Source: Lachnospiraceae bacterium (lineage in GTDB: Bacteria; Bacillota; Clostridia; Lachnospirales; Lachnospiraceae). Taken from it: 64,000 nt of DNA. The stretch is taken from assembly GCA_017503735.1 (NCBI GenBank), contig JAFVSN010000038.1, positions 100,121 to 164,120 of the forward strand. The letters run 5' to 3'. The notes below the pieces were generated by a model. It saw nothing but the letters and a program-made list of their open reading frames with translations. It made no database searches and was not told where the DNA came from. A program made the translations under genes and the position numbers. Below are positions 1 to 64,000 of the stretch, piece by piece; the stretch's first letter is position 1, and every line of letters begins with the position of its first letter.

Positions 1-361
1 CACTGTCCGTTCCTTCGAAGGCTGGATTACCGGAATCTGTGTCAACACCTACCGTGATTTGCTGCGGAAGCAAAAACGGTCTCCGGTATACAATCAATTT
101 TCCAGTACGGAAGAAAAAGACTTATTGCTTGAAAACGTGGCAGCCGAAACAAAGGAAGACTTTTCCGATTTACATACAGCCATCGACCACTTACCGGAAA
201 AGATGCGTACCACAGTTATTCTACATTATTTTCACGGTCTTGATGAAAAGAAAACCGCCGAGGCATTAAAAGTACCTGCCGGTACCGTCAAATCAAGACT
301 TCACCAGGCAAAAAAAATACTGCGAAAGGAGCTTACCTATGAATCAGATTTACAATTTTGA
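1..361 (+). CDS. ECF-type RNA polymerase sigma factor, 3' part (5' end outside window)
   Basis: The reading frame is already open at base 2 and ends at 361, giving about 119 residues that match regions 2.4 to 4 of an ECF sigma-70 factor. An arginine/lysine-rich segment (RDLLRKQKR) is followed by region 4: the first helix LPEKMRTTVILHYF, then the helix-turn-helix with KTAEALKVPAGTVKSRLHQAKK. Such factors direct RNA polymerase to a small stress or envelope regulon. The stop overlaps the start of the next gene by 23 bases, so the pair is translationally coupled. An anti-sigma factor often sits just downstream, and the next small membrane protein is the positional candidate. The class of ECF factor cannot be told without the N-terminus. 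Confidence 0.9.
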   Translation, partial: TVRSFEGWITGICVNTYRDLLRKQKRSPVYNQFSSTEEKDLLLENVAAETKEDFSDLHTAIDHLPEKMRTTVILHYFHGLDEKKTAEALKVPAGTVKSRLHQAKKILRKELTYESDLQF

Positions 362-614
362 CGAACACACTCCGCCTAGACTTACCGAGCGTATGTTACG
401 GGACGAACTGGAACGCAGAACCCTGCGTCGTCAGACAAGACTGCTTCGTATTGCTTCGCTCCTGGTATCCCTTTGTTTCCTGCTTTGCGGCATTCTGCTG
501 CTTCCGGATTACCCGGCACTAGCAATTGCCTGCCTCGCATTTGTACTGTTTTCTCTGATAGGCAACGGTATTATTAGTTTTGTTTTTTACAAATCCGGCA
601 CCGTTCCGGAATAG
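339..614 (+). CDS. Small two-helix membrane protein, possible anti-sigma partner
   Basis: This 91-residue protein has a charged N-terminal stretch rich in Arg and Glu (residues 10-35), then two hydrophobic segments at about 38-58 and 62-82, with a short tail. Its start lies inside the sigma factor gene (23-base overlap) and an AAGGAG sequence sits just upstream of the ATG, so it is co-translated with the sigma factor. The layout (cytosolic segment followed by membrane helices, directly behind an ECF sigma gene) is that of membrane-bound anti-sigma factors. No ZAS motif (HxxxCxxC) is visible, so that role is inferred from position only. It could instead be an unrelated small envelope protein. 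Confidence 0.7.
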   Translation: MNQIYNFDEHTPPRLTERMLRDELERRTLRRQTRLLRIASLLVSLCFLLCGILLLPDYPALAIACLAFVLFSLIGNGIISFVFYKSGTVPE

Positions 615-629
615 AAAGGATGGATCATT

Positions 630-1547
630 ATGGCGATTAGCTTAAATACACTTTCACTCATTACATTTTTACTGACAACGGTTCTCTCTATCACGCTACC
701 GGTTTTGGTAGGTATTTACGTGTATAAGGATGCACGCCGGCGCGGAATGAATGCCGTTCTCTGGGCGCTGCTTTCCGCTTTCGCTCCGGGCTTTGTGGGG
801 CTGATTATTTACTTACTCGTACGCACGGACTCCTCCCGCATCCGTTGTAAGTCCTGTAACAATCTTATCAAAGAAAGTTTTGCTGTCTGCCCTCATTGCG
901 GCACTTCCTTAAAGGAACATTGCCATACCTGCAACAACGTTTTGGAATCCGGTTGGGCAAACTGCCCGCAATGCGGAACCGAAATTCCGGAAGACCAAAA
1001 GACCCTTTTAAACATCATGCCGAAAAAGGACAAGGGCTTAAAGTGGTTGTTAATGGTTCTGATTGCTATTCCGGTTTTGTTACTTAGCATTCTGATTGCC
1101 TCCACCCAAATCCGTATCAAACAGCTTTCCGGCCTTCACTATTTCCAGCAGGGATATGCCACGGTGAAGGACGCTATCGCAGAGCATCCGTTCTTAAAAG
1201 GCTGGATTGCGGAATGTGATGCAAACGGGAAAGGCATCTATCAGTACCGCTACGAAGACGGCACCACCGACAAAAATACCTATCGCATCTTTATTTATCG
1301 CAACGATGGGTACACGTTGGAAAGAGCCACCGAAGAAAAAGGCGGACTTTTCGATACCAAAAACGAACTGCATCTTCACTACGGTTTCCATTACCACAAC
1401 CCGAGCGAGCCGATTTGGGATCACACAGGTTCGGAATCTGTACAAATCTACTATGACTATGCGATAAACTATTTCGAGTTTGAGGATGATGATTTTACGG
1501 TAATCCGCGCCTTCGACTGGCAGGGAAATGAAGTAGAGATAAAATAA
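630..1547 (+). CDS. Zinc-ribbon membrane protein of unknown function
   Basis: This 305-residue protein has two N-terminal membrane helices (about 12-32 and 43-63), then two zinc-ribbon modules: CKSC with CPHCG at about 74-91, and CHTC with CPQCG at about 98-117. A third membrane helix lies at about 140-158, followed by an external-looking domain rich in Tyr, Asp and Glu. The pattern of cytosolic zinc ribbon, transmembrane helix and exported C-terminal domain is common in Firmicute envelope-stress and sporulation-associated proteins without known activity. It starts 15 bases after the small membrane protein gene with an AAAGGA ribosome site, so it belongs to the sigma-factor operon and is a plausible regulon member. 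The C-terminal domain was not recognised. Confidence 0.85.
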   Translation: MAISLNTLSLITFLLTTVLSITLPVLVGIYVYKDARRRGMNAVLWALLSAFAPGFVGLIIYLLVRTDSSRIRCKSCNNLIKESFAVCPHCGTSLKEHCHTCNNVLESGWANCPQCGTEIPEDQKTLLNIMPKKDKGLKWLLMVLIAIPVLLLSILIASTQIRIKQLSGLHYFQQGYATVKDAIAEHPFLKGWIAECDANGKGIYQYRYEDGTTDKNTYRIFIYRNDGYTLERATEEKGGLFDTKNELHLHYGFHYHNPSEPIWDHTGSESVQIYYDYAINYFEFEDDDFTVIRAFDWQGNEVEIK

Positions 1548-1560
1548 CGCCTCTTAGAAT

Positions 1561-1601
1561 AAAAAAAGAGAACCGTTCCCCAGAGCGATTCTCTTTTTTT
1601 T
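1561..1601 (+). terminator. Bidirectional intrinsic terminator
   Basis: AAAAAGAGAA and TTCTCTTTTT arms flank a short loop, with a T-run on either strand. It lies between the convergent sigma-factor operon and the DUF3990 pair and can serve both. Confidence 0.8.
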
Positions 1602-1646
1602 CGTCATTCTTTCCTCATTATTTCCATTCGCGATACTGCCTCACTT

Positions 1647-2159
1647 CTATTTTTCATTGGCAGCTTTTCCTTCCTGCTCCGCTTTTCTTGCCCGTATCCG
1701 GCGTAAAATCTCCACGCCACGCTTAATCTGGTCCTCTTCCGTCAGGCCCTTGGCTTCCTTGATACGCTCAATCGCCTGCTCCGGGTCCAGAGAATGATAG
1801 GGATAATATAACTTTTCCAGTTCCTCCGGTTTCACGATACGGTAAAGCTGTTTACTGCTCATTCCGGAAATATATGCCCAATATCGGTAAAGATATCCGG
1901 TCCAGTACAGAGCCTCCCCGTCGAATTTTATCCGGCCGTAATCGGTAGGACCATACTGGGTCTCTATTTCAATCAATGCATCCCCTACATCCGTTGCTTC
2001 ATATAAAAACCCGTACTTATCCATACGCTCTGCCAAATCCGACAGCATAAAGCGTCTTAAAAACACTTTGGAACCGCACTGCGTTTTCCGAAGAGATTCT
2101 TCAAACAGTTCCCCTTGAAATTTGCACATCTGCAATCCGTAATGGTCCATCTCTCTCAT
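1647..2159 (-). CDS. Partner protein of the DUF3990 gene (putative antitoxin-like)
   Basis: This 170-residue soluble protein has an aromatic-rich middle (YWTGYLYRYWAYISG) and a charged C-terminal tail with the motif YYPYHSLDPEQAIERI. No catalytic motif of a known family was recognised. It overlaps the upstream HTH-DUF3990 gene by four bases (ATGA arrangement), so both are made from one mRNA. I recall homologues of this protein being found beside DUF3990 proteins in Lachnospiraceae, which suggests a conserved two-component module. Which member would be the toxin is not established here. Since the upstream protein carries both a DNA-binding domain and an ADP-ribosyltransferase-like domain, this partner may be the substrate or the neutralising component. 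Confidence 0.75.
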   Translation of the reverse strand: MREMDHYGLQMCKFQGELFEESLRKTQCGSKVFLRRFMLSDLAERMDKYGFLYEATDVGDALIEIETQYGPTDYGRIKFDGEALYWTGYLYRYWAYISGMSSKQLYRIVKPEELEKLYYPYHSLDPEQAIERIKEAKGLTEEDQIKRGVEILRRIRARKAEQEGKAANEK

Positions 2160-3010
2160 TGTAAAATCTCCTCTATATACTTTCCTGTATCTCTGTACTG
2201 TCTGCGCGCCACTTTTACCTTATCCCGGTTCATCTCATAGCTTGCCTGTCTGGAAAACAAATAGAACTCCTTTTCTTCTCTCGTAAGAAAACACCGTTCC
2301 AAAAGTTCCACCTGTTGCAATGCCTTATCCGTCACAAACACATACTGCTTGCCGAGGTTCGTTGCAGACAAACAATGCCTGCACTGCTCGTCCGTAATCT
2401 CACCATCAATAAACTGATCGATAATCTCAAACATTCGATTGTCCGCGATAGGGGCTACGATATAATCCACACCTTCCACCTGCTTTGTAAGCGTCCTTAT
2501 CACCTCAGAGCCCGCATACTCCCCGAGACGTTCCCTGAAATACGCGATCATCAGCATCCAGTCCCGGCTCACGCCAAACTCCTTCCCTTTTAATCCTGCA
2601 CCATCAAAGGTAAGCATATATAAGGACGAATTCGGATAAGTCGCAACAAACATCGCTGACTGTTCCAAGCTCTCCCCGCAATAAAAACCCGGTCCGAAAT
2701 CATTCCTTCGTTTACTGCAATCCGCACGAAGCTCTCCTTCTATCTTCGTCTTGGCACCATGAAACAGAAGCACCGACCGAGGCTCCGTTTCCTCTCTGTA
2801 CAACTGCTCCTTAATCAGATTCAGCCGAATCCCCTTACGGAAAGTATACTCATAAAAGGAAGCAATATTCTTTTCGCTGATTTCCTTTTTGCCGGAAAGC
2901 CAATTATTCACCGTCATACGGGAAACTCCCAGTTCCGCTGCAAAGGCATCCATAGAAAGCCCCGTAAGTTCCAACACAATCTCCAAATCCTGTACAAATT
3001 TAAATTCCAT
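2156..3010 (-). CDS. HTH plus DUF3990 protein (toxin-antitoxin-like)
   Basis: The protein has 284 residues. Residues about 1-60 form a lambda-repressor-type helix-turn-helix (FAAELGVSRMTVNNWLSGK). Residues about 75-230 match the DUF3990 family, with the opening LLFHGAKTKIEG, the RNDFGPGFYCGESLEQS motif and a later YIVAPIADNRMFEII segment. DUF3990 has been placed by others near ADP-ribosyltransferase-like folds and is often found with small companion genes. The HTH probably represses its own promoter, which is flanked by repeated AAACTTRTTTGT sequences. The GGAGGTGGG ribosome site lies just before the ATG. Enzyme activity is inferred from family resemblance only. Confidence 0.85.
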   Translation of the reverse strand: MEFKFVQDLEIVLELTGLSMDAFAAELGVSRMTVNNWLSGKKEISEKNIASFYEYTFRKGIRLNLIKEQLYREETEPRSVLLFHGAKTKIEGELRADCSKRRNDFGPGFYCGESLEQSAMFVATYPNSSLYMLTFDGAGLKGKEFGVSRDWMLMIAYFRERLGEYAGSEVIRTLTKQVEGVDYIVAPIADNRMFEIIDQFIDGEITDEQCRHCLSATNLGKQYVFVTDKALQQVELLERCFLTREEKEFYLFSRQASYEMNRDKVKVARRQYRDTGKYIEEILQ

Positions 3011-3021
3011 ATCCCACCTCC

Positions 3022-3121
3022 ATAAACTTATTTGTAAACTTTTATACTTTATATTTTACTTTGAATTTTCTTTTTTGTCAACAAACTTGTTTGTAAACTT
3101 TAATACAAATAAGTTTATTAC
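3022..3121. repeat. Operator-like repeats flanking the DUF3990 promoter
   Basis: The word AAACTTRTTTGT occurs at 3024-3035 and 3083-3094 on the plus strand and again inverted at 3105-3118. The first two copies continue into TAAACTTT. One copy lies downstream of the -10 and the others just upstream of the -35, as expected for autoregulation by the HTH domain of the adjacent protein. Binding is inferred. Confidence 0.65.
3053..3081 (-). promoter_or_regulatory. Consensus promoter of the DUF3990 pair
   Basis: On the minus strand TTGACA (3076-3081) and TAAAAT (3053-3058) are separated by exactly 17 bases. The start codon lies about 43 bases downstream of the -10. Confidence 0.8.
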
Positions 3122-3151
3122 AAAGCAAAGAGTTCTGTTTGCCTGCACGCA

Positions 3152-3195
3152 AAAAATGTCCGCCTGGAAAGCCACGCTCTCCGACGGACATTTTT
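3152..3195 (-). terminator. Terminator downstream of asd
   Basis: AAAATGTCCG and CGGACATTTT arms with A/T runs on both sides. It lies 37 bases past the asd stop on the minus strand and could also stop plus-strand readthrough. Confidence 0.75.
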
Positions 3196-3231
3196 ATACT
3201 CACTTTATCAATTCGAACATTGTCAACTCAA

Positions 3232-4314
3232 TTACTTCGCTTCAATATATCCCTGTGCCTTCAAAAGCTCTGCACAAAGCACTGCGCCGCCGGCTGCACC
3301 ACGAACGGTGTTGTGGGAAAGTCCTACGAACTTCCAGTCATATACGGAATCCTCACGGATTCTGCCGACAGAAACGCCCATGCCGTTCTCGTAATCTACG
3401 TCAAGCTTAACCTGCGGACGATTGTCTTCCTCAAGGTACTGAATGAACTGCTTCGGTGCACTCGGAAGTTCAAGCTCCTGCGGAACACCCTTGAAGTTAA
3501 CAAGCTTCTCAATGAGCTGCTCCTTGGTTGCCTTCTTTCTGAACTTTACGAATACCGCAGCGGTATGACCGTTTAATACCGGTACACGGATACACTGACA
3601 GGTGATTACCGGAGAGGTTGCCGGCACGATAACGCCGTCCTTAATCTCACCCCAGATACGAAGCGGCTCCTTCTCACTCTTTTCTTCCTCACCGCCGATG
3701 TACGGGATGATGTTCTCTACCATTTCCGGCCAATCCTTGAAGGTCTTGCCTGCGCCGGAGATTGCCTGGTAGGTGGTAGCCACTACTTCGTACGGTTCGA
3801 ATTCTGCCCAAGCGGTAAGTACCGGAGCGTAGCTCTGAATGGAGCAGTTCGGCTTTACAGCCACAAAGCCTCTCTTGGTGCCGAGACGCTTCTTCTGGAA
3901 ATCGATCACCTTCATGTGGTCCGGATTGATTTCCGGTACTACCATCGGAACGTCCGGAGTCCAACGATGTGCACTGTTATTGGAAACAACCGGGGTCTCG
4001 GTCTTAGCGTAAGCTTCCTCGATTGCCTTAATCTCATCCTTTGTCATATCTACTGCACTGAATACGAAGTCAACGGTTGCAGCAACTGCTTCTACTTCGT
4101 TTACGTTCTTCACGATTAATTTCTTTACTGCTTCCGGCATCGGAGTAGTCATCTTCCAACGATCGCCTACTGCCTCTTCGTAGGTCTTACCTGCGCTACG
4201 CGGGCTTGCAGCCACCGTCACTACCTCGAACCACGGATGGTTTTCAAGGAGTGCAATAAATCTCTGTCCTACCATACCGGTTGCACCTAAAATTCCGACT
4301 CTTAACTTTGCCAT
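3232..4314 (-). CDS. asd: Aspartate-semialdehyde dehydrogenase
   Basis: This enzyme reduces L-aspartyl-4-phosphate with NADPH to aspartate semialdehyde, the branch point to lysine/diaminopimelate, threonine and methionine. The 360-residue length and sequence match the branch typified by archaeal and fungal enzymes (TIGR00978-like), not the shorter E. coli type. The dinucleotide-binding motif GILGATGMVGQRF starts at residue 8, the nucleophile is Cys157 in KPNCSIQ, and a basic/His catalytic region RVPVLNGHTA lies near 250. The GGAGGT ribosome site precedes the ATG. It is transcribed alone from a consensus promoter with a leader of about 110 bases and followed by an intrinsic terminator. Confidence 0.96.
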   Translation of the reverse strand: MAKLRVGILGATGMVGQRFIALLENHPWFEVVTVAASPRSAGKTYEEAVGDRWKMTTPMPEAVKKLIVKNVNEVEAVAATVDFVFSAVDMTKDEIKAIEEAYAKTETPVVSNNSAHRWTPDVPMVVPEINPDHMKVIDFQKKRLGTKRGFVAVKPNCSIQSYAPVLTAWAEFEPYEVVATTYQAISGAGKTFKDWPEMVENIIPYIGGEEEKSEKEPLRIWGEIKDGVIVPATSPVITCQCIRVPVLNGHTAAVFVKFRKKATKEQLIEKLVNFKGVPQELELPSAPKQFIQYLEEDNRPQVKLDVDYENGMGVSVGRIREDSVYDWKFVGLSHNTVRGAAGGAVLCAELLKAQGYIEAK

Positions 4315-4373
4315 AATAATCTACCTCCATCTTTCAACCAAGCTTCATATTTCTTCTTATGCGCCTCGGTCAT
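4302..4373 (-). CDS. Possible 23-residue leader ORF overlapping the asd start
   Basis: In the asd leader an ATG at 4373 opens a 23-codon frame (MTEAHKKKYEAWLKDGGRLL and three more residues) that runs through the asd ribosome site and stops 13 bases inside asd in another frame. It has four lysine codons, three of them consecutive, which is notable for a gene of the lysine/diaminopimelate route. The upstream ribosome site is weak. It may be a regulatory upstream ORF or only a chance frame. Confidence 0.3.
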   Translation of the reverse strand: MTEAHKKKYEAWLKDGGRLLWQS

Positions 4374-4431
4374 TTTTTCTACTTACGGTCGCGTCTTGGT
4401 GTTTTTCTCTCGCGAACATTTGTCTTTCGCT

Positions 4432-4460
4432 ATCATACACTCTTTTTAAGGAATTGTCAA
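4432..4460 (-). promoter_or_regulatory. Promoter of asd
   Basis: On the minus strand TTGACA (4455-4460) and TATGAT (4432-4437) are spaced by 17 bases, followed by a leader of about 110 bases before asd. Confidence 0.8.
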
Positions 4461-4546
4461 CACCCAATTTAAAATATTTTTTATTTTTGTCATATTGTCT
4501 AGTTTTCCGTCATGTTTCTATTATAAATTCCCCAATTTAACGATAC

Positions 4547-5533
4547 TTACTCCTCGCATTCTCTCACGTAATTCTCCAACAATTCCGAAAGCTCCGCCAT
4601 GGTTTCCACCGCATTCACTTTTACCCGGAGCTTTGCCGAATTCGGATATCCTGTGGTATACCAGGCCACATGCTTCCGCATTTCCCGCATACCGAGGTAC
4701 TCTCCCTTAAACTCCAGCTGCAGTTTTGCATGACGCAAAATGGTTTCGATCAACTCTGACATCGGTGGCTTCGAAAGCAGTTCCCCGGTTTCCAAATAGT
4801 GATTTACCCGGTGAAATAACCATGGATCTCCCTGAACTCCGCGGGCTAACATCAACCCGTCGCAACCGGTGGTATCTAACATTCTCTTCGCATCCTCCGG
4901 GGTAAAAATGTCGCCGTTTCCGATAACCGGAATCTTTACCGTCTCTTTTACCTGCCGTATAATATTCCAATCTGCCTTCCCGCTGTAATACTGTTCTCTG
5001 GTACGTCCGTGAACCGCAATGGCAGCAGCACCGCACGCCTCGGCAATCCGTGCCATCTCCGGAGCATTGGCTTCCTCTTTTCCGAAGCCCTTTCGAATTT
5101 TCACTGTTACCGGCTTTTGAATTGCCTTTGCAACAGCTTCAATAATACGTCCTGCTTTTGCCGGGTCTTTCATCAATGCGGAACCTTCTCCGTTGTTTAC
5201 CACCTTCGGCACCGGGCATCCCATATTGATGTCCAAAATATCAAACGGCAGTTCCTCAATCCGTTTTGCCACCTCGCTCATAATCTGTGCATCTTCTCCG
5301 AACAACTGTAACGCCACCGGGCGCTCCGTATCTGCGGTTTCCAGCATACTCTTTGTGTTTTTATTGTTATACAGGATTCCTTTTGCACTAACCATTTCCG
5401 TGTAAATCAGACCGGCACCCTGCTCCTTGCAAAGACAACGAAAAGGCAGGTCTGTCACACCTGCCATAGGACCCAGGGCCAAAATCCCATCTACTTTTAC
5501 TGTTCCGATCTGTAAGCTTCTGTTTTCCTTCAT
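4547..5533 (-). CDS. dus: tRNA-dihydrouridine synthase
   Basis: This FMN enzyme reduces uridine to dihydrouridine in the D-loop of tRNA using NADPH. The 328-residue protein shows the Dus signature: LGPMAGVTDLPFR at the N-terminus (FMN phosphate and substrate loop), the central DINMGCPVPKV motif with the catalytic Cys, PVTVKIRKGF and AIAVHGRTREQYYSG, then VIGNGDIFTPEDA and DGLMLARGVQGDPW near the C-terminus. The ATG at 5533 (MKENRS) was chosen over an upstream TTG at 5593 that lacks a ribosome site and would add 20 low-complexity residues. It lies about 100 bases after coaX, an arrangement common in Firmicutes, so the two may share a transcript. Confidence 0.95.
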   Translation of the reverse strand: MKENRSLQIGTVKVDGILALGPMAGVTDLPFRCLCKEQGAGLIYTEMVSAKGILYNNKNTKSMLETADTERPVALQLFGEDAQIMSEVAKRIEELPFDILDINMGCPVPKVVNNGEGSALMKDPAKAGRIIEAVAKAIQKPVTVKIRKGFGKEEANAPEMARIAEACGAAAIAVHGRTREQYYSGKADWNIIRQVKETVKIPVIGNGDIFTPEDAKRMLDTTGCDGLMLARGVQGDPWLFHRVNHYLETGELLSKPPMSELIETILRHAKLQLEFKGEYLGMREMRKHVAWYTTGYPNSAKLRVKVNAVETMAELSELLENYVRECEE

Positions 5534-5635
5534 CTCTCTTCTGCCTCTCTCACGTTGCCCCCGACTGACCTTTCTCCAATCATCCCCGTGCAAAGCAACA
5601 TCATATTCTTCGGCACTTCGTCAACTTGTCAAGCA

Positions 5636-6412
5636 TCATTTCTGCCCTTTGTTCCGGCGATAAATCAAATACAAGCCTTTCATGGTAAGCATCGGGTCAT
5701 ATTCGTCGATACAATCGGTCTCCTCTGCTATAATACGCCCAAGACCGCCCGTTGCCACTACTTTCACATCTGAATATCCGGATTCTTCAATCATCTTCTT
5801 TACAATATATTCCGTCTGGCCGATGGTACCGTACACAAGTCCTGCCTGCATACTGGTTATAGTTTCCTTTGCCAAAATAGACTCCGGCTTTTTAATCTCA
5901 ATCTTCGGAAGCTTTGCCGCTTCGTTCCAAAGAGCATTGGCAGAAATCGCAATGCCCGGGCTGGTTACACCCGAAACAAACTCACCCTCACCGTTTACCA
6001 AGTCGTAAGTAGTTGCCGTGCCGTAATCGATGACCAATACCGGTCCGCCGTACAGCTCATACCCCGCAACCGCATCCACCACACGATCCGCGCCGATTTC
6101 CTTCGGATTGGCGGTTACGATACGAAGACCTGTTTTTGTCCCTGCGCCCACAATCATGGGCTTACAGCCGAAATACTTCACCATGGAATTGGTCAGGGAA
6201 TGCATCACATCCGGCACCACCGACGCAATAATTGCGTCCGTGATTTGTTCTTTTCTCACCCCGCGGTTTTCCACCAGACCGCAAAACATCAAACCGTATT
6301 CGTCCGAAGTACGCTTCTCTTTCGTCGTCATACGAAAGGTCGTTATCAATTCTTCTCCGTCAAAAATCCCACAAGTGAAATTCGTATTCCCCACATCAAT
6401 GGCAAGTAACAT
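5636..6412 (-). CDS. coaX: Type III pantothenate kinase
   Basis: CoaX phosphorylates pantothenate, the first step of coenzyme A synthesis, and belongs to the ASKHA fold. The 258-residue protein begins [17 protein letters not shown], with the nucleotide-binding loop DVGNTN. It continues with the [11 protein letters not shown] motif (catalytic Asp), [13 protein letters not shown], and a [14 protein letters not shown] segment. The ATG at 6412 is used because an AAAGGAG ribosome site lies 8 bases upstream and the motif starts at residue 6; an in-frame upstream extension to 6469 has no support. It is upstream of dus on the same strand. Confidence 0.95.
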
Positions 6413-6529
6413 CTGTTTTCTCCTTTCCGCTTTCCGGCAAACACTTCCGTCTCCGGCAAAGTAATACATTCGCCCTCACATACACAAGGGCGAGGAATGA
6501 CAAAACATCATCCCTCGCACCGTTATTCC

Positions 6530-6883
6530 TTAATATCCCGGAACGATTAATTTCCCCGGGTCTTCTCCCAAAAAGAACACTTTAAAGTACAACTCCAAAG
6601 ATTCCAATAATTCTTTTTTGTCTTCCTGCAGCTTCTTTATCAAAAGGACACTGCCGATTTCATCGTACAGCAAATCGCCTTCATCCGCATTGACTTCAAA
6701 TACCAGCGTTCCATCCTCCTCAAACACAAGAGAAAGAATACCGCCCACATCCTCCGTATAAAGAACGCACATAATTTTCAATTCATCCTTAATCGTCTTC
6801 GGAAGTCCTTCAAAGTCCTCGTTTAAATAATACTTCTGCTCATAGGCATTGCTGACACACAGCACCACTCGTCCCTCGTACAT
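6530..6883 (-). CDS. DUF6145-like small protein
   Basis: This 117-residue acidic protein has a conserved-looking N-terminus (VVLCVSNAYEQKYYLNEDFE), a central MCVLYTEDVGGILSL segment, and a helix KKLQEDKKELLESLELYFKVFFLG near the end. I recall similar Lachnospiraceae proteins being called DUF6145; no function is known. There is no signal peptide or membrane helix. It starts 15 bases downstream of the LiaF-like gene, so the two are probably co-transcribed. Confidence 0.7.
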   Translation of the reverse strand: MYEGRVVLCVSNAYEQKYYLNEDFEGLPKTIKDELKIMCVLYTEDVGGILSLVFEEDGTLVFEVNADEGDLLYDEIGSVLLIKKLQEDKKELLESLELYFKVFFLGEDPGKLIVPGY

Positions 6884-6898
6884 AAAAGCCTCCGCTTC

Positions 6899-7765
6899 TT
6901 ACTTTACTTCCACGCCGCCGAACAAACAAGTTCCCTTGATAAATACCGTAGGTGTGTTCTCATCCGCACCCAGCGGTGTCCTTGTCCCGTTTTCCACGCC
7001 GCCGAGAATCGGGGAAACATCCACAACCACCCGGACATTAGACGGCATTAAAATATCGATTCCGCCGAATACCGCTTTTACATCAATGGTTACATTTTTC
7101 TGTATTACGGCATTCTTTAAATTCAAGTCAATTCCGCCGAACAATGCGGAAAGATCCGCTCCGGTAAAAACGGAATTGTCTACCCGGATTTCTCTTCCGG
7201 AAAACACCGCCGAGCATACGACTTTATCCATATCACCGGCATTCTCATAGGTCTCGTGATGGGTTTCGAAGAATCCCTCGGACTCATCGTTCACACCTTC
7301 CGCCTCCCGGTACACCGCATCCTCTACAACCTCGGCATCCGTCACATGTACCACGCCGGATTGCACTGTAGTATCTGCCGCCACCCGTTCTCCGCGATCA
7401 AACCGGTCCGTATAAACATGATCATCTCCCGACTTCTCTTTTTTACTCTTCGGAAGCATCAGATTCACACCGATCAGAACACAAATTGCTGCTGCCAAAA
7501 GTGCCCACAACCGTTCTCCGTTTAACACATCCTGTGCCATAAGCAGTAAAAACAAACCGATGGCAATTCCGATTAAATTTCCGACTTTTCCGCCGTTCCT
7601 ACCGAACAAACCGCAAAAACACGGAATGATAATAAACAACGTCCACCAGCCGTCAAAGAAAATCGTGAACCCGTCAATGAAACCAAGTACCTTTGCCAAA
7701 TATCCGGCACCGATTACCAAAAAAAGCAATCCTAAAATAATGCCGGTTGAATTATTTTTCTTCAT
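6899..7765 (-). CDS. LiaF-like membrane protein
   Basis: The 288-residue protein has an N-terminal membrane part with about four short hydrophobic segments (residues 8-100: IILGLLFLVIGAGYLAKVLG, WWTLFIIIPCFCGLF, IGIAIGLFLLLMA and a fourth). A charged linker follows, then a beta-rich C-terminal domain (about 185-288) with the repeated FGGID/LGGVE motif of LiaF C-terminal and related adhesin-like repeat domains. LiaF in Bacillus restrains the LiaRS envelope-stress system. No liaR/liaS pair is adjacent here, so a role as stress modulator is only inferred. The ATG at 7765 fits the AGAGG site better than the ATG six bases upstream. Confidence 0.8.
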   Translation of the reverse strand: MKKNNSTGIILGLLFLVIGAGYLAKVLGFIDGFTIFFDGWWTLFIIIPCFCGLFGRNGGKVGNLIGIAIGLFLLLMAQDVLNGERLWALLAAAICVLIGVNLMLPKSKKEKSGDDHVYTDRFDRGERVAADTTVQSGVVHVTDAEVVEDAVYREAEGVNDESEGFFETHHETYENAGDMDKVVCSAVFSGREIRVDNSVFTGADLSALFGGIDLNLKNAVIQKNVTIDVKAVFGGIDILMPSNVRVVVDVSPILGGVENGTRTPLGADENTPTVFIKGTCLFGGVEVK

Positions 7766-7805
7766 ACCCATTACCTCTCTTTATAACGTTTTTGTTTCTG
7801 TCTCT

Positions 7806-7834
7806 ATCATACAAGAGGTTTGGTCAAAAATCAA
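7806..7834 (-). promoter_or_regulatory. Possible promoter of the LiaF-like gene
   Basis: On the minus strand TTGATT (7829-7834) and TATGAT (7806-7811) are 17 bases apart, about 40 bases before the start codon. Confidence 0.45.
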
Positions 7835-7873
7835 ATTAGAAAATGATTAGATTTCTTAGAAATCCCTGCGATA

Positions 7874-8875
7874 CTACTGTTCCGGCACTCCAAGGGTAGC
7901 TAACATAACCGCCTTAATGGTATGCATACGGTTTTCTGCTTCGTCAAACACAACAGACTGGGCGGATTCGAACACCTCATCCGTTACTTCCATTTCGGAA
8001 ATACCGAACTTGGCACTGATTTCTCTTCCGATTACGGTCTTTAAGTCATGGAACGCCGGCAGACAGTGCATAAAAATCGCCTGCGGACCTGCATTGTCCA
8101 TTGCTGCTTTATTGACCTGGTACGGAGAAAGCTCCTTGATTCGCTCCGTCCAAACGCTGTCCGGTTCTCCCATGGATACCCAAACATCGGTATAAACCAC
8201 ATCTGCCCCCTTGGTACCTTCCTTCACATCCTCGGTCAAAGTAATGGTTGCACCGGTCTGTGCCGCAATTTCCTTACAAGTATCCACCAAAGCCTTATCC
8301 GGGAAATACTTTGCGGAAGTACATGCCGTAAAATGCATCCCGAGCTTTGCACAAACCACCATCAGAGAATTTGCCATATTGTAACGGGCATCCCCCATAT
8401 AGGTCAACTTCACGCCCTTGATTCTGCCAAGCTTCTCCTTAATGGTAAGTACATCCGCCAACATCTGGGTCGGGTGGAACTCATTGGTCAAACCGTTCCA
8501 TACCGGTACACCGGCATACTTTGCCAACTCTTCCACGATTTCCTGTTCAAAACCGCGGTACTCGATTCCTTCATACATACTTCCGAGAACTCTCGCGGTG
8601 TCCGCAATGCTTTCCTTCTTCCCAATCTGGGAACTGGACGGGTCCAGATAGGTACAACCCATTCCCAAGTCATAGGCTGCCACTTCAAAAGAACAACGGG
8701 TTCTGGTACTGGTTTTTTCGAAAATCAAAGCAACATTCTTGCCTGCATGATACTCCTTGGTAAGAATCCCCTTCTTCTTTTTCTCCTTTAACTCCGCTGC
8801 CAAATCCACCAGATACAAAATCTCCTCCGGTGTGAAATCCAATAATTTTAAAAATGAACGTCCCTTTAAATTCAT
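7874..8875 (-). CDS. argF: Ornithine carbamoyltransferase
   Basis: This enzyme transfers the carbamoyl group of carbamoyl phosphate to ornithine, making citrulline for arginine synthesis, or runs in reverse in arginine breakdown. The 333-residue protein has the carbamoyl-phosphate loop STRTR (56-60), FHPTQ with HPTQ at 134-137, the ornithine site VWVSMGEP, and HCLP near 273. Length and sequence resemble the E. coli ArgI/catabolic ArcB type. No other arginine gene is adjacent, so direction cannot be judged. Its ATG shares one base with the stop of the upstream trigger-factor-like gene (TAATG), so it depends on that transcript and probably on coupled translation. Confidence 0.95.
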
Positions 8876-10008
8876 TACTCTGCCCCTTTCTCAACTTCTA
8901 CGGTATTTTCCAACAAGAATTCCAAAGCTACTTCCATCAACATGGACTGGCGAAGCGGTCCTTCCTCTTGTACCTCCAGAAGCTGTGCCAGTGTCATTCC
9001 GTTACTTTCCGCATACTCCGTTGCTTTCTTTGTAAAGTCTTCTTCCGTTAACACCAAATCGTTTTCCTTCGCAACATTATAAAGAATAATTCTTTCCTGT
9101 TCCTCACGACGGACACTCTTCTCCAACATAGTCCATAAAACTACGCTTTCTTCCGCACCGAACTCTGCCTCCAGTTCCGCTACGGTTTCATACCCCCACA
9201 TATTGGAATAATAAAGCTTCTCAAAATTGATTGCCGCCTGGATATAATCATCGTTCATCTTTTTGAACTCCGTATTCGTTACCAAATAATCCATGACTGC
9301 CTTATACTTTCTCTCTTCCAGTAAAAGGCCTTCGGCAAAAGCCGTAAACTCATCCGTGGTGGAATAGGTTCCGTTTGTAATCTTCTTTACAAACTCATTG
9401 TCATATTCCGGTGTTACCTGCATTGCCATGGAATATACCGTAACTTCGAACACAACCTCTTTTCCCGCCAGTGAAAGCTCATGATAATCAATCGGGAACT
9501 GAAGCGTTAAATTTCTCGTTTCACCTTTTTTTGCTCCGATTAAGCCCGTTTCAAAACCGTCGATAAACTGTCCCGAACCGATTTCCAGCTCCTGGGAATA
9601 CCCGGTTCCGCCCGCAAAAGGCACACCGTCTAACTTACCCACGTAATCGATAATCACGATGTCACCGTCTGCCACTACCGCATCGTCGGATTTCAATATT
9701 CTTTCCCTGTTTGCCTCTCGCACTTCCAAAAGGTAGTTTTCCAACTCCTCGGTGGTCAAAGCATCTACCTCCAGTTCAAGGTATCCGTCCGGTAATACGG
9801 TAGACTCTAACAAGTCGTCATAATTGGTAATCGGTAACGCCTGTAATGCCTCTGCCATCGGAGAAGAAGTAGCGCTTGCCGGCGGAGTCACACCGGTTGC
9901 CGGAGTCGCCGTTAAATTCTCCTTCCCGGTCGGAGTCGTGGTTCCGCACGCACCAAACGTAAGGCACATTGCCACACAAAGCATCGTTGCTGTTATTTTC
10001 TTTTTCAT
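8875..10008 (-). CDS. Trigger-factor-like peptidyl-prolyl isomerase lipoprotein
   Basis: The 377-residue protein starts with a lipoprotein signal ([21 protein letters not shown], Cys at 21) and a Thr/Pro-rich linker. An FKBP-type isomerase domain follows (about 115-215: [41 protein letters not shown]). The rest (about 220-375) is an alpha-helical segment resembling the C-terminal chaperone arms of trigger factor. It is therefore a surface-anchored, trigger-factor-like foldase, presumably assisting secreted proteins. The ATG at 10008 follows an AGAGG site. Its stop overlaps argF by one base. An intrinsic terminator just upstream separates it from the spoVA genes. Confidence 0.88.
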
Positions 10009-10072
10009 ACTTCGTATCCTCTTTCTTAACATCAAATTTTATTTATAGAAAATCTATCATTTCCCATAAAGC

Positions 10073-10111
10073 AAAACAGCGTGTCTTCCGATTAAGGAAA
10101 ACACGCTTTAT
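10073..10111 (-). terminator. Terminator downstream of spoVAE
   Basis: The arms AAAGCGTGTTTTCC and GGAAGACACGCTGTTTT (minus strand) form a hairpin with a T-rich tail between spoVAE and the trigger-factor-like gene. Confidence 0.65.
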
Positions 10112-10176
10112 AGTATACCACGATAAAAGCAAAAAGGCAAGCAAAACCCCGTTAAAATGCCCAGTTCACCAATTTT

Positions 10177-10536
10177 TCACGAATCCTTCATTTGGGATTT
10201 GAACACATGGGAAGCCAGATATCCGAATACAAGTGCCGCACTGATTCCCACCGCCGATGCGGTAAAGCCTCCCTTAAAGATTCCGAGAAACCCGGACTCA
10301 TCCACTGCTTTTTTTACACCCTCAAACAACGTGTGTCCGAAGCCGGTCAACGGAACGGTCGCTCCCGCTCCCGCCCATTCTTTAAAAGGACCGTAAATCC
10401 CTACCGCACTGAGTATGGCTCCTCCGCACACCAAAAGAACCATAATCCGCCCCGGCTGTAACTTTGTCTGATCCATAAGAATCTGTACCAGGGCACAAAT
10501 TGCACCCCCTACCAAAAATGCAAGTACATATTCCAT
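10177..10536 (-). CDS. spoVAE: Stage V sporulation protein AE (SpoVAEb-type)
   Basis: A 119-residue integral membrane protein of the SpoVA channel, which loads dipicolinic acid into the forespore and releases it at germination. Four membrane segments are seen: YVLAFLVGGAICALVQILM; RIMVLLVCGGAILSAVGIYG; the re-entrant-looking AGATVPLTGFGHTLFEGV; and ASAVGISAALVFGYLASHVF. It is a paralogue of SpoVAC, sharing the GAG(A/S)xVPxTGF motif. The ATG at 10536 with an AGGAGGT site lies one base after the spoVAD stop. A longer upstream frame overlapping spoVAD is not used. No spoVAC is adjacent; that gene lies at 57.1 kb. Confidence 0.93.
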   Translation of the reverse strand: MEYVLAFLVGGAICALVQILMDQTKLQPGRIMVLLVCGGAILSAVGIYGPFKEWAGAGATVPLTGFGHTLFEGVKKAVDESGFLGIFKGGFTASAVGISAALVFGYLASHVFKSQMKDS

Positions 10537-10537
10537 C

Positions 10538-11635
10538 TTACCGCACCTCCTGTTTCCGTTCCAATACAATGGCATGGGCAATTCCCGGAATACTGCTTCC
10601 TTCGTTGGCACTGACCGGAGAAAGCAATGCTCCCGTCGGCACAAACAAAATCCGATTCCATTCCCCCTCATAAAGCTTGTCCAGCAAATATCCCGCCAAA
10701 GTAGATGCACTGCATCCGCAACCGGAACCGCCGGAGTGGGTATCCTGTAAGTCATTATCATAAATCAACAGGCCGCAATCCTCCTGTACGTTCTCTACCC
10801 GGAATCCCTTTTGTCCGAGCAGATCCGCAAAAATTTTCACACCAACCGCACCCAGGTCTCCCGTAATAATTTTATCGTAATCTGCCGGGGTTCTGTGAAA
10901 ATCATTCAAATGGGCTTCCACCACAGCTGCAGCCGCCGGGGCCATACAAGCTCCCATATTGGCCTTATCCTTGATTCCGTAATCCGTTACCTTGCCTACA
11001 GTTCCTCCGACCACCACCACTTCCACACCGGAAGGTACCTCTCGTCCGTGTCGGTCCACCGTCTCCTCTCTCTGGGCTCGACACCGTTCCAAGGCGGTTT
11101 TATTTCCCACCACCAAAGCTCCGCTGCCCGTCACGGTCCAGGTTGCCGCCAAAGGTCTCTGGTTTCCGTAGCCTAACGGAAAACGAAACTCCTTCTCCGC
11201 ACTGGCAAAATGACTGGAGGTTACGGCCTCGGCACAATCGGCAAAGCCTCCGTCCACTGCCATGGAAGCCAAAAGCAGACTTTCCCCCATGGTGGAGCAG
11301 GCCCCGTACACGCCGAGAAACGGAATCGGAAGTTCTCCCGCACCGAAGGAGCTGGCCAAAAGCTGGCCCAACAGATCTCCTGCAAACAACATGCGAATCT
11401 GCTTCGGCGTCAACCCCGCCTTCTTGATTGCAAGCGTTGCCGCTCTTTGCATCATCCGGCTTTCCGCCTCATTCCAGTTTTCGCCTCCGAACCGGTCCGT
11501 ATCATCAATTTCATCAAAAAACGCCCGGAGAGGGCCTTCTCCTTCCTTGCTTCCGACCACAGCCGCCCGTCCAAGCACATATACATCTTCCGTAAAACAA
11601 ACGCTTTGCGCTCCGACCCACTTTGTCTGACTCAT
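10538..11635 (-). CDS. spoVAD: Stage V sporulation protein AD
   Basis: SpoVAD is a soluble thiolase-fold protein that binds dipicolinic acid on the forespore membrane during uptake. The 365-residue protein shows the family hallmarks: LPIPFLGVYGACSTMGESLLLA (thiolase-like nucleophile region), VTSSHFASAEKEFRFPLGYG, TVTGSGALVV, KANMGACMAPAAA, ITGDLGAVG, and the C-terminal GGSGCGCSASTLAGYLL. The ATG at 11635 (MSQTK) fits the family start; an upstream TTG at 11686 has no ribosome site. It is the first gene of a two-gene operon with spoVAE, away from spoVAA-AB-AC. Confidence 0.95.
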   Translation of the reverse strand: MSQTKWVGAQSVCFTEDVYVLGRAAVVGSKEGEGPLRAFFDEIDDTDRFGGENWNEAESRMMQRAATLAIKKAGLTPKQIRMLFAGDLLGQLLASSFGAGELPIPFLGVYGACSTMGESLLLASMAVDGGFADCAEAVTSSHFASAEKEFRFPLGYGNQRPLAATWTVTGSGALVVGNKTALERCRAQREETVDRHGREVPSGVEVVVVGGTVGKVTDYGIKDKANMGACMAPAAAAVVEAHLNDFHRTPADYDKIITGDLGAVGVKIFADLLGQKGFRVENVQEDCGLLIYDNDLQDTHSGGSGCGCSASTLAGYLLDKLYEGEWNRILFVPTGALLSPVSANEGSSIPGIAHAIVLERKQEVR

Positions 11636-11693
11636 TTTTCCGCCTTTCTGCCCGAACCGCCCGGTCCGGTTTCGTTTCAACTTCAACTCATAC

Positions 11694-11724
11694 TAAGTAT
11701 CTGCGGATTTTCCTAATTTATTCG
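11694..11724 (-). promoter_or_regulatory. Possible forespore (sigma G/F) promoter of spoVAD
   Basis: On the minus strand CGAATA (11719-11724) and GATACTTA (11694-11701) are 17 bases apart, close to the sigma-G pattern of GMATR and CATACTA. It lies about 60 bases upstream of the spoVAD start. Confidence 0.4.
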
Positions 11725-11767
11725 GCATACTTTTGGGTCAAATCACATAAAAAATTTCCTAACGCGC

Positions 11768-11793
11768 AAAAAAGGACTGCCCCACGACAGTCC
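11768..11793 (-). terminator. Terminator of the pyridoxal kinase / ECF S-component operon
   Basis: A perfect GGACTG/CAGTCC stem with an 8-base loop is followed on the minus strand by six T residues, 25 bases after the S-component stop. Confidence 0.85.
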
Positions 11794-11817
11794 TCGCAAT
11801 TACCTTTCCTATTCGGT

Positions 11818-12321
11818 CTATAAATATCGTTTCAAATTTAGCTTATCCGCAGCCACTGCCAATACCGCAAACAGTACACTGCTGCACACCGACTGCATCA
11901 CATTGCCCGGAACATCCGCCAACGGTGCAACAAAATTTCCCGCAAGGAGGCTTCCGTACAAATAATATCCGCCTACGCAGATCACCGCCGCCGGCACCAG
12001 TGCAATCCAATTTCTGCCGCTTGTCAACTTCTTCCCTTTTCTTGAAAAACAAAGTACAAGAAGTGCCTTAATTACCGCAGAGCCCGGCGCCCAAACCGCA
12101 TAGCCCGTAAGGCAGTCTGCCAAAGCCGCACCTCCCGCTCCCACAAACAACGCATAAGGAAGCGGCAAAAGACATGCCGCAAAATAAATAAATCCGTCTC
12201 CCACATGAACATAGCCGTTGGCACTTGGAATATGCAAATAGGCCGTACATACAAATACAAGTGCCGTAAGCACTCCCGCAAAGCACAGATATGTGATCTT
12301 TTTTTGATTTCCTTGTTTCAT
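11818..12321 (-). CDS. ECF transporter S component, probably for a vitamin B6 compound
   Basis: The 167-residue hydrophobic protein has about five to six membrane helices, including YLCFAGVLTALVFVCTAYLH, a loop with HVGDGFIYFAACLLP, and ALFVGAGGAALADCLTGY. These are typical of the substrate-binding S subunit of energy-coupling-factor importers. Such S proteins share one ATPase module (EcfA/EcfA'/EcfT) encoded elsewhere. It lies three bases downstream of the pyridoxal kinase gene, and both face a MocR/PdxR-type regulator, so pyridoxine or pyridoxal is the likeliest substrate. Hydroxymethylpyrimidine or another vitamin is possible. A clear terminator follows. Confidence 0.85.
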   Translation of the reverse strand: MKQGNQKKITYLCFAGVLTALVFVCTAYLHIPSANGYVHVGDGFIYFAACLLPLPYALFVGAGGAALADCLTGYAVWAPGSAVIKALLVLCFSRKGKKLTSGRNWIALVPAAVICVGGYYLYGSLLAGNFVAPLADVPGNVMQSVCSSVLFAVLAVAADKLNLKRYL

Positions 12322-12324
12322 TTT

Positions 12325-13164
12325 TTATTTAACCTCTTCTCCGATTTCTGATAAGAACTCCTCAAAACAAATACCGTCCGTGGTAGGAATATCAAGTTCC
12401 ACCGTCCGGCGCAGAATCTTTGCGATAAACACTGCTGCATGACGGACCGACGTAAGAAAATCCACCCCGTTTACCGCATCTGCCGCTATGATGGAAGAAA
12501 ACACATCTCCCGTTCCCGCACGGCACGGTCCGATTTTCGGTCCTGCCACTTCCACAGGTACGCTCCCCGCTTCATAGACAAAATTAATCAGACGCCCTTC
12601 CCGTTCCAAACCGGAAATCACGATTTTTTTCGGCCCCATGTGACTCAATTTCTCGCAAATCTCCGTGAGTTCTTCGTTACTCATATCGGTCCGGTATACC
12701 GTATCCGTCAAAATACAGGCTTCCGTCAAATTCGGCGTCAAAACATCCGCATACGCCAGCAGCCCTTTCATCTGCTTTGCCAGTTCCGGGGAATAGGTGG
12801 TATAAAGACTTCCTTCGTCACCCATGACCGGGTCCACCACCGTTACGGTTCCCTCATTTTTAAAGTATTCCAAAAAATGACGTACAATCTCTGTCTGTTG
12901 CGGGGACCCCAAAAAGCCGGTTAAAATCCCGTCAAAAGTCAGTCCTAATTTTTTCCACTCTTCTATGTAAGAATTCATATGTTCCGTATAATCCGTATAA
13001 AAAAAACTGTCATACGCCGTATGATTGGAGAACACCGAGGTCGGCACAGGACAACACTGCACTTTCAGTGCCGAAACAATCGGTATGGAAACCGTCAGGG
13101 AACAACGCCCGAAGCCGCAAAAATCATTAATTACCGCCAGCTTTTTCTGCTGATTATGTGCCAT
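12325..13164 (-). CDS. Pyridoxal/pyridoxamine kinase (PdxY/PdxK-type)
   Basis: This ribokinase-superfamily enzyme phosphorylates pyridoxal, pyridoxamine or pyridoxine to give the B6 coenzyme. In the 279-residue protein, INDFCGFGRCSLTVSIPI opens the fold, VFSNHTAY forms part of the substrate pocket, VVDPVMGDEGSLY binds phosphate/metal, LTPNLTEACILT follows, and the anion-hole/catalytic GTGDVFSS lies near 220. The ATG at 13164 has an AAGGAGG site. The gene heads a two-gene operon with the ECF S component. Family members can also accept hydroxymethylpyrimidine, but the PdxR-like divergent regulator favours B6. Confidence 0.92.
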   Translation of the reverse strand: MAHNQQKKLAVINDFCGFGRCSLTVSIPIVSALKVQCCPVPTSVFSNHTAYDSFFYTDYTEHMNSYIEEWKKLGLTFDGILTGFLGSPQQTEIVRHFLEYFKNEGTVTVVDPVMGDEGSLYTTYSPELAKQMKGLLAYADVLTPNLTEACILTDTVYRTDMSNEELTEICEKLSHMGPKKIVISGLEREGRLINFVYEAGSVPVEVAGPKIGPCRAGTGDVFSSIIAADAVNGVDFLTSVRHAAVFIAKILRRTVELDIPTTDGICFEEFLSEIGEEVK

Positions 13165-13176
13165 TTTCGTTCCTCC

Positions 13177-13205
13177 TTGCAATTTTACAGGTTTCAGTAT
13201 ATAAT
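13177..13205 (+). promoter_or_regulatory. Promoter of the MocR/PdxR-like regulator
   Basis: TTGCAA (13177-13182) and TATAAT (13200-13205) with 17-base spacing. The AAAGGAG site at about 13234-13240 lies unusually far (15 bases) from the ATG at 13256; the frame has a stop just upstream, so no earlier start exists. Confidence 0.55.
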
Positions 13206-13224
13206 ATTTTTGGTTATATGATAA
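13196..13224 (-). promoter_or_regulatory. Possible promoter of the pyridoxal kinase operon
   Basis: On the minus strand TTATCA (13219-13224) and TATACT (13196-13201) are 17 bases apart. The -10 overlaps the -10 of the divergent promoter, so one bound regulator could affect both. Confidence 0.4.
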
Positions 13225-13255
13225 TAGTCAGAAAAGGAGAATTTTATAATACCAG

Positions 13256-14359
13256 ATGAAGTATCACATTCAAAAAAGCGACACAGCCCCGGCCTACCTC
13301 CAACTCTATAAACAAGTCCGGGAGGACATTATAAAAGGCATTTATCCCTACGGTTCAAAGCTCCCTTCCAAACGTCTTATCGCTACGGAAACCGGAATCA
13401 GCACCGTTACCGTAGAGCATTCTTATGGCCTTTTGTGTGAAGAAGGGTATACGGAATCCCGCGAGCGCAGCGGTTACTTTGTTACATTTCGTACGGAAGA
13501 TGTGTTTCTATCCTCTGCAAGCGAAACCGCCGTTCCCACCGTTTCCATTCCTCACCGCTCAAATGACATTGCCCCGGACTTCCCTTTTTCCGTACTTGCC
13601 AAAACCATGCGAAGCGTGTTAAGCGAATACGAAGAAGGGATTCTCGAACGCAGTCCCAACTCCGGCTGTCTTGAACTTCGAAATGCCCTGTGCCGCTACC
13701 TGTTACGCAGCCGCGGCATTACCGCAGACACGGAACAAATCATCATCGGTTCCGGCTCGGAGTATTTGTACAGTCTGATTGTGGAATTATTAGGAAGAGA
13801 CAAACTCTATGCATTAGAATCCCCTTCCTATAAAAAAATAGAGCAGGTGTACAATGCTGCCAATGTACACACTACTCTGCTCCCTTTGGGCACCGACGGC
13901 ATCAAAAGCAGTGCCCTGCGTTCTTGTTCCGCCGATGTTTTACATATTTCTCCCTACCGCAGTTTTCCAAGCGGTATTACCGCTTCCGCCTCCAAGCGTC
14001 ATGAATACATGCGGTGGGCCTCAAAAAAAACACGCTATATTATCGAAGACGACTTCGAATCGGAATTTACTGTATCAAAAAAGCCGGAGGAAACCTTATT
14101 TTCCCACACTTCCGATGACAATGTCATCTATATGAATACCTTCTCCAAAACCATCTCGCCGTCTCTTCGTATCGGCTATATGGTCTTACCGAAGCATCTG
14201 GTATCCGAGTTTCAAAATAAGCTTGGGTTTTATTCCTGTACCGTTCCTACTTATATGCAGTATGTACTGGCCAAGCTATTAAACAACGGTGATTTTGAGC
14301 GACACATTAACCGGGTCCGCCGAAAAAAGCGCGCGACCTCCCGCTCTTGCGAGGACTAG
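13256..14359 (+). CDS. MocR/PdxR-family regulator (GntR-HTH plus aminotransferase domain), C-terminally short
   Basis: Residues 1-75 form a GntR winged helix (YLQLYKQVREDIIKGIYPYG, LPSKRLIATETGISTVTVEHSY). Residues about 105-367 form a fold-type-I aminotransferase-like domain with the PLP lysine in MNTFSKTISPSLRIGY. MocR/PdxR proteins sense pyridoxal phosphate and regulate B6 genes; here it is divergent from a pyridoxal kinase and a vitamin S component. The protein has 367 residues while family members usually have about 450-480. After FERHINRVRRKKR the sequence departs into RATSRSCED and stops, so roughly 80 residues of the small C-terminal subdomain are missing. It may be a recent truncation and partly or wholly inactive. 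Confidence 0.88.
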   Translation: MKYHIQKSDTAPAYLQLYKQVREDIIKGIYPYGSKLPSKRLIATETGISTVTVEHSYGLLCEEGYTESRERSGYFVTFRTEDVFLSSASETAVPTVSIPHRSNDIAPDFPFSVLAKTMRSVLSEYEEGILERSPNSGCLELRNALCRYLLRSRGITADTEQIIIGSGSEYLYSLIVELLGRDKLYALESPSYKKIEQVYNAANVHTTLLPLGTDGIKSSALRSCSADVLHISPYRSFPSGITASASKRHEYMRWASKKTRYIIEDDFESEFTVSKKPEETLFSHTSDDNVIYMNTFSKTISPSLRIGYMVLPKHLVSEFQNKLGFYSCTVPTYMQYVLAKLLNNGDFERHINRVRRKKRATSRSCED

Positions 14360-14428
14360 CCCCTACAAATGAGTTGCTGTCCCCGAAGACGACGCTCTTT
14401 GCCTTTTCTTTAAAAATACAGTACACTC

Positions 14429-15793
14429 CTAATTTCTTCTTACAATGGCTTTTCCCTTCCATTTTCCGCGACGCCAGCGAATCAACATAATGATTCCCCG
14501 CAGGCATTCATCCGCAGCGGTTCCCATAAACACGCCGCTGATTCCAAGGGAAAGGGCAACACCGAAGGAATATCCCACGGTAACACCGCACCCCCACATA
14601 CAAAGGAGTCCCATCAGTACCGGAAACAACACATCCCCCGCCGCTTTCATACTACCGATTATCACAAGATTCGTGGTACGTCCGATTTCAAGTAAAATGC
14701 CCACAGCCAGTACCTTTTGAACCAACGGCACCACCTCCGTACTGGAGGTAAAAATTTTAAGCGTCCACGGACAGAGCAAATAATTTAAGGTTGCGATTCC
14801 GATTGCCACCGGAAGGGATGTCAAAAGCGTCTTCATTACCCGTTTATCCGCTGCATCCTCCCGTCCGGCACCTACCAGATGTCCCGTAACAATCTGGGTC
14901 GCCTGGGCAAGGGCATTGGAAAACACTACCGAAAAGGACATCAATGTATTGCTGTACACTTTTACATTGGCCGACATTTCTCCCATAGGATTAATGAAGG
15001 AAAGCAACACCAGCTGATACATGGAATAAGCAAGATTCTCTCCTGCGGACGGTACACCGATTTTTAACATCTTCACCAAAATCTGTCCCGGGAACGGATT
15101 CAGGGTTTTTAACGATATCTTACCGATCTTATAACGGAAGAAAATAAACAATGCCGCACTCAATGCCAGTACGCGGGCTACTACGGTAGAAATCGCCACG
15201 CCGGCCACACCTAAATTCAGGAACTTTAACGGACCGTACAGGAATAACCAGTTCCCACCGATATTCACTATATTTACTGCCAGGGAAATATACATGCCCA
15301 CACGGGTATAACCGTGACACCGCAAAATTTGTACCATAACATTGTAGCCGGCCTGTAAAAACAGGAACCCGCCCACAATAGCCATGTATGCCGCTGCATC
15401 CTCCACTTGCACCGGACTTACCTTTAATACATGTAAAAACTTATCCCGGAATAAAAATACCACCGCACTTAAAATCACCCCCAGCGTCAGATTAAACACC
15501 AACGACAAGGTATAAATCTGATTCATGTTCTCCGTCTTCTTTGCCCCCAGATACTGGGCCACCACAACCCCCGTAGCTCCGGCAATGACATTAAACATAA
15601 TAATGAACAAAAACATCATCTGGTTGGCGTTTCCCACCGCACCGACCGAGTTTTCGGAATACCGGCTGAGCATGACGGTATCCACATTATTTATCAGGAT
15701 ATTTAACAACAGTTCCACAAAAATCGGCCCCGCCAACAACAGCATGGAGGTCTTTTCATTGATTTCCATTGTTCTTTGCTTGACTTGCTTCAT
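14429..15793 (-). CDS. MATE family efflux transporter
   Basis: The 454-residue integral membrane protein has about twelve helices in two related halves, typical of MATE exporters that expel drugs or metabolites by Na+ or H+ antiport. Recognisable family elements include IFVELLLNILINNVDTVMLSRYS near the N-terminus, GNANQMMFLFIIMFNVIAGATGVVVAQYLGAKK, and the second-half counterpart SNALAQATQIVTGHLVGAGR. The ATG at 15793 follows a GGAG site with 8-base spacing. It stands alone, tail to tail with the truncated MocR gene. The substrate is not predictable. Confidence 0.92.
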   Translation of the reverse strand: MKQVKQRTMEINEKTSMLLLAGPIFVELLLNILINNVDTVMLSRYSENSVGAVGNANQMMFLFIIMFNVIAGATGVVVAQYLGAKKTENMNQIYTLSLVFNLTLGVILSAVVFLFRDKFLHVLKVSPVQVEDAAAYMAIVGGFLFLQAGYNVMVQILRCHGYTRVGMYISLAVNIVNIGGNWLFLYGPLKFLNLGVAGVAISTVVARVLALSAALFIFFRYKIGKISLKTLNPFPGQILVKMLKIGVPSAGENLAYSMYQLVLLSFINPMGEMSANVKVYSNTLMSFSVVFSNALAQATQIVTGHLVGAGREDAADKRVMKTLLTSLPVAIGIATLNYLLCPWTLKIFTSSTEVVPLVQKVLAVGILLEIGRTTNLVIIGSMKAAGDVLFPVLMGLLCMWGCGVTVGYSFGVALSLGISGVFMGTAADECLRGIIMLIRWRRGKWKGKAIVRRN

Positions 15794-16169
15794 CTGCAAC
15801 TCTCCTTATACGACTGTCTGCCTACAATATCATTCACATTACTATACATCACTTTTTCCTATCTTGCAAGCAAAAATATGCAAATATTTATATTATGAAT
15901 CTTTGTTCATTTTGTTATATCCCATGTTTTTCCTCAGAGTTTGTTGCTTTTCCCACCATTTTAAACCTCGTTTTCTCCGGTTCGTTTTTTGATAGTCTAT
16001 CAATATTTCAAAACACGCTTCACGTTACGCCAATCTATAATATTTTAATATTACACAACAGCCTCACTTCTCCAAAAGTCACATTTCTCCATATCTTTTC
16101 AACATTATTCTATGGAAAAAGAGTCAAAGATGCTTTACACTTAACTTATCACCTTGAAAGGAGATTTTT
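15794..16169. other. AT-rich intergenic region with a 15-base palindrome
   Basis: This 376-base gap between the divergent MATE and GH27 genes contains no convincing ORF. TTGATAG-T-CTATCAA at 15989-16003 is a perfect inverted repeat suitable for a dimeric regulator. A strong GAAAGGAG ribosome site precedes the GH27 start. No clear -35/-10 pair or catabolite-responsive element was found. Confidence 0.6.
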
Positions 16170-17438
16170 ATGATTGCACAAACACCGCCTATGGGCTGGA
16201 ACAGCTGGGACTGCTACGGAGCAGCCGTAACCGAAGATATTGTAAGGGCAAACGCCGATTTTATGGCAAAACATTTAAAGCAGTACGGATGGGAGTATGT
16301 CGTGGTAGACATCCAGTGGTACGAACCTACCGCCGAAAACCACTATTATCATAACTTTACGGAGCTTTGCATGGACGAATATTCCCGTCTTGTGCCGGCA
16401 GTAAATCGCTTTCCTTCCGCTGCAGAGGGAGCGGGCTTTGCGCCGCTTGCCGACTATGTACATTCTCTGGGCTTGAAATTCGGTATTCACATCATGCGGG
16501 GCATCCCGCGTCAGGCGGTTCACCAAAATACTCCGATTAAGGGCAGCACCATGACCGCAAGAGAGATTTCCGCCCAAAGCAGTATTTGTGAATGGAATAC
16601 GGATATGTACGGTGTAAATTGTTCCGTAGAGGGCGGTCAGGCTTACTATGACAGCCTCTTTGCGCTCTATGCCTCCTGGGGTGTGGACTTCGTAAAAGTG
16701 GACGACATCTGCCGGGGCTATCCGGTGGCAGAGGTGGAAGCCATTGCAAAGGCCATCAAACACTGTGGCAGAGACATGGTCCTCTCCCTTTCTCCGGGCC
16801 CGGCGCGTCTTGATGTGGCGGAGCATATGAAACAGCATGCCAATATGTGGCGTATTACCGATGACTTCTGGGACCGCTGGGATTTACTTTACAACATGTT
16901 TGAGCGTGCAGAAAAATGGTGCATTCATTCCGGCGTTACCGGAACGCACGGTCACTGGCCGGATGCGGACATGTTACCCATCGGCCCCATTAATCAGGTC
17001 TACGGAAAAGAAAACCGCACCAAATTCACGAAAGAGGAACAGCGCACCATGCTGACCCTGTGGTGTATCATGCGTTCTCCGTTAATGATCGGCGGCGACA
17101 TGACCGGGTTTGACGATTTTACCATGCGCCTGTTAAACAATCCGGAGCTGATTGATGTATTACAGCACACCCACTCCGCCCATCCTCTCTACCGTAGGAA
17201 GACGGAGGATACGGAAACCTGTGCCTGGATGTCCACCTATGAAAACGGAGCGCTTTGTATTGCCCTTTTTAATCTCGGCGAAACGGATACCGAAGTAACC
17301 GCGGTTCTTCCGTTCGGAAAGAACTACCTCTGCCGTGATATTTGGGACAAAACAGAGTTTACCGTAACCGACGGATCGGTTTGCCGGACCCTTCCGAAAC
17401 ACGGAGCAACACTCTACCGGCTGACCCCGATAATATAA
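16170..17438 (+). CDS. GH27 alpha-galactosidase
   Basis: A 422-residue enzyme of glycoside hydrolase family 27, which removes terminal alpha-galactose with retention. Key sequence: TPPMGWNSWDCYG at the N-terminus, VVVDIQWYEP, the nucleophile Asp178 in FVKVDDI, LSLSPGPA, the acid/base region WRITDDFWDRWD (Asp231/232), GHWPDADML, and the barrel end TLWCIMRSPLMIGGDM. A beta-sandwich C-terminal domain follows (about 330-422). There is no signal peptide, so it acts in the cytoplasm on imported oligosaccharides. Family 27 also includes N-acetylgalactosaminidases and isomaltodextranases. It is followed by GH43 and esterase genes on the same strand; no transporter or regulator is adjacent. Confidence 0.93.
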   Translation: MIAQTPPMGWNSWDCYGAAVTEDIVRANADFMAKHLKQYGWEYVVVDIQWYEPTAENHYYHNFTELCMDEYSRLVPAVNRFPSAAEGAGFAPLADYVHSLGLKFGIHIMRGIPRQAVHQNTPIKGSTMTAREISAQSSICEWNTDMYGVNCSVEGGQAYYDSLFALYASWGVDFVKVDDICRGYPVAEVEAIAKAIKHCGRDMVLSLSPGPARLDVAEHMKQHANMWRITDDFWDRWDLLYNMFERAEKWCIHSGVTGTHGHWPDADMLPIGPINQVYGKENRTKFTKEEQRTMLTLWCIMRSPLMIGGDMTGFDDFTMRLLNNPELIDVLQHTHSAHPLYRRKTEDTETCAWMSTYENGALCIALFNLGETDTEVTAVLPFGKNYLCRDIWDKTEFTVTDGSVCRTLPKHGATLYRLTPII

Positions 17439-17476
17439 CCTTTTTATAAATATTCTTGCATAAATTAGCTTTCTAA

Positions 17477-17505
17477 TTGACTTTATAAACTAATTGTTTT
17501 ATCAT
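17477..17505 (+). promoter_or_regulatory. Promoter of the GH43 gene
   Basis: TTGACT (17477-17482) and TATCAT (17500-17505) with 17-base spacing, about 78 bases upstream of the GH43 start. Confidence 0.6.
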
Positions 17506-17583
17506 AGAATCAATGGGGATTTTTTCTGATTTGAACCGATTCCCACCCTTTAATTTTTTGAATCTTTGAGTGGAGGTATTTTT

Positions 17584-18990
17584 ATGGCTGAAAAGAAACT
17601 TGGCTTGAATCCGTACCTTCCGTCCTGGGAGTATATTCCGGACGGCGAGCCGTACGTATTCGGTGACCGTGTCTATGTGTACGGTTCCCACGATTTTTAC
17701 AACGGTTATGTATTCTGTATGGGCGACTATGTTTGCTGGTCCGCTCCGGTGGATGACCTGGGCAACTGGCGTTATGAGGGTGTGATTTACCCGAAGACTT
17801 CCGACCCTCTTAACCGTGACGGTAAGATGTGCCTTTATGCACCGGACGTTACCGTAGGCCCGGACGGCAGATACTATTTGTACTATGTACTTGACCACGC
17901 ATCCGTGGTTTCCGTTGCGGTTTGCGACACCCCGGCGGGCAAGTACGAATTTTACGGCTATGTTCACTATGCGGACGGTACCCGTCTCGGCGACAAACAG
18001 GGCGACGAGCCGCAGTTTGACCCGGGCGTACTCACCGAGGATGGAAAGACCTACCTTTACACCGGTTTCTGCGGCAGAGGCGACAAGAGCAGAAGCGGGT
18101 CTTTGGTAACGGTTCTGGATTCCGATATGCTTACGATTTTAGAAGTTCCGAAGCTTGTGGTTCCGGGTTGCATGTACTGTGAAGGCAGCGGTTTTGAGGG
18201 ACATTCCTTCTTCGAAGCTTCCTCTATCCGTAAAATCGGCGACACCTACTACTTCATCTACTCTTCTGAAGTAATGCACGAGCTTTGCTACGCAACCGCA
18301 AAGTGCCCGACGGATAAATTTACCTACGGTGGCGTGATTGTCAGCAACTGCGATTTACATATCGACACCTACAAACCGGCTGATATGCCGGCGGCTTACG
18401 GTGCCAACAACCACGGCAGCATCGTGGAAATTAACGGTGAATGGTACATTTTCTATCACCGTCAGACCAACGGTAGTTGGTATTCCCGTCAGGGTTGTGC
18501 GGAAAAGATTACCGTCCTTCCTGACGGTTCCATCCCGCAGGTTGAGATTACCTCCTGTGGTTTAAACGGTGGTCCGCTCCCGGGTGAGGGCGAATATGCA
18601 GGCTACCTTGCTTGTAACTTATTTACCGACAAGCCGCGCCCGTTTGTAGGCGGCGAAGGCTTCCCGAAGGTAATGCAGGACGGTCGCGACGGCGATGAAG
18701 AAATCGGCTATGTAGCCAACATCAGCAACAGCGCAACCGCAGGCTTCAAATACTTTGACTGTAAGGGCATCAAGCGGTTTGCGGTTACCACCCGCGGCTA
18801 CGGCAACGGCACCTTTGAAATCAAAACCGCCTGGGACGGCGAGGTTCTCGGTTCCGTTACCCTCCAGTACACCAACGTATGGGAGCGCTACGAAGCGGAA
18901 GCCAACATTCCGGACGGCGTCAACGCAATCTATCTTACCTACCGCGGTGGCGGAAACGTAAGCTTGAAATCTTTTGAACTGTTGAAATAG
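17584..18990 (+). CDS. GH43 glycosidase with C-terminal CBM6-like domain
   Basis: The 468-residue protein has a five-bladed beta-propeller catalytic domain (about 1-320). NPYLPSWEYIPDGEPYVFGDRVYVYGSHD contains the general-base Asp region, LYAPDVTVGPDGRYYLYY the pKa-modulating Asp, and FFEASSIRKIGDTYYFIYS the general-acid Glu. Residues about 335-468 form a CBM6-type module ending in NAIYLTYRGGGNVSLKSFEL. GH43 enzymes act on arabinose- or xylose-containing plant polysaccharides, e.g. as beta-xylosidase or alpha-arabinofuranosidase; the exact specificity cannot be told. There is no signal peptide, so it is intracellular. The start at 17584 has a TGGAGG site and its own upstream promoter. Confidence 0.92.
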   Translation: MAEKKLGLNPYLPSWEYIPDGEPYVFGDRVYVYGSHDFYNGYVFCMGDYVCWSAPVDDLGNWRYEGVIYPKTSDPLNRDGKMCLYAPDVTVGPDGRYYLYYVLDHASVVSVAVCDTPAGKYEFYGYVHYADGTRLGDKQGDEPQFDPGVLTEDGKTYLYTGFCGRGDKSRSGSLVTVLDSDMLTILEVPKLVVPGCMYCEGSGFEGHSFFEASSIRKIGDTYYFIYSSEVMHELCYATAKCPTDKFTYGGVIVSNCDLHIDTYKPADMPAAYGANNHGSIVEINGEWYIFYHRQTNGSWYSRQGCAEKITVLPDGSIPQVEITSCGLNGGPLPGEGEYAGYLACNLFTDKPRPFVGGEGFPKVMQDGRDGDEEIGYVANISNSATAGFKYFDCKGIKRFAVTTRGYGNGTFEIKTAWDGEVLGSVTLQYTNVWERYEAEANIPDGVNAIYLTYRGGGNVSLKSFELLK

Positions 18991-19314
18991 AATTTTTTAT
19001 TTTCGCCGGCACGCGGCTACGGGCGTGGCGTTTCTTACGATTTGAACGGAGGATGTCAATTGTTCTGTTTGCAAGCGAAACCATTCTACTTCGTGCTTTT
19101 CCCGAAGGGGCGCGCTTTTAGCGCAGTCGAAATCACCTCCTAGCGGTTCTAAGTCTCGAGGCCCCACCCGAGAGACGTTTAGAACCGGTTGGAGGAAGTT
19201 TGACGGAGCGTTGCGCTTTGCACGAAGAGAATGATTTCGATAGGAAACAGAACTCCGGATACCTCCCTCAAATCGGAAGAAGGGGCGTGCCGGCAACAAA
19301 AAGGAGGGTTATTT
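18991..19314. other. Intergenic region with a GC-rich structured element
   Basis: This 324-base gap between the GH43 and esterase genes has no convincing ORF and is visibly more GC-rich and structured than nearby spacers. The main feature is a long imperfect hairpin at 19136-19195, preceded by a GCGC-TTTTA-GCGC hairpin near 19112-19125. The ribosome site of the esterase lies at its end. No promoter for the esterase was identified. Confidence 0.5.
19136..19195. repeat. Long imperfect palindrome (stem-loop)
   Basis: The outer arms CCTCC/GGAGG, then CGGTTCTAA/TTTAGAACCG and GTCTC/GAGAC close on a short C-rich loop, giving a stem of about 25 base pairs. There is no T-run, so it is not a standard terminator. 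It may be an RNA element, a repeat-type (MITE or REP-like) insertion, or an mRNA stability structure. Confidence 0.6.
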
Positions 19315-20853
19315 ATGATTCGTAAGGCAAAAACAGAAAACGGTATTGTTAAGGGTCTCCCGGCAGCGGACCCGCGTGTCACCGCATTTAAAGGAATCCC
19401 GTTTGCGGCTCCGCCGGTAGGGGAAAACAGATGGCGCGCACCGCAGCCGTGTCCGGATTGGGAAGGCGAACTGGAAGCATACGAGTTTGCTCCGATTTCC
19501 GTTCAGAATACACCGGGCCTGGGTACCGACATCTACTGTAAAGAATGGCATGTGGACCCGGAGATTCCGATGGGAGAAGACTGCCTGTACTTAAACGTTT
19601 GGACCAACGCAAAGAGCACGGAAGATAAACTTCCGGTTCTCGTTTGGATTTTCGGCGGCGGTTTCAACTGGGGTTATACCGCAGAAATGGAATTCGACGG
19701 AGAGCGTTTTGCACGTCGCGGCGTTGTCGTAGTTACCGTAAACTATCGTTTGAACTTGTTCGGTTTCTTAGCACATCCGGAACTTGCAAAAGAACAGCCG
19801 GATGCTCCGGCAAACTTCGGTTTACTTGACCAGCAGGCCGGTATTCAATGGGTAAAGAGAAACATTGCGGCCTTCGGCGGTGATCCGGACAACATTACGA
19901 TTGCAGGTCAGTCCGCAGGCGGCGGCAGCGTTATGCAACAGCTTACCTCTCCGCAGAACGAAGGCTTATTCCAGAAAGCAGTTATCATGAGCGGTGCCAT
20001 TCGCAGTCCGTACATGGCGCAGACTCCGGTAACCTCTCCGATGACCTTTGAAAAGGCACAGGAGCAAGGCAAAGGTTTCTTTGATTTCATCGGTGCCAAG
20101 TCTTTAGCCGAGGCAAGAGCTATGGATGCCAAATGGTTACTCTCTAAATATGACGAGTATGTGGTTGCCCACGGACGCATGTTCCCGATTCAGGACGGCG
20201 TATTCTCCGTAGGCGACCCGATGAAGCTGATTGCATCCGGTAAAGCTTTAAATGTTCCGCTTATGGCAGGTAACACCGCAGATGAATTCCCGAACACCCT
20301 CCCTGCAAAGGATGAAGCGGAATTAATTAAGATGGCAAAAGAATGCTTCGGTGACAAGGCCGACGAATTCCTTGCATTCGCAGAAAGCCGGAAGCAGATT
20401 TCCTTTATGGGTCATACCGCATTTGCTCCGGTCAGCGGCATCGAATGCTCCGTCAAGAGCCTCTTCTTAGACCGTCAGGAAAGCGGAAGCTCCAACGACT
20501 GCTACTACTACCGTTTCGATGCAGATATCCCGGGACCGGATCAGCCGGGCACCTTCCACTCCGTGGATTTGTGGTTTTGGTTTGAAACGCTGGCAAAGTG
20601 CTGGAGACCGTTTACCGGCAAGCACTACGATGTAGCCCGCCAGATGTGTAACTACATGACCAACTTTATCAAAACCGGCAATCCGAACGGTCTTGATATT
20701 GACGGTACACCGCTTCCGGAATGGAAAACCTACACTAAGGAGCACAACTCCGGTATCGTTTTCGGCAAGGAAAACTGCTACCCGGAAGAGAACTCCGACA
20801 GTGCTTATGTGGACTTCCTTATTGAGAAAACCCGCGATGATTTGAAGAAATAA
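19315..20853 (+). CDS. Type B carboxylesterase
   Basis: A 512-residue alpha/beta-hydrolase of the carboxylesterase/para-nitrobenzyl esterase family. FKGIPFAAPPVGENRWRAP opens the domain, EDCLYLNVW and the oxyanion-hole segment VWIFGGGFNWG follow, the nucleophile is Ser200 in AGQSAGGG, the acid is Glu324 in NTADEF, and the base is His415 in GTFHSVDL. There is no signal peptide. Placed after GH27 and GH43 on the same strand, it may remove acetyl or feruloyl groups from imported hemicellulose oligosaccharides; this is inferred from context, since the family is very broad. The start at 19315 has an AAGGAGGG site six bases before the ATG. A strong terminator follows. Confidence 0.92.
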   Translation: MIRKAKTENGIVKGLPAADPRVTAFKGIPFAAPPVGENRWRAPQPCPDWEGELEAYEFAPISVQNTPGLGTDIYCKEWHVDPEIPMGEDCLYLNVWTNAKSTEDKLPVLVWIFGGGFNWGYTAEMEFDGERFARRGVVVVTVNYRLNLFGFLAHPELAKEQPDAPANFGLLDQQAGIQWVKRNIAAFGGDPDNITIAGQSAGGGSVMQQLTSPQNEGLFQKAVIMSGAIRSPYMAQTPVTSPMTFEKAQEQGKGFFDFIGAKSLAEARAMDAKWLLSKYDEYVVAHGRMFPIQDGVFSVGDPMKLIASGKALNVPLMAGNTADEFPNTLPAKDEAELIKMAKECFGDKADEFLAFAESRKQISFMGHTAFAPVSGIECSVKSLFLDRQESGSSNDCYYYRFDADIPGPDQPGTFHSVDLWFWFETLAKCWRPFTGKHYDVARQMCNYMTNFIKTGNPNGLDIDGTPLPEWKTYTKEHNSGIVFGKENCYPEENSDSAYVDFLIEKTRDDLKK

Positions 20854-20924
20854 GCACAATATTCTCTTTTATAGTAATTACGCAACGTTTTCCAATCGGA
20901 AAATGCTACATTTCTAAAAGCTTG

Positions 20925-20983
20925 AAAAAGGAGCCTCACAGACCTCGTTTTAACAAAACGTATTCTGCGAAAGCTCCTTTTTT
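20925..20983. terminator. Bidirectional intrinsic terminator
   Basis: AAAAAGGAGC and GCTCCTTTTTT arms enclose an inner hairpin (CGTTTTAACAAAACG). It separates the esterase gene from the convergent nadE. Confidence 0.85.
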
Positions 20984-21123
20984 CTATCTCTGTAGAAATA
21001 TTGTCTTTCTTTTGATTCCCATTTTTTCCCAATTATCATTTTCCGTATGAGATTTTTGTTCAGTCCGACAAGAATTTACATTTTTTTACAATTCCTTTTC
21101 GTTCCGAAATTTCTACACAAGTC

Positions 21124-21852
21124 TTACGGTTCAAAGCACGGCATCAATTCCAGCTTAAACAAATTGTTTCTGTGAAGACGGTCAATGCGCTCCTTCACCG
21201 CTTCATCTTCACAAATGCCTTCTCTGATATAGCGGTCCAGTACCGCATAGGTGAAGCCTAAATTATCCTCATCCGTCTTTCCGCAAAGGCCGTCAATCGG
21301 CACTTTCTCCACCAAATCTTCCGGCAATCCCAGTTCTCTGCCGATGGCCTTTACCTCTGCTACCGTAAAGCGGGACAACGGGCTGAAGTCACCCACACTG
21401 TCGCCGTACCGGGTCGAATATCCCACCCAGTCCTCGGAAAGATTACAAGTGTTTGCCACCCGTCCGTTGACGCTCTGGCTCACCGCATACAATACCGTCA
21501 TACGGATACGCGGCGGAAGATTCGTCCGGCTCTGGGTGGAAATTTCTATATCCGGCAACGCATTTAACACACCGTCCAAAGCCTCTTTGATATTTACTTC
21601 ATAATTTTTAATTCCGAGAAAATCAACCAGCTTTCTTGCCATGTCAATATCCGCCTGTACGCCGCAAGGCATCAGCACTCCGATTACCCGGTCCTTTCCC
21701 AAGGCTTCCACACAAAGGGCCGCTACCACCGAACTGTCCTTTCCTCCGGAAATACCAACCACCGCATTACAGCCGGCACCGTTTTTCTCAAACCATTCGC
21801 GAATCCATTGTACACATCTGTCTTTCATTTCTGCTGCATTAAACGAATACAT
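21124..21852 (-). CDS. nadE: NAD+ synthetase, ammonia-dependent
   Basis: NadE amidates nicotinic acid adenine dinucleotide to NAD+ with ATP. The 242-residue protein has the PP-loop SGGKDSS at 35-41, NLPPRIRMTVLYAVSQ, the substrate-binding NLSEDWVGYSTRYGDSVGDFSPL motif, and VPIDGLCGKTDEDNLGFTY. It lacks the N-terminal glutaminase domain, so it uses free ammonia. The ATG at 21852 has a GGAG site with 8-base spacing; an extension to 21924 is possible but would overlap the upstream gene. It borders the accessory island, where a SIR2-like predicted NADase is encoded; proximity alone proves nothing. Confidence 0.95.
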   Translation of the reverse strand: MYSFNAAEMKDRCVQWIREWFEKNGAGCNAVVGISGGKDSSVVAALCVEALGKDRVIGVLMPCGVQADIDMARKLVDFLGIKNYEVNIKEALDGVLNALPDIEISTQSRTNLPPRIRMTVLYAVSQSVNGRVANTCNLSEDWVGYSTRYGDSVGDFSPLSRFTVAEVKAIGRELGLPEDLVEKVPIDGLCGKTDEDNLGFTYAVLDRYIREGICEDEAVKERIDRLHRNNLFKLELMPCFEP

Positions 21853-21868
21853 TCCGATTACTCCATTC

Positions 21869-22495
21869 TCATCTTTTTTCGAAATTTTTATTATAATGCC
21901 CCTCATGTTCGTCCCAAATATCATTCCAGGCAGTATAACCCTTATTTCCGTTTCTGTATTTTCCTTTCGCTTCCCTTTTAATCCGCTTCCACTCTGTTGT
22001 CATGCAAAGGTCAGCCATCTTTGTAAAGTGTTCCGTTTTACTCTTAAGGCATTCCTCGCACGGCTTTCTTTCATACAAAATACAGTATATTTCATCCTTC
22101 AAATCACGGGCCGCAAAAACAAGATCAATGTCATGTTCTGAAGTGAACGTATACAAGCTCCTTAACGTCACAACGCATTTCGTACAGTTCTCCAGCACCT
22201 GTTTTTTGTCCGCTATCGAAACCACTTGCTTCAAATATACCGGATCTGCATACAATAAAAATTTCTCCACCACTTCCTGTGTTGCCTTTCTCCTTGCCAC
22301 GCGGTCCTCGGTAATCACCTTAATACTGTTATTCCTTCTTTGGATGAGAGAATTAAAGATAAAGCCCAAAACGCCCAAAAGCAAGGTCACACACACGGTA
22401 ATCAGTGCAATGATATCTCCCATCGGATTCTTCGAAGCAGATACCTTTAACAGTTCCGCTATTTCGTCAAGCGACGCTAATATTCTTTCTTCCAT
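21869..22495 (-). CDS. Membrane-anchored protein of unknown function at the island edge
   Basis: The 208-residue protein has a short N-terminal helix, one strong membrane segment at about 27-50 (IIALITVCVTLLLGVLGFIF), then a long cytosolic alpha-helical part. A cysteine-rich stretch CILYERKPCEECL lies near 140. No family was recognised. It starts 51 bases after the small nuclease gene with a GGGAGG ribosome site; a weak TATGAT in that gap may be a separate promoter. A single-helix anchor plus cytosolic helical domain is common among membrane effectors of bacterial conflict systems, but also among many unrelated proteins. Its link to the SIR2 operon is positional only. Confidence 0.7.
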   Translation of the reverse strand: MEERILASLDEIAELLKVSASKNPMGDIIALITVCVTLLLGVLGFIFNSLIQRRNNSIKVITEDRVARRKATQEVVEKFLLYADPVYLKQVVSIADKKQVLENCTKCVVTLRSLYTFTSEHDIDLVFAARDLKDEIYCILYERKPCEECLKSKTEHFTKMADLCMTTEWKRIKREAKGKYRNGNKGYTAWNDIWDEHEGHYNKNFEKR

Positions 22496-22546
22496 CTTAT
22501 GTACACCTCCCTATAACTTTTATCATACTTTAAAGATAGCCCTTTA

Positions 22547-22951
22547 CTAAACACGTTCTACATTATTACGCAGCATTCTTCTAAATGCCAAGACATTTGC
22601 TGAATACTCAGGCGGTGCTATTGCCTTATAGATACAATCACTACGCTGTGCATTATAAAATAACAATCCCAGTCCTGCATTGTATATTGCTTTTCTAAGT
22701 TCTTCACTTATCTTTCGCTCAGGCAAACAAATATAAGCTTCATCAGCTCCTAATTTATGATTCGTCGCTTGTTCGATTGCATGACGCCAATTTTTAATCT
22801 TATACTCGATAGAAATAATCTTCTCTGCCTCATCAACCAAAACCAAATCAATACATCTCGATAAAAAAGGCACCTCTTGTTTTATCATTTTATACTGATT
22901 TTGCGAACAGAAGAAATCATATCCTGCTTCAGCCATTTCGAGCTCCAACAT
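22547..22951 (-). CDS. Small PD-(D/E)XK-type nuclease-like protein
   Basis: A 134-residue protein with the signature of a minimal restriction-endonuclease fold. It has a strand ending in CIDLVLVD (Asp35), a beta turn, then ISIEYKIKNW with Glu49-x-Lys51, followed by an alpha helix HAIEQATNHKLGADEAYICLPE. D, then ExK, then a QA-containing helix is the usual PD-(D/E)XK core arrangement. No target-recognition domain is visible. It lies two bases after the Panacea-like gene's stop and so is part of the SIR2 operon. The start may be the ATG at 22951 or the one at 22936, which has a better GGAG site. Confidence 0.75.
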   Translation of the reverse strand: MLELEMAEAGYDFFCSQNQYKMIKQEVPFLSRCIDLVLVDEAEKIISIEYKIKNWRHAIEQATNHKLGADEAYICLPERKISEELRKAIYNAGLGLLFYNAQRSDCIYKAIAPPEYSANVLAFRRMLRNNVERV

Positions 22952-22953
22952 AG

Positions 22954-23544
22954 TTAATCATCCGCTTTCAATAAATATTTATCTGCTATCACAGACTTTT
23001 TTGTATCCTCTGGATATTTATTATAAACATATCTAAGGAGAGTATCAAGCGAAATTTTATTAATTTGTCCTTTAAACGCTTGTAGTTTATCTTTTTGAAC
23101 GTCAGTAAAACACGACCATACCTTATCTTCCACATATCTCACACCGATTTGCGTAAGCGAATACTCCTTCTCAAACAATTCTTCCTCGCCAAATGCAGCC
23201 TCGCTCCAATTATCCTCTTCGAATACTTCATCACTTTCCACCTTATCTGCTGATGACAAAAGAATTGTTGTCTCATTTGCACAAATCATTCCTATGGAAC
23301 AAAAAAAGCTTAAATCCTCAAAAAGTTGCGGGCTAAACGGACCATAGAAATACGGCTTAAAATCGGGTAGTTCAATAATCAACTCATCCTTAAAAAATTT
23401 CGGATAAATTTCTTTTTCAAAAAGATACATCATTTTTGTCAGTTTTGTTCTACCTATGATAGGTTCATTTATATTCTCCTTCTGTCCCGGAGAATATAAA
23501 AACGAAAGCAATAAATCCTTGCTATTCATCTCCTTCTTATTCAC
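22954..23544 (-). CDS. Panacea/SocA (DUF4065)-like protein
   Basis: This 196-residue protein carries, at about 30-90, the signature of the Panacea/SocA/YwgA-type superfamily: GRTKLTKMMYLFEKE, then FKPYFYGPFSPQLFEDLSFF. The C-terminal part contains a YSLTQIGVRYVEDKVW segment typical of these proteins. Panacea domains act as antitoxins for many different toxins, and SocA is a proteolytic adaptor. In this operon it may control the SIR2-like or nuclease-like partner. It starts with GTG overlapping the SIR2 gene's TGA, with a GGAGGT site eight bases upstream; an internal ATG has no usable spacing. Confidence 0.8.
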   Translation of the reverse strand: MNKKEMNSKDLLLSFLYSPGQKENINEPIIGRTKLTKMMYLFEKEIYPKFFKDELIIELPDFKPYFYGPFSPQLFEDLSFFCSIGMICANETTILLSSADKVESDEVFEEDNWSEAAFGEEELFEKEYSLTQIGVRYVEDKVWSCFTDVQKDKLQAFKGQINKISLDTLLRYVYNKYPEDTKKSVIADKYLLKADD

Positions 23545-24899
23545 TCAGTGACACCTCCAAGTCTATCGACATACTTTTCGAATCCTTCATAAACAAAAGA
23601 CACTTTATCCTCCCCAAAAAAAGTTTTGTAGCGTTCCTCCGGCAACAACATCTTTTGAGCCAAACGCTTGGCCTCCTCACCATCATACCCTTTACTCATA
23701 AATTCATTCAAATAAAACTCCGGATTATCTGATGAATGTAAAACAACCGTCACCTTCACATCGTCTCTTATAGCTTTCTTTAACAAACATCTCATTTCAA
23801 AATCAGCATCGGGAAAAGAATATCCAATAAAAACTATATGGCTTGCTTCATTTACTTCGATAAATGCATTATGCCAAATATTTTTTACGTTAAGATTATC
23901 TAAAGACTTCATAAATGTAGGTGTAATGATGAGACTTCGCAAAACCGGGGCACCGCCTAACAATGTCCCCTCCTGACAATACGGACATATCCTTTCTATA
24001 AATTCATCCGCCGCTATTTCATTTGTAAAATCTACATACATTCTGCCGCATCTTGGACACTCCAACCACGCAAGTGAACCATGCATTTTCAACACTTTAA
24101 TATTCTTGTGTCCTTTTGCCTTTATATTTATAGATGGAATATGTTTATCATCTTTTTCTACACTGTAATCGTAAAAACACAAATCCGGATATATGCACTT
24201 CTTCTTATTTTTCATTTCAGAATTATACCTCAAGCAAACTTCATAAAGTGCACTCTCTAACAAGTCATCCCAATTCATTGTAATAAGCGATACAGAATCT
24301 TCTTTAAAACGCGAATTTGCCCTTTCGGCAAGCAAATATTCGGAAAACTTATTATACACTTGCGGATTACAGTCCATTGAAATTGCACATGACAATGCGT
24401 AAATAATGCACATCTTCAACTTACGATGTATATCTCCCATATCCTCCGGTGAATACAATCGAAAATGTTCTCTGTTGGCCGCCACATTATCGAAGATAGT
24501 AAACAAATCTTCCAATGTAACATTTATATTTTTCACCATATCGTATGCTTCAAAAAGTTTCTCTTTTTTCTTCTTTTCCAACTCCTGACTCAAACCTTGA
24601 AGTTTTCTTACTTCATATATTGCCGCACTATACCTTCTAGCCTTCTCTCCCGGTGCAAAGCTATTCAAAATAAATCCGCCCAAATCCTGCCTGTACTCAT
24701 CAAATGTTTGATAGCTCTCCTTTAAACGTTGTATTCGTTCATTTAAAGTCAGGGATAAAAAATCTTCTTCCAACAACCCATTCATGTTTACATTCGCATT
24801 ATCCAGACTAAAGACAAGTGGCAGAATTTCTGTTTGCATTGGCAAATTTGCAGTTTTTGATGCCCCTGCCCCCAATATATATACTGTCTTTGGTTTCAT
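23541..24899 (-). CDS. SIR2-like domain protein (predicted NADase effector)
   Basis: The 452-residue protein has a Rossmann-type NAD site GAGAS (10-14), TMNWDDLLE around 208-216 (the usual TxNYD position), the catalytic-type His273 in LKMHGSLAW, a zinc ribbon with Cys281, Cys284, Cys305 and Cys308, and IGYSFPDADF at 358-367. This pattern fits bacterial SIR2-family proteins used in anti-phage systems as NAD-depleting effectors, more than deacetylase sirtuins. It sits between a TGT-like gene and a Panacea-like gene, with four-base overlaps downstream. The ATG at 24899 has a GAGGAG site; a GTG at 24917 overlapping the upstream stop is possible. NADase activity is inferred. Confidence 0.88.
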   Translation of the reverse strand: MKPKTVYILGAGASKTANLPMQTEILPLVFSLDNANVNMNGLLEEDFLSLTLNERIQRLKESYQTFDEYRQDLGGFILNSFAPGEKARRYSAAIYEVRKLQGLSQELEKKKKEKLFEAYDMVKNINVTLEDLFTIFDNVAANREHFRLYSPEDMGDIHRKLKMCIIYALSCAISMDCNPQVYNKFSEYLLAERANSRFKEDSVSLITMNWDDLLESALYEVCLRYNSEMKNKKKCIYPDLCFYDYSVEKDDKHIPSINIKAKGHKNIKVLKMHGSLAWLECPRCGRMYVDFTNEIAADEFIERICPYCQEGTLLGGAPVLRSLIITPTFMKSLDNLNVKNIWHNAFIEVNEASHIVFIGYSFPDADFEMRCLLKKAIRDDVKVTVVLHSSDNPEFYLNEFMSKGYDGEEAKRLAQKMLLPEERYKTFFGEDKVSFVYEGFEKYVDRLGGVTE

Positions 24900-24909
24900 A
24901 CTTCTCTCC

Positions 24910-26304
24910 TCACTCACTTAAACACCTCACCCAAACATCAAGATACTCCATTTCGCTCTCACGGATCGCCCCCGAACCCTCATATTTCCCCCTCTGTTCA
25001 ACCAATTCGGAAAGCAATACATCCAACGAATTTTTCCCCGCTCTATAAAATTCTACTTTTTTACACAACAAATAGTGATACAAGCAATTTTGCTTCGTAT
25101 TAGGAGATGCTTTTTTTCTTCTTAACATTTGTTTTTTTCTTTTTACTTCGTAGAACTCTGTACTTTCAAATTGCATAAAATTAATCATATTTGTACCAAG
25201 AATGTGTTCACAGCACTCACATTTACATATCTCTGCATAGTACCTTTCAGAACTCCCCCAATCTTCCTCTCTTGTATCAATAACCCCTATATGCTCAAGC
25301 ATATAAAAGGCTTTCGTAAAATCCACTCTTTGATGAATTGGATAATAATAATACTTTGATACCGGAATGCCACCGCCGACCGGATAAACCTTTCTACTTT
25401 CTCCGTATTCCAGACCATGTGAAACACCGTTTAGCAGTCCCAACGTTTTATGAGTAAGTAGTATTGAAAAATATCCGCCATACATATTATATATCGGTTT
25501 CCCATGCAAACCTCTCAGCAAATCCATAAACCCTCTGAGCTCGGCAAACGAAGCTTCGTGTTCATTTAATCCATCTACCCAAACCGTATATCCGGCACAA
25601 GGCAATCCCCTATAACACTCTACTATTCTCTGCATTTTCTCTGCATCAAATAATACATTCTTATTAATAATTATTTGCGCAAAAACATCTATATTATTAA
25701 ATTTATTCTCTGACCGAGAAACAGCCATATTGGCAAAACTCGTGTTAATTTCCAGCCATTTATCAAATGACACATCCTGCGCATCAAGATAAAAATATGG
25801 AGCAATTAAGAATTTAGGTCTTAACTGCGGCATATTATCAACGGTAACATAATCCAAGTATTTTTTTAAATCATGTTCTTCCATATGCTGATATACAAGA
25901 TTATATTGAAAACTCAAAACTCTATCCAAAAAAGCCTCTCTATCAGCGACTTTCAAAAAATCATCTGCCGAAACAGGAACTCCTGTACGTACTTTTTCCA
26001 GCGGTTCACCATATATTTCAATCAATTTTTCCACAGATTTTTTTATCTTTTCTTCACCGGTTGCTTTTGACTTACTCTTTAGTAGTCTTATCTCATTTTG
26101 AAATGCATATGTAATAGGGTCAATAAAAAAACCTTTCTCCGGTTTTGAAAAGAATTTTTCAACAATAAAATTGGCTATCGCCGTTGAAACAAAAGCCGCA
26201 GAGTTCCCATTAATACCCAAATAGTCATATGCAGAGATTGCCCTCCCCAAGTGCACGTTTTCTGCTACCGTTCCATAACGAAGTATGTGAATAGGCCTAT
26301 TCAT
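24910..26304 (-). CDS. Unknown protein with TGT-like features, first gene of the SIR2 operon
   Basis: The 464-residue protein shows alternating hydrophobic strands and helices suggesting a TIM barrel (KFLIAPYFYLDA at 164, IDVFAQIIINK at 205, AGYTVWVDG at 237, KPIYNMYGGYFSILLT at 269, GVSHGLEYGESR at 293). Near the C-terminus is CKCECC (360-365) with a later His410. The CxCxxC...H arrangement resembles the zinc site of tRNA-guanine transglycosylases, including the DNA-modifying DpdA relatives, although the spacing to His is longer. It is the first gene after a promoter and is followed closely by the SIR2-like gene. A base-exchange enzyme is a hypothesis only; it may be a diverged barrel used as a sensor. 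Confidence 0.7.
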   Translation of the reverse strand: MNRPIHILRYGTVAENVHLGRAISAYDYLGINGNSAAFVSTAIANFIVEKFFSKPEKGFFIDPITYAFQNEIRLLKSKSKATGEEKIKKSVEKLIEIYGEPLEKVRTGVPVSADDFLKVADREAFLDRVLSFQYNLVYQHMEEHDLKKYLDYVTVDNMPQLRPKFLIAPYFYLDAQDVSFDKWLEINTSFANMAVSRSENKFNNIDVFAQIIINKNVLFDAEKMQRIVECYRGLPCAGYTVWVDGLNEHEASFAELRGFMDLLRGLHGKPIYNMYGGYFSILLTHKTLGLLNGVSHGLEYGESRKVYPVGGGIPVSKYYYYPIHQRVDFTKAFYMLEHIGVIDTREEDWGSSERYYAEICKCECCEHILGTNMINFMQFESTEFYEVKRKKQMLRRKKASPNTKQNCLYHYLLCKKVEFYRAGKNSLDVLLSELVEQRGKYEGSGAIRESEMEYLDVWVRCLSE

Positions 26305-26381
26305 ACAAACCTCCTTTAAAATAATACACAACACACACCTGCGTGTCCTTTCCTGTCCGTACAGAATATCTTTCACCATAT

Positions 26382-26410
26382 AATCTAACACTTTTAGTCA
26401 AAAATATCAA
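26382..26410 (-). promoter_or_regulatory. Promoter of the TGT-like/SIR2 operon
   Basis: On the minus strand TTGATA (26405-26410) and TAGATT (26382-26387) are 17 bases apart, with TG one base before the -10 (extended -10). It lies about 78 bases before the start codon. Confidence 0.65.
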
Positions 26411-26471
26411 TATTCATTTTTACCAAACTTCGACCACTTTTTTGTACATTCTGCACAACAAAATTCCAAAC

Positions 26472-26508
26472 AAAAAAAGGCCCGAAAACCCAGTATTTTC
26501 AAGCCTTT
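26472..26508 (-). terminator. Terminator after the DAC-like gene
   Basis: On the minus strand AAAGGCTTGAAAA and TTTTCGGGCCTTT arms are followed by a T-run. It separates the protease/DAC-like operon from the SIR2 operon. Confidence 0.75.
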
Positions 26509-26530
26509 CTCCCACTAAATTGCTCTAAAA

Positions 26531-27985
26531 TCAATTCCGCCAATTATCCTTCGCCCATCCACTACTTTGATTTTTATTGTCCCCTTCCTCATCTTTACTA
26601 TATATCACATCTACCATTCCGTCCTCCGATACAATGATACCGACCATACAACTCTTTTCAGCATTTATCTCTATATAGTTTTTTATAGAATTGTATCTTG
26701 CACCGCGGGAAACGTTTCCTGGTTTTTTGACCTCACCATCCACTATCACACCCATTGCCAAACACTTCCCGCTCCAATCCATAATAAGTGCCCCGTCAAT
26801 GGCAGTCAACCCAAGCATTGTAATCTCATCCCATTGCCCTTCATAATGCTTTCCCTGAGACAAAAACATGCCTCTTCCAACATTACATAATCTCTCTACT
26901 TCTTCCTTCGCAAAATCTTTATCTTTAATCAGAATTGCAGATGTACCATGCTTTTGCTTTTCTAATACCTTTACAAGATCAGCCAGCATATCCGCATCTA
27001 TATCTGATTCCTTTTCCTTTATCGTTTGTATTTCCCTACGTTCCTCATCTTTTTCATCAAGATTGACATGATAATCTCCTTGATAAAAGGATAACATCTC
27101 CCTTCCCTCAACAAAAATGGACCAATGTAAAAAACCTTTAAATTCAACAAAACTCAAGTCGTTTCTATTGTCCTCGGAACATTTTACCAAGTGAGTGACA
27201 ACTAAGTCTTTGCCTTTTGATGTTGCAAGCAACTGTACTTCTCCTTTACCTGCTATCTCCATCAGCTTTCGAATAGTTCTTCTGTTGTCTGATATCAATT
27301 TACGTGTATCATCGTTTCCACCAAACTCCTCTACTATTTCTCCGTAACTATCCGAGGACTCGCCTGCGATAAAAAGAATGGATTTGTTCTGAGCCCCTTC
27401 ATAAAGGCATGAAGACAGACTAATTAACAATTCCACATCCGGCAGATTATAGGTATTCACAATATAATCTACATACTTTCTCTTAAAAAACCATGTCTCA
27501 CACAGGGAACCGACTTCATTATTTCTTATATTCGTATAAAGGTTTGTAATATCATTACGTTTCAAATTACACTTTGATAATTCCAGAAAAACAAACCACA
27601 GAATCTCCTTGCAATGCTTATATTTCTCGGCAATAAAGACAGCAATCACTATTTTCTCTGATTTCACATAAAAAATATTATTTCCGCTTTCGATTACTTC
27701 CGCTTCTTTCTTAGTATGTTCAAGTATTTTCTTTATCCATTCGTAGAAGACTTCTTTCGAAAATTCCTCCGGTAAACACTTCATTGTCTCTTCTTTGGTC
27801 GAAACAGAACTATAAAACCTCTCCTCTCTATCATCAACCGGATTTTCTATATAGTCATCTTCTTTTCTCGGGTTTCTATCACTTTCCGATACAATCAACA
27901 ACATCATTTCAAATGCTTCAGACGGCATCTTTAGATCATACCCGTTCAACTTTTTCATAAGCAAATCTTTAATATCTTTAGCCAT
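26531..27985 (-). CDS. Protein with C-terminal DisA/DAC-like (diadenylate cyclase fold) domain
   Basis: The 484-residue protein has an unrecognised N-terminal half. Its C-terminal part (about 335-465) matches the DisA_N/DAC fold: LEKQKHGTSAILI, LTAIDGALIMDWSGKCLAMGVI (Asp397-Gly-Ala at the adenosine site), RGARYNS at 427-433 in place of the GTRHRAA phosphate motif, and VGIIVSEDGMVDVIY. Family knowledge: DAC domains join two ATP into c-di-AMP, and DAC-like proteins with variable N-terminal sensors have been predicted in conflict systems. The RHR motif is altered, so the domain may be a divergent cyclase or only a nucleotide sensor. It starts 34 bases after the metalloprotease-like gene. Confidence 0.78.
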   Translation of the reverse strand: MAKDIKDLLMKKLNGYDLKMPSEAFEMMLLIVSESDRNPRKEDDYIENPVDDREERFYSSVSTKEETMKCLPEEFSKEVFYEWIKKILEHTKKEAEVIESGNNIFYVKSEKIVIAVFIAEKYKHCKEILWFVFLELSKCNLKRNDITNLYTNIRNNEVGSLCETWFFKRKYVDYIVNTYNLPDVELLISLSSCLYEGAQNKSILFIAGESSDSYGEIVEEFGGNDDTRKLISDNRRTIRKLMEIAGKGEVQLLATSKGKDLVVTHLVKCSEDNRNDLSFVEFKGFLHWSIFVEGREMLSFYQGDYHVNLDEKDEERREIQTIKEKESDIDADMLADLVKVLEKQKHGTSAILIKDKDFAKEEVERLCNVGRGMFLSQGKHYEGQWDEITMLGLTAIDGALIMDWSGKCLAMGVIVDGEVKKPGNVSRGARYNSIKNYIEINAEKSCMVGIIVSEDGMVDVIYSKDEEGDNKNQSSGWAKDNWRN

Positions 27986-28019
27986 TGTAATTTACTCCGA
28001 TTTAGTCGTATTTGTTATT

Positions 28020-30686
28020 TCATATCTGTTCTGTCATTTTACCGGACGCCAACTCAGTCATTACATCGTTTACCCCTTCTTCATACCACCGGAATCCATT
28101 AAGCATTTTAGAAAAAAACACATTTACATTTGTTTCATTTTGCATTTGATATAAGTTTCTTGCAGTTTTCAAACATACATCATCCTTTAAAATTTCTCTA
28201 AAGAAACTTTTAGAACATGAATAAAGATAATCAACAAATTGCCGTAAAACGTAATTATCGGTAAACAACAACCACGGTTCCTTTACAAAATCCGCTGTCT
28301 TAAAATCTGCATAACCATCATAAATATAATTCTCTACAAAACCAAGCACAGTCTCAAACAATTCCTTACAATCTTTAGACCACTCTTTATGGTTTTTGTA
28401 CTGTTCCTCATCCCATCTGAAACAATCCGGCATATCCTCTAACGGTTGACTCATTGTTGCGTAAACGAGTGCAATTCGAATCATTATCTTACTTTGGCAG
28501 AACCCTCTCATACTTTCGCGTTTCTGTTCACTGAGAGTCATTATTGAAGTAATATAGTCCTCCAACGACAGTTTGAGTAATAAGATACAGATAACATCTG
28601 CATAACATTCCTTCATAAAGTAGAAAATATTATTTAATATGAATTCTATTGACAACGTAGTTTCCGAATTTACCGTAACTCCACAAAATGCATTTATATA
28701 ATCCTGCAGGTGGCTCTTCGTTCTTGTATAAAACACCTCCCACTCACGCTCATCATCCGAACCATAGCAAGCTTCAAACTCATCATCAATCATAAAAGAA
28801 AGCAAGTCGATTCCTCTGTCAGATAATACATTCTTAATCGAGCCGGACAAATTCCATCTCAAAACCTCTGCATGATATTCATACTGCTTATTAAAACCTT
28901 TACTTTCCTCTATACTATCCTTGGAGCTTTCGTTCCCCATATAACTATTTACGTTTCTTAAATACTGTTCGTTTTGATTCAAAGAAATATATGCATCAAT
29001 CCACTTTTTTACTTTTTCTTCGAATTTCTTAACGTTTTCCGCTTTTATTACACTCCCGCTGATTTCTTCACCGTGTTCATAATAACCCTTCATCGCCAGA
29101 CCAATCATACGGGCACAAATAGTCAAAATATGTTTATATCTACCCTCGCGATTTCTAATCTTTTTTCCGACAAAATGTGCAGTCTCATGCCCTAATGCAA
29201 AAAGCATGGCTTTAATGTTATACATGTATTTTTCAGGAGTTCTGATTAAAAACAACCTCTTGGTGCTATTCTCACGGCACGGAAACAATTCCATCACTTC
29301 AATATCATCATTTAGACCGGCACACATCAAAAATTCGTATGTTGTTGCAGGCCTAGCATCTTCCACATTCCTGACATTTAAAACCTGCTTTATTGCATAG
29401 ATATACGAATTATACAAAGTAATAAATTTAATCGGCATATCAAAGTATTTTATGTTAAAATCCGTTATCTGGGAATAAATACGTTCCGGTTTAACAAAAT
29501 TCTGTGTACATAATTTCATACACTCCATAAAACTATAGTGATACCTTACACATTCCCTCTCTTTCCCCGATGAAAGAACAATAAACTGATAAAACGGCAA
29601 AAATAACGGAAAGAAAGTATAATCAGAAAAAGGACGCTCATCCCTATTCACGTATTCAAAACGTCGAAATGCATTAATAAGCATCAATAAATTCTTCATT
29701 TCTACATCCGAAAACACTTTTGAATCCGTAGCTTTGACAAAACTTGCAAGCATATCGCAAAACGGGCGTTCCATATTCATATTTGTAATCGTTTTCTTTT
29801 TCTGCGATTCCTCGACTATAGTTTTATTTTCTTTAAACAAAACTCTGGTTGAGACAGCATATGCATAGTTTTGTGTACATAAATTTGAATTACACAAAAG
29901 GCCACTTTCTTTCTTAAAAAAAGAAAGAAAGGCCTTCCACGATATGTTGCGCATAAAAAACGTATCATCTTCAGTGCCAAGAACACTTTTGCGCCATATC
30001 ACCTCATCCCCATATCCTTTATCTCGTAGCTGCTCTTTAATTCTTTGATATAGTAATTCGGTACATTCTCTATTCTTCTCAACAACCTGAAGTTCCACCA
30101 TTGGCACAATATCATTATCCCGAACCCGATTAATATCTGAATCAATTACGTTCCGTCTAACACCCATTATCGAATAAGTATTACGGAGTTTTAAACAGTC
30201 CTCCCTTTGCTCATAATGCAAATCATTTATAATCTTAAATCCTTCCTCTGCAGTTTCGGATTTGATAACAAGAATCATATCACTATTATCAAGTGAATGA
30301 TACAATAAACACCCAGCCCCTGCTTTCTGAAGTTCTTCTCGCGTGTTATTATATCGATTTTCTAATGCTGCTTTCGTATCGTCAGAAAGTTGCATTAAGC
30401 AAACATAAATAAAAGGAGCGTCTATCCTCCAAAATGCTTCTTCCTCTTCCTCGTTTCCATAAAGTCCCCAAAGCACATGAGTGAAATAACTTCCGCTCGT
30501 TTCGTAATCTTTGCTTTTCTCAAACAACGAAGACAAATCCGACATATCCTTTAAAATGACTCTTCCTTCGATGGAAATGCCATCATAGTGACCAAATGCC
30601 TGATAGTCCCAGTCTCTTTCTCTGTCCGAAATCTCGGCAGGTAAAAACTCATTATAAAGCAACAAAGGGCGACATACTGTTCCCAT
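28020..30686 (-). CDS. Large HExxH metalloprotease-like protein of the DAC-like operon
   Basis: The 888-residue protein contains LGHETAHFVG with HExxH at 500-504 in a helix. About 190 residues later comes ECYADVI (Glu693, Asp697), which fits the third zinc ligand ExxAD of gluzincin-type peptidases. The N-terminal 300 residues hold what may be two similar alpha/beta units: 91-175 with SLDNSDMILVI, and 194-285 with GTEDDTFFMRNI. They have a strand-helix-strand pattern recalling ferredoxin-like or nucleotidyl-cyclase-like modules. The remainder is mostly helical. No signal peptide or membrane helix is evident, so it should be cytosolic. Directly followed by a DAC-like gene, it could be a protease effector or a regulator cleaved or activated by a nucleotide signal. 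This is inference. Confidence 0.72.
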   Translation of the reverse strand: MGTVCRPLLLYNEFLPAEISDRERDWDYQAFGHYDGISIEGRVILKDMSDLSSLFEKSKDYETSGSYFTHVLWGLYGNEEEEEAFWRIDAPFIYVCLMQLSDDTKAALENRYNNTREELQKAGAGCLLYHSLDNSDMILVIKSETAEEGFKIINDLHYEQREDCLKLRNTYSIMGVRRNVIDSDINRVRDNDIVPMVELQVVEKNRECTELLYQRIKEQLRDKGYGDEVIWRKSVLGTEDDTFFMRNISWKAFLSFFKKESGLLCNSNLCTQNYAYAVSTRVLFKENKTIVEESQKKKTITNMNMERPFCDMLASFVKATDSKVFSDVEMKNLLMLINAFRRFEYVNRDERPFSDYTFFPLFLPFYQFIVLSSGKERECVRYHYSFMECMKLCTQNFVKPERIYSQITDFNIKYFDMPIKFITLYNSYIYAIKQVLNVRNVEDARPATTYEFLMCAGLNDDIEVMELFPCRENSTKRLFLIRTPEKYMYNIKAMLFALGHETAHFVGKKIRNREGRYKHILTICARMIGLAMKGYYEHGEEISGSVIKAENVKKFEEKVKKWIDAYISLNQNEQYLRNVNSYMGNESSKDSIEESKGFNKQYEYHAEVLRWNLSGSIKNVLSDRGIDLLSFMIDDEFEACYGSDDEREWEVFYTRTKSHLQDYINAFCGVTVNSETTLSIEFILNNIFYFMKECYADVICILLLKLSLEDYITSIMTLSEQKRESMRGFCQSKIMIRIALVYATMSQPLEDMPDCFRWDEEQYKNHKEWSKDCKELFETVLGFVENYIYDGYADFKTADFVKEPWLLFTDNYVLRQFVDYLYSCSKSFFREILKDDVCLKTARNLYQMQNETNVNVFFSKMLNGFRWYEEGVNDVMTELASGKMTEQI

Positions 30687-30704
30687 AAAACCTCCTCAAA
30701 GAAA

Positions 30705-30728
30705 AAGGATGTGAATCATCACATCCTT
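30705..30728 (-). terminator. Intrinsic terminator/attenuator before the metalloprotease-like gene
   Basis: A perfect 10-base-pair stem AAGGATGTGA/TCACATCCTT with a 4-base loop is followed on the minus strand by a T-rich run. It lies between the small ORF stop (30738) and the protease gene start (30686), so most transcripts may end here. Confidence 0.75.
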
Positions 30729-30737
30729 CCGTTACAA

Positions 30738-30971
30738 TCAAAATAATTTTTTTGGAATCGGTGGATAACTCACCTCTCGGTTCTTCTTGAATCTCGTTAA
30801 ATCATTTTCAATACTGCATCCTAAAGGCTCCAAATCGTCATTGGAGACACATGTACTTCCCTTTGGAAATTGCTGACGCGCCAATCTTGCTCGAGTCTCT
30901 CTACCTGCTGACCCTTCAAACTTACATATAGCATTCTTGCATATTATATTCCTTTTAAAATCTTTACCCAT
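30738..30971 (-). CDS. Small protein of unknown function upstream of the protease/DAC-like genes
   Basis: A 77-residue basic protein beginning MGKDFKRNIICKNAICKFEG, with an Arg-rich middle (GRETRARLARQQF) and a Pro/Lys-rich end. No family was recognised. The ATG at 30971 has an AAAGGG site; a longer frame to 31064 has no ribosome site. It is transcribed from a consensus promoter about 150 bases upstream and ends just before a strong terminator, with the metalloprotease-like gene immediately beyond. It could be a small regulator, antitoxin or leader gene of the operon. Confidence 0.55.
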   Translation of the reverse strand: MGKDFKRNIICKNAICKFEGSAGRETRARLARQQFPKGSTCVSNDDLEPLGCSIENDLTRFKKNREVSYPPIPKKLF

Positions 30972-31127
30972 ATTTTTCCCTTTCTGCTCATGTCTGTCAT
31001 ACCCACCCATACGAAACACAAGCACTCGACATGGAGTATATTTATACTTTTCTATAGACATCATAAACTATTGCCAAAGCACATTCCCATGCCGCAAGCC
31101 ATAACTCAGCTAGTAAAAACCATCTTC

Positions 31128-31156
31128 ATCATACACCACTATATATCACTTGTCAA
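31128..31156 (-). promoter_or_regulatory. Promoter of the small ORF/metalloprotease/DAC-like operon
   Basis: On the minus strand TTGACA (31151-31156) and TATGAT (31128-31133) are exactly 17 bases apart. Confidence 0.8.
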
Positions 31157-31398
31157 TGTTTAATACTACTAAATTTTAACCTTTGTTATTGTGCAATATT
31201 CACAAAAATCCTCACCTGTTTTTGTTAACAATCACAGTTGACACTTTCATAAAACTCTTTTCTACTCATAGTATACTTCGTTTCATCAGAATAATACCAA
31301 AATATTATTACAAATCCGTCACTACACAGGTTGTATTCCAAATCTCCATTCCGCACATTTGCGTTCTAAAATATTATATTTTATTATATAAATATTTC

Positions 31399-31427
31399 TT
31401 GGCTTTATAGCAAGTCACAATTATAAT
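31399..31427 (+). promoter_or_regulatory. Promoter of the 1107-residue XRE/PLD-like gene
   Basis: TTGGCT (31399-31404) and TATAAT (31422-31427) with 17-base spacing, 45 bases upstream of the ATG, which has an AGGAGGA site. Confidence 0.75.
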
Positions 31428-31472
31428 ATGATTACAAGCAATTAAACCATCTTAAAAGGAGGATGTATCCAC

Positions 31473-34400
31473 ATGAGCTTTTCATATAAGAACCTTTGGA
31501 ATACCCTGGAACGTTACAACATGAGTAAAACCGATTTGCGGCAAACGCTGGGCTTTAGCACCGCAACGCTTGCAAAGCTTTCAGCAGACCAACCGGTTGC
31601 ATTGGATGTCTTGGACAAAATCTGCGAAAAACTAGGCTGCTCTTTCAGCGACATTATCGCCTACAAATCCGATACTGTCACTTCTCTGCCTTGGTCTACC
31701 ATCTCTCCGGAGCAAACTTATTTAATCAACCTCTATTTTTATCATACCACAGAGCAGACCACCTATGTTTACGGTTTTGCTACTCCTTATCATATAACGG
31801 AAGAGGGTATGAACCACTGGAAGCTTTCTCAAGCAGAAACCAATCACATTTTTTATATCATGCGCGGTTACATCACCGGTGCAAAGTTGCTCACTTTTAT
31901 CCAATCCGCTCAAAACAAAGAAACTATTGGCCAACTCTTAGAAGAAAACAATATAACGCTTCACTCAAAAAAATGTACAAAGGACTCACTAGAGGCTATC
32001 TACGCCCTTTCTATATGTAATGGCAACTCTGTTTATCGTCCAAAATATCTATTGACAACCCATGAAGAGACTGCCGGACTTACCGTTTCCTTAAAACCAC
32101 AGCATTCTTTTGAGGATACCGCTATGTACTGCGAAAGCCTTTTCGGAAGAAACAAACAGTTCTTATACAACACAGACGGTTCTTCGGACTGTAAAAAGTT
32201 GGAAGCCATTTGGCAGTTACTCAAAGAAGAACTCCCCATCCGAGGAAACCTAAACGAGCTGTCCCGTATCAATAATTTTGAAATCTTTTCTCCTTTACTT
32301 CCGTGTATTGATGCTAAAGAGGCCATTCACTGGAAGGTGGATTGCCGCGAAAAACACGGTGAAAAAATCCCAGAGTATATTTCCGTGCAGCTTGACCATC
32401 ACTTTCTTCAAGGTGAGTATCTGGTAAATGTACAGGCCTATAATACTCAGAACGCCTTTTTAGACCGCACCATACAGGTTTACTGCGGAGAAGAAGACAT
32501 CCATCTACACCTTCCATTACAGGAAAGCATTTCTCTTGCTACGGTAAAGGTGTGGCAGGTTAACACCCATAACGCCGACAGTAACCTAATTTATTCATCC
32601 ACCCATAGCCTGATGCGCCACATCCACATGGATATGCATCTCATTCACCGCACCTTTCAAATTGAGGATGCCTGGACAAAAAAAATTGATAAAACACAAA
32701 GTAAGGAAAATGCAAAAACAGACTATAAAAAAGGGCAATACTCTTCTCTACATCCGATATCCATCAGCGACAATTCAGAAGAATACTGGGTATCCGAAGA
32801 AGCGGCAATCAAAAAAGAGGCCAGACTTTTGCTCGGCACCTATCATCCGCTTGCTGAAAAAGGCATTTTTTTGCCTGAAGGCCCGGAAAGTCATCTGCAA
32901 TTTCTTACCTGGTTAAAGATGAAACTCAGTACGACCGACATTCACCGAGTAGTACTTATCGACCCGTATATTACAGCCGAAAGCATCAACAAGATGCTGC
33001 GAAGCATCAGTAATAGCAGTATTGCCTACGAAATTATAACGGACTCCTCTGCTTCCTCGCACAAGGATAGTAGTCGTATTCCAAACATAAAAAAAATGGT
33101 AGGGTTTCTTGACGTTCTTCAACCGGGGAGTTTGAAAATTCGAACGATTTCTACTTCAAAGCCATTCTTACATGACCGTTTTCTCTTTTTACTTGGGAAG
33201 GAATCACAACCAATCGTTTACATCCTTTCCAACTCCCTCGATAACGTCGCCGAGCAACATACCTCTGTTATTATGCCTACCGACAATCAGCTGGCAAAAA
33301 AAATCTTTGAGTACTATACCACTCAGTTTGCGAATTTTAAGGAATCCGGACATCTCGAAATGCTTTACGATTCGGAAAAAGGAAAGAAGATACCACACAA
33401 ACAAAAGCCAGCCTCTACTGTTTCCGATGGCAAAAAGATATATACACCCGAGGATTTTGTGATGCGGCTTGCCTCCGATTTTCCATCCACCTTAGCTTCC
33501 CTCGCCTATATGCAGCCTAAAACGAAGGAAACATGCCTTAAACGTTTCATGGACATGGATAATGAAGAGGTCATTCCTCCGCTTCTCTCCATATTGGATG
33601 ACTACCTCATCCTGTCTTCCCAAAATGAGCAGACAGAAGGAAATTCCTTGCTGCTATCAACGGCACAACTGTTGTTACAACTTCCGGATTCCCAAGGTAG
33701 CCTTTTGCAAAATGCTTCGTGGCTTCCCGACCATTGCTACGAATATCAACGTAATCATTGTGGTTGGTCTGTTCACTTTGCAATAGAACTGCTTTGGAAA
33801 AAGGACCCTGTTCTTTATTGTGACCGGCTATCCGCATTAAAACACAAACTGGAAGAAGACCGTTCCTTTTCGGATCATCGCATCTTCCGACTTGCAGCTT
33901 CTATGATTGGGCACCTCGCCACTGAACTGGCTTTCCATGCTGAAGCACCGGACTTATCTGTGCTTTTCCAGTCAGACCTTCCGCTGTTGCGTGCTCTAGC
34001 CACAACAGCGGTACTCTCTCTTCCGCAAAGAGAGTCCATAAATAGTTCTCTCATTGACTCTCAGGTAGGAATTCTGAAGAAACATCTTTCCGGCAAGGAA
34101 CTGGTTTTAACAGAGCTCTACCAAATCAAGGAATTGCAAGTACTGATATATCAAAAACCCAACGATCATGAACGTCTTCAGCCGGTAATTGATGAACTTA
34201 TCAACCACGTAGTTGATACGATTACCACCATCGCATCAGTCCCTTCAGAGAATAATGAGTTCAGCGATGACGACCTATACCATTACCTGCTTTTGCTTTA
34301 CTCCCGTAATTCGGAAGACATCTGCCAGATCATACAGAGACTTTGTCAGAGCGGTTATTATTCTACCGAAGCTGCCAATAACCATCTGGTCGCTCTGTTT

Positions 34401-34796
34401 TTAGAAAAATACAAAAAAGGATTTTCTGACAGCAATGAAATCTTTACAAAAAGGGATTTACAGGAAAGCCGCATGATTTTACAGTACATCGAACAAACAG
34501 ATATTAAAGGCATCTCAAAGATAAAGAGCGAAATAAAAAAGCTGGAACGTCCACTTCAAGAACGCTTATATCATGCCTTTCTCAAGGCCAAAAACTACCG
34601 TCAATGGAAATCTTCCATCGACCTGTTTTGCTGTCTTGTGTTTATTGAGCTTTGGGTCTCGGAAAACTATCAGTTTACACCGAGCCAAGCAGTAAAAGAG
34701 CTTCAAATGATTTCCGAAAACTTTAAGACCACATTGGAGAACTATTCAGAGGTTTATCAAGCGTTACTGTGTTATTTTCCGAAAATGAAAAACTGA
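31473..34796 (+). CDS. XRE-HTH / PLD-like / helical-repeat protein (VPA1262-like, putative defence)
   Basis: The 1107-residue protein starts with an XRE-type helix-turn-helix (1-66: SKTDLRQTLGFSTATLAKLS). A long unassigned region follows, then at about 440-640 a phospholipase-D-like core: VVLIDPYI (497-499 DPY), KPFLHDRFLFLLG with His567-Asp-Arg569 in place of HxK, and YILSNSLDNV. Residues about 680-1107 are helical and may form repeats. The DPY...HDR...SNS arrangement resembles the VPA1262 family found in defence islands; this is recalled, not searched. The altered HxK motif suggests binding or a different chemistry. It has its own promoter and terminator and is divergent from the protease/DAC-like operon, which the HTH might control. 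Confidence 0.75.
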   Translation: MSFSYKNLWNTLERYNMSKTDLRQTLGFSTATLAKLSADQPVALDVLDKICEKLGCSFSDIIAYKSDTVTSLPWSTISPEQTYLINLYFYHTTEQTTYVYGFATPYHITEEGMNHWKLSQAETNHIFYIMRGYITGAKLLTFIQSAQNKETIGQLLEENNITLHSKKCTKDSLEAIYALSICNGNSVYRPKYLLTTHEETAGLTVSLKPQHSFEDTAMYCESLFGRNKQFLYNTDGSSDCKKLEAIWQLLKEELPIRGNLNELSRINNFEIFSPLLPCIDAKEAIHWKVDCREKHGEKIPEYISVQLDHHFLQGEYLVNVQAYNTQNAFLDRTIQVYCGEEDIHLHLPLQESISLATVKVWQVNTHNADSNLIYSSTHSLMRHIHMDMHLIHRTFQIEDAWTKKIDKTQSKENAKTDYKKGQYSSLHPISISDNSEEYWVSEEAAIKKEARLLLGTYHPLAEKGIFLPEGPESHLQFLTWLKMKLSTTDIHRVVLIDPYITAESINKMLRSISNSSIAYEIITDSSASSHKDSSRIPNIKKMVGFLDVLQPGSLKIRTISTSKPFLHDRFLFLLGKESQPIVYILSNSLDNVAEQHTSVIMPTDNQLAKKIFEYYTTQFANFKESGHLEMLYDSEKGKKIPHKQKPASTVSDGKKIYTPEDFVMRLASDFPSTLASLAYMQPKTKETCLKRFMDMDNEEVIPPLLSILDDYLILSSQNEQTEGNSLLLSTAQLLLQLPDSQGSLLQNASWLPDHCYEYQRNHCGWSVHFAIELLWKKDPVLYCDRLSALKHKLEEDRSFSDHRIFRLAASMIGHLATELAFHAEAPDLSVLFQSDLPLLRALATTAVLSLPQRESINSSLIDSQVGILKKHLSGKELVLTELYQIKELQVLIYQKPNDHERLQPVIDELINHVVDTITTIASVPSENNEFSDDDLYHYLLLLYSRNSEDICQIIQRLCQSGYYSTEAANNHLVALFLEKYKKGFSDSNEIFTKRDLQESRMILQYIEQTDIKGISKIKSEIKKLERPLQERLYHAFLKAKNYRQWKSSIDLFCCLVFIELWVSENYQFTPSQAVKELQMISENFKTTLENYSEVYQALLCYFPKMKN

Positions 34797-34840
34797 GAAT
34801 ATCGCAAAACGACTGACTGTAATTCAACCCATGAGGATGT

Positions 34841-34873
34841 CCCAAAACTATGTTTTTACATCGTAGTTTTGGG
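34841..34873 (+). terminator. Terminator after the 1107-residue gene
   Basis: A perfect 10-base-pair stem CCCAAAACTA/TAGTTTTGGG encloses a T-rich loop, 44 bases after the stop. The T-run after the stem is weak. Confidence 0.55.
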
Positions 34874-34940
34874 CACCCTCTCTTTATTATTTCCAAATGC
34901 GGATTTCCTCTAAAATCAATTCCGACGGTATTCGCCTTTC

Positions 34941-35556
34941 TTACCTCCCCAAATACTCCTTCACAGCCTCAATCACATCCCTCTGCTCTGCTTCATCCAA
35001 ATACGGATGCATCGGCAACGCAAGGACTCTCTTACAAAGCTCCGTGGTCACGGACAAATCCGTCACCACACAAGGTGTATCCCGAAACGCTCCCTGCTCA
35101 TGCATCGCCTTCGGGTAATAAACCATACTCGGAATGCCCTTCTCCTTTAGGGCTGCCTGTAGACCGTTTCTTAACTCCTCCGACGGAAGTAAAATCGTAT
35201 ACTGAGCCCAACTGGAATAGAACCCATCCTTCACTACCGGAATCGTAACAACATCACGCAACGCGTCGGTATAACGCTGTGCCACCCGGTTCACCGCCTC
35301 CAGTTCAAACTCACGGAACGCCTGTAGCTTCACCTGCAAAACAGCCGCCTGCATGGTATCCAATCTGGAATTCATGCCGATACGCACGTTATCATACTTA
35401 TCTGCACCCTTGCCGTGAATACGGAAAGACCGAATGAGCTCTGCCCACTCATCATTATCAGTGAAAATGGCACCACCGTCCCCGTAACATCCGAGAGGCT
35501 TTGCCGGGAAGAAGGAGGTGGTGGCGATATCACCAAAGCTGCAAGCTTCCTTATTA
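34941..35556 (-). pseudogene. 5'-truncated DegT/DnrJ-family aminotransferase
   Basis: The frame encodes only the C-terminal half of a sugar aminotransferase. It begins at about ACSFGDIATTSFFPAKPLGC, with the PLP lysine in FFPAKPLG, continues through DGGAIFTDNDE, RIHGKGADKYDNVRIGMNSRLDTMQAA, and ends normally in VIEAVKEYLGR. The first half (about 180 residues) is missing: the family sequence starts about 30 bases before the ugd stop region ends, with no start codon or ribosome site. A 148-residue product from an internal ATG at 35387 would lack the PLP site. The remnant probably came from recombination at the edge of the polysaccharide locus. Confidence 0.85.
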
Positions 35557-35578
35557 CCTCTTTTTAGATTATATCCCC

Positions 35579-36826
35579 TTAATCTCTCCCAAACAAATCC
35601 CTCGTGTACACTTTCTCTGCCACATCATCCAAGCACGAATCATAACGATTTGCAACAATGGCATCGCTCTGGGCTTTGAATGCCTCCAAATCGTTTACCA
35701 CCTTACTTCCGAAGAAAGTAGTTCCTTCCTCCAAGGTCGGCTCGTAGATGATAACGGTTGCCCCCTTTGCCTTGATACGCTTCATAACACCTTGGATGGA
35801 AGACTGGCGGAAATTGTCGGAGTTTGCCTTCATGGTAAGGCGATACACGCCTACCGTCACATTCTTCTCCTGCGTCGCATCCCACGTTATCTTCTCTGTA
35901 TAATTATAGTATCCTGTCTTTTCCAAAACACGGTCTGCAATGAACTCTTTTCTTGTCCGATTTGACTCTACAATCGCAGACATCATATTTTGTGGTACGT
36001 CCTCATAATTTGCCAGCAATTGTTTTGTGTCCTTCGGTAAACAATACCCACCGTAACCAAATGACGGATTATTATAGTGATTGCCGATGCGTGGGTCCAA
36101 ACATACGCCATTAATAATCTGCTGGGTATTCAACCCTTTCATTTCTGCGTATGTATCCAGTTCATTAAAATAAGAAACCCGAAGTGCCAAATAAGTATTC
36201 GCAAACAACTTTACCGCCTCAGCCTCGGTAAATCCCATAAACAAGGTATCAATATCCTTCTTAATTGCTCCTTGCGCCAGAAGCTCTGCAAATATTTTAG
36301 CCGCTTCAACCAAACGTGCATCCTCTAAATCTGTCCCCACGATAATACGGCTCGGGTACAAATTATCGTACAATGCCTTGGACTCCCGTAAAAATTCCGG
36401 GCTAAATAAAATATTACTACTACCGGTCTTCTCCCTAATGCTCTCCGTATAACCTACCGGTATGGTAGATTTAATGACCATGATTGCAGAAGGATTACAC
36501 TCCATTACCAAGCGAATCACAGCCTCTACCGCAGAGGTATCAAAGTAATTTTTTTGAGAATCATAATTCGTCGGAGCTGCAATCACAACAAAATCAGCTC
36601 CTTCATAAGCCGCTTTGGCGTCTAATGTAGCAGTAAGATTCAACTCCTTTTCTGCCAAATACTGCTCAATATAGTCGTCCTGAATCGGCGACTTTCTGTT
36701 ATTAATCAACTCTACCTTTTCAGGCACAATGTCCACCGCAACTACTTCATTGTGCTGCGCAAGCAACGTTGCAATGGAAAGGCCCACATAACCGGTACCG
36801 GCTACTGCAATTTTGTAGTTCTTCAT
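35579..36826 (-). CDS. ugd: UDP-glucose 6-dehydrogenase
   Basis: This enzyme oxidises UDP-glucose to UDP-glucuronate with two NAD+. The 415-residue protein closely follows the E. coli/Klebsiella Ugd type: [18 protein letters not shown] (NAD site), [71 protein letters not shown] with the catalytic Cys in GGYCLPKD, and the end [11 protein letters not shown]. It has a roughly 20-residue insertion ([20 protein letters not shown]) not present in E. coli. The ATG at 36826 has a GAGGG site. It supplies glucuronate to the polysaccharide. Confidence 0.95.
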
Positions 36827-36871
36827 AAAGCTATCCCTCTTTACATAGTGAACCATCTGCATAAGCAGTCA

Positions 36872-37975
36872 CTATTTTCCTATCTCTTTTTCCAAAACAT
36901 CAGCAATACGTTTACTTGCATATCCATCCCCATATGGGTTACACGCTCTAGCCATTGCATTGTAGCTATCCGCATTCTCAAGTAAATGCTTGAAATTACT
37001 GTAAATCTCTTGTTCATCCGTGCCTACAAGTTTAAGTGTCCCTGCTTTTATTCCTTCCGGACGTTCCGTTGTGTCCCGCATAACAAGAACTGGCTTACCA
37101 AGAGACGGTGCTTCCTCCTGAATTCCACCACTATCTGTAAGAATCAAATAACTATGCGCCATGAAATTGTGAAAGTCCAAAACCTCAAGCGGTTCTATAA
37201 TATGAATTTTTCTACATCCTCCCAGTTCCTCATCTGCCGCCTTACGTACAATTGGATTCATATGTATTGGGTAAATCGCCTTTACATCCGGAAACTCATC
37301 TAACACACGACGAATAGCCCGAAACATGTTATGCATAGGTTCTCCTAAATTTTCTCTTCTGTGTGCCGTTATCAAAACAAGACGACTGTCTTGCGCCCAA
37401 TCAAGTTCCGAATGAATATAATTGTCACACACCGTAGTCTTTAGTGCATCAATCGCTGTATTACCTGTTATATAAATACTTGTTTCATCTCTCCCCTCAC
37501 GTATCAAATTATCTTTTGCTAATTCAGTAGGTGCAAAATTATACTTTGAAATAATTGATATCGCCTGACGGTTAAACTCTTCCGGATAAGGACTATAAAT
37601 ATTATATGTGCGAAGTCCTGCTTCTACATGACCAACCGGAATCTGTTTATAATAACAAGCTAAAGCAGTAACAAATGCCGTAGAAGTATCTCCATGCACT
37701 AAAACTACATCCGGTTTTTCTTTATCTAAAACCTCATCCATTCCTTTCAAAATACCGTTGGTAATATCGAATAATGACTGCTTGTCCTTCATAATAGACA
37801 AATCATAATCAGGAACAACTCCAAATATCAGCAAAACCTGATCTAACATCTGACGGTGTTGCCCTGTCACACAAACAATTGTATTTATATTCTTACGGCC
37901 TTTAAGTTCATTCACAAGCGGACACATTTTTATTGCTTCCGGTCTTGTTCCAAAAACTAACATAATTTTCTTCAT
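36872..37975 (-). CDS. wecB: UDP-N-acetylglucosamine 2-epimerase
   Basis: This non-hydrolysing epimerase interconverts UDP-GlcNAc and UDP-ManNAc. The 367-residue protein has MLVFGTRPEAIKMCPL, TGQHRQMLDQ, VLVHGDTSTAF, the catalytic region GHVEAGLRTYN with PYPEEFNR, ITAHRRENLG, LTDSGGIQEEAPSLGKPVLVMRDTTERPEG, and a normal C-terminus. Together with wecC in the same locus it makes UDP-ManNAcA, a common component of capsules and teichuronic-type polymers. Start with a GGAGGAG site; four bases after the CapA-like gene stop. Confidence 0.96.
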   Translation of the reverse strand: MKKIMLVFGTRPEAIKMCPLVNELKGRKNINTIVCVTGQHRQMLDQVLLIFGVVPDYDLSIMKDKQSLFDITNGILKGMDEVLDKEKPDVVLVHGDTSTAFVTALACYYKQIPVGHVEAGLRTYNIYSPYPEEFNRQAISIISKYNFAPTELAKDNLIREGRDETSIYITGNTAIDALKTTVCDNYIHSELDWAQDSRLVLITAHRRENLGEPMHNMFRAIRRVLDEFPDVKAIYPIHMNPIVRKAADEELGGCRKIHIIEPLEVLDFHNFMAHSYLILTDSGGIQEEAPSLGKPVLVMRDTTERPEGIKAGTLKLVGTDEQEIYSNFKHLLENADSYNAMARACNPYGDGYASKRIADVLEKEIGK

Positions 37976-37979
37976 GTAC

Positions 37980-39152
37980 CTACTCCTCCTCTTCCTTAAG
38001 AAGATATAAAATGCGTTCCCTTATTGACTCTCCTCGCAGGTAATTGTATAACAACCTTTTGTGTTTTTTCCTAACAAGAATATTTAAAAGTTTTCCTTTC
38101 ATTACTTTGTTTAATGCAAAAATAATCGGCGATGTTTTCCCTAATACTCCTCTAAGCAATAACGTTGTTTGTTGTTTTTCAGCAAATCTTCCCCATGTCG
38201 TTTTTACAAAATCATGATTCCTACACTCCCGACATCTTTCCAAAAGGCATTGACTAATCTGTTCTGCTTCTTTATTTGTAGCCAGTCTAACTCTATTTCC
38301 TATTTTACATACTGGAATAAAATTAATACTCTTCTCACAGAAATCAACTTCTAATAGAACAGATGACTTCCACTCTTCTATGTCTAACGCATCAAATAGA
38401 AAATTCCCTTGTCCATATACGATTATCCCATTCCCATAGCTTTCATATGTCCCTATACAATGGCTATGCTGACAAACCACTAAATCAGCTCCTTTATCAA
38501 CAAGTTTTCTACATATTTTCATCTGATTGGGAGAAGGGTATCTATAATTCTCACAACCCCCATGAAATAATACTATTAAATAAGCACAACTTTTTGCCGC
38601 TTCGGCAATCTCATCAAATGTATCACATTCATCAAATCCATTAGCTCCTCCAAAATATTCTGTCGCAACAGAATATTCGTTCTCAGCAAATGCATACACC
38701 CCTATCTTCACGTTACCTATCTGTTGATAATGAATTTTCTTTACCTCATTCTTTTTCCCAAAGCCAACATAATCTATATTTATCGAGCGCAATATATCAA
38801 TTGTATCCGTAATCCCTTTCTCACCATAATCTCTAATATGATTATTTGCACTCGCCAAAAGCATAGGATACATTTTTGAAAATATATTTGTACTTTCTCT
38901 GTATATTTTTAAATTAGGGCTACCTTCTTTTTTTATTTTATTTTTCTCATCCGTAATGGGAGCTTCTAAATTAAAAATCCTATAATCTGCAGCCATAACA
39001 ATTGAATATAGTTCACTCCCCATTAATTCTTCTATTCTTCCTTCAGTAACCAACTCTCTATTAGACTCTGTCGGAACAAAATCGGCTCCGATAATAACTC
39101 TATAGCCGTTTATTTCATCCTTCGTTATGCTACCGATTCTATACTTATTCAT
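37980..39152 (-). CDS. CapA-family protein
   Basis: A 390-residue protein of the CapA/PgsA metallophosphoesterase-like family: VIIGADFVPTESN, IFNLEAPITDE, LLASANNHIRDYGEKGITDTID, VYAFAENEYS, LIVLFHGGCENYRYPSPNQ, ADLVVCQHSHCIGTYESYGNGIIVYGQGNFLFD. The GAD, NLE, NNH, HGG and HSH motifs carry the metal-site residues. CapA proteins were named for poly-gamma-glutamate export in Bacillus, but relatives occur in many capsule loci, where they are thought to act on polymer anchoring or modification. There is no obvious signal peptide. Its start overlaps the Wzx stop by eight bases. Confidence 0.87.
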   Translation of the reverse strand: MNKYRIGSITKDEINGYRVIIGADFVPTESNRELVTEGRIEELMGSELYSIVMAADYRIFNLEAPITDEKNKIKKEGSPNLKIYRESTNIFSKMYPMLLASANNHIRDYGEKGITDTIDILRSINIDYVGFGKKNEVKKIHYQQIGNVKIGVYAFAENEYSVATEYFGGANGFDECDTFDEIAEAAKSCAYLIVLFHGGCENYRYPSPNQMKICRKLVDKGADLVVCQHSHCIGTYESYGNGIIVYGQGNFLFDALDIEEWKSSVLLEVDFCEKSINFIPVCKIGNRVRLATNKEAEQISQCLLERCRECRNHDFVKTTWGRFAEKQQTTLLLRGVLGKTSPIIFALNKVMKGKLLNILVRKKHKRLLYNYLRGESIRERILYLLKEEEE

Positions 39153-40401
39153 GTTCACTCCTCTCTAACAACAAATACAACGCACTTCCGCCATTAAGTA
39201 TAAAGAATGATAAAACAGTTACCACTGCCGCCGCCATTATTCCGCTCCGAGGAATAAAAATATTGTTCCCAATAAAGTTGAACATAAGAGCTATCACAGC
39301 TAGAACAAATAATACTTTTTGCTTTTTTGTAGCAACCATTATACTTACACAAGGAGCCGTAAGATAACTCAAAACCGCACCAACCAGTAAAATATCAAAT
39401 GTATATATCGACTCATTATAACCCTCTCCATTTACTATTGGAAAACAGACGTGAGCTCCAACAGTCCCACAAGCAAGTAATATTCCCCCTATAATCCATG
39501 ACTTTTTTATCCAATCAAGAATTTTTCCTTTTCGTACTTTGCAATCTAACATATCTTTATTTGAGCAGTTAACTCTCAATACCACTTGAATTGCCGGCAA
39601 TACAGAAATAACTAAAGCATAATATTTATATGCCACACCATAAAACGCCACCTCCTCTGCTGTTCTATAGTATTCAATCATAAAAACATCTAATTGACTA
39701 AACGCACTAACAACAAGCATGTACATAATCGTCCAAAAACTATCCCTTAGCATATCAAACAACATGCCTCGCACATTTGTACTACTATTTCTTTTTATTA
39801 TTTTATATATCCTAGCATAAGAGATAATCAACGCTATACATATCGTAAAAATGTATAATAAATAAATTTCTTTTATACTATTTTCTCTAGATATATTAAT
39901 AACAACAAACAGCAAAACCGACAAAATAACACTTCGTATATTAGCTATCAACCCTGCCACAAAGTATCTTTTTCTTGCTTGAAAAAAAACCGTATTAATC
40001 TGATTCATGGCAAGTAACATCCCGTATATCACGCCAAATAGAATAGTAATCTTTGTCCCTTTAACGAAATTCCCAATAATAAAATAACACAACAACGACA
40101 CTATTGGATACAAAACAAATAACTTATTCGACAATTCCTTAAACAAATATCCATCTGCATCTTCCTGCGTCTCCCTCATTCCCACTGCATAAGTTGTATA
40201 CGCAAGTCCCATACCATTTCCCAAAACCCCGGACAAAAGACTTGAAACACTAAAAAACATCGTATATTCAGCATAATCTTCTACCGTCAGCGCACGAATA
40301 ATCAATATAGAAATTATTGCAGAGAAACACTTTGCTATAATATCAAAAAAATAAACTATCAGATAGTCATTACGAATTAACTTTTTTATACGTCCAATCA
40401 T
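39145..40401 (-). CDS. Polysaccharide flippase (Wzx-like, MOP superfamily)
   Basis: The 418-residue protein has about twelve membrane helices and the typical Wzx start (YFFDIIAKCFSAIISILIIRALTVEDYAEYTMFFSVSSLL). This superfamily moves undecaprenyl-linked repeat units from the inner to the outer face of the membrane. Paired with a Wzy-like polymerase and a chain-length regulator in the same locus, it defines a Wzx/Wzy-dependent pathway. The gene is AT-rich, as is the central part of the locus. Its substrate is the locus-specific repeat unit. Confidence 0.9.
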   Translation of the reverse strand: MIGRIKKLIRNDYLIVYFFDIIAKCFSAIISILIIRALTVEDYAEYTMFFSVSSLLSGVLGNGMGLAYTTYAVGMRETQEDADGYLFKELSNKLFVLYPIVSLLCYFIIGNFVKGTKITILFGVIYGMLLAMNQINTVFFQARKRYFVAGLIANIRSVILSVLLFVVINISRENSIKEIYLLYIFTICIALIISYARIYKIIKRNSSTNVRGMLFDMLRDSFWTIMYMLVVSAFSQLDVFMIEYYRTAEEVAFYGVAYKYYALVISVLPAIQVVLRVNCSNKDMLDCKVRKGKILDWIKKSWIIGGILLACGTVGAHVCFPIVNGEGYNESIYTFDILLVGAVLSYLTAPCVSIMVATKKQKVLFVLAVIALMFNFIGNNIFIPRSGIMAAAVVTVLSFFILNGGSALYLLLERSEHE

Positions 40402-40429
40402 AACAATTTAACCGTTTCACCACATCATT

Positions 40430-41797
40430 TCAAATCAAATTACAGTGTTGAATTAGCATGATTTTTTTTCCACGGCTTGTCCTTTCAAGTTTTTCTACCT
40501 CATTCACACGACATATAACTTCATTTTCAAATAGAAGTTCATACTTTTCTTCTATTCTTCGGTGCGCTTCTTGTGATAATCTTTCACCTACCACTACATT
40601 AATTATAAGTTCACCTTGCATCTTCTGCTCATATTGCATGTCAATTACATTTTCCAACTCCGCAATATGAGCTCCTCCGACAGTGCATATCGAAACTTTC
40701 CTTCCTGTCTTAGTTAAAATGAACTCTTGTAACCGTCCCTCAATGCATGAAAACTTTTTCCAATCTCTCATAAATCCGCATGCCTCTTCAGTCGACCACG
40801 CTGCTCTATCACTGGTTTTATACCTAATTAAAGGCATCGACCTTGAAAACCCCGTCGCAACGATTTCTCCCGCCACATCTACTGAATTTATTACTCTATC
40901 ATTATCATCAACAATTTCTGCATAACCATAAGTCGGAACAACCCCCAACGCCTTACCGTCCAAAAGCTGAAGTGCTAATGTTGCCTTTTCCGAATGACCA
41001 TACTGATTATATATTCTTTCACAAGAAAACACCTTTTTAAAATAATCTATTTGTTGTTCATCTACATTTTCCGATCCTAAAATTATTATTTTAAACGCAG
41101 GTGCCTTTATTTTTTTCATATCAAATAATCTTGCAAGCATCATAAGTGATGACGGATACGCCTGAATCACATCTGCTTTAAAACAGCTAATAGCTTCTAC
41201 ATATAAATCAAAATACTCTGCCTTTAGATAAAATGAATCCAAATACATATAATTCCAAAATCGATTATACTCATATACCTTAGGATTCTTATCTGTATAT
41301 ATTTTATTTCCTCTTAAAACTATACATTTATCCCCGACTTCATATCCAAGCTTTTTCCAATAAAATCGATATATTGCCTCCTCTCTCTCATATATCTCTT
41401 CATCCACAAGAAACTTCATAGGTTGACCAGTGCTACCGCCAGTATAATCAACTCTACACGGAATCGTCTTCCACTCATCCGAATAAAATAATTCTGCATT
41501 ATTCTTAACTATAGTTTTATCTACACATGGTATTTTCTCAAAATCTTGAAATGAATTTATTTCAAATGGATTTATTCCATATTCAGAATAGAAACGCCTA
41601 TAAAAAGGCACATGTTGATAAGCATATTGAACAATATCTCTTAGCTTTTTCAGTTGCCAATCCATAATCTCTTGTTCTTTCCACGTTGAAGTTTCTTCAA
41701 AGAACTTGTAGTACTTCCTATGAACTCTACTTCTTGTAAGACCATAAAACGGAAAAGATACATATTCATTTTTACGAAATCTTTCTAACATGTTCAT
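40430..41797 (-). CDS. CapK-like protein of the phenylacetate-CoA ligase family
   Basis: A 455-residue adenylate-forming-type protein: VPFYRRFYSEYGINP, the P-loop-like YTGGSTGQPMKFLVDEE, IILGSENVDEQQ, YGHSEKATLAL, VATGFSRSMPLIRYKTSDRA, and a C-terminal domain with an RTSRGKKIMLIQ end containing the usual lysine. CapK-type proteins occur in many capsule loci with unknown substrate. They probably activate a carboxylate (an amino or fatty acid) for attachment to a sugar. It is immediately downstream of the heparinase-like gene, a pairing I recall from other polysaccharide loci. The start at 41797 overlaps that gene by 26 bases. Confidence 0.85.
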   Translation of the reverse strand: MNMLERFRKNEYVSFPFYGLTRSRVHRKYYKFFEETSTWKEQEIMDWQLKKLRDIVQYAYQHVPFYRRFYSEYGINPFEINSFQDFEKIPCVDKTIVKNNAELFYSDEWKTIPCRVDYTGGSTGQPMKFLVDEEIYEREEAIYRFYWKKLGYEVGDKCIVLRGNKIYTDKNPKVYEYNRFWNYMYLDSFYLKAEYFDLYVEAISCFKADVIQAYPSSLMMLARLFDMKKIKAPAFKIIILGSENVDEQQIDYFKKVFSCERIYNQYGHSEKATLALQLLDGKALGVVPTYGYAEIVDDNDRVINSVDVAGEIVATGFSRSMPLIRYKTSDRAAWSTEEACGFMRDWKKFSCIEGRLQEFILTKTGRKVSICTVGGAHIAELENVIDMQYEQKMQGELIINVVVGERLSQEAHRRIEEKYELLFENEVICRVNEVEKLERTSRGKKIMLIQHCNLI

Positions 41798-43652
41798 TGG
41801 TGCCTCTCCTATATAATTGACCATAACCTAACGAATAAAAATCGTCATTAACTTCCCTTACCTCAAAAAGCTCATCAGAATAATCAAAAATCTTCAAACA
41901 CTTTTCCTCTACTACAAACTTTCTCACATGACAAATCCCATTCCAATGCACAATAATCTCTATAGCATTATCTCTTATTTTTACTTCTCCTTCTGCAGAT
42001 GTTTCAGAAATAAAATAATCACTCTTTCGGATAATTGCACCCGGATGTATCGGAACATTATGATATTCACTATTCGCCAACTTCATCCGCGTAACTATAT
42101 CGGATGTATATGCTATACTTCCAAGGTCCTCTCCCTCTCGTCTACTTTTCGTAATAATCTGATAACTAAAAACATCGTCATGCGCATGTGCTAATTCCAT
42201 CCTTTTATAATTCGGAATAGTTCGTATATAAATATCTTCGTTATCATCAGAAAGCTTTATCAATCCAAATTCCTTCAGATTTTTGCACTTAAACCTTTCC
42301 CATTCCCCCGTCAATGGTATCTCACGATATTTTTTATATGGCATTGATTCGTATTTCTCTGCTATTGGCCCTTTTCCCTCATACGTCGATTCAGATGTAT
42401 TCCACTGCATATCCTTTTTTTTCCCCTCAGCATAATTATCTAAATACGAATGTACCACTGCTTCGATAGCCCAGTTTCCCTTAGCATTCACGAACAATAC
42501 TGCATTCAACAAGCAACTCACTTCAGATACAATCAAAGTATCTTCCATTGATTCTCGATACACCGGTTGTAACTTTATAACCCTGCCACTATCGTAATCC
42601 CCAATCTGTACAATCTTTCCATCTACCGCCACAAAAATATCAGCAACATCCCTCATCTTTTCGATCCGCTCTAATACTCCTACCATATCTATATCTTTAT
42701 TAAAACATCTTCTCATAGCTACATATGCCAATGCTGTTAACTCCGAAGACAGCATATGATATCCAGTGGAACACTCATAATTACTTCCGTCCTCTAAAAA
42801 CTGAAGTCCAATCTCTCTAGAAAATTCTTTTGCAGCGGCTTGTCCATACTTATCACTCTTATATGAATCAAAATACATACAAATCCATAGAATACCGCAC
42901 AAATCAGACAGATAGTGGTTCCCCGACTGTCCTGAAAAGAAATCCAGTTCAAGTCTGTCAACAATAACATTTAACTGGCTATATAAATATCTCTCAAATT
43001 TTTCTGTGAACTCTTTATCAAATCTTTCCGGCAACAGTTGTGTTAATATATCATAACTCATAAGCAGGTTTATAGACCTTATAGATATCTCCATTGCACA
43101 ATAAAACTGAACACCTATACCCAGTTTGTTATTATCCATAAAATCATTCATTTGATTAATAAATTCCCGAACTATTTCATCCCGCATCTCAGTATGATTT
43201 ATGGCATAAAGGGATAATTGTGGCCAATAATACATTCTCCCCAATTCCCACGGAATCTTAATATCTACTCCTTGTGGCAACTGCTTAATTAGATTAGAAT
43301 CAAAATATTCCTCTTGAAATGTATAATCAAAAAGAATATCCTTGTGCCACTCTATAGGTACATATGACTCTTGACATTTACATTCACTTTTATTCCAACT
43401 AACCCAACCTGTTCCAAGAAAATTGTACTCATGCTTGAAATAATGTTCAAGTATTTCTTTATCAATACACTTTGTACAGTTCAACTGACGAATATCAATT
43501 CGGTGAATAAATCTCAAGGAACCTTTCTCCACAAAACATATTCTTTTACTAACCTTATGCCTTATCTTTGAAACTATTGCTTTACGGATTAGACTATTTC
43601 CTTTAACAAATGCCTTGAGTACCGCTCTAATCTTTCTCAAATAATCACCCAT
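41772..43652 (-). CDS. Heparinase II/III-like protein
   Basis: The 626-residue protein has an alpha/alpha-toroid N-terminal half (helices between about 130 and 390, with FFSGQSGNHYLSDLCGILW and SNYECSTGYHMLSSELTALAY) and a beta-sandwich C-terminal half containing RMELAHAHDDVFSYQI and KIFDYSDELFEVREV. This is the layout of heparinase II/III and alginate-lyase relatives that act on uronic-acid polymers. Inside a locus that makes UDP-glucuronate and UDP-ManNAcA, it may trim or edit the uronate-containing product. No signal peptide is visible, so it might instead be cytosolic with another role. Confidence 0.85.
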   Translation of the reverse strand: MGDYLRKIRAVLKAFVKGNSLIRKAIVSKIRHKVSKRICFVEKGSLRFIHRIDIRQLNCTKCIDKEILEHYFKHEYNFLGTGWVSWNKSECKCQESYVPIEWHKDILFDYTFQEEYFDSNLIKQLPQGVDIKIPWELGRMYYWPQLSLYAINHTEMRDEIVREFINQMNDFMDNNKLGIGVQFYCAMEISIRSINLLMSYDILTQLLPERFDKEFTEKFERYLYSQLNVIVDRLELDFFSGQSGNHYLSDLCGILWICMYFDSYKSDKYGQAAAKEFSREIGLQFLEDGSNYECSTGYHMLSSELTALAYVAMRRCFNKDIDMVGVLERIEKMRDVADIFVAVDGKIVQIGDYDSGRVIKLQPVYRESMEDTLIVSEVSCLLNAVLFVNAKGNWAIEAVVHSYLDNYAEGKKKDMQWNTSESTYEGKGPIAEKYESMPYKKYREIPLTGEWERFKCKNLKEFGLIKLSDDNEDIYIRTIPNYKRMELAHAHDDVFSYQIITKSRREGEDLGSIAYTSDIVTRMKLANSEYHNVPIHPGAIIRKSDYFISETSAEGEVKIRDNAIEIIVHWNGICHVRKFVVEEKCLKIFDYSDELFEVREVNDDFYSLGYGQLYRRGTNEHVRKIS

Positions 43653-43657
43653 TTCAT

Positions 43658-44872
43658 TTATATATGATAAACATCCTGACGTTGTATTATATTATGACAA
43701 TCTAAAACTATTTTTCCTTCCAATTTAAATGAATTATTCCTTATTTCATCATGTTTAACCATAATAACCACCATATCAATATCTCTTAAGAACACGTCCA
43801 AATCGTGATATTGATTCTCGACAACGTCTTTTGTAATATACGGGTCATAGACCTTTAAACCAGTCGCCAAATGCCGCTCTTGACTCTCGAGCAACTGCAT
43901 TGTAGGAGATTCTCTCATATCATCTACGTTTTCCTTGTATGTAAGACCATACAAGCCAACTCGTTTAACATCCGTAAGTCCTGTATCCTTCATAATCTCG
44001 TATATGCGATTCAACACAAAATCCGGCATTCCATCATTTGTCTTCATAGCTTCATCAATAACTTTTGCGAGTGATGGGTAATCTCCCACCAAAAACCACG
44101 GATCTACAGAAATACAATGTCCTCCCACTCCAGGTCCAGGTTGAAGAATATTGACTCTTGGATGCATATTGCAAATTTTAATTATCTCGTATACATCCAT
44201 GTTGTCATATCTACAAATCTTTGCCAACTCATTTGCAAACGCAATATTTACAGCTCTATACGTATTTTCTACTACTTTTGTCATCTCTGCAGTACGTATG
44301 TCCGTTACAACAATTTCCCCTTGACAAAAGCTCGCATACAGCGCCTTTATCTTCTCTCCAACCATTCTATCTTCTGTCCCAATTGTTCTGTTGTTATATA
44401 ATAACTCATATACCATATTTCCAGGTATTATACGTTCTGGTGCATGTACAAGATGTATTTTCTTGTTGATATTTTGTTCATCCACTACCGGCTTAATAAA
44501 TCTATTAATAGTACCTGGTGAAACTGTGGACTCAATCACAATGGTAGCTTCTGATGGACAAACGGCCAATACAGACTCAACCGCATTAATCACATACTTT
44601 GCATCTACCTTTTTTGTAAACTTGTCGTAAGGTGTAGGAACAGATACAATGTATGTATCTGTAACTTGATACTCTGTACTAAACTTCACGCCTCCTTCGA
44701 CAGCCTTAAAAAAAAGCTCATCTAATCCTTCCTCTTTAAATGTTGTTTCCCCTCCATTTAATTTTTTAACAACCTCCTCATTATAATCCGTTCCGACAAC
44801 CTCTACACCATGAGCAGCAAGCATAAGTGCTGTTGGTAAGCCTATATATCCTAATCCAATTACATTAACCAT
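43658..44872 (-). CDS. wecC: UDP-N-acetyl-D-mannosamine dehydrogenase
   Basis: This enzyme oxidises UDP-ManNAc to UDP-ManNAcA with two NAD+. The 404-residue protein has the NAD site VIGLGYIGLPTALMLA, VSVPTPYDKFTKKVD, VIESTVSPGT, HAPERIIPGNMVYEL, NTYRAVNIAFANELA, and the catalytic Cys in GPGVGGHCISVDPWF. With wecB it forms a complete two-step route from UDP-GlcNAc. A neighbouring UDP-GlcNAc dehydrogenase (WbpA-type) function is an alternative, but the presence of wecB supports WecC. The start overlaps the upstream glycosyltransferase gene by eight bases. Confidence 0.93.
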   Translation of the reverse strand: MVNVIGLGYIGLPTALMLAAHGVEVVGTDYNEEVVKKLNGGETTFKEEGLDELFFKAVEGGVKFSTEYQVTDTYIVSVPTPYDKFTKKVDAKYVINAVESVLAVCPSEATIVIESTVSPGTINRFIKPVVDEQNINKKIHLVHAPERIIPGNMVYELLYNNRTIGTEDRMVGEKIKALYASFCQGEIVVTDIRTAEMTKVVENTYRAVNIAFANELAKICRYDNMDVYEIIKICNMHPRVNILQPGPGVGGHCISVDPWFLVGDYPSLAKVIDEAMKTNDGMPDFVLNRIYEIMKDTGLTDVKRVGLYGLTYKENVDDMRESPTMQLLESQERHLATGLKVYDPYITKDVVENQYHDLDVFLRDIDMVVIMVKHDEIRNNSFKLEGKIVLDCHNIIQRQDVYHI

Positions 44873-45998
44873 CTCTTCTCATTCCTTTCAAATATGCATC
44901 ATGTACAACTACGCTATTAGTATCCCAACTTGTTAATATTTCATCTACATCATCCTGTGCTTTTTTACCCAACGTGATTCGAAGATCATCTCTACTCATT
45001 GCCTGCTGAATTTTACTTATTAATTCTTCAATAATATTCGGCGAATATAACAACCCATTCGAATCATTAAGCAGTTCTCGTATTCCATTGTCACCAGATG
45101 CCACAATGCACTTCCCCTTTTGCATAGCTTCTATCAGTTTTAACGGAACCGCCGTATCCGTACTTAAATTCTTTTCTCTAGGTACAATAACTACATCAAC
45201 TAGGTCCATAAATATATTTATCTCTCCTCTATCTATCCCCTTATGTATCAATACATTTTTTTGCTTTTCAGCCAATTTGCTTACATTTTCAAACTCTGGT
45301 CCATCTCCAATCATTAGAATGCTTATATTTTGCACTTCATTATTTATTCGTTCAATATTTTTGGCAAGAAAATTCACTCCTTGCCATTCAATAAACGCCC
45401 CGGAATAGAAAATAATCTTTCTTCCCATCTGCTTTTGATCTTGAATCCACCTATTAATTTCATCGTTTGGACAAATACTTTTTAAATCTTCTTGTAGTTC
45501 CGATGACATTCCATTCCTAATAACACTAATCTTGTCCCCATCCATTTCATAAACATCTAATAAATATTTCTTTGCACATTCTGCTAAAACAAATACTCCA
45601 CTTACTTTTCTTAATAATCTTCTTCCCATCCATGCCTTCCAGCTACTAGTATGATACAATGCATGCATCTCCACATATACTTTCGGATGCCTGCGTGATA
45701 GCTTTGACGCCAAATATGCAATCAAGAGAAATCTATAATTATGCCCCTGTATCACATCTGCGTTCTCACGATTAACTAACCTTATCGCTCTCAATAATTG
45801 TCTAAATATGTTTTTCTCTCTATAAACAGTAATTTCATTAATCACTTCCTTCCCCACATATTTTTTTCCTTCCAAATTAACAACATATACATCGTCTTGT
45901 TTGAACCTCTTTTTATATGCCTCTAACATACTACTATTTCTTACCATTGCGCCACTCACTGTAGGGCGATAATCTTCCATTATGTGTACTACTTTCAT
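44865..45998 (-). CDS. Family 4 glycosyltransferase
   Basis: A 377-residue GT-B glycosyltransferase. The N-terminal acceptor domain starts MKVVHIMEDYRPTVSGAMVRN with VIQGHNYRF; the C-terminal donor domain has FYSGAFIEWQGVNFL, ILMIGDGPE, and the family motif around STDTAVPLKLIEAMQKGKCIVASGDNGIRELL with the Glu of the EX7E-like element. It adds one sugar of the repeat unit at the inner membrane face; donor and linkage cannot be predicted. The ATG overlaps the Wzy-like stop codon (ATGA). Confidence 0.92.
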   Translation of the reverse strand: MKVVHIMEDYRPTVSGAMVRNSSMLEAYKKRFKQDDVYVVNLEGKKYVGKEVINEITVYREKNIFRQLLRAIRLVNRENADVIQGHNYRFLLIAYLASKLSRRHPKVYVEMHALYHTSSWKAWMGRRLLRKVSGVFVLAECAKKYLLDVYEMDGDKISVIRNGMSSELQEDLKSICPNDEINRWIQDQKQMGRKIIFYSGAFIEWQGVNFLAKNIERINNEVQNISILMIGDGPEFENVSKLAEKQKNVLIHKGIDRGEINIFMDLVDVVIVPREKNLSTDTAVPLKLIEAMQKGKCIVASGDNGIRELLNDSNGLLYSPNIIEELISKIQQAMSRDDLRITLGKKAQDDVDEILTSWDTNSVVVHDAYLKGMRRDG

Positions 45999-47194
45999 GT
46001 CATTCTCTCTCCTATCTCTTTAGGAACTTTCAGAATAGAAATCGTTTGTTGGTTTATTGTCTTGTAAAAAATCAAAAAAACCCACAAAGTCGGTGTAAAG
46101 AGTCGGCCTGTTGCAGAACCAATAACTAAAACTATAAAAAACAACTTTATATCTTTCTTTAGAATGCTAAACAAGTATGCCACAAGCCCTATTGCACCAA
46201 TATACCCCATTGTGATTATTGCTACCAACAACCAATTATAAAATTCTCCACTACCACTATACCACATCAAATCATCTTTGCTTATATCGATTGAGAAATA
46301 GTATGCCGCATTATTCCCAATTCCCACTCCGTACCACGGCACCTCCTTTAAAAAATAAAAACCACCTAATGTTCGAACTACACCCGAATGATCTTTAAGT
46401 GCAAATAAATTAATTATACGGCTTCGTATATATTCATTCGAAATAAATATTCCCAAAAGTGCTATTATCCCAGGAATTGCCAATGCTAACATTCGGACGC
46501 ATTTCTTTCTGTCACGAAAATTTAAAAAGTATATTATTACTAATAAAACAGCTATTCCAAAACCGGAAACAGACTGTGCTGATGCAATTCCAATAAAATA
46601 GAATACTGTATCATAAACCATTTTCTTTCGATTAGTTCTTCCTTTAAACAACAACAACGCATAATATATTGAAATGGCAGTTGTAAAAGCTGCAGGTTCC
46701 GAAAAAAAACTTCTGGCACGAATCATCCCGTTATTAACCAACATTGTATTATATGTTTGTAATCCAAACCATTGTCCCCCCATTGCATATAACGGCCAAC
46801 TTTCTAAACCCAGACAATGTACTATAACTAGCTGTAAAACACCTGCTATAACCGAGCAGTATAAAAAGCAACGCACAATTTGTACAACGTCCGTTCTCCT
46901 GATATTTAATAAATTCGGTACTTTCCAGCATGCTATAATATAAAGCAACAGTTTCATAAAAGATTTAAAAAACTCTATCACAGAAAAGTATTTCTCAGTA
47001 TAATTAAATAAAAAAGCCATGAAAGTGCCCAGTAACAAAAGTCCTACAGATAACAATTCTCTTTTGTTCACCAGTAGTTTTCTTGAACTGACAAACGAAA
47101 AAAAAACCAAGCCTAATATCGCCACATCGGCCAATGAAAGAAAAGAAATCTTATAATCGGTTAACCCCAAAAAAAATGCAAGTATAGAAATCAA
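45995..47194 (-). CDS. Wzy-like polysaccharide polymerase
   Basis: The 399-residue protein has about ten to eleven membrane helices and a large external loop around 265-320 (FALKDHSGVVRTLGGFYFLKEVPWYGVGIGNNAAYYF) typical of the O-antigen ligase/polymerase superfamily. Wzy joins undecaprenyl-linked repeat units on the outer membrane face. It uses a TTG start with an AAGGAG site nine bases upstream. Sequence divergence is usual in this family, so the call rests on topology, the loop motif and locus position. Confidence 0.85.
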   Translation of the reverse strand: MISILAFFLGLTDYKISFLSLADVAILGLVFFSFVSSRKLLVNKRELLSVGLLLLGTFMAFLFNYTEKYFSVIEFFKSFMKLLLYIIACWKVPNLLNIRRTDVVQIVRCFLYCSVIAGVLQLVIVHCLGLESWPLYAMGGQWFGLQTYNTMLVNNGMIRARSFFSEPAAFTTAISIYYALLLFKGRTNRKKMVYDTVFYFIGIASAQSVSGFGIAVLLVIIYFLNFRDRKKCVRMLALAIPGIIALLGIFISNEYIRSRIINLFALKDHSGVVRTLGGFYFLKEVPWYGVGIGNNAAYYFSIDISKDDLMWYSGSGEFYNWLLVAIITMGYIGAIGLVAYLFSILKKDIKLFFIVLVIGSATGRLFTPTLWVFLIFYKTINQQTISILKVPKEIGERMT

Positions 47195-47211
47195 AAAAGT
47201 TCACTCCTTTA

Positions 47212-48279
47212 TTACCTTCCACCAGTCATGAAAAAATATACTTTCGGTACGGTTCTCTCTGCCACTTTGCATATTATTATTGCTACTGCGCCCACAAGCA
47301 CCGGCAAAAGAAAATATGACAAAACCTGAAAACATATATTATTCGGCAATATATGTACAACAATTTTCTGTGCACTACTCATTGCAAACTCATGCAATAT
47401 AAATATCCCAAAACTGTATTTCCCTATCATATCCATTATAGGTTTGTCCCTTAATTTTTCAGAGCAAATAACACAAACCATTACACCAACCAAAACCATC
47501 CCTCGATGAATACACAAGGAAAACATACCCTCTTTATAACAAATGTCTAATATCAGCAAAAACAATCCCGTCCCCATAACAATGCTTTGTTTCACTTTTT
47601 CAAATCTTCGTTTCACCTTTTCATAATATATACTTACCCAACACCCTATTCCCCAAAAGCATATGCCACTTATTGATAAATATGGTGAAATCCCGTTAGG
47701 TATAAAAAACCATATTCCCAAAAAGGTAACTAAAGACATTTTTGGAAATTTACATACAAATATATTATACAAAGGCGAAACACAATTCAAGAAAAACAAT
47801 CCTAACACAAACCACATCGGATATAAAAAAGGTTTTCCCGTAACTATTCCTGTATATGCATCTAACCAGTCTATAAAATCCCATTTGTTTATATTGGTAG
47901 CTCCTGTTGTAAAATAAATCGAAAGGAACGATATCTTATTCGCAATACCAAATATACAAATCCATACCGAATTAATAACAAAAAACGGTAACAACAAACT
48001 TTTAACCTTTTTACGAAGATTATCTTTATAATCACGCTCTTTTCTATAAAACAAAAATGATGATAAAACAAAAAATCCCGGAACGCCAATATCTCCTATG
48101 CCACATGATAATCCAGTCTTTATATACTCAAAAAAATTCGAGTGACTTACATTAAAATCTCCTGTTGACAGATGGATGACACTCTGATATGAATGTAAAA
48201 AAAGAACACATACGATAAACATCCCTTTCAGCACTAATATTCTCTTAGACATATTATTCGTTATTGCTGTTTCGCTCAT
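47212..48279 (-). CDS. Membrane acyltransferase family 3
   Basis: The 355-residue protein has about ten membrane helices with the acyltransferase-3 features: an N-terminal RILVLKGMFIVCVLFLHSYQ (His in the first helix), GIGDIGVPGFFVLSSFLFYRKE, and SFGIFILHEFAM near the end. These enzymes transfer acetyl or similar groups from a cytosolic donor to exported sugars. It probably O-acetylates the repeat unit or finished polymer. The ATG has an AGGAG site ten bases upstream. Confidence 0.9.
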   Translation of the reverse strand: MSETAITNNMSKRILVLKGMFIVCVLFLHSYQSVIHLSTGDFNVSHSNFFEYIKTGLSCGIGDIGVPGFFVLSSFLFYRKERDYKDNLRKKVKSLLLPFFVINSVWICIFGIANKISFLSIYFTTGATNINKWDFIDWLDAYTGIVTGKPFLYPMWFVLGLFFLNCVSPLYNIFVCKFPKMSLVTFLGIWFFIPNGISPYLSISGICFWGIGCWVSIYYEKVKRRFEKVKQSIVMGTGLFLLILDICYKEGMFSLCIHRGMVLVGVMVCVICSEKLRDKPIMDMIGKYSFGIFILHEFAMSSAQKIVVHILPNNICFQVLSYFLLPVLVGAVAIIICKVAERTVPKVYFFMTGGR

Positions 48280-48292
48280 TAGCTATTTGCTC

Positions 48293-49081
48293 CTACTTCT
48301 TATAGTTAATTTTTTCTTGTATGCCCTTTACCATCTTTTTATAACACTCCATCTTACCTCTGCCATAAATTCGACTATGCCTCAATACATCCTGAAGACA
48401 TAATAATTTATAATATCTATGTGAAATAGCCCAAAACAAAACTCCCTTATCCACCAAATAACAATCATCATAGCCTTTAAACCATGTAGACTCCCGTTCC
48501 TCCGTCAGTGTTGCAATCACTTCAGGAATTGCATATATCTTTAATCCCTTCTTTACGCAATCACATAAAAACAAAGTGTCATCTCCATCCTGAAATTCCG
48601 TTCCGCCTCCAAATGAAAGATTATATAATATACCATTATAAAAAATCGACTTTCTTCTTACGGCAATTCGCACCGTCCCAAATCTCATAAAATTGTACCA
48701 CTTCACCCGAAAAACACGCTTCGTAATATACCTTCTCGGCACAGGTTCATTTATATTAAAAATCAACATATCCGCATCTTTATATTTTGTAAAATATTTT
48801 TCTATGATTTTTTCATACCCATCTACGTAAACCATATCATCATCAGCAAATAAAAGAAAATCACCATTTGCCCTCATTAATGTATTGTTACGATTAAGAC
48901 CAACTCCCTTTTCTTTGAAATTGAAAAATACTATTTTATGATTATTCCAGTTCATTTCTTCAATGCTGTTTTGTTCACACTGATTACCAATCAATGCATC
49001 TGTTTGTATATTGGTCTTCTCCAACAGTGAAATGTCTCCACTCTGTTGGTGCATTGTTGCCATTAACACCTGTACACTCAT
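48293..49081 (-). CDS. Family 2-like glycosyltransferase
   Basis: A 262-residue GT-A-type protein with MSVQVLMATMHQQSGD at the start, the metal/nucleotide motif LLFADDDMVYVDGYE (DDD), LSFGGGTEFQDGDDTLFLCDC containing the acceptor-side Asp, and basic C-terminal helices. It likely adds one sugar of the repeat unit. The ATG overlaps the oxidoreductase stop by four bases, showing tight coupling in the locus. The N-terminal part (NQCEQNSIEEM) differs from classical GT2 and recalls a capsule-specific subgroup. Confidence 0.87.
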   Translation of the reverse strand: MSVQVLMATMHQQSGDISLLEKTNIQTDALIGNQCEQNSIEEMNWNNHKIVFFNFKEKGVGLNRNNTLMRANGDFLLFADDDMVYVDGYEKIIEKYFTKYKDADMLIFNINEPVPRRYITKRVFRVKWYNFMRFGTVRIAVRRKSIFYNGILYNLSFGGGTEFQDGDDTLFLCDCVKKGLKIYAIPEVIATLTEERESTWFKGYDDCYLVDKGVLFWAISHRYYKLLCLQDVLRHSRIYGRGKMECYKKMVKGIQEKINYKK

Positions 49082-50175
49082 AGTTCATCTCCTGTCCTCT
49101 TAAAAAGCTCCTCCATCTCTAATATATCAAATTGTTCTAACGGCAATTTCACAGGAAGGCCTGTTAACTGACTTTTGTAAACCGCCAAAACCATTTCCAA
49201 TGCATTTCGTCCAGCAACAGCATCTACATACGGCTTTCGATTATATTGGATTGCGTCTATCATATCCTTAAACAAACTAGTATGTCCATTTCCATAAACA
49301 TTGCTAGTTACTTCTTCTAAACCTTTATTTTTCTCATCTTCCTCACTATGTGTAACAAAATCCCATACATCAATATTGTTTGTAGAAGTGCCACCCAATT
49401 TCACCGTACCTGTTTCCCCAAACAGGTACAAAGTTTCTTCTAAATTCTTTGGAAAAACATTTACAGTGCCCTCTATAGTTCCTATTGCCCCGTTCGCAAA
49501 CTTAACAACAGCCATTCCAACATCTTCGGCCTCAATATAATCATGGAACTGTTGACATGTAACACCATAAACTTCTTTCACCTCATCTCCAAGCATCCAA
49601 CGCAAAAGATCTATCCCATGAATACACTGATTCATGAGCGCACCCCCATCGGATGCCCACTTTCCTCTCCAAGATGCTTGGTCATAGTAGTCTTTATTTC
49701 TATTCCATCGTACATGAATACTACCATGAGATAACTTCCCAAACCTCCCTTTATTTAATGCATCACGCATCTTTTGGACAGCAATATTAAAACGATTTTG
49801 GTGACATGCGGAAACCTTTACTCTTTTTTCGTCTGCTCTTCTAATTATTGCGTCTGCATCCATCATACTCATAGCCATAGGTTTCTCAATAATCACATTA
49901 ATTCCCTGTTCAATACAATACAATGCGATTTCTGCATGTTTTCCGCTATCTGTTGCTATACTGACAAGTTCAATATTGTTTTCATCAACCATTTTCCGAA
50001 AATCGGTATACCTTTTAATTCCCGAGTTGTCTGAAAGCTGATGTTTTTCTAACAAACTCTCCATTGCTTCTGGCAGCACATCACATACCGCAATTATTTC
50101 CAATCCATTATTTAATGCTGCTTTTATATGATTTGTGGAAATACGTCCACATCCTATCAATGCATACTTCATCAT
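49078..50175 (-). CDS. Gfo/Idh/MocA-family sugar oxidoreductase (WlbA/WbpB-like)
   Basis: The 365-residue protein has an N-terminal NAD(P) domain (YALIGCGRISTNHIKAAL, VSIATDSGKHAEIALYCIEQG, VIIEKPMAMSMMDAD) and a C-terminal domain with SGSIHVRW-like and GGALMNQCIHGIDLLRWMLG segments containing the catalytic His. Relatives WlbA/WbpB oxidise C3 of UDP-GlcNAcA so that a paired DegT aminotransferase can add an amino group. It directly follows such an aminotransferase gene with a four-base overlap, supporting a 3-amino-sugar branch. The true substrate is inferred. Confidence 0.9.
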   Translation of the reverse strand: MMKYALIGCGRISTNHIKAALNNGLEIIAVCDVLPEAMESLLEKHQLSDNSGIKRYTDFRKMVDENNIELVSIATDSGKHAEIALYCIEQGINVIIEKPMAMSMMDADAIIRRADEKRVKVSACHQNRFNIAVQKMRDALNKGRFGKLSHGSIHVRWNRNKDYYDQASWRGKWASDGGALMNQCIHGIDLLRWMLGDEVKEVYGVTCQQFHDYIEAEDVGMAVVKFANGAIGTIEGTVNVFPKNLEETLYLFGETGTVKLGGTSTNNIDVWDFVTHSEEDEKNKGLEEVTSNVYGNGHTSLFKDMIDAIQYNRKPYVDAVAGRNALEMVLAVYKSQLTGLPVKLPLEQFDILEMEELFKRTGDEL

Positions 50176-51368
50176 TTATCCTCACTTATACTTTTCGATA
50201 TTTTTAACAATTGTTCAATTATATATGTTCTTTCACTGTCATACATTTCAGGGAATACCGGAATTGCAAATGTACTCTTACATAAGCTTTCCGTAATAGG
50301 TAGCGTCCCTTGTCTATAACCCAATTGAACAAAAGCTCCTTGGAGATGAAGTGGGACTGGATAGTATGTTCCACATGCCACACCTACATCCATCAATTTT
50401 TTCATAACTAAAGAAGCCTTCTGATGTCTTAATGCATATATATAGTATGAATGGTAACTATACTCAGCTTCATAAGGTGTACAATATTCTGAATCTTTCA
50501 ACGCCTCATTGAATGCTTTTGCATTATTTCTTCGCCCCTCAACAAACTCATCAATATGTGCAAGCTTCTTTCTTAGAATAGCTGCTTGAATAGCATCAAG
50601 TCTAGAATTACAACCCACTAAATAATTATAATATTTCGACTCGCCGATTGGCATATTTTCAGGAATATTCCTCCCTTGCTGTTTATACTCTCTCCTCATT
50701 GTCAAAAGTCCATCTTTCCCTGAACCGTGTAATTTATATGCTCTACACGCTCTAGCAAGTTCCTCGTCATCTGTTAATATCATCCCTCCATCCCCGTCAC
50801 ATCCCAAATTCTTTGTGGGAAAAAAGGAAAAACAGGATACATCGCCTAAAGTATTTTTGCGTTCTCCTAGATATTTAGTCCCTGTAGACTGTGCGCAGTC
50901 TGCTATCAGATACAGATGATGCTTTTTACATATCGCCCTGAGTTGATCCATATCACAACTCTGACCATAGAAATGTACCGGAATTATTGCTTTCGTTTTT
51001 TTAGTAATTGCTTTTTCTACCAAATCCGGATTCATGCAATAGGTATCTTCACAAACATCAACAAAAACAGGAGTCGCTCCCACCATTGCAATGCTTTCTG
51101 CAGTAGCAAAAAAAGTCCAAGCTACTGTAATCACTTCATCCCCACAACCTATCCCTAATGCCTTAAGTGCTATTACAAGTGCATCTGTACCATTTCCGCA
51201 AGAAACACCGTACTTTGCTCCTTGATAAGATGCAAACTCTTCTTCAAAGGCCACCACTTCTTTCCCGCCAATGTACTCTCCACCACGTAATACCTTTAAT
51301 ACCGCCTCTTCGTACTCTGATGCATATGTCTCATGTTGTCTTTGTACATTCATTAATTGTATATTCAT
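50172..51368 (-). CDS. DegT/DnrJ/EryC1 sugar aminotransferase (WlbC/WbpE-like)
   Basis: A 398-residue fold-type-I PLP enzyme: YGVSCGNGTDALVIALKALGIG, EVITVAWTFFATAESI, VHFYGQSCDMDQL, LIADCAQSTGT, and the PLP lysine in CFSFFPTKNLGCDGDGG, then GCNSRLDAIQAAILR and a C-terminal PVPLHLQGAF. It converts a nucleotide keto-sugar to an amino-sugar with glutamate. Pairing with the Gfo/Idh/MocA oxidoreductase suggests a C3 amination. About 20 residues around LTMRREYKQQGRNIPENM form an insertion before the conserved NSRLD motif. Confidence 0.92.
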   Translation of the reverse strand: MNIQLMNVQRQHETYASEYEEAVLKVLRGGEYIGGKEVVAFEEEFASYQGAKYGVSCGNGTDALVIALKALGIGCGDEVITVAWTFFATAESIAMVGATPVFVDVCEDTYCMNPDLVEKAITKKTKAIIPVHFYGQSCDMDQLRAICKKHHLYLIADCAQSTGTKYLGERKNTLGDVSCFSFFPTKNLGCDGDGGMILTDDEELARACRAYKLHGSGKDGLLTMRREYKQQGRNIPENMPIGESKYYNYLVGCNSRLDAIQAAILRKKLAHIDEFVEGRRNNAKAFNEALKDSEYCTPYEAEYSYHSYYIYALRHQKASLVMKKLMDVGVACGTYYPVPLHLQGAFVQLGYRQGTLPITESLCKSTFAIPVFPEMYDSERTYIIEQLLKISKSISEDK

Positions 51369-51386
51369 TCTCTTTTTTACACCTCA

Positions 51387-52133
51387 TTAAAAATAATGTT
51401 TTCGTATTGCATTAAGACAGTATCCAATAAAATAATAAGAACATCTCCAAAATGGAAGCCGCTCTACTTTTCTACAGTTTTCCCAATGATTGGTCGCTGC
51501 CTTCCATTTGTCATTAGAAATAGAATTCTCTACTTTACGATAACACACAAGACTCTCATTTAAACCATACGCAATAAAACCACTCCTTAATAACTTTGCC
51601 CATGTCATTGAATCTAAATCTTTTCTTAGATTCACCATTCTAAAATCATATCCGATTTTTTCTAAATCCAACATTGTAGCCGAAGTACCAATTACAGTAT
51701 TTCGCATATACTGTCCATAATTCTGTGACTTCGGCGCGCGAATAACCTTGTTACCTTTTTCACGGATTATCTCGTAAGCAGAAAAAGTAAATGCATACCC
51801 ATTCTGTAACATAAAATCCATGTGCTTCTGCAATTTTTCCGGTTTCCAAAAATCATCCGCGTCTAAAAACGCTAGCACGGAACCATGTGACAGTTCAATT
51901 GCCGTATTCATTGCAACTGCCACGCCTGAATTTTTATCCAACCGATGATAGATGATACGAGAATCTGTCAAATATTTTGCAATTATCTCTCCTGTCGCAT
52001 CTTTAGAACCATCATCAACAATAACCATCTCCCAGTTCGTATAGGTTTGCTTCAATACACTTTCTATGGCTGATGCAATATACTCTTCTGCATTATATGC
52101 AGGAACAATCACTGAAACTAATCTGTTTTTCAT
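51387..52133 (-). CDS. Family 2 glycosyltransferase
   Basis: A 248-residue GT2 enzyme: VSVIVPAYNAEEYIASAIES, NWEMVIVDDGSKDATGEI, RLDKNSGVAVAMNTAI, SVLAFLDADDFWKPEKL with the DAD metal motif, and a short C-terminal region rich in aromatic and basic residues. It likely transfers one sugar onto the lipid-linked unit, possibly an early one since it is next to the priming transferase gene. The ATG has an AGGAGG site. Confidence 0.93.
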   Translation of the reverse strand: MKNRLVSVIVPAYNAEEYIASAIESVLKQTYTNWEMVIVDDGSKDATGEIIAKYLTDSRIIYHRLDKNSGVAVAMNTAIELSHGSVLAFLDADDFWKPEKLQKHMDFMLQNGYAFTFSAYEIIREKGNKVIRAPKSQNYGQYMRNTVIGTSATMLDLEKIGYDFRMVNLRKDLDSMTWAKLLRSGFIAYGLNESLVCYRKVENSISNDKWKAATNHWENCRKVERLPFWRCSYYFIGYCLNAIRKHYF

Positions 52134-52173
52134 CGTATCCTTGCCTCCTAATTTTCCTCGCTTCCGTTCCCCT

Positions 52174-52890
52174 CTAATACTTTCTTTTCATATAGTTCTC
52201 TAACATCTTCCTAACTTCTATATTCCTTTCATCATAATCATTTTTGCTGATTTTTCCCATTCGCAACAAATAATCCCCAAAATCCTCCGCGGTTTCCATC
52301 CCTTCTGCCGAAATCCCTTCCTTTGCAAAAACCGACTTCACCGTCCCTAATATTATTTTCACATCATTCCAAAAAGAAATGTGATTGACATACTCAATAT
52401 CATAAGCCAGCTTTTCTTCCCATGTAATGGAATTCCTTCCTTTTACTTGTGCAAGCCCGGTCAAGCCCTGACGAACTTCATGCCTACGATTCTGCTCTGG
52501 TGTCATAAATACCATATCCCGTACAAGCTGTGGTCTCGGTCCTACAATGCTCATGTCTCCCTTTAGAATGTTAAACAGTTCCGGAAGCTCGTCCAGACTG
52601 GTAGCGCGCAATTTTTTTCCGAAGCTCGTCAATCGTACTTCATCCGGCAATAACTTCCCTTCCGCATCCATCTCGTTTGTCATACTGCGGAACTTGTACA
52701 TCCGAAATAGCTTCCCGTTCTTCCCCGGTCTGATTTGACAAAAAAGCACCGGACCTCCCAACTTTATCTTTACCAACAATGCAGTAATCAAAATCACCGG
52801 ACTTAAGATAATAATCGCAAGCAAGGATAACAAAAAATCCAAACATCGTTTTATGCACTTTTCATATATCCCTACTTTGCGCTTCTGCAT
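52174..52890 (-). CDS. Priming phosphoglycosyl transferase (PglC/WcaJ-like, monotopic)
   Basis: The 238-residue enzyme transfers a sugar-1-phosphate from a UDP-sugar to undecaprenyl phosphate, starting the repeat unit. It has the single re-entrant membrane helix (residues 16-40: LDFLLSLLAIIILSPVILIT), GPVLFCQIRPGKNGKLFRMYKFRSM, the catalytic region ATSLDELPELFNILKGDMSIVGPRPQL with its Asp-Glu pair, and GLTGLAQVKGRN. It lacks the extra N-terminal membrane domain of WbaP-type enzymes. A roughly 50-residue C-terminal tail follows the core. Located beside a PglE-like transaminase, its likely donor is an amino-dideoxy sugar such as UDP-diNAcBac. Confidence 0.93.
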   Translation of the reverse strand: MQKRKVGIYEKCIKRCLDFLLSLLAIIILSPVILITALLVKIKLGGPVLFCQIRPGKNGKLFRMYKFRSMTNEMDAEGKLLPDEVRLTSFGKKLRATSLDELPELFNILKGDMSIVGPRPQLVRDMVFMTPEQNRRHEVRQGLTGLAQVKGRNSITWEEKLAYDIEYVNHISFWNDVKIILGTVKSVFAKEGISAEGMETAEDFGDYLLRMGKISKNDYDERNIEVRKMLENYMKRKY

Positions 52891-52906
52891 CCTTTTCTCC
52901 TACTCT

Positions 52907-54097
52907 CTACTCAAAACAGCTTTTCACAATTTCTATTACAATCTTCTGCTGTTCCTCGGTCATCTTAATATCGCTCGGCAAACACAATCCTCTGTCAAAG
53001 ATATCTGCACCTACGTCCGTTCCATTTGCAGTCACAAACAAATTGTTCTTGCAAATCGGCTGCAAATGCATCGGCTTCCATATCGGTCTGCCCTCTACGT
53101 TATACTCAGCAAGTCTCTCCAAAATCTCCGTCGGACAACTTTTTCCCGGTTCACTCTCATAAGAAGCCTCTGTAGCCGTTCTTACCTGCTTACACATGGC
53201 CTCCTTATTGATTATCACACAGGACAACCAAAAATTCGGCTTCATACTATCCTCCATGTAGGGATTCATCTGCACCGGAAGACCTTTAAAGCCTTCCTTA
53301 TAACGCATATAAATTTCTTTTTTCCTTGCAATATGCTCTTCTAAATGAAGCAATTGACCTCTTCCGATTCCGGCTAAGATATTCGACATTCGGTAGTTAT
53401 ATCCATACTCCTCATGCTGATACCACGGAGCATTTTCTCTTGCTTGTGTGGACCACTTGCGCGCCTTATCCGCAGCATCCTTATCGTCTGTCAGTAACAT
53501 TCCTCCACCGGAGGTCGTAATAATCTTGTTTCCGTTAAAACTGATAGCATTGTATGCACCGAATGTACCGGTCTGGATGCCTTTATAAGTAGCTCCCAGA
53601 GACTCCGCAGCATCCTCAATCAGCACTGCATTGTACTTCTTGCAAATAGTCTGTATCTCATCCAGCTTTGCCGGAGTACCGTACAAATTTGCCACAACAA
53701 CCGCCTTTGCATCCGGATACAACTGAAATGCCTTTTCCAAAGCCAACGGGTCCATGTTCCAAGTATCATATTCCGTATCAATAAATATCTGCTCGCCCTT
53801 TTCATACGCCACCGGATTTACCGTTGCCGCAAAGGTCATATCGGAACACATTACTTTATCTCCCGGCTGTATTCCGGCAAGCTTGACTGCAAGATGAAGT
53901 GCCGCAGTTCCTGCAGATAATGCTACTGCATACTTACATCCAACTTTCTCACAAATTCCCTTTTCTAACGCATCTAAGTTTGCTCCTACCGTAGATACCC
54001 AATTGGTATCAAACGCTTCCTTTACGTAAGCCTGCTCTTCCCCGTGCATGGTAGGTGTTGCAAGCCAGAGCTTTGATTCAAATCTCTCAAAAGACAT
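52907..54097 (-). CDS. PglE-like UDP-4-keto-6-deoxy-GlcNAc aminotransferase
   Basis: A 396-residue DegT-family PLP enzyme: NWVSTVGANLDALEKGICEKVGCKYAVALSAGTAAL, VMCSDMTFAATVNPV, VVVANLYGTPAKLDEI, LIEDAAESLGATYKG, the PLP lysine in SFNGNKIITTSGGGML, and NYRMSNILAGIGRGQL. Of known groups it best fits PglE, which aminates C4 of UDP-4-keto-6-deoxy-GlcNAc on the way to diNAcBac. The required 4,6-dehydratase (PglF) and N-acetyltransferase (PglD) are not in this locus, so they must be elsewhere or the route differs. It precedes the priming transferase. Confidence 0.88.
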   Translation of the reverse strand: MSFERFESKLWLATPTMHGEEQAYVKEAFDTNWVSTVGANLDALEKGICEKVGCKYAVALSAGTAALHLAVKLAGIQPGDKVMCSDMTFAATVNPVAYEKGEQIFIDTEYDTWNMDPLALEKAFQLYPDAKAVVVANLYGTPAKLDEIQTICKKYNAVLIEDAAESLGATYKGIQTGTFGAYNAISFNGNKIITTSGGGMLLTDDKDAADKARKWSTQARENAPWYQHEEYGYNYRMSNILAGIGRGQLLHLEEHIARKKEIYMRYKEGFKGLPVQMNPYMEDSMKPNFWLSCVIINKEAMCKQVRTATEASYESEPGKSCPTEILERLAEYNVEGRPIWKPMHLQPICKNNLFVTANGTDVGADIFDRGLCLPSDIKMTEEQQKIVIEIVKSCFE

Positions 54098-54115
54098 GTC
54101 AACCTCTCCAACAAC

Positions 54116-55063
54116 TTATTCCATAATATCCATCTGAAACTCTTCTTTATAAATCCAATCTGTTCCACCATTTCCGTAGCTTCCTGCTCTTACATAAGCA
54201 AACAAATATTCCGGCAATTCAAGAGAAACTACATAGTATGTTTTTTCTCCATTCACAAACCGATGAGAATCATTTAAATAAATCTCATAATAGTCGTACC
54301 CTCTTTCCATATACTGTTCCGTTCTATCTTCCGGAATCTGTTCTCCGTGTAGAGGGTATATAAGCACCGGTACACTCGGTGTACTGTTCAAGCCTTCGAA
54401 TTGTTTTCCATCTAAAATCCAATACATTGTTCCTTTGCATTCGTATGTCCAACCACCCTTCTCCATATCATACCCATAAAGACTCCCATTATCTATAACT
54501 TCCCTTATCTCCGTTTCTTCTATCTCCGGCTTCACAAATTCTTCCGGACGATATCGATAAAGCTCCCCGCTGTATATATATCGATTGGTGGTTATCTTTT
54601 TTTGTTGTACCTGATTATCTTCTCCTTCATATTCAAGCACAATAAGAATCTCATAGCTTACATCACTTCGCAACTCTTCATCTTTTAGTTTTGCAGAAAA
54701 TCCCGTTTTTCCAAAATCATACCCATCTTCTACAATACTGTCTACATCTGTTCTCTCTGTACAATTCGCCTGAATTACAATATCTTCTTCGGTCCCACTT
54801 GATTTCAATACAATATAAGTGCTTTGATTCTTCGAATCCCTGCGAAGTGCCCAACCCTCTATTAGCAACGCTCCGTCTTTTACACTTACTTGCTCTATTT
54901 GGCTAAGTACATCACGGTCAAGTTCTACCTTTAATCCCCTTACCTCATCCTCTTTTAAATCTTTATCAATCTTACCTCTGGCAACAAAATACCCTCCCCA
55001 TATCAGGCAAACCAACACCACACAAATCAACGTATGCCATATTGTCGTTTTTTTCTGTTCCAT
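54116..55063 (-). CDS. Membrane-anchored extracytoplasmic protein of unknown function
   Basis: The 315-residue protein has a short basic start, one membrane helix at about 9-29 (IWHTLICVVLVCLIWGGYFV), then an exported acidic domain with beta-rich character. Segments such as VKDGALLIEGWALRRDSKN and GYDFGKTGFSAKL suggest an immunoglobulin-like or sandwich fold, and YYEIYLNDSHRF and AYVRAGSYGNGGTDWIY occur near the end. No catalytic motif was recognised. It lies between the chain-length regulator and the PglE-like gene, so a role in polymer assembly or attachment at the cell surface is plausible but unproven. Confidence 0.75.
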   Translation of the reverse strand: MEQKKTTIWHTLICVVLVCLIWGGYFVARGKIDKDLKEDEVRGLKVELDRDVLSQIEQVSVKDGALLIEGWALRRDSKNQSTYIVLKSSGTEEDIVIQANCTERTDVDSIVEDGYDFGKTGFSAKLKDEELRSDVSYEILIVLEYEGEDNQVQQKKITTNRYIYSGELYRYRPEEFVKPEIEETEIREVIDNGSLYGYDMEKGGWTYECKGTMYWILDGKQFEGLNSTPSVPVLIYPLHGEQIPEDRTEQYMERGYDYYEIYLNDSHRFVNGEKTYYVVSLELPEYLFAYVRAGSYGNGGTDWIYKEEFQMDIME

Positions 55064-55090
55064 ACCGTTCCCTCTGTTTCTGAAAAGACT

Positions 55091-56515
55091 TTACACCATC
55101 GCATCCACTTCCGTCAGTACCACTGCCACTAACGGCTTCTTTAATTCCTCTACCTGTGCCTTGATCTGATATACGGTTTCCCGCTTACTGTATTCCTGTT
55201 TTGCCACCAGTACCACACCGTCCGCAAAGAGGATGCTGTCGATGGCTCCGGCGGAAAGCACCGGGTTTCCGGCTACGCTAAACTGTACCCGTCTGGCACC
55301 TTTTTCTTTCCCCATTTCTTCTGCCAAAGCAGCCAGCTCCTCTGCCGGCAAATCGCCCACTAAGGTCAGCTTCGGCTCCGTAGTGTCAAAGGAAAGCTTT
55401 GCCGCTTCCCCGATTTGCTTTGTGGCGGCGGACAAACGGGTTTCGTACTCGCCCGCTTCCACGTTTCCAAGGAACCACCTTCCGATTAAACGGTCCACCC
55501 AGGCAAACGGCTTCTTCTTGTAGGTACGCGGAAGCTCTGCCACATAGACCTCCCAGCCTTGGAACTCGTCCTTATCCTGTACCAGCTTGGACAAAAGATA
55601 TCCTACGCCGTAAAATGCCAGAATCAAAAATCCGATTACAAGCCCGGTAATGATTGCCACCTTGATACCTGCCTTTACCGCAGCACGTCTTCCGATAATC
55701 GGAGACTCGATTTCTACTTTATCCCGTTCCCATTCCAACTGCTCGAATTTCTTTGCAGTCAGGGCAGTATTTAAGTCCGAAACTTCCTGCTGATTGTCTT
55801 TCTGCATCTGCTCCAGCTCATAGTTGATCTGGGAATAAACCGCACTGTTGGTAGTCAACAGCTTGTACGTTCCGACACTGGCTTCAATCTCGGTCTGCTT
55901 TGCACGCATTCCTTCTTCCACCAGACGAAGCAGGTTCTGACACTCTGCCTCGGAAACGCCTCGTACCGAGAAGTGGATCAGGAAGTTTGCGGTATCCACT
56001 GTCCCCTCTAAAATCTCCCGCAGATAACGAATCTCCATCGGTGCATCCAACCGGTCAATCACATACTGATACAACTCCCCATTGGTAATATAGGTACTAT
56101 ATACCCGCACAATCTGGTTTGCCGGGTTCTGGTTCTGATAGGTCAGCTCCGGCATAATCTGCCAGTCCGTTTCCACATAAAAATCCACCGACCCTCTCCA
56201 TTCGTTGTACGGGTCAATCTTCATGAGGACGGATTTCTCGTTGTACTCCTTCTGTTGCTGCATGGAAGTTTGTAGGCTGTCCATACTCTTACGGATTACC
56301 TCACCTCTTTGCTGATACAACGCCAGCTCGCCTTCGTACTCCGTCTGACGTTCTGCCACCACTTCCGGATCATGCACCTTTACAAATTCCACCGTACACT
56401 TGGTGCCGCCGATCACTGCTGCGCCGATAAAAGCCGCCACCACAGCTATTCTCCAGTTTTTACATGCTTTATAAAATAAACGTTTTAAGTTGATTTCCTT
56501 TTCTTGTTCGTTCAT
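55091..56515 (-). CDS. Wzz-like chain-length regulator with a degenerate tyrosine-kinase-like C-terminus
   Basis: A 474-residue polysaccharide co-polymerase. Membrane helices lie at about 22-40 and 281-308; between them is an external domain with coiled-coil segments (about 190-265). The cytosolic C-terminus (about 316-474) resembles a CpsD/Wzc-type BY-kinase in its last part (ADGVVLVAKQEYSKRETVYQ, PLVAVVLTEVDAM). At the place of the Walker A loop it reads LTLVGDLPAEEL with no GKS/T, and no Tyr cluster is seen. It therefore looks like a fused pseudo-kinase that may scaffold assembly without phosphorylating. The ATG at 56515 with a GGAGG site is preferred to a far upstream start. It is the first gene of the polysaccharide locus. 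Confidence 0.85.
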   Translation of the reverse strand: MNEQEKEINLKRLFYKACKNWRIAVVAAFIGAAVIGGTKCTVEFVKVHDPEVVAERQTEYEGELALYQQRGEVIRKSMDSLQTSMQQQKEYNEKSVLMKIDPYNEWRGSVDFYVETDWQIMPELTYQNQNPANQIVRVYSTYITNGELYQYVIDRLDAPMEIRYLREILEGTVDTANFLIHFSVRGVSEAECQNLLRLVEEGMRAKQTEIEASVGTYKLLTTNSAVYSQINYELEQMQKDNQQEVSDLNTALTAKKFEQLEWERDKVEIESPIIGRRAAVKAGIKVAIITGLVIGFLILAFYGVGYLLSKLVQDKDEFQGWEVYVAELPRTYKKKPFAWVDRLIGRWFLGNVEAGEYETRLSAATKQIGEAAKLSFDTTEPKLTLVGDLPAEELAALAEEMGKEKGARRVQFSVAGNPVLSAGAIDSILFADGVVLVAKQEYSKRETVYQIKAQVEELKKPLVAVVLTEVDAMV

Positions 56516-56771
56516 CTGTGCCTCCGTTTTTTCGATTTCCAAGGTTTTGGGTACACAAAATAACCCATCGTTTATTTTATCACAATTGCTCCGAAAGAAC
56601 AACCTTTTTCTCGTTTTTTCTACTCTGGGAATAACCGGATATTGCAGGGAGGAACCGTTGTATTTCTTTTTCTTTAACAAACCCACTCAAACCCTTTGAT
56701 TTTACCGGCTTTTCCGGCATTTAAATCCCCTTTTTTCCTTTGTTTATTTTACACAAATTTCTTAAATTTTT

Positions 56772-56787
56772 TTGGCACATATGCCAA
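56772..56787. promoter_or_regulatory. Perfect inverted repeat, candidate operator
   Basis: TTGGCA-CATA-TGCCAA is a 16-base perfect palindrome centred between the polysaccharide locus and the divergent small ORF. It suits a dimeric repressor or activator. It is also close to a T-run, so a weak terminator is possible. Confidence 0.5.
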
Positions 56788-56829
56788 GTTGTTTTCTCCT
56801 CTCCTCCCGTGATATAATTGATTTAAGAC

Positions 56830-56858
56830 TTTACACTTTACAAAATCCGTTTTATAAT
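56830..56858 (+). promoter_or_regulatory. Promoter of the 50-residue ORF
   Basis: TTTACA (56830-56835) and TATAAT (56853-56858) with 17-base spacing, about 48 bases upstream of the ORF. Confidence 0.7.
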
Positions 56859-56905
56859 ATAGATATACACGACTCTATAGAAGGACGGTGAAAGGAATGG
56901 ACTAT

Positions 56906-57058
56906 ATGCCTACTGATATGCAATATAAAGACGGTCTGCGAAAGGACAAATTTCTTAACGACTTAATCATTGAAGCAATAAAAAAAGGGGAACATGAAAA
57001 AGCTCTGGAATATTTAGAAAAAGATAATGAGCGTATCGAAAAAGCTTTAGAAGAATAA
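56906..57058 (+). CDS. Small acidic/basic helical protein (50 residues)
   Basis: The frame begins MPTDMQYKDGLRKDKFLNDL and ends in KALEE at 57058. It is almost entirely helix-forming and charged, with IIEAIKKGEHEKALEYLEKDNERIEKAL as an amphipathic stretch. A GAAAGGA site fits the ATG at 56906 better than an ATG nine bases upstream. A near-consensus promoter precedes it and a hairpin follows. The family is not recognised, though short proteins like this (protein phosphatase/kinase regulators or small CopG-like helpers) occur in Clostridia. It is likely a real gene because of its complete signals. Confidence 0.65.
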   Translation: MPTDMQYKDGLRKDKFLNDLIIEAIKKGEHEKALEYLEKDNERIEKALEE

Positions 57059-57064
57059 CGCAAA

Positions 57065-57101
57065 AGTGCCGGTATCCGCATTTTAAAGCGGCCCCGGCAC
57101 T
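57065..57101. terminator. Hairpin terminator between the small ORF and spoVAC
   Basis: AGTGCCGG/CCGGCACT stem with an inner CCGC/GCGG hairpin. On the minus strand it is followed by TTTTG, so it mainly ends the spoVA transcript. Confidence 0.65.
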
Positions 57102-57119
57102 CTGAGTTTGCATTATATT

Positions 57120-57626
57120 TTACACCACTCCCAATACCTTCAATACCCAATAAATCAATCCCAATCCCCAACTGGTGAGAATCCCGTACAGGATCACCGG
57201 TCCCGCAATGGTAAAGATTTTACAGCCGATACCGAAGACCTGACCTTCTTTGCTGTACTCGATGGCGGATGCTGTCACGGAGTTGGCAAAGCCGGTAATC
57301 GGCACCACGCTGCCGGCACCGGCATATTTGGTCAGTTTCTGATACAGATTCAGACCGGTAAAGAGTGCCGACAGTAACACCAGGGTAATGGTCACGTACA
57401 AGGCCGCATCTTCTTTGCTTGCCCCCAGGTTCTGATACCAATTGATCAGTACCTGTCCCAGGGTGCAGATTGCACCGCCTACTACAAAGGCCCAGGCAAT
57501 GTTAATCCAGGGATTGTGCTTCGGTGTTATTTTCTCCACATACTGATTGTATTTTTCATCCCGTTTTGTGGCATCGGTTTCTTTTACCACCTCATGTATC
57601 ATCCGTTTTCTTTGTTTCTCGTCCAT
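57120..57626 (-). CDS. spoVAC: Stage V sporulation protein AC
   Basis: SpoVAC is the mechanosensitive membrane subunit of the SpoVA channel for dipicolinic acid. The 168-residue protein has a charged N-terminus, then membrane segments INIAWAFVVGGAICTLGQVLI, ALYVTITLVLLSALFTGLNLYQ, the AGAGSVVPITGFANSVTASAIEY motif shared with SpoVAE, and a C-terminal IYWVLKV helix. It is the last gene of the spoIIA-sigF-spoVA run on the minus strand and is followed by a hairpin. In Bacillus it would continue into spoVAD and spoVAE; here those genes are 46 kb away. Confidence 0.95.
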   Translation of the reverse strand: MDEKQRKRMIHEVVKETDATKRDEKYNQYVEKITPKHNPWINIAWAFVVGGAICTLGQVLINWYQNLGASKEDAALYVTITLVLLSALFTGLNLYQKLTKYAGAGSVVPITGFANSVTASAIEYSKEGQVFGIGCKIFTIAGPVILYGILTSWGLGLIYWVLKVLGVV

Positions 57627-57641
57627 CTATTTCTTCCTTTC

Positions 57642-58070
57642 TTACTTCCCAACCGCCAAGATCAGCTGATACCATGCTCCAAATCCTTTTCCCAAGGCAA
57701 AGGCAAGGACCAGGTAGGGCATTCCCACCGTCAACTTAATCCGTCTTGTCATGACCGGAAATACATTTACCACTTCGGCAAGAGCTGCCGCAAGGCATCC
57801 TACGAACACACCGCAAAACAGACCGCAGAGGCTCCGCAGGATAACACCGGCCACCACCGTCCATTGAAACAAATCAAAGCCGTTGGCAAGGGTCACCCCG
57901 AATATGGCAATGGTTTCATACAGCATAATATGCTTTGCGGTTTTGGTTCCCGCTGCCAGTCGCGTTACCACCCCCACGGTGGTGATGAACGCAAAGAGTC
58001 CCGCCGCCACCGCCGCACCGAAGGAAATCCCCAGTAAATAGTACACCACTGTTCTTACGGTCTCATGCAT
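57642..58070 (-). CDS. spoVAB: Stage V sporulation protein AB
   Basis: A 142-residue integral membrane protein with four to five helices (YYLLGISFGAAVAAGLFAF; IMLYETIAIFGVTLANGF; ILRSLCGLFCGVFVGCLAAALAEV; MPYLVLAFALGKG) and the RRIKLT loop. SpoVAB is part of the SpoVA complex in the inner forespore membrane, needed for dipicolinic acid import. Its ATG overlaps the spoVAA stop by eight bases, and spoVAC follows 15 bases after its stop, so all three are translated together. Confidence 0.93.
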   Translation of the reverse strand: MHETVRTVVYYLLGISFGAAVAAGLFAFITTVGVVTRLAAGTKTAKHIMLYETIAIFGVTLANGFDLFQWTVVAGVILRSLCGLFCGVFVGCLAAALAEVVNVFPVMTRRIKLTVGMPYLVLAFALGKGFGAWYQLILAVGK

Positions 58071-58698
58071 TTTCCTTCTTCCCCTCTCTGGCGGCGTTTT
58101 CTATAATTGTAGAATTCACATCTTTCTCATATTGCCGCATCTGCACCTGCAGCGGGGTAGGATCGCTGTCGATTTTTTTCCGCAAAAAGTGGTTAAAGAA
58201 CAGGATGATGCCCAAAGGAAGACCGATGCTGTAGCCGATTTCCAGTTCTCCCGGCGTACTTCGTTCCGCCCCTTCCGTCAAGCGGTAAATCATAGGGAAT
58301 ATTTCGTCCACGCTGGCATCCTTATTAAAGGTGACTATGGTAAATGCGGAACCGAAAAACACCGCAAGACTTACAAACAAAGCCTTGCCCCATTCCCGCG
58401 CTTTTTCGAATTTCTGCTTCTTTTCCGGTTTGTATTCCACAATAAAATCCGGTTCTCCCACAGGGGTTACGGTAAGTTCCGGGTAGGAAGTGTCTACCAG
58501 TTCCACCACCTTCATCACGGAGAATACTTTTTTCTCTTTTTCCCGGTTCGCAAAGCGGTAAAGCTCTATGGCACCCACCTTTTGCTTTATGGCCGGATCG
58601 GTTGCATACACCGTTGCCACATCGGAGAGTTTCACCCCCTGCTTTTTTACCAGAACGCTTTGGTCAAACTGTAAAAATACCGTTATTTGTTGTGACAT
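58063..58698 (-). CDS. spoVAA: Stage V sporulation protein AA
   Basis: A 211-residue protein with a soluble N-terminal domain (about 1-105: VFLQFDQSVLVKKQGVKLSDVATVYA, IELYRFANREKEKKVFSVMKVVELVDTSYPELTVTPVGEPDFIVEY) and two C-terminal membrane helices (WGKALFVSLAVFFGSAFTIV, IGYSIGLPLGIILFFNHFL). These are the two-part features of SpoVAA, the first SpoVA subunit. The ATG at 58698 has a GGGGGA site; a longer in-frame extension would overlap the preceding small gene and is not used. Confidence 0.92.
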   Translation of the reverse strand: MSQQITVFLQFDQSVLVKKQGVKLSDVATVYATDPAIKQKVGAIELYRFANREKEKKVFSVMKVVELVDTSYPELTVTPVGEPDFIVEYKPEKKQKFEKAREWGKALFVSLAVFFGSAFTIVTFNKDASVDEIFPMIYRLTEGAERSTPGELEIGYSIGLPLGIILFFNHFLRKKIDSDPTPLQVQMRQYEKDVNSTIIENAAREGKKENA

Positions 58699-58868
58699 AG
58701 CCGTTCCCCCTGCCAAGGATTGTCTGCAATCCGCATATACGCTTCTCTGTATACCAGAACACCGTCCGGAGCTTCTGCCGGCTTCCGGATAAACCACACA
58801 AGAAGAAGAATTACCGCAAAAAGGACTACGGCTGCCAAAACCAAAAGTATTCTTTGCTTTATCGTCAC
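58683..58868 (-). CDS. Small single-helix membrane protein between sigF and spoVAA
   Basis: A 61-residue protein with one strong membrane helix at about 7-27 (LLVLAAVVLFAVILLLVWFI) and a short exported tail with Trp and Tyr. It uses a GTG start with an AAGGA site at short spacing, and its end overlaps spoVAA by 16 bases. No name is known to me. Its placement inside the sporulation operon suggests a forespore-membrane protein. The frame could alternatively be non-coding spacer, but overlap with spoVAA and the clean hydrophobic profile argue for a gene. Confidence 0.55.
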   Translation of the reverse strand: MTIKQRILLVLAAVVLFAVILLLVWFIRKPAEAPDGVLVYREAYMRIADNPWQGERLCHNK

Positions 58869-58924
58869 GTTTCCTTCACCGCCTTTCTTACTGCTGACGG
58901 AAGTATGTGCCGTTTCTGCAAATA

Positions 58925-59638
58925 CTATGCAAGCAGCGTCCGCATTCGTTGTAATATTTTCTTTTCCAACCGACTCACTTGTACCTGACTGACACCAAGG
59001 ATTCCGGCAATTTCCGTTTGGGTTTTGTTTTGAAAATAACGCAGGTGAATCAGTTCCCGTTCTTCTTCTTTTAATTCCAGAAGTAACTGTTTCATAACCA
59101 GATGATTCACAATTTGCTCCGTGGCATCCTCGGTTCCCGGAAGCCGCTCCGCCAGCGTTCCTTCCGTTCCGTCCCCCCGATTGACCGGTTTCGACAGAGA
59201 TTCCACTTCCGTACAGGCTTCCATGGCAAGTACGATATCTTCCATACTAAGCCCCGTATCCTCCGCGATTTCTTCCAGTGTGGCATCCCGGCCGAATTTC
59301 ACGGACAATCGCTCTCCCGATGCCCGCAGCTTCATATTGTTTTCTTTTAATGTTCTGCTTACCTTTATCATGCCGTCGTCCCGGAGAAATCGTTTGATTT
59401 CCCCGCTTATCATCGGTACTGCATAGGTGGAGAATTTCACATCGAAGGACACATCGAATTTGTCAATGGCTTTAATCAATCCGATGGTGCCGATTTGAAA
59501 CAAATCCTCCGCTTCACAGCCTCGCCCTAAAAAGCGTCGAACCATACTCCATACGAGTCCCACATTTTCGGTGATGAGCTGCTCCCTAGCCTGTCTGTCT
59601 CCCGCCTGGGAAAGACGTATCAGTCCGATTGTATCCAA
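58925..59638 (-). CDS. sigF: RNA polymerase sigma factor SigF (sporulation, forespore)
   Basis: Sigma F is the first forespore-specific sigma factor. The 237-residue protein has region 2 with ENVGLVWSMVRRFLGRGCEAEDLFQIGTIGLIKAIDKFD, SFDVKFSTYAVPMISGEIKRFLRD, region 3, and region 4 ELIHLRYFQNKTQTEIAGILGVSQVQVSRLEKK. It uses a TTG start with a GGAGG site seven bases upstream. It is held inactive by SpoIIAB and freed by SpoIIAA, both encoded just upstream in the canonical order. Confidence 0.96.
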   Translation of the reverse strand: MDTIGLIRLSQAGDRQAREQLITENVGLVWSMVRRFLGRGCEAEDLFQIGTIGLIKAIDKFDVSFDVKFSTYAVPMISGEIKRFLRDDGMIKVSRTLKENNMKLRASGERLSVKFGRDATLEEIAEDTGLSMEDIVLAMEACTEVESLSKPVNRGDGTEGTLAERLPGTEDATEQIVNHLVMKQLLLELKEEERELIHLRYFQNKTQTEIAGILGVSQVQVSRLEKKILQRMRTLLA

Positions 59639-59653
59639 AGGCGCTCCTCCCGT

Positions 59654-60079
59654 TTACCCGATTACTTTTTTCATTCTCACCAGTGTTCCTTCTCCCACCG
59701 CAGATTCTACCACCAATTCATCCGTAAATGCCTCCATAAAGGAAAAGCCCATGCCGGAACGCTCCAGCTCCGGTTTTGAGGTATACATAGGTTCCATGGC
59801 TGCCGCAATGTCCGCAATACCGCTTCCGGTGTCTTTCACGGAAAATTGCACCTCGTTTCCTTTTCTTGCACACCACAGTTCCACCGTCCCCCCGGCTTCT
59901 CCGTATCCGTGAATGATGGCATTGGTCACTGCCTCCGATACTGCGGTTTTCGTGTCCGCCAGTTCCTCCAATGTAGGATTTAAGGGCGTCAAAAATGCCG
60001 CCACCGTCATACGAGCCAACGCTTCATTGCATGATTTTGCCTGAAACGTTAACCTCATTTCGTTATCAAAAGTATCCAC
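59654..60079 (-). CDS. spoIIAB: Anti-sigma F factor / kinase SpoIIAB
   Basis: SpoIIAB binds SigF and phosphorylates SpoIIAA on serine. The 141-residue protein has the GHKL-kinase boxes: N box SEAVTNAIIHGYG, G1 box VKDTGSGIADI, and G2 region ERSGMGFSFMEAF. It begins with GTG and has a strong AAGGAGG site about 10 bases upstream. It lies between spoIIAA and sigF, 15 bases before sigF. Confidence 0.96.
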   Translation of the reverse strand: MDTFDNEMRLTFQAKSCNEALARMTVAAFLTPLNPTLEELADTKTAVSEAVTNAIIHGYGEAGGTVELWCARKGNEVQFSVKDTGSGIADIAAAMEPMYTSKPELERSGMGFSFMEAFTDELVVESAVGEGTLVRMKKVIG

Positions 60080-60100
60080 TCTCCTGCCTCCTTTTTCTCC

Positions 60101-60466
60101 TTAATTTCCTCCCGCACAGCACTCGCTTGCCGGTCGGATAAATGCCTCTTCCGCATTTTTGTATTGCTCCACGATTTTATAAAGTCCCGAGATTCGGAAA
60201 ATCCGGTCCACGCTTGTTCCGACTCCCGTCACGCCGACCCGGCCTCCCGAAAAAATCACCTGACGATACCGTCCCATAATGACGCCGATTCCGGAACTGT
60301 CCATAAACTCTACCCCCGTAAAGTCAAATAAAATGTGTTTGGCATGACTTCTTGCCAACAGTGCATCCGCTGCCTCTCTTACACTGACAGCGGTATGATG
60401 GTCCAAATCCGCTTTTAACCGGATCACCAACACATCATTTTTTACTTCATATTCCGCAGCCTGCAT
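60101..60466 (-). CDS. spoIIAA: Anti-sigma F factor antagonist SpoIIAA
   Basis: A 121-residue STAS-domain protein that binds SpoIIAB to release SigF once dephosphorylated by SpoIIE. The STAS core shows DVLVIRLKADLDHHTAVSVREAADAL, HILFDFTGVEFMDSSGIGVIMGRY with the phosphorylated Ser57/58, and GRVGVTGVGTSVDRIFRISGL. The start at 60466 has a GAAAGGAGG site; a long upstream extension would run through the preceding terminator and is rejected. A cysteine-containing tail ECCAGGN is unusual. Confidence 0.96.
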   Translation of the reverse strand: MQAAEYEVKNDVLVIRLKADLDHHTAVSVREAADALLARSHAKHILFDFTGVEFMDSSGIGVIMGRYRQVIFSGGRVGVTGVGTSVDRIFRISGLYKIVEQYKNAEEAFIRPASECCAGGN

Positions 60467-60490
60467 ACTACCTCCTTTCCAAAGAAAAAG

Positions 60491-60523
60491 AAAGAAGACA
60501 CGCCGTTGTGTCGTGTCTTCTTT
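60491..60523 (-). terminator. Terminator between the TPR gene and spoIIAA
   Basis: A perfect 12-base-pair stem AAAGAAGACACG/CGTGTCTTCTTT is followed on the minus strand by a T-rich run. It ends only 25 bases before the spoIIAA start, so the sigma-H-type promoter of the spoIIA operon must overlap this hairpin or lie upstream of it. Confidence 0.85.
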
Positions 60524-60545
60524 CGTAATTACTTTGTATTTCATT

Positions 60546-61994
60546 TTATTGTAATCCATCCATACACTGATGCGCCATTTCGGCACGATCACTATCCGGA
60601 TATAGATTTACTAACTCCTGGAAATAAAGCCGTGCATTCTCTTCGTCCCCGCTACGCTGATAGTTACGTGCCAAAAAGTACATGGTATCCGGATCCGTTC
60701 CGCCCATCTTATACGCAGCCATGAAATACGGAATGGCTTCTTCGTACTTTTTATCGTAATACAGGTCGTGGCCGTGGTCATAGCCGTATTCCTGCACCCG
60801 TTTTGCCACTTCGCCATAGATTCTCTGATACAGCTCTCCGGTCTTTTTCCGCAACATAGCGCCGTTTTCGTTTACCCGGAGTTTTTCTCCGTAGGCAACC
60901 AGATCATCCAACACCTCGTACGGCTTTTTCTCTTCTTCCGCAAGCAGCACCTTCTGCTCCAGTTCCGCATATTCCATCAGGACAAGCACCGCATTTTCAA
61001 AGCCCGGTACGTCAAACTCTTCCTCGGAAGAAAGTGCCTCAATCTCCCATTTCAGTTCTTCGATTTTTTTCTCCGAAACGGTCAGCTTATCCTGTAACAC
61101 AACTTTTTCATCTTCCAACACAGAAATCTCTGTGGTATAAGTAGCGATTTCCGCATTAAAATCCCGTTCCTTTGCCGCATACTTCGTTTTTACATCCGAG
61201 CGGACCGTCGGCACAATCAACCAATACAGTACCGCAATGCCGATTAATATTCCGGCAAAGAATGTAATAAATGCAATGTAATTCGGCTTGTCCTCATGGA
61301 AGGAAATGGCGGATGCTGCCGGCTGGTAAGATACGCCTTCGATATTTCGCTCCGGCCGTGCCGGTTGCCCCTCCGGATTTAACATCAGCTCCACTTCCGC
61401 AAGATAGGAAAGGGTAGTTGTGTTCGCCACGTCCGTCCGTTGCGCACGAAGCAGACAACGTTTTGCTTTTTCATATTCTTCGCTTTTCATGTAAAGCAAC
61501 GCCAGCAACTGCAGTGCACGGACATAGTTCGGACTGCTGCTGATGACCTTTCTGAGTTGCAGGATGGCAAGGTCATCGTTTCCCTGCTTTGCATAAGCAA
61601 GTGCCTGGTTGTATTTTGTAACGTTTTGATTCACCGCATCAAGCTTTGCCGGATTGGACTGTACTTTTTCAATAAAGTATTCCGCCAAATTATTCTCCGG
61701 AACAAAGTGCTTGCTGATAATCCATTCGCTTAAGGCCGCCACCGGCTCACCCAGCTCAAAATATACCAGACCCAGCAAGTTCCGGGCTTCTATGTTGTAT
61801 TTGTTATTTTCCAGACTCTTTTTTAACATAAGAACAGCACCGGACAAATCTCTTACCCGGGCCTTTGCCAAACCTTCGTTATAATATCGATTGGAAAGCC
61901 GGTACAGACGCGATGTAACAGCCATGTCTGCACCGCACCGGTCGCAATACCGACGATTGCGTCCCGTTTCATAGCCGCATTTCGGACAATTCAT
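60546..61994 (-). CDS. Zinc-ribbon, TPR-repeat, membrane-anchored protein
   Basis: A 482-residue protein: an N-terminal zinc ribbon (CPKCG...CDRCG, residues 3-20), TPR-type helical repeats (about 30-215), a Pro/Arg linker, a membrane helix near 242-262 (YIAFITFFAGILIGIAVLYWLIV), a coiled coil (about 275-325) and a second TPR region at the C-terminus (IPYFMAAYKMGGTDPDTMYFLARNYQRSGDEENARLYFQ). The two TPR parts lie on opposite sides of the membrane, a scaffold-like layout. Function is unknown; placement just before the spoIIA operon is likely only neighbourhood. It is preceded by a 47-residue companion gene. Confidence 0.85.
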   Translation of the reverse strand: MNCPKCGYETGRNRRYCDRCGADMAVTSRLYRLSNRYYNEGLAKARVRDLSGAVLMLKKSLENNKYNIEARNLLGLVYFELGEPVAALSEWIISKHFVPENNLAEYFIEKVQSNPAKLDAVNQNVTKYNQALAYAKQGNDDLAILQLRKVISSSPNYVRALQLLALLYMKSEEYEKAKRCLLRAQRTDVANTTTLSYLAEVELMLNPEGQPARPERNIEGVSYQPAASAISFHEDKPNYIAFITFFAGILIGIAVLYWLIVPTVRSDVKTKYAAKERDFNAEIATYTTEISVLEDEKVVLQDKLTVSEKKIEELKWEIEALSSEEEFDVPGFENAVLVLMEYAELEQKVLLAEEEKKPYEVLDDLVAYGEKLRVNENGAMLRKKTGELYQRIYGEVAKRVQEYGYDHGHDLYYDKKYEEAIPYFMAAYKMGGTDPDTMYFLARNYQRSGDEENARLYFQELVNLYPDSDRAEMAHQCMDGLQ

Positions 61995-62003
61995 AGCGTC
62001 ACC

Positions 62004-62147
62004 CTACCTTCTTTCTTTTTTTCCGGTCACTACCTGCTCCAACAAATCAGACAAATCCGTTAAATCATTGTTCATAATCGCTTCTTCAGCCTGATCGATT
62101 TCTAAACTCGGTTGAAACTTTGCCAGTTCTTCTTCGTAATTTAACAT
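62004..62147 (-). CDS. Small acidic protein upstream of the TPR protein
   Basis: A 47-residue protein beginning MLNYEEELAKFQPSLEIDQA and ending with a KKERR tail. It is helical and acidic, with no known motif. The ATG at 62147 has an AGGAGG site seven bases upstream, and the TPR gene follows nine bases after its stop, so the two are in one operon. A longer frame to 62198 has no such site. It may bind or regulate the TPR scaffold. Confidence 0.7.
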   Translation of the reverse strand: MLNYEEELAKFQPSLEIDQAEEAIMNNDLTDLSDLLEQVVTGKKERR

Positions 62148-62293
62148 AGATTTTCCTCCTACCTTGTATAAACTAAAAAACAGCTTGTTCAATTTCAAAA
62201 TTGCCTCTTTGCTTTGTTTACTTCCTACTTTCTATCATATCGGCAAATGCTTCAAAAATCAATAGTTTCCGATATTTTTTAATATTTCTTAAA

Positions 62294-62339
62294 GAAAAAA
62301 AGGACGATATTGCAAGTTTTTCTGTGCAACATCGTCCTT
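62294..62339 (-). terminator. Terminator downstream of valS
   Basis: AAGGACGAT..TTGCA and TGCAA..ATCGTCCTT arms form a 14-base-pair stem with a T-run on the minus strand, 53 bases past the valS stop. Confidence 0.88.
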
Positions 62340-62391
62340 ATCCTGTTTTTTTTACCCTTTTTTTACAAATTCCGTCAATAAATCTTCGGGA

Positions 62392-64000
62392 TTATTTCGA
62401 AAAATGAGCCAGACGTTCTTCTACCTGTGCCATCATTGCGGTGTACTTTTCAAGCTTTGCTCTCTCCTCCGCAAGCTTTGCTTCCGGAGCCTTGTTCACA
62501 AAGTTCGGGTTACTCAGCATGCCGTTTACACGCTTCAGTTCGCCCTCTAAACGAGCCTTTTCCTTCGCAAGACGTTCAATCTCCTTCTCAATGTCCACCA
62601 AATCCGCAAACGGGATGTAAATGGTAGCATTCGGAATTACTGCGGATACCGCATCGGCGTCGATACCGTCCTTGTCTGTCTGAATCTTTACTTCACTTGC
62701 ACCGCCTAAGGATGCGAAGAATACCTTACTGTTTTCAAAGATTGCACGAACGGACTCCTGCTCGGAAACCACAAATACCATTGCCTTTCTGCTCGGCGGA
62801 ACGTTCATCTCGCTACGCAGGTTACGGATGCCCTTTACCGCTTCCTTAATGAGCTCTACCGCTTCTTCCTCAGCTCCGAAAGCAAACTCTTCCGTATACT
62901 CCGGCCACTTGGAAATCATGATGGATTCCTCAGCGGTATTTCCTTCCGCTTCCTTTAACGCACAGAAAATTTCTTCCGTTACAAACGGCATGTACGGATG
63001 AAGAAGCTTTAACGCATCGGTAAGTACATGACGCAGGGTCCAAAGAGCTGCGGTCTTGCTTTCTACATCGGTTCCGTACAAGCGCGGTTTTACCATCTCG
63101 ATGTACCAGTCACAGAATTCTTCCCAAATGAAGTCATAAATCTTCTGTGCCGCAATCCCCATCTCGAACTTGTCAAGATTCTCGGTTACTTCCTTGCAAA
63201 GAGTGTTTGCCTTGGAAAGAATCCACTTATCCGCATCTTCCAACATATGCTTTCCGCAAACAGCGGCCTTTGCCTCAGCACCCAAACCGGCTGCCTCCAT
63301 CTGCTGCATATTCATCATAATGAAACGACTTGCGTTCCATACCTTGTTTGCAAAGTTTCTGCTTGCTTCAACACGCTCCATGTAGAAACGCATATCGTTA
63401 CCCGGTGCGTTACCGGTAATTAACGTAAATCGAAGTGCATCGGCACCGTACTGATCGATGATTTCTAACGGATCGATTCCGTTTCCTAAGGACTTACTCA
63501 TCTTACGTCCCTGGGAGTCACGTACCAGACCGTGGAACAGAACCGTTTTAAACGGCTTTTCCTTCATCTGCTCGTAACCGGAGAAAATCATACGGATTAC
63601 CCAGAAGAAAATAATATCGTAACCGGTTACAAGTACATCCGTCGGATAGAAGTACTTTAAGTCTTCGGTCATTTCCGGCCAGCCAAGAGTCGAGAACGGC
63701 CACAATGCAGAGGAGAACCAGGTGTCCAATGTATCCGGGTCCTGCTCTAAGTGGTTATGTCCGCACTTCGGACAAACCTGCGGTGCATCCGTAGTCTTTG
63801 CTACGGTAATTTCGCCGCACTTGTCACAGTAGTAAGCCGGGATACGGTGTCCCCACCAAAGCTGTCTAGAAACACACCAGTCACGAATATTATCAGTCCA
63901 GTTAAAATATGTTTTCTCCATACGCTCCGGAATGAGTGTAATTTCTTTATTCTTAACTGCTTCAACGGCAGGCTTAATCAGCTCGTCCATGCGAACAAAC
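62392..64000 (-). CDS. valS: Valyl-tRNA synthetase, C-terminal part (5' end outside window)
   Basis: The frame is open to the right edge of the window and gives about 536 residues of a class I valyl-tRNA synthetase, which charges tRNA-Val. Visible parts are a zinc knuckle (YYCDKCGE with CPKCGHNHLEQD), the DTWFSSALWPFSTLGWPE segment, the KMSKSLGNG signature, VEASRNFANKVWNASRFIMMN, the anticodon-binding helical bundle and the ValS-specific C-terminal coiled coil (KEIERLAKEKARLEGELKRV). The HIGH motif, editing domain and any T-box leader lie beyond the window edge. Confidence 0.97.
   Translation of the reverse strand, partial: FVRMDELIKPAVEAVKNKEITLIPERMEKTYFNWTDNIRDWCVSRQLWWGHRIPAYYCDKCGEITVAKTTDAPQVCPKCGHNHLEQDPDTLDTWFSSALWPFSTLGWPEMTEDLKYFYPTDVLVTGYDIIFFWVIRMIFSGYEQMKEKPFKTVLFHGLVRDSQGRKMSKSLGNGIDPLEIIDQYGADALRFTLITGNAPGNDMRFYMERVEASRNFANKVWNASRFIMMNMQQMEAAGLGAEAKAAVCGKHMLEDADKWILSKANTLCKEVTENLDKFEMGIAAQKIYDFIWEEFCDWYIEMVKPRLYGTDVESKTAALWTLRHVLTDALKLLHPYMPFVTEEIFCALKEAEGNTAEESIMISKWPEYTEEFAFGAEEEAVELIKEAVKGIRNLRSEMNVPPSRKAMVFVVSEQESVRAIFENSKVFFASLGGASEVKIQTDKDGIDADAVSAVIPNATIYIPFADLVDIEKEIERLAKEKARLEGELKRVNGMLSNPNFVNKAPEAKLAEERAKLEKYTAMMAQVEERLAHFSK

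Follow-up and report, generated by a model that had tools for sequence, protein, structure and literature searches.

The window, i.e., the whole stretch of 64,000 nucleotides from a Lachnospiraceae contig analyzed here, contains two large genes on the minus strand which are separated by 34 bp. The HET gene (28020..30686), delineated by its ORF, motifs, model and alignment, codes for an HExxH/ExxxD protein of 888 amino acids, and the DAC-like gene (26531..27985), delineated by its ORF, Pfam, structure prediction and motif alignment, codes for a protein of 484 amino acids. Both proteins are as described in the original prediction, with HETAH and a downstream ECYAD in the larger protein and IDGA, SEDG and RGARYNS in place of RHR in the smaller one. 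It had also been proposed that one promoter drives these two genes together with a small ORF of 77 residues. A promoter-like site (TTGACA-17-TATGAT, 31156-31128, minus strand) matches 11 of the 12 consensus positions and is the best of 28 such sites in the region. Since shuffled sequences contain on average 20.5 sites, the promoter at 31128..31156 is suggestive only. The small ORF between this site and the HET gene (30738..31064, minus strand) codes for 108 amino acids from the first ATG and for 77 amino acids from an internal ATG. No relative was found by blastp (E 0.01) among the overlap-filtered ORFs of the compared loci; we therefore dismissed it as a third component, and it probably does not belong to the module. 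Downstream of the DAC-like gene a hairpin with G-U pairs followed by a U tract (26512-26472, minus strand) agrees with the predicted terminator behind the two large genes. The folding energy is −26.6 kcal/mol for a 91-nt stretch (z −3.7), and none of 200 shuffled sequences was as stable. The hairpin is not among the terminators listed by a strict terminator scan.

In HET the HETAH motif comprises residues 500-504 and the ECYAD motif residues 693-697, with about 190 residues between HExxH and ExxxD. The residues H500, E501, H504, E693, and D697 are invariant in the alignment of all 18 HET proteins. HExxH followed by ExxxD is what we take to be the gluzincin signature, and judged by sequence HET has the HExxH and the downstream glutamate of a gluzincin metallopeptidase of clan MA(E). 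H500-E501-x-x-H504 and E693-x-x-x-D697 would then form a putative gluzincin center with E693 as a likely zinc ligand. In the predicted model (mean pLDDT 61.7) HExxH closes one helix and E693 is located inside another, ferredoxin-like N-terminal domains are found within residues 3-291, and the C-terminus is mostly helical. The fold matches listed for the model cover only the N-terminal ferredoxin-like part, and no protease is among the 50 matches listed in each of two fold searches. For the catalytic part neither a protein family nor a fold was matched, apart from a weak Peptidase_M48 match (E 0.16) of one of 15 HET members. Thus HET resembles gluzincins such as thermolysin, M48 and ImmA/IrrE-like proteins in its motifs and in this weak match of one member, but differs from them in its size of about 900 residues, its ferredoxin-like N-terminal domains and the lack of a useful family match. 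PDB sequence searches with the HET profile and with the DAC profile gave no match.

Diadenylate cyclases (DACs) are known as the makers of the housekeeping signal c-di-AMP. The DAC-like protein has a divergent N-terminus, a DACNH domain (residues about 187-257) and a C-terminal DAC domain (residues about 339-462) with the motifs AIDGALI, RGARYNS, and VSEDG. Its Pfam matches to DAC and DACNH (20.8 and 18.6) are below the gathering score of 27. The PF02457 gathering score is passed by the relatives L031, L032, and L029, and no PF02457 match at E 0.1 was obtained for the relative L030 or for the DS-2 equivalog L028. The anticipated DAC fold, that of family PF02457, was indeed predicted for the protein by structure prediction. 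The DGA motif is present as IDGA (D397-G398), and DG[AST] is found in 25 of 25 proteins with the domain. At the position where GTRHRA would be expected the protein reads G-A-R430-Y-N432-S433. RHR is found in the CdaA of the host, and all 25 distinct DAC-domain proteins, the Citrobacter DS-2 equivalog included, have R-[YFHL]-N instead. We therefore ruled out a degenerate DAC and regard RYN as a trait of the clade rather than as a lost site. The DAC domain could make c-di-AMP or a related cyclic dinucleotide, and the protein is accessory to the host's own CdaA. With the housekeeping cyclases CdaA, DisA, and CdaS/CdaM it shares the fold and the DGA aspartate; these enzymes, however, carry the RHR loop, whereas the clade of the window has R-[YFHL]-N, the DACNH domain and a variable N-terminus.

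The DefensePredictor system DS-2 is composed of a phospholipase, a cGAS-like CD-NTase and a DAC, the last of which is represented by the NCBIfam model NF053872 (DS2_3_antiphage). The DAC-like protein of the window matches this model over DACNH and DAC with 113.8 bits (E 7.2e-33; 7e-33 when rounded), has the motifs DG[AT] and G[AS]RYNS in common with it, and stays below the equivalog cut-off of 630. On sequence grounds it is a distant homologue of DS2_3_antiphage and not an equivalog. The equivalog on a Citrobacter plasmid scores 803.8 bits and sits behind a patatin and a nucleotidyltransferase gene. The window differs from DS-2 in that the partner is an HExxH protein instead of a CD-NTase and a phospholipase: a Pfam scan of the 10 proteins encoded between 21124 and 34796 of the window gave no match to CD-NTase, phospholipase or DACNG. 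NF053872 matches were found in 6 of 381 genomes of the class, that of the window included. Around the three strong matches besides the window (L073-L075) no HET was found within 20 kb, the weak matches in G988 and G1004 being outside this check. A subtilase gene follows the DAC gene of L074 by about 525 bp.

Both genes occur in 9 of 397 genomes of the family, and HET in 5 of 392 genomes of the order and in 1 of 398 genomes of the phylum, each count including the genome of the window. Besides the window, a DAC-family partner lies beside HET in 17 loci, and in 15 of these the partner has the DAC domain. In one scan, which used motifs of one HET subclade, all 14 HET genes were paired, with 2 of the 14 partners lacking the DAC domain. 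HET without DAC was found in 3 of 12 genomes (G225, G097, G149), and three of the five HET-bearing genomes of the order (G668, G422, G458) have no adjoining DAC. Although each gene also occurs alone, the co-occurrence rules out a chance pairing and bears out the expected recurrence of the pair in other genomes (P 1.2e-14). This value was obtained after dropping G094, first counted as a DAC match, where the match comprised 62 residues outside the DAC domain and contained a stop. In L053 and L054 HET is kept (dN/dS 0.17) next to a partner without DAC domain (dN/dS 0.47), and local synthesis of a nucleotide is therefore not always needed.

HET relatives without DAC adjoin other genes. In L040 and L062 the neighbor is a SIR2 gene (SIR2_2), the two SIR2 proteins being 40% identical, and in L038, L039, and L064 it codes for a membrane protein with three to four hydrophobic segments. 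The HET of L038 branches within the subclade of the window (100/99), the HET of L039 is split over two ORFs, and the relative in L064 is weak (25.4 bits in one profile search and missed by the same profile in another).

We also searched mobile elements. The DAC of the window has relatives in seven plasmid records, and HET is absent from the six of these that were examined (H6 was left out). No phage record was matched by the window DAC, and a first search of genome contigs with this protein gave no match. With the window HET no match was found in plasmids or viral contigs, with the HET of L048 none in phages or plasmids, and A3 and A4 matched no viral contig. Carriage of HET by phages or plasmids was therefore rejected for these sets.

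Conserved pairing in defence islands had been expected; the pairing recurs, but defence genes adjoin some loci only, namely type II CBASS genes on the other strand in L060 and an AriA-like ATPase gene in L048. Many of the examined neighbors are not defence genes: SecA and aspartokinase in L030, MatE in L052, lacto-N-biose phosphorylase in L058, and glycosyltransferases in L048 and L049. A third, effector-like gene was recognized in only two HET-DAC loci among those whose neighbors were scanned. The operon of L060 has the order Cap15-DAC-HET, and that of L059 contains a gene for SLATT_5, described by Pfam as a 2TM effector domain. No effector reading a cyclic nucleotide was recognized in the window. 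As in CBASS, which combines a CD-NTase with a Cap effector, a cyclase is found beside an exchangeable effector-like gene (Cap15 in L060, SLATT_5 in L059), but here the cyclase is a DAC and the usual partner a putative zinc protease.

The gene pair recurs in several bacteria and appears to be an immune switch of a new type. Our preferred reading, to which we give somewhat less than an even chance, is that HET-DAC is a two-gene cyclic-nucleotide immune module in which a DAC-family enzyme replaces the CD-NTase. In this module the variable N-terminus and the DACNH domain would let the DAC protein sense a phage cue. The DAC domain, for which fold and conserved residues were computed, would then make c-di-AMP or a related cyclic dinucleotide with its altered R-x-N active-site loop. 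Either this nucleotide or physical contact between the two proteins might open HET, the putative zinc protease, with the ferredoxin-like domains at its N-terminus as the candidate regulatory part. HET would cut host or phage proteins and so stop the infection. In some operons Cap15 or SLATT_5 is encoded as well and may serve as an additional receptor-effector in the membrane. The kinship with DS-2 and the presence of Cap15 or SLATT_5 in two operons strengthen the sensor-effector idea of the original prediction, but the partner swapping around HET would also permit the reverse order of roles.

In that reverse order HET would be a constant regulatory protease which senses or is released by infection and cleaves or switches on an exchangeable partner as output, be it a DAC (whose nucleotide would act on Cap15, SLATT_5 or c-di-AMP receptors of the host), a SIR2 NADase or a membrane protein. 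SIR2, Cap15, and SLATT_5 proteins are terminal effectors in known systems. The SIR2 or membrane partners of HET without DAC, with L038 in the subclade of the window, fit a switch better than an effector, and a precedent is given by the protease-activated nuclease proenzymes in bacterial immunity described in PMC12799240. On the other hand, an effector-like third gene is rare, L053 and L054 retain HET without a DAC domain, the SIR2-linked relatives are distant, and the HET genes of L064 and L039 are weak or split. We consider this order of events rather doubtful, and HET as executor is slightly ahead of HET as upstream switch.

Less probable still is an accessory c-di-AMP signaling pair for ordinary physiology such as osmotic or envelope stress. 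The housekeeping role of c-di-AMP in such bacteria and the many metabolic or envelope genes near the loci speak for it, but the patchy distribution, the divergence down to about 15% identity, the kinship with the DS-2 DAC and the defence genes near some loci argue against it, and we regard it as unlikely. Lastly, the nucleotide made by the DAC could constantly keep an effector silent, which would be HET or, in L060, Cap15, until phage proteins sponge up the nucleotide and thereby release the effector. According to PMC12657218, Panoptes pairs a cyclase making 2′,3′-c-di-AMP (OptS, mCpol) with a Cap15-related 2TM-beta effector (OptE) that becomes active once the nucleotide is lost, and the Cap15-DAC-HET operon of L060 is alike in coupling a nucleotide synthase to a Cap15-like membrane protein. 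However, HET-DAC has a DAC in place of mCpol and in addition a putative protease, neither mCpol nor a 2TM-beta effector was found among the 10 window proteins scanned, the Cap15-like gene is present at this one locus only, and HET modules without DAC need no such decoy. Such a guard is therefore very improbable.

More broadly, HET might found a general zinc-protease immune switch wired to interchangeable DAC, SIR2 NADase or membrane partners, which together with a DAC and Cap15 or SLATT_5 would constitute a class of cyclic-nucleotide defence with DAC as the sole cyclase and a cyclic dinucleotide of the R-x-N type; this we hold to be possible, if somewhat doubtful. A literature search found no publication joining metalloprotease, diadenylate cyclase and anti-phage, and the pair may already be mentioned in print. 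One DAC has already been tied to phage defence, that of DS-2, but beside an apparent CBASS. Here a DAC of the DS-2 clade stands as the only recognized cyclase in a small and patchily distributed module of a gut-type bacterium, together with a previously undescribed protein that carries zinc-protease motifs. If true, such a defence would use cyclic nucleotides but no CD-NTase and would connect these signals with proteolysis, and the pair would offer a compact system for asking what the R-x-N DACs make and whether proteases read or gate cyclic nucleotides.

The putative zinc protease of the module (HET, 888 residues with HExxH and ExxxD motifs, window 28020-30686, minus strand) lies beside a 484-residue DAC protein (26531-27985, minus strand), and the original prediction that the two genes also co-occur elsewhere was confirmed. 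Among 397 family genomes, 10 gave DAC matches and 12 gave HET matches, spread over 10 and 12 different genera, respectively, and nine genomes contained both (hypergeometric P 3.5e-15; 1.2e-14 after dropping the window's genome and the doubtful genome G094). In all nine the genes adjoin, at locus L037 with an intervening 83-aa ORF. A scan of a genome collection with a HET alignment, whose motifs came from one subclade only, yielded 14 loci, five of them in genomes already met in the family search. A DAC-family gene adjoins HET in all 14 (at L061 separated by a 122-codon opposite-strand ORF), and 12 of these partners contain the DAC domain. The gene order is variable, with HET preceding DAC in the window, L030 and L031 and following it elsewhere, and the spacing, measured by first start codon, varies between a 35-bp overlap and a 492-bp gap in 17 of 18 loci. 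HET and DAC distances correlate (r 0.84 for 16 loci and 0.79 for 18; 0 of 5000 permutations), a result that linked transfer alone could also yield. The pairing is non-obligate, since HET was not found near three strong relatives of the DAC from other parts of the class or near the DAC relatives in six plasmid records examined. The L050 pair is present in a MAG labelled Muribaculaceae (Bacteroidota), its HET groups with those of Lachnospiraceae, and it would reflect either horizontal transfer or a misbinned contig.

Both large ORFs of the window and their motifs, as well as the promoter-like site and the terminator, were located at the predicted positions. Of 28 promoter-like sites in the region this one matches best, and shuffles average 20.5, so that taken alone it is weak evidence; for the terminator stretch none of 200 shuffles folds equally well. 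The 77-residue ORF has no blastp relatives among the loci compared.

A DAC-domain fold was obtained by computation, and conserved residues were found computationally in both proteins. The window DAC is kin of the DAC tested in the anti-phage system DS-2. The D-G of the DGA motif is retained in all 25 distinct DAC-family proteins with the domain (32 rows including the window, minus five same-genome duplicates and the domain-less L053 and L054). The replacement of the RHR loop was seen as first noted and is clade-wide: all 25 carry R-[YFHL]-N (e.g., GARYNS) at this place, and the host's own CdaA carries RHR. Judged from these alignments the R-x-N loop is a mark of a clade including an anti-phage DAC, and its occurrence throughout rules it out as the sign of a dead enzyme. 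R-x-N DACs also exist as fusions to repeat domains, as in L075 (8546-11257), a 903-aa DACNH-DAC protein with C-terminal TPR repeats.

HET is also found with other partners. Directly behind it, at a distance of 2 to 3 bp, lies a SIR2_2 gene in L040 and L062, the two SIR2 proteins being 40% identical. In L038, L039 and L064 the protein beside HET contains three or four hydrophobic segments; in L039 HET is split across two ORFs, and the L064 relative is weak (25.4 bits in one search, missed by a later profile search). An AAA-ATPase adjoins HET in L063, and the tRNA methyltransferase beside it in L065 is probably a chance neighbour. In the tree L038 clusters with the window, L030 and L031 (100/99), with the caveat that L038, the window and others form long branches for which the program flags a risk of false joins; L040, L062, L063, L064 and L065 are separate from all DAC-partnered rows (L039 was left out). 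The L038 HET (9101-11497), of the window's subclade, has as its neighbour a protein of 430 aa with four hydrophobic segments; a protein of 273 aa, encoded farther upstream, has the look of two TM segments and a beta-rich domain; L038 gave no Cap15 match. In the related loci L053 (8731-9717) and L054 (8725-9717) the DAC-family partner beside an intact HET is truncated after DACNH, and tblastn for a remnant of the DAC domain gave nothing convincing (lowest E 0.26). Between these two loci dN/dS is 0.47 for the truncated ORF and 0.17 for HET. Both modules adjoin genes of NRPS-like appearance. From the DAC-less loci and this truncated pair we conclude that HET is retained where the DAC domain is missing and that DACNH by itself may have a role.

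The predicted defence context was borne out in part. In L060, a Bacilli MAG, the order is Cap15-domain protein, DAC, HET; the first, a two-TM protein, matches the receptor domain for cyclic dinucleotides of Cap15 (E 1.2e-15) and by phmmer Cap15 7n34 (E 0.0086), and its gene ends 15 bp upstream of the DAC start codon. Type II CBASS genes (SAVED-HNH effector, JAB, E1-E2) lie on the opposite strand of the contig, which spans 9.2 kb and yielded no CD-NTase. In the Lachnospiraceae locus L059, HET overlaps at its end with a gene for a SLATT_5 2TM effector. Of 127 listed neighbours, 90 were run against PADLOC, giving matches to 181 models (E 1e-5 or better); among the matches listed (25 of 181) are a mad3-like match (best E 7e-29) and matches to endonuclease-effector models. 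Ten neighbours were scanned singly: four had matches, namely the three CBASS genes of L060 and an AriA-like ATPase of L048, the other six had no defence-model match, and numerous other neighbours are ordinary genes. The defence-gene context is therefore real in some loci and absent from view in others. A SMODS nucleotidyltransferase is divergent from an R-x-N DAC on a Priestia plasmid (L026, 3833-6822), the third plasmid, after those of Citrobacter and Gluconobacter, with a nucleotidyltransferase close to a DAC, and in L074 (8408-12132) a subtilase gene follows a DACNH-DAC gene after about 525 bp, a second possible DAC-protease neighbourhood.

Next to the window module lies a second putative defence unit (22954-26391, minus strand). 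It comprises an unclassified 493-aa protein (24910-26391), an overlapping gene for a SIR2_2-type protein (23541-24917, E 1e-6) and a 196-aa protein matching the PADLOC candidate PDC-M19A (E 6e-9); the SIR2 and 493-aa proteins have no blastp relatives among the fetched ORFs. Divergent from the module is a 1107-aa protein (31473-34796, plus strand) with HTH_26 at its N-terminus and the N-terminal domain of the VPA1262 family (173 bits, exceeding the cut-off). The G+C content is 0.35-0.37 at 22500 to 31500 (where both the HET-DAC module and the SIR2 unit lie), 0.43-0.53 at 15000 to 22500 and 0.42-0.46 at 31500 to 37500. As it drops again to 0.34 past 37500, an acquired island is only suggested.

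We infer that infection would trigger the DAC to make a cyclic dinucleotide and that HET would act as a zinc protease. Our slight and tentative preference is for HET as executor, opened by the DAC product or by the DAC protein itself, because the two-gene modules show no other recognised effector and because of L053 and L054. Only a little less likely is the arrangement in which HET would be a switch and the DAC, SIR2 or membrane protein the output; partner swapping around HET favours such a switch, and a parallel may be seen in the protease-activated nuclease proenzymes described in PMC12799240. A role outside defence is unlikely for the pair, and a Panoptes-like guard is quite improbable.

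This DAC clade and its link to defence are already known. The literature searched, outside of which lies a review of DAC architectures, contains no description of a DAC paired with a metalloprotease, and the cyclase-protease pair appears to be new. The same appears to hold for operons that combine Cap15 or SLATT_5 with a DAC and no other recognised cyclase, and for a single HExxH family whose DAC partner is exchanged for SIR2 or a membrane protein.
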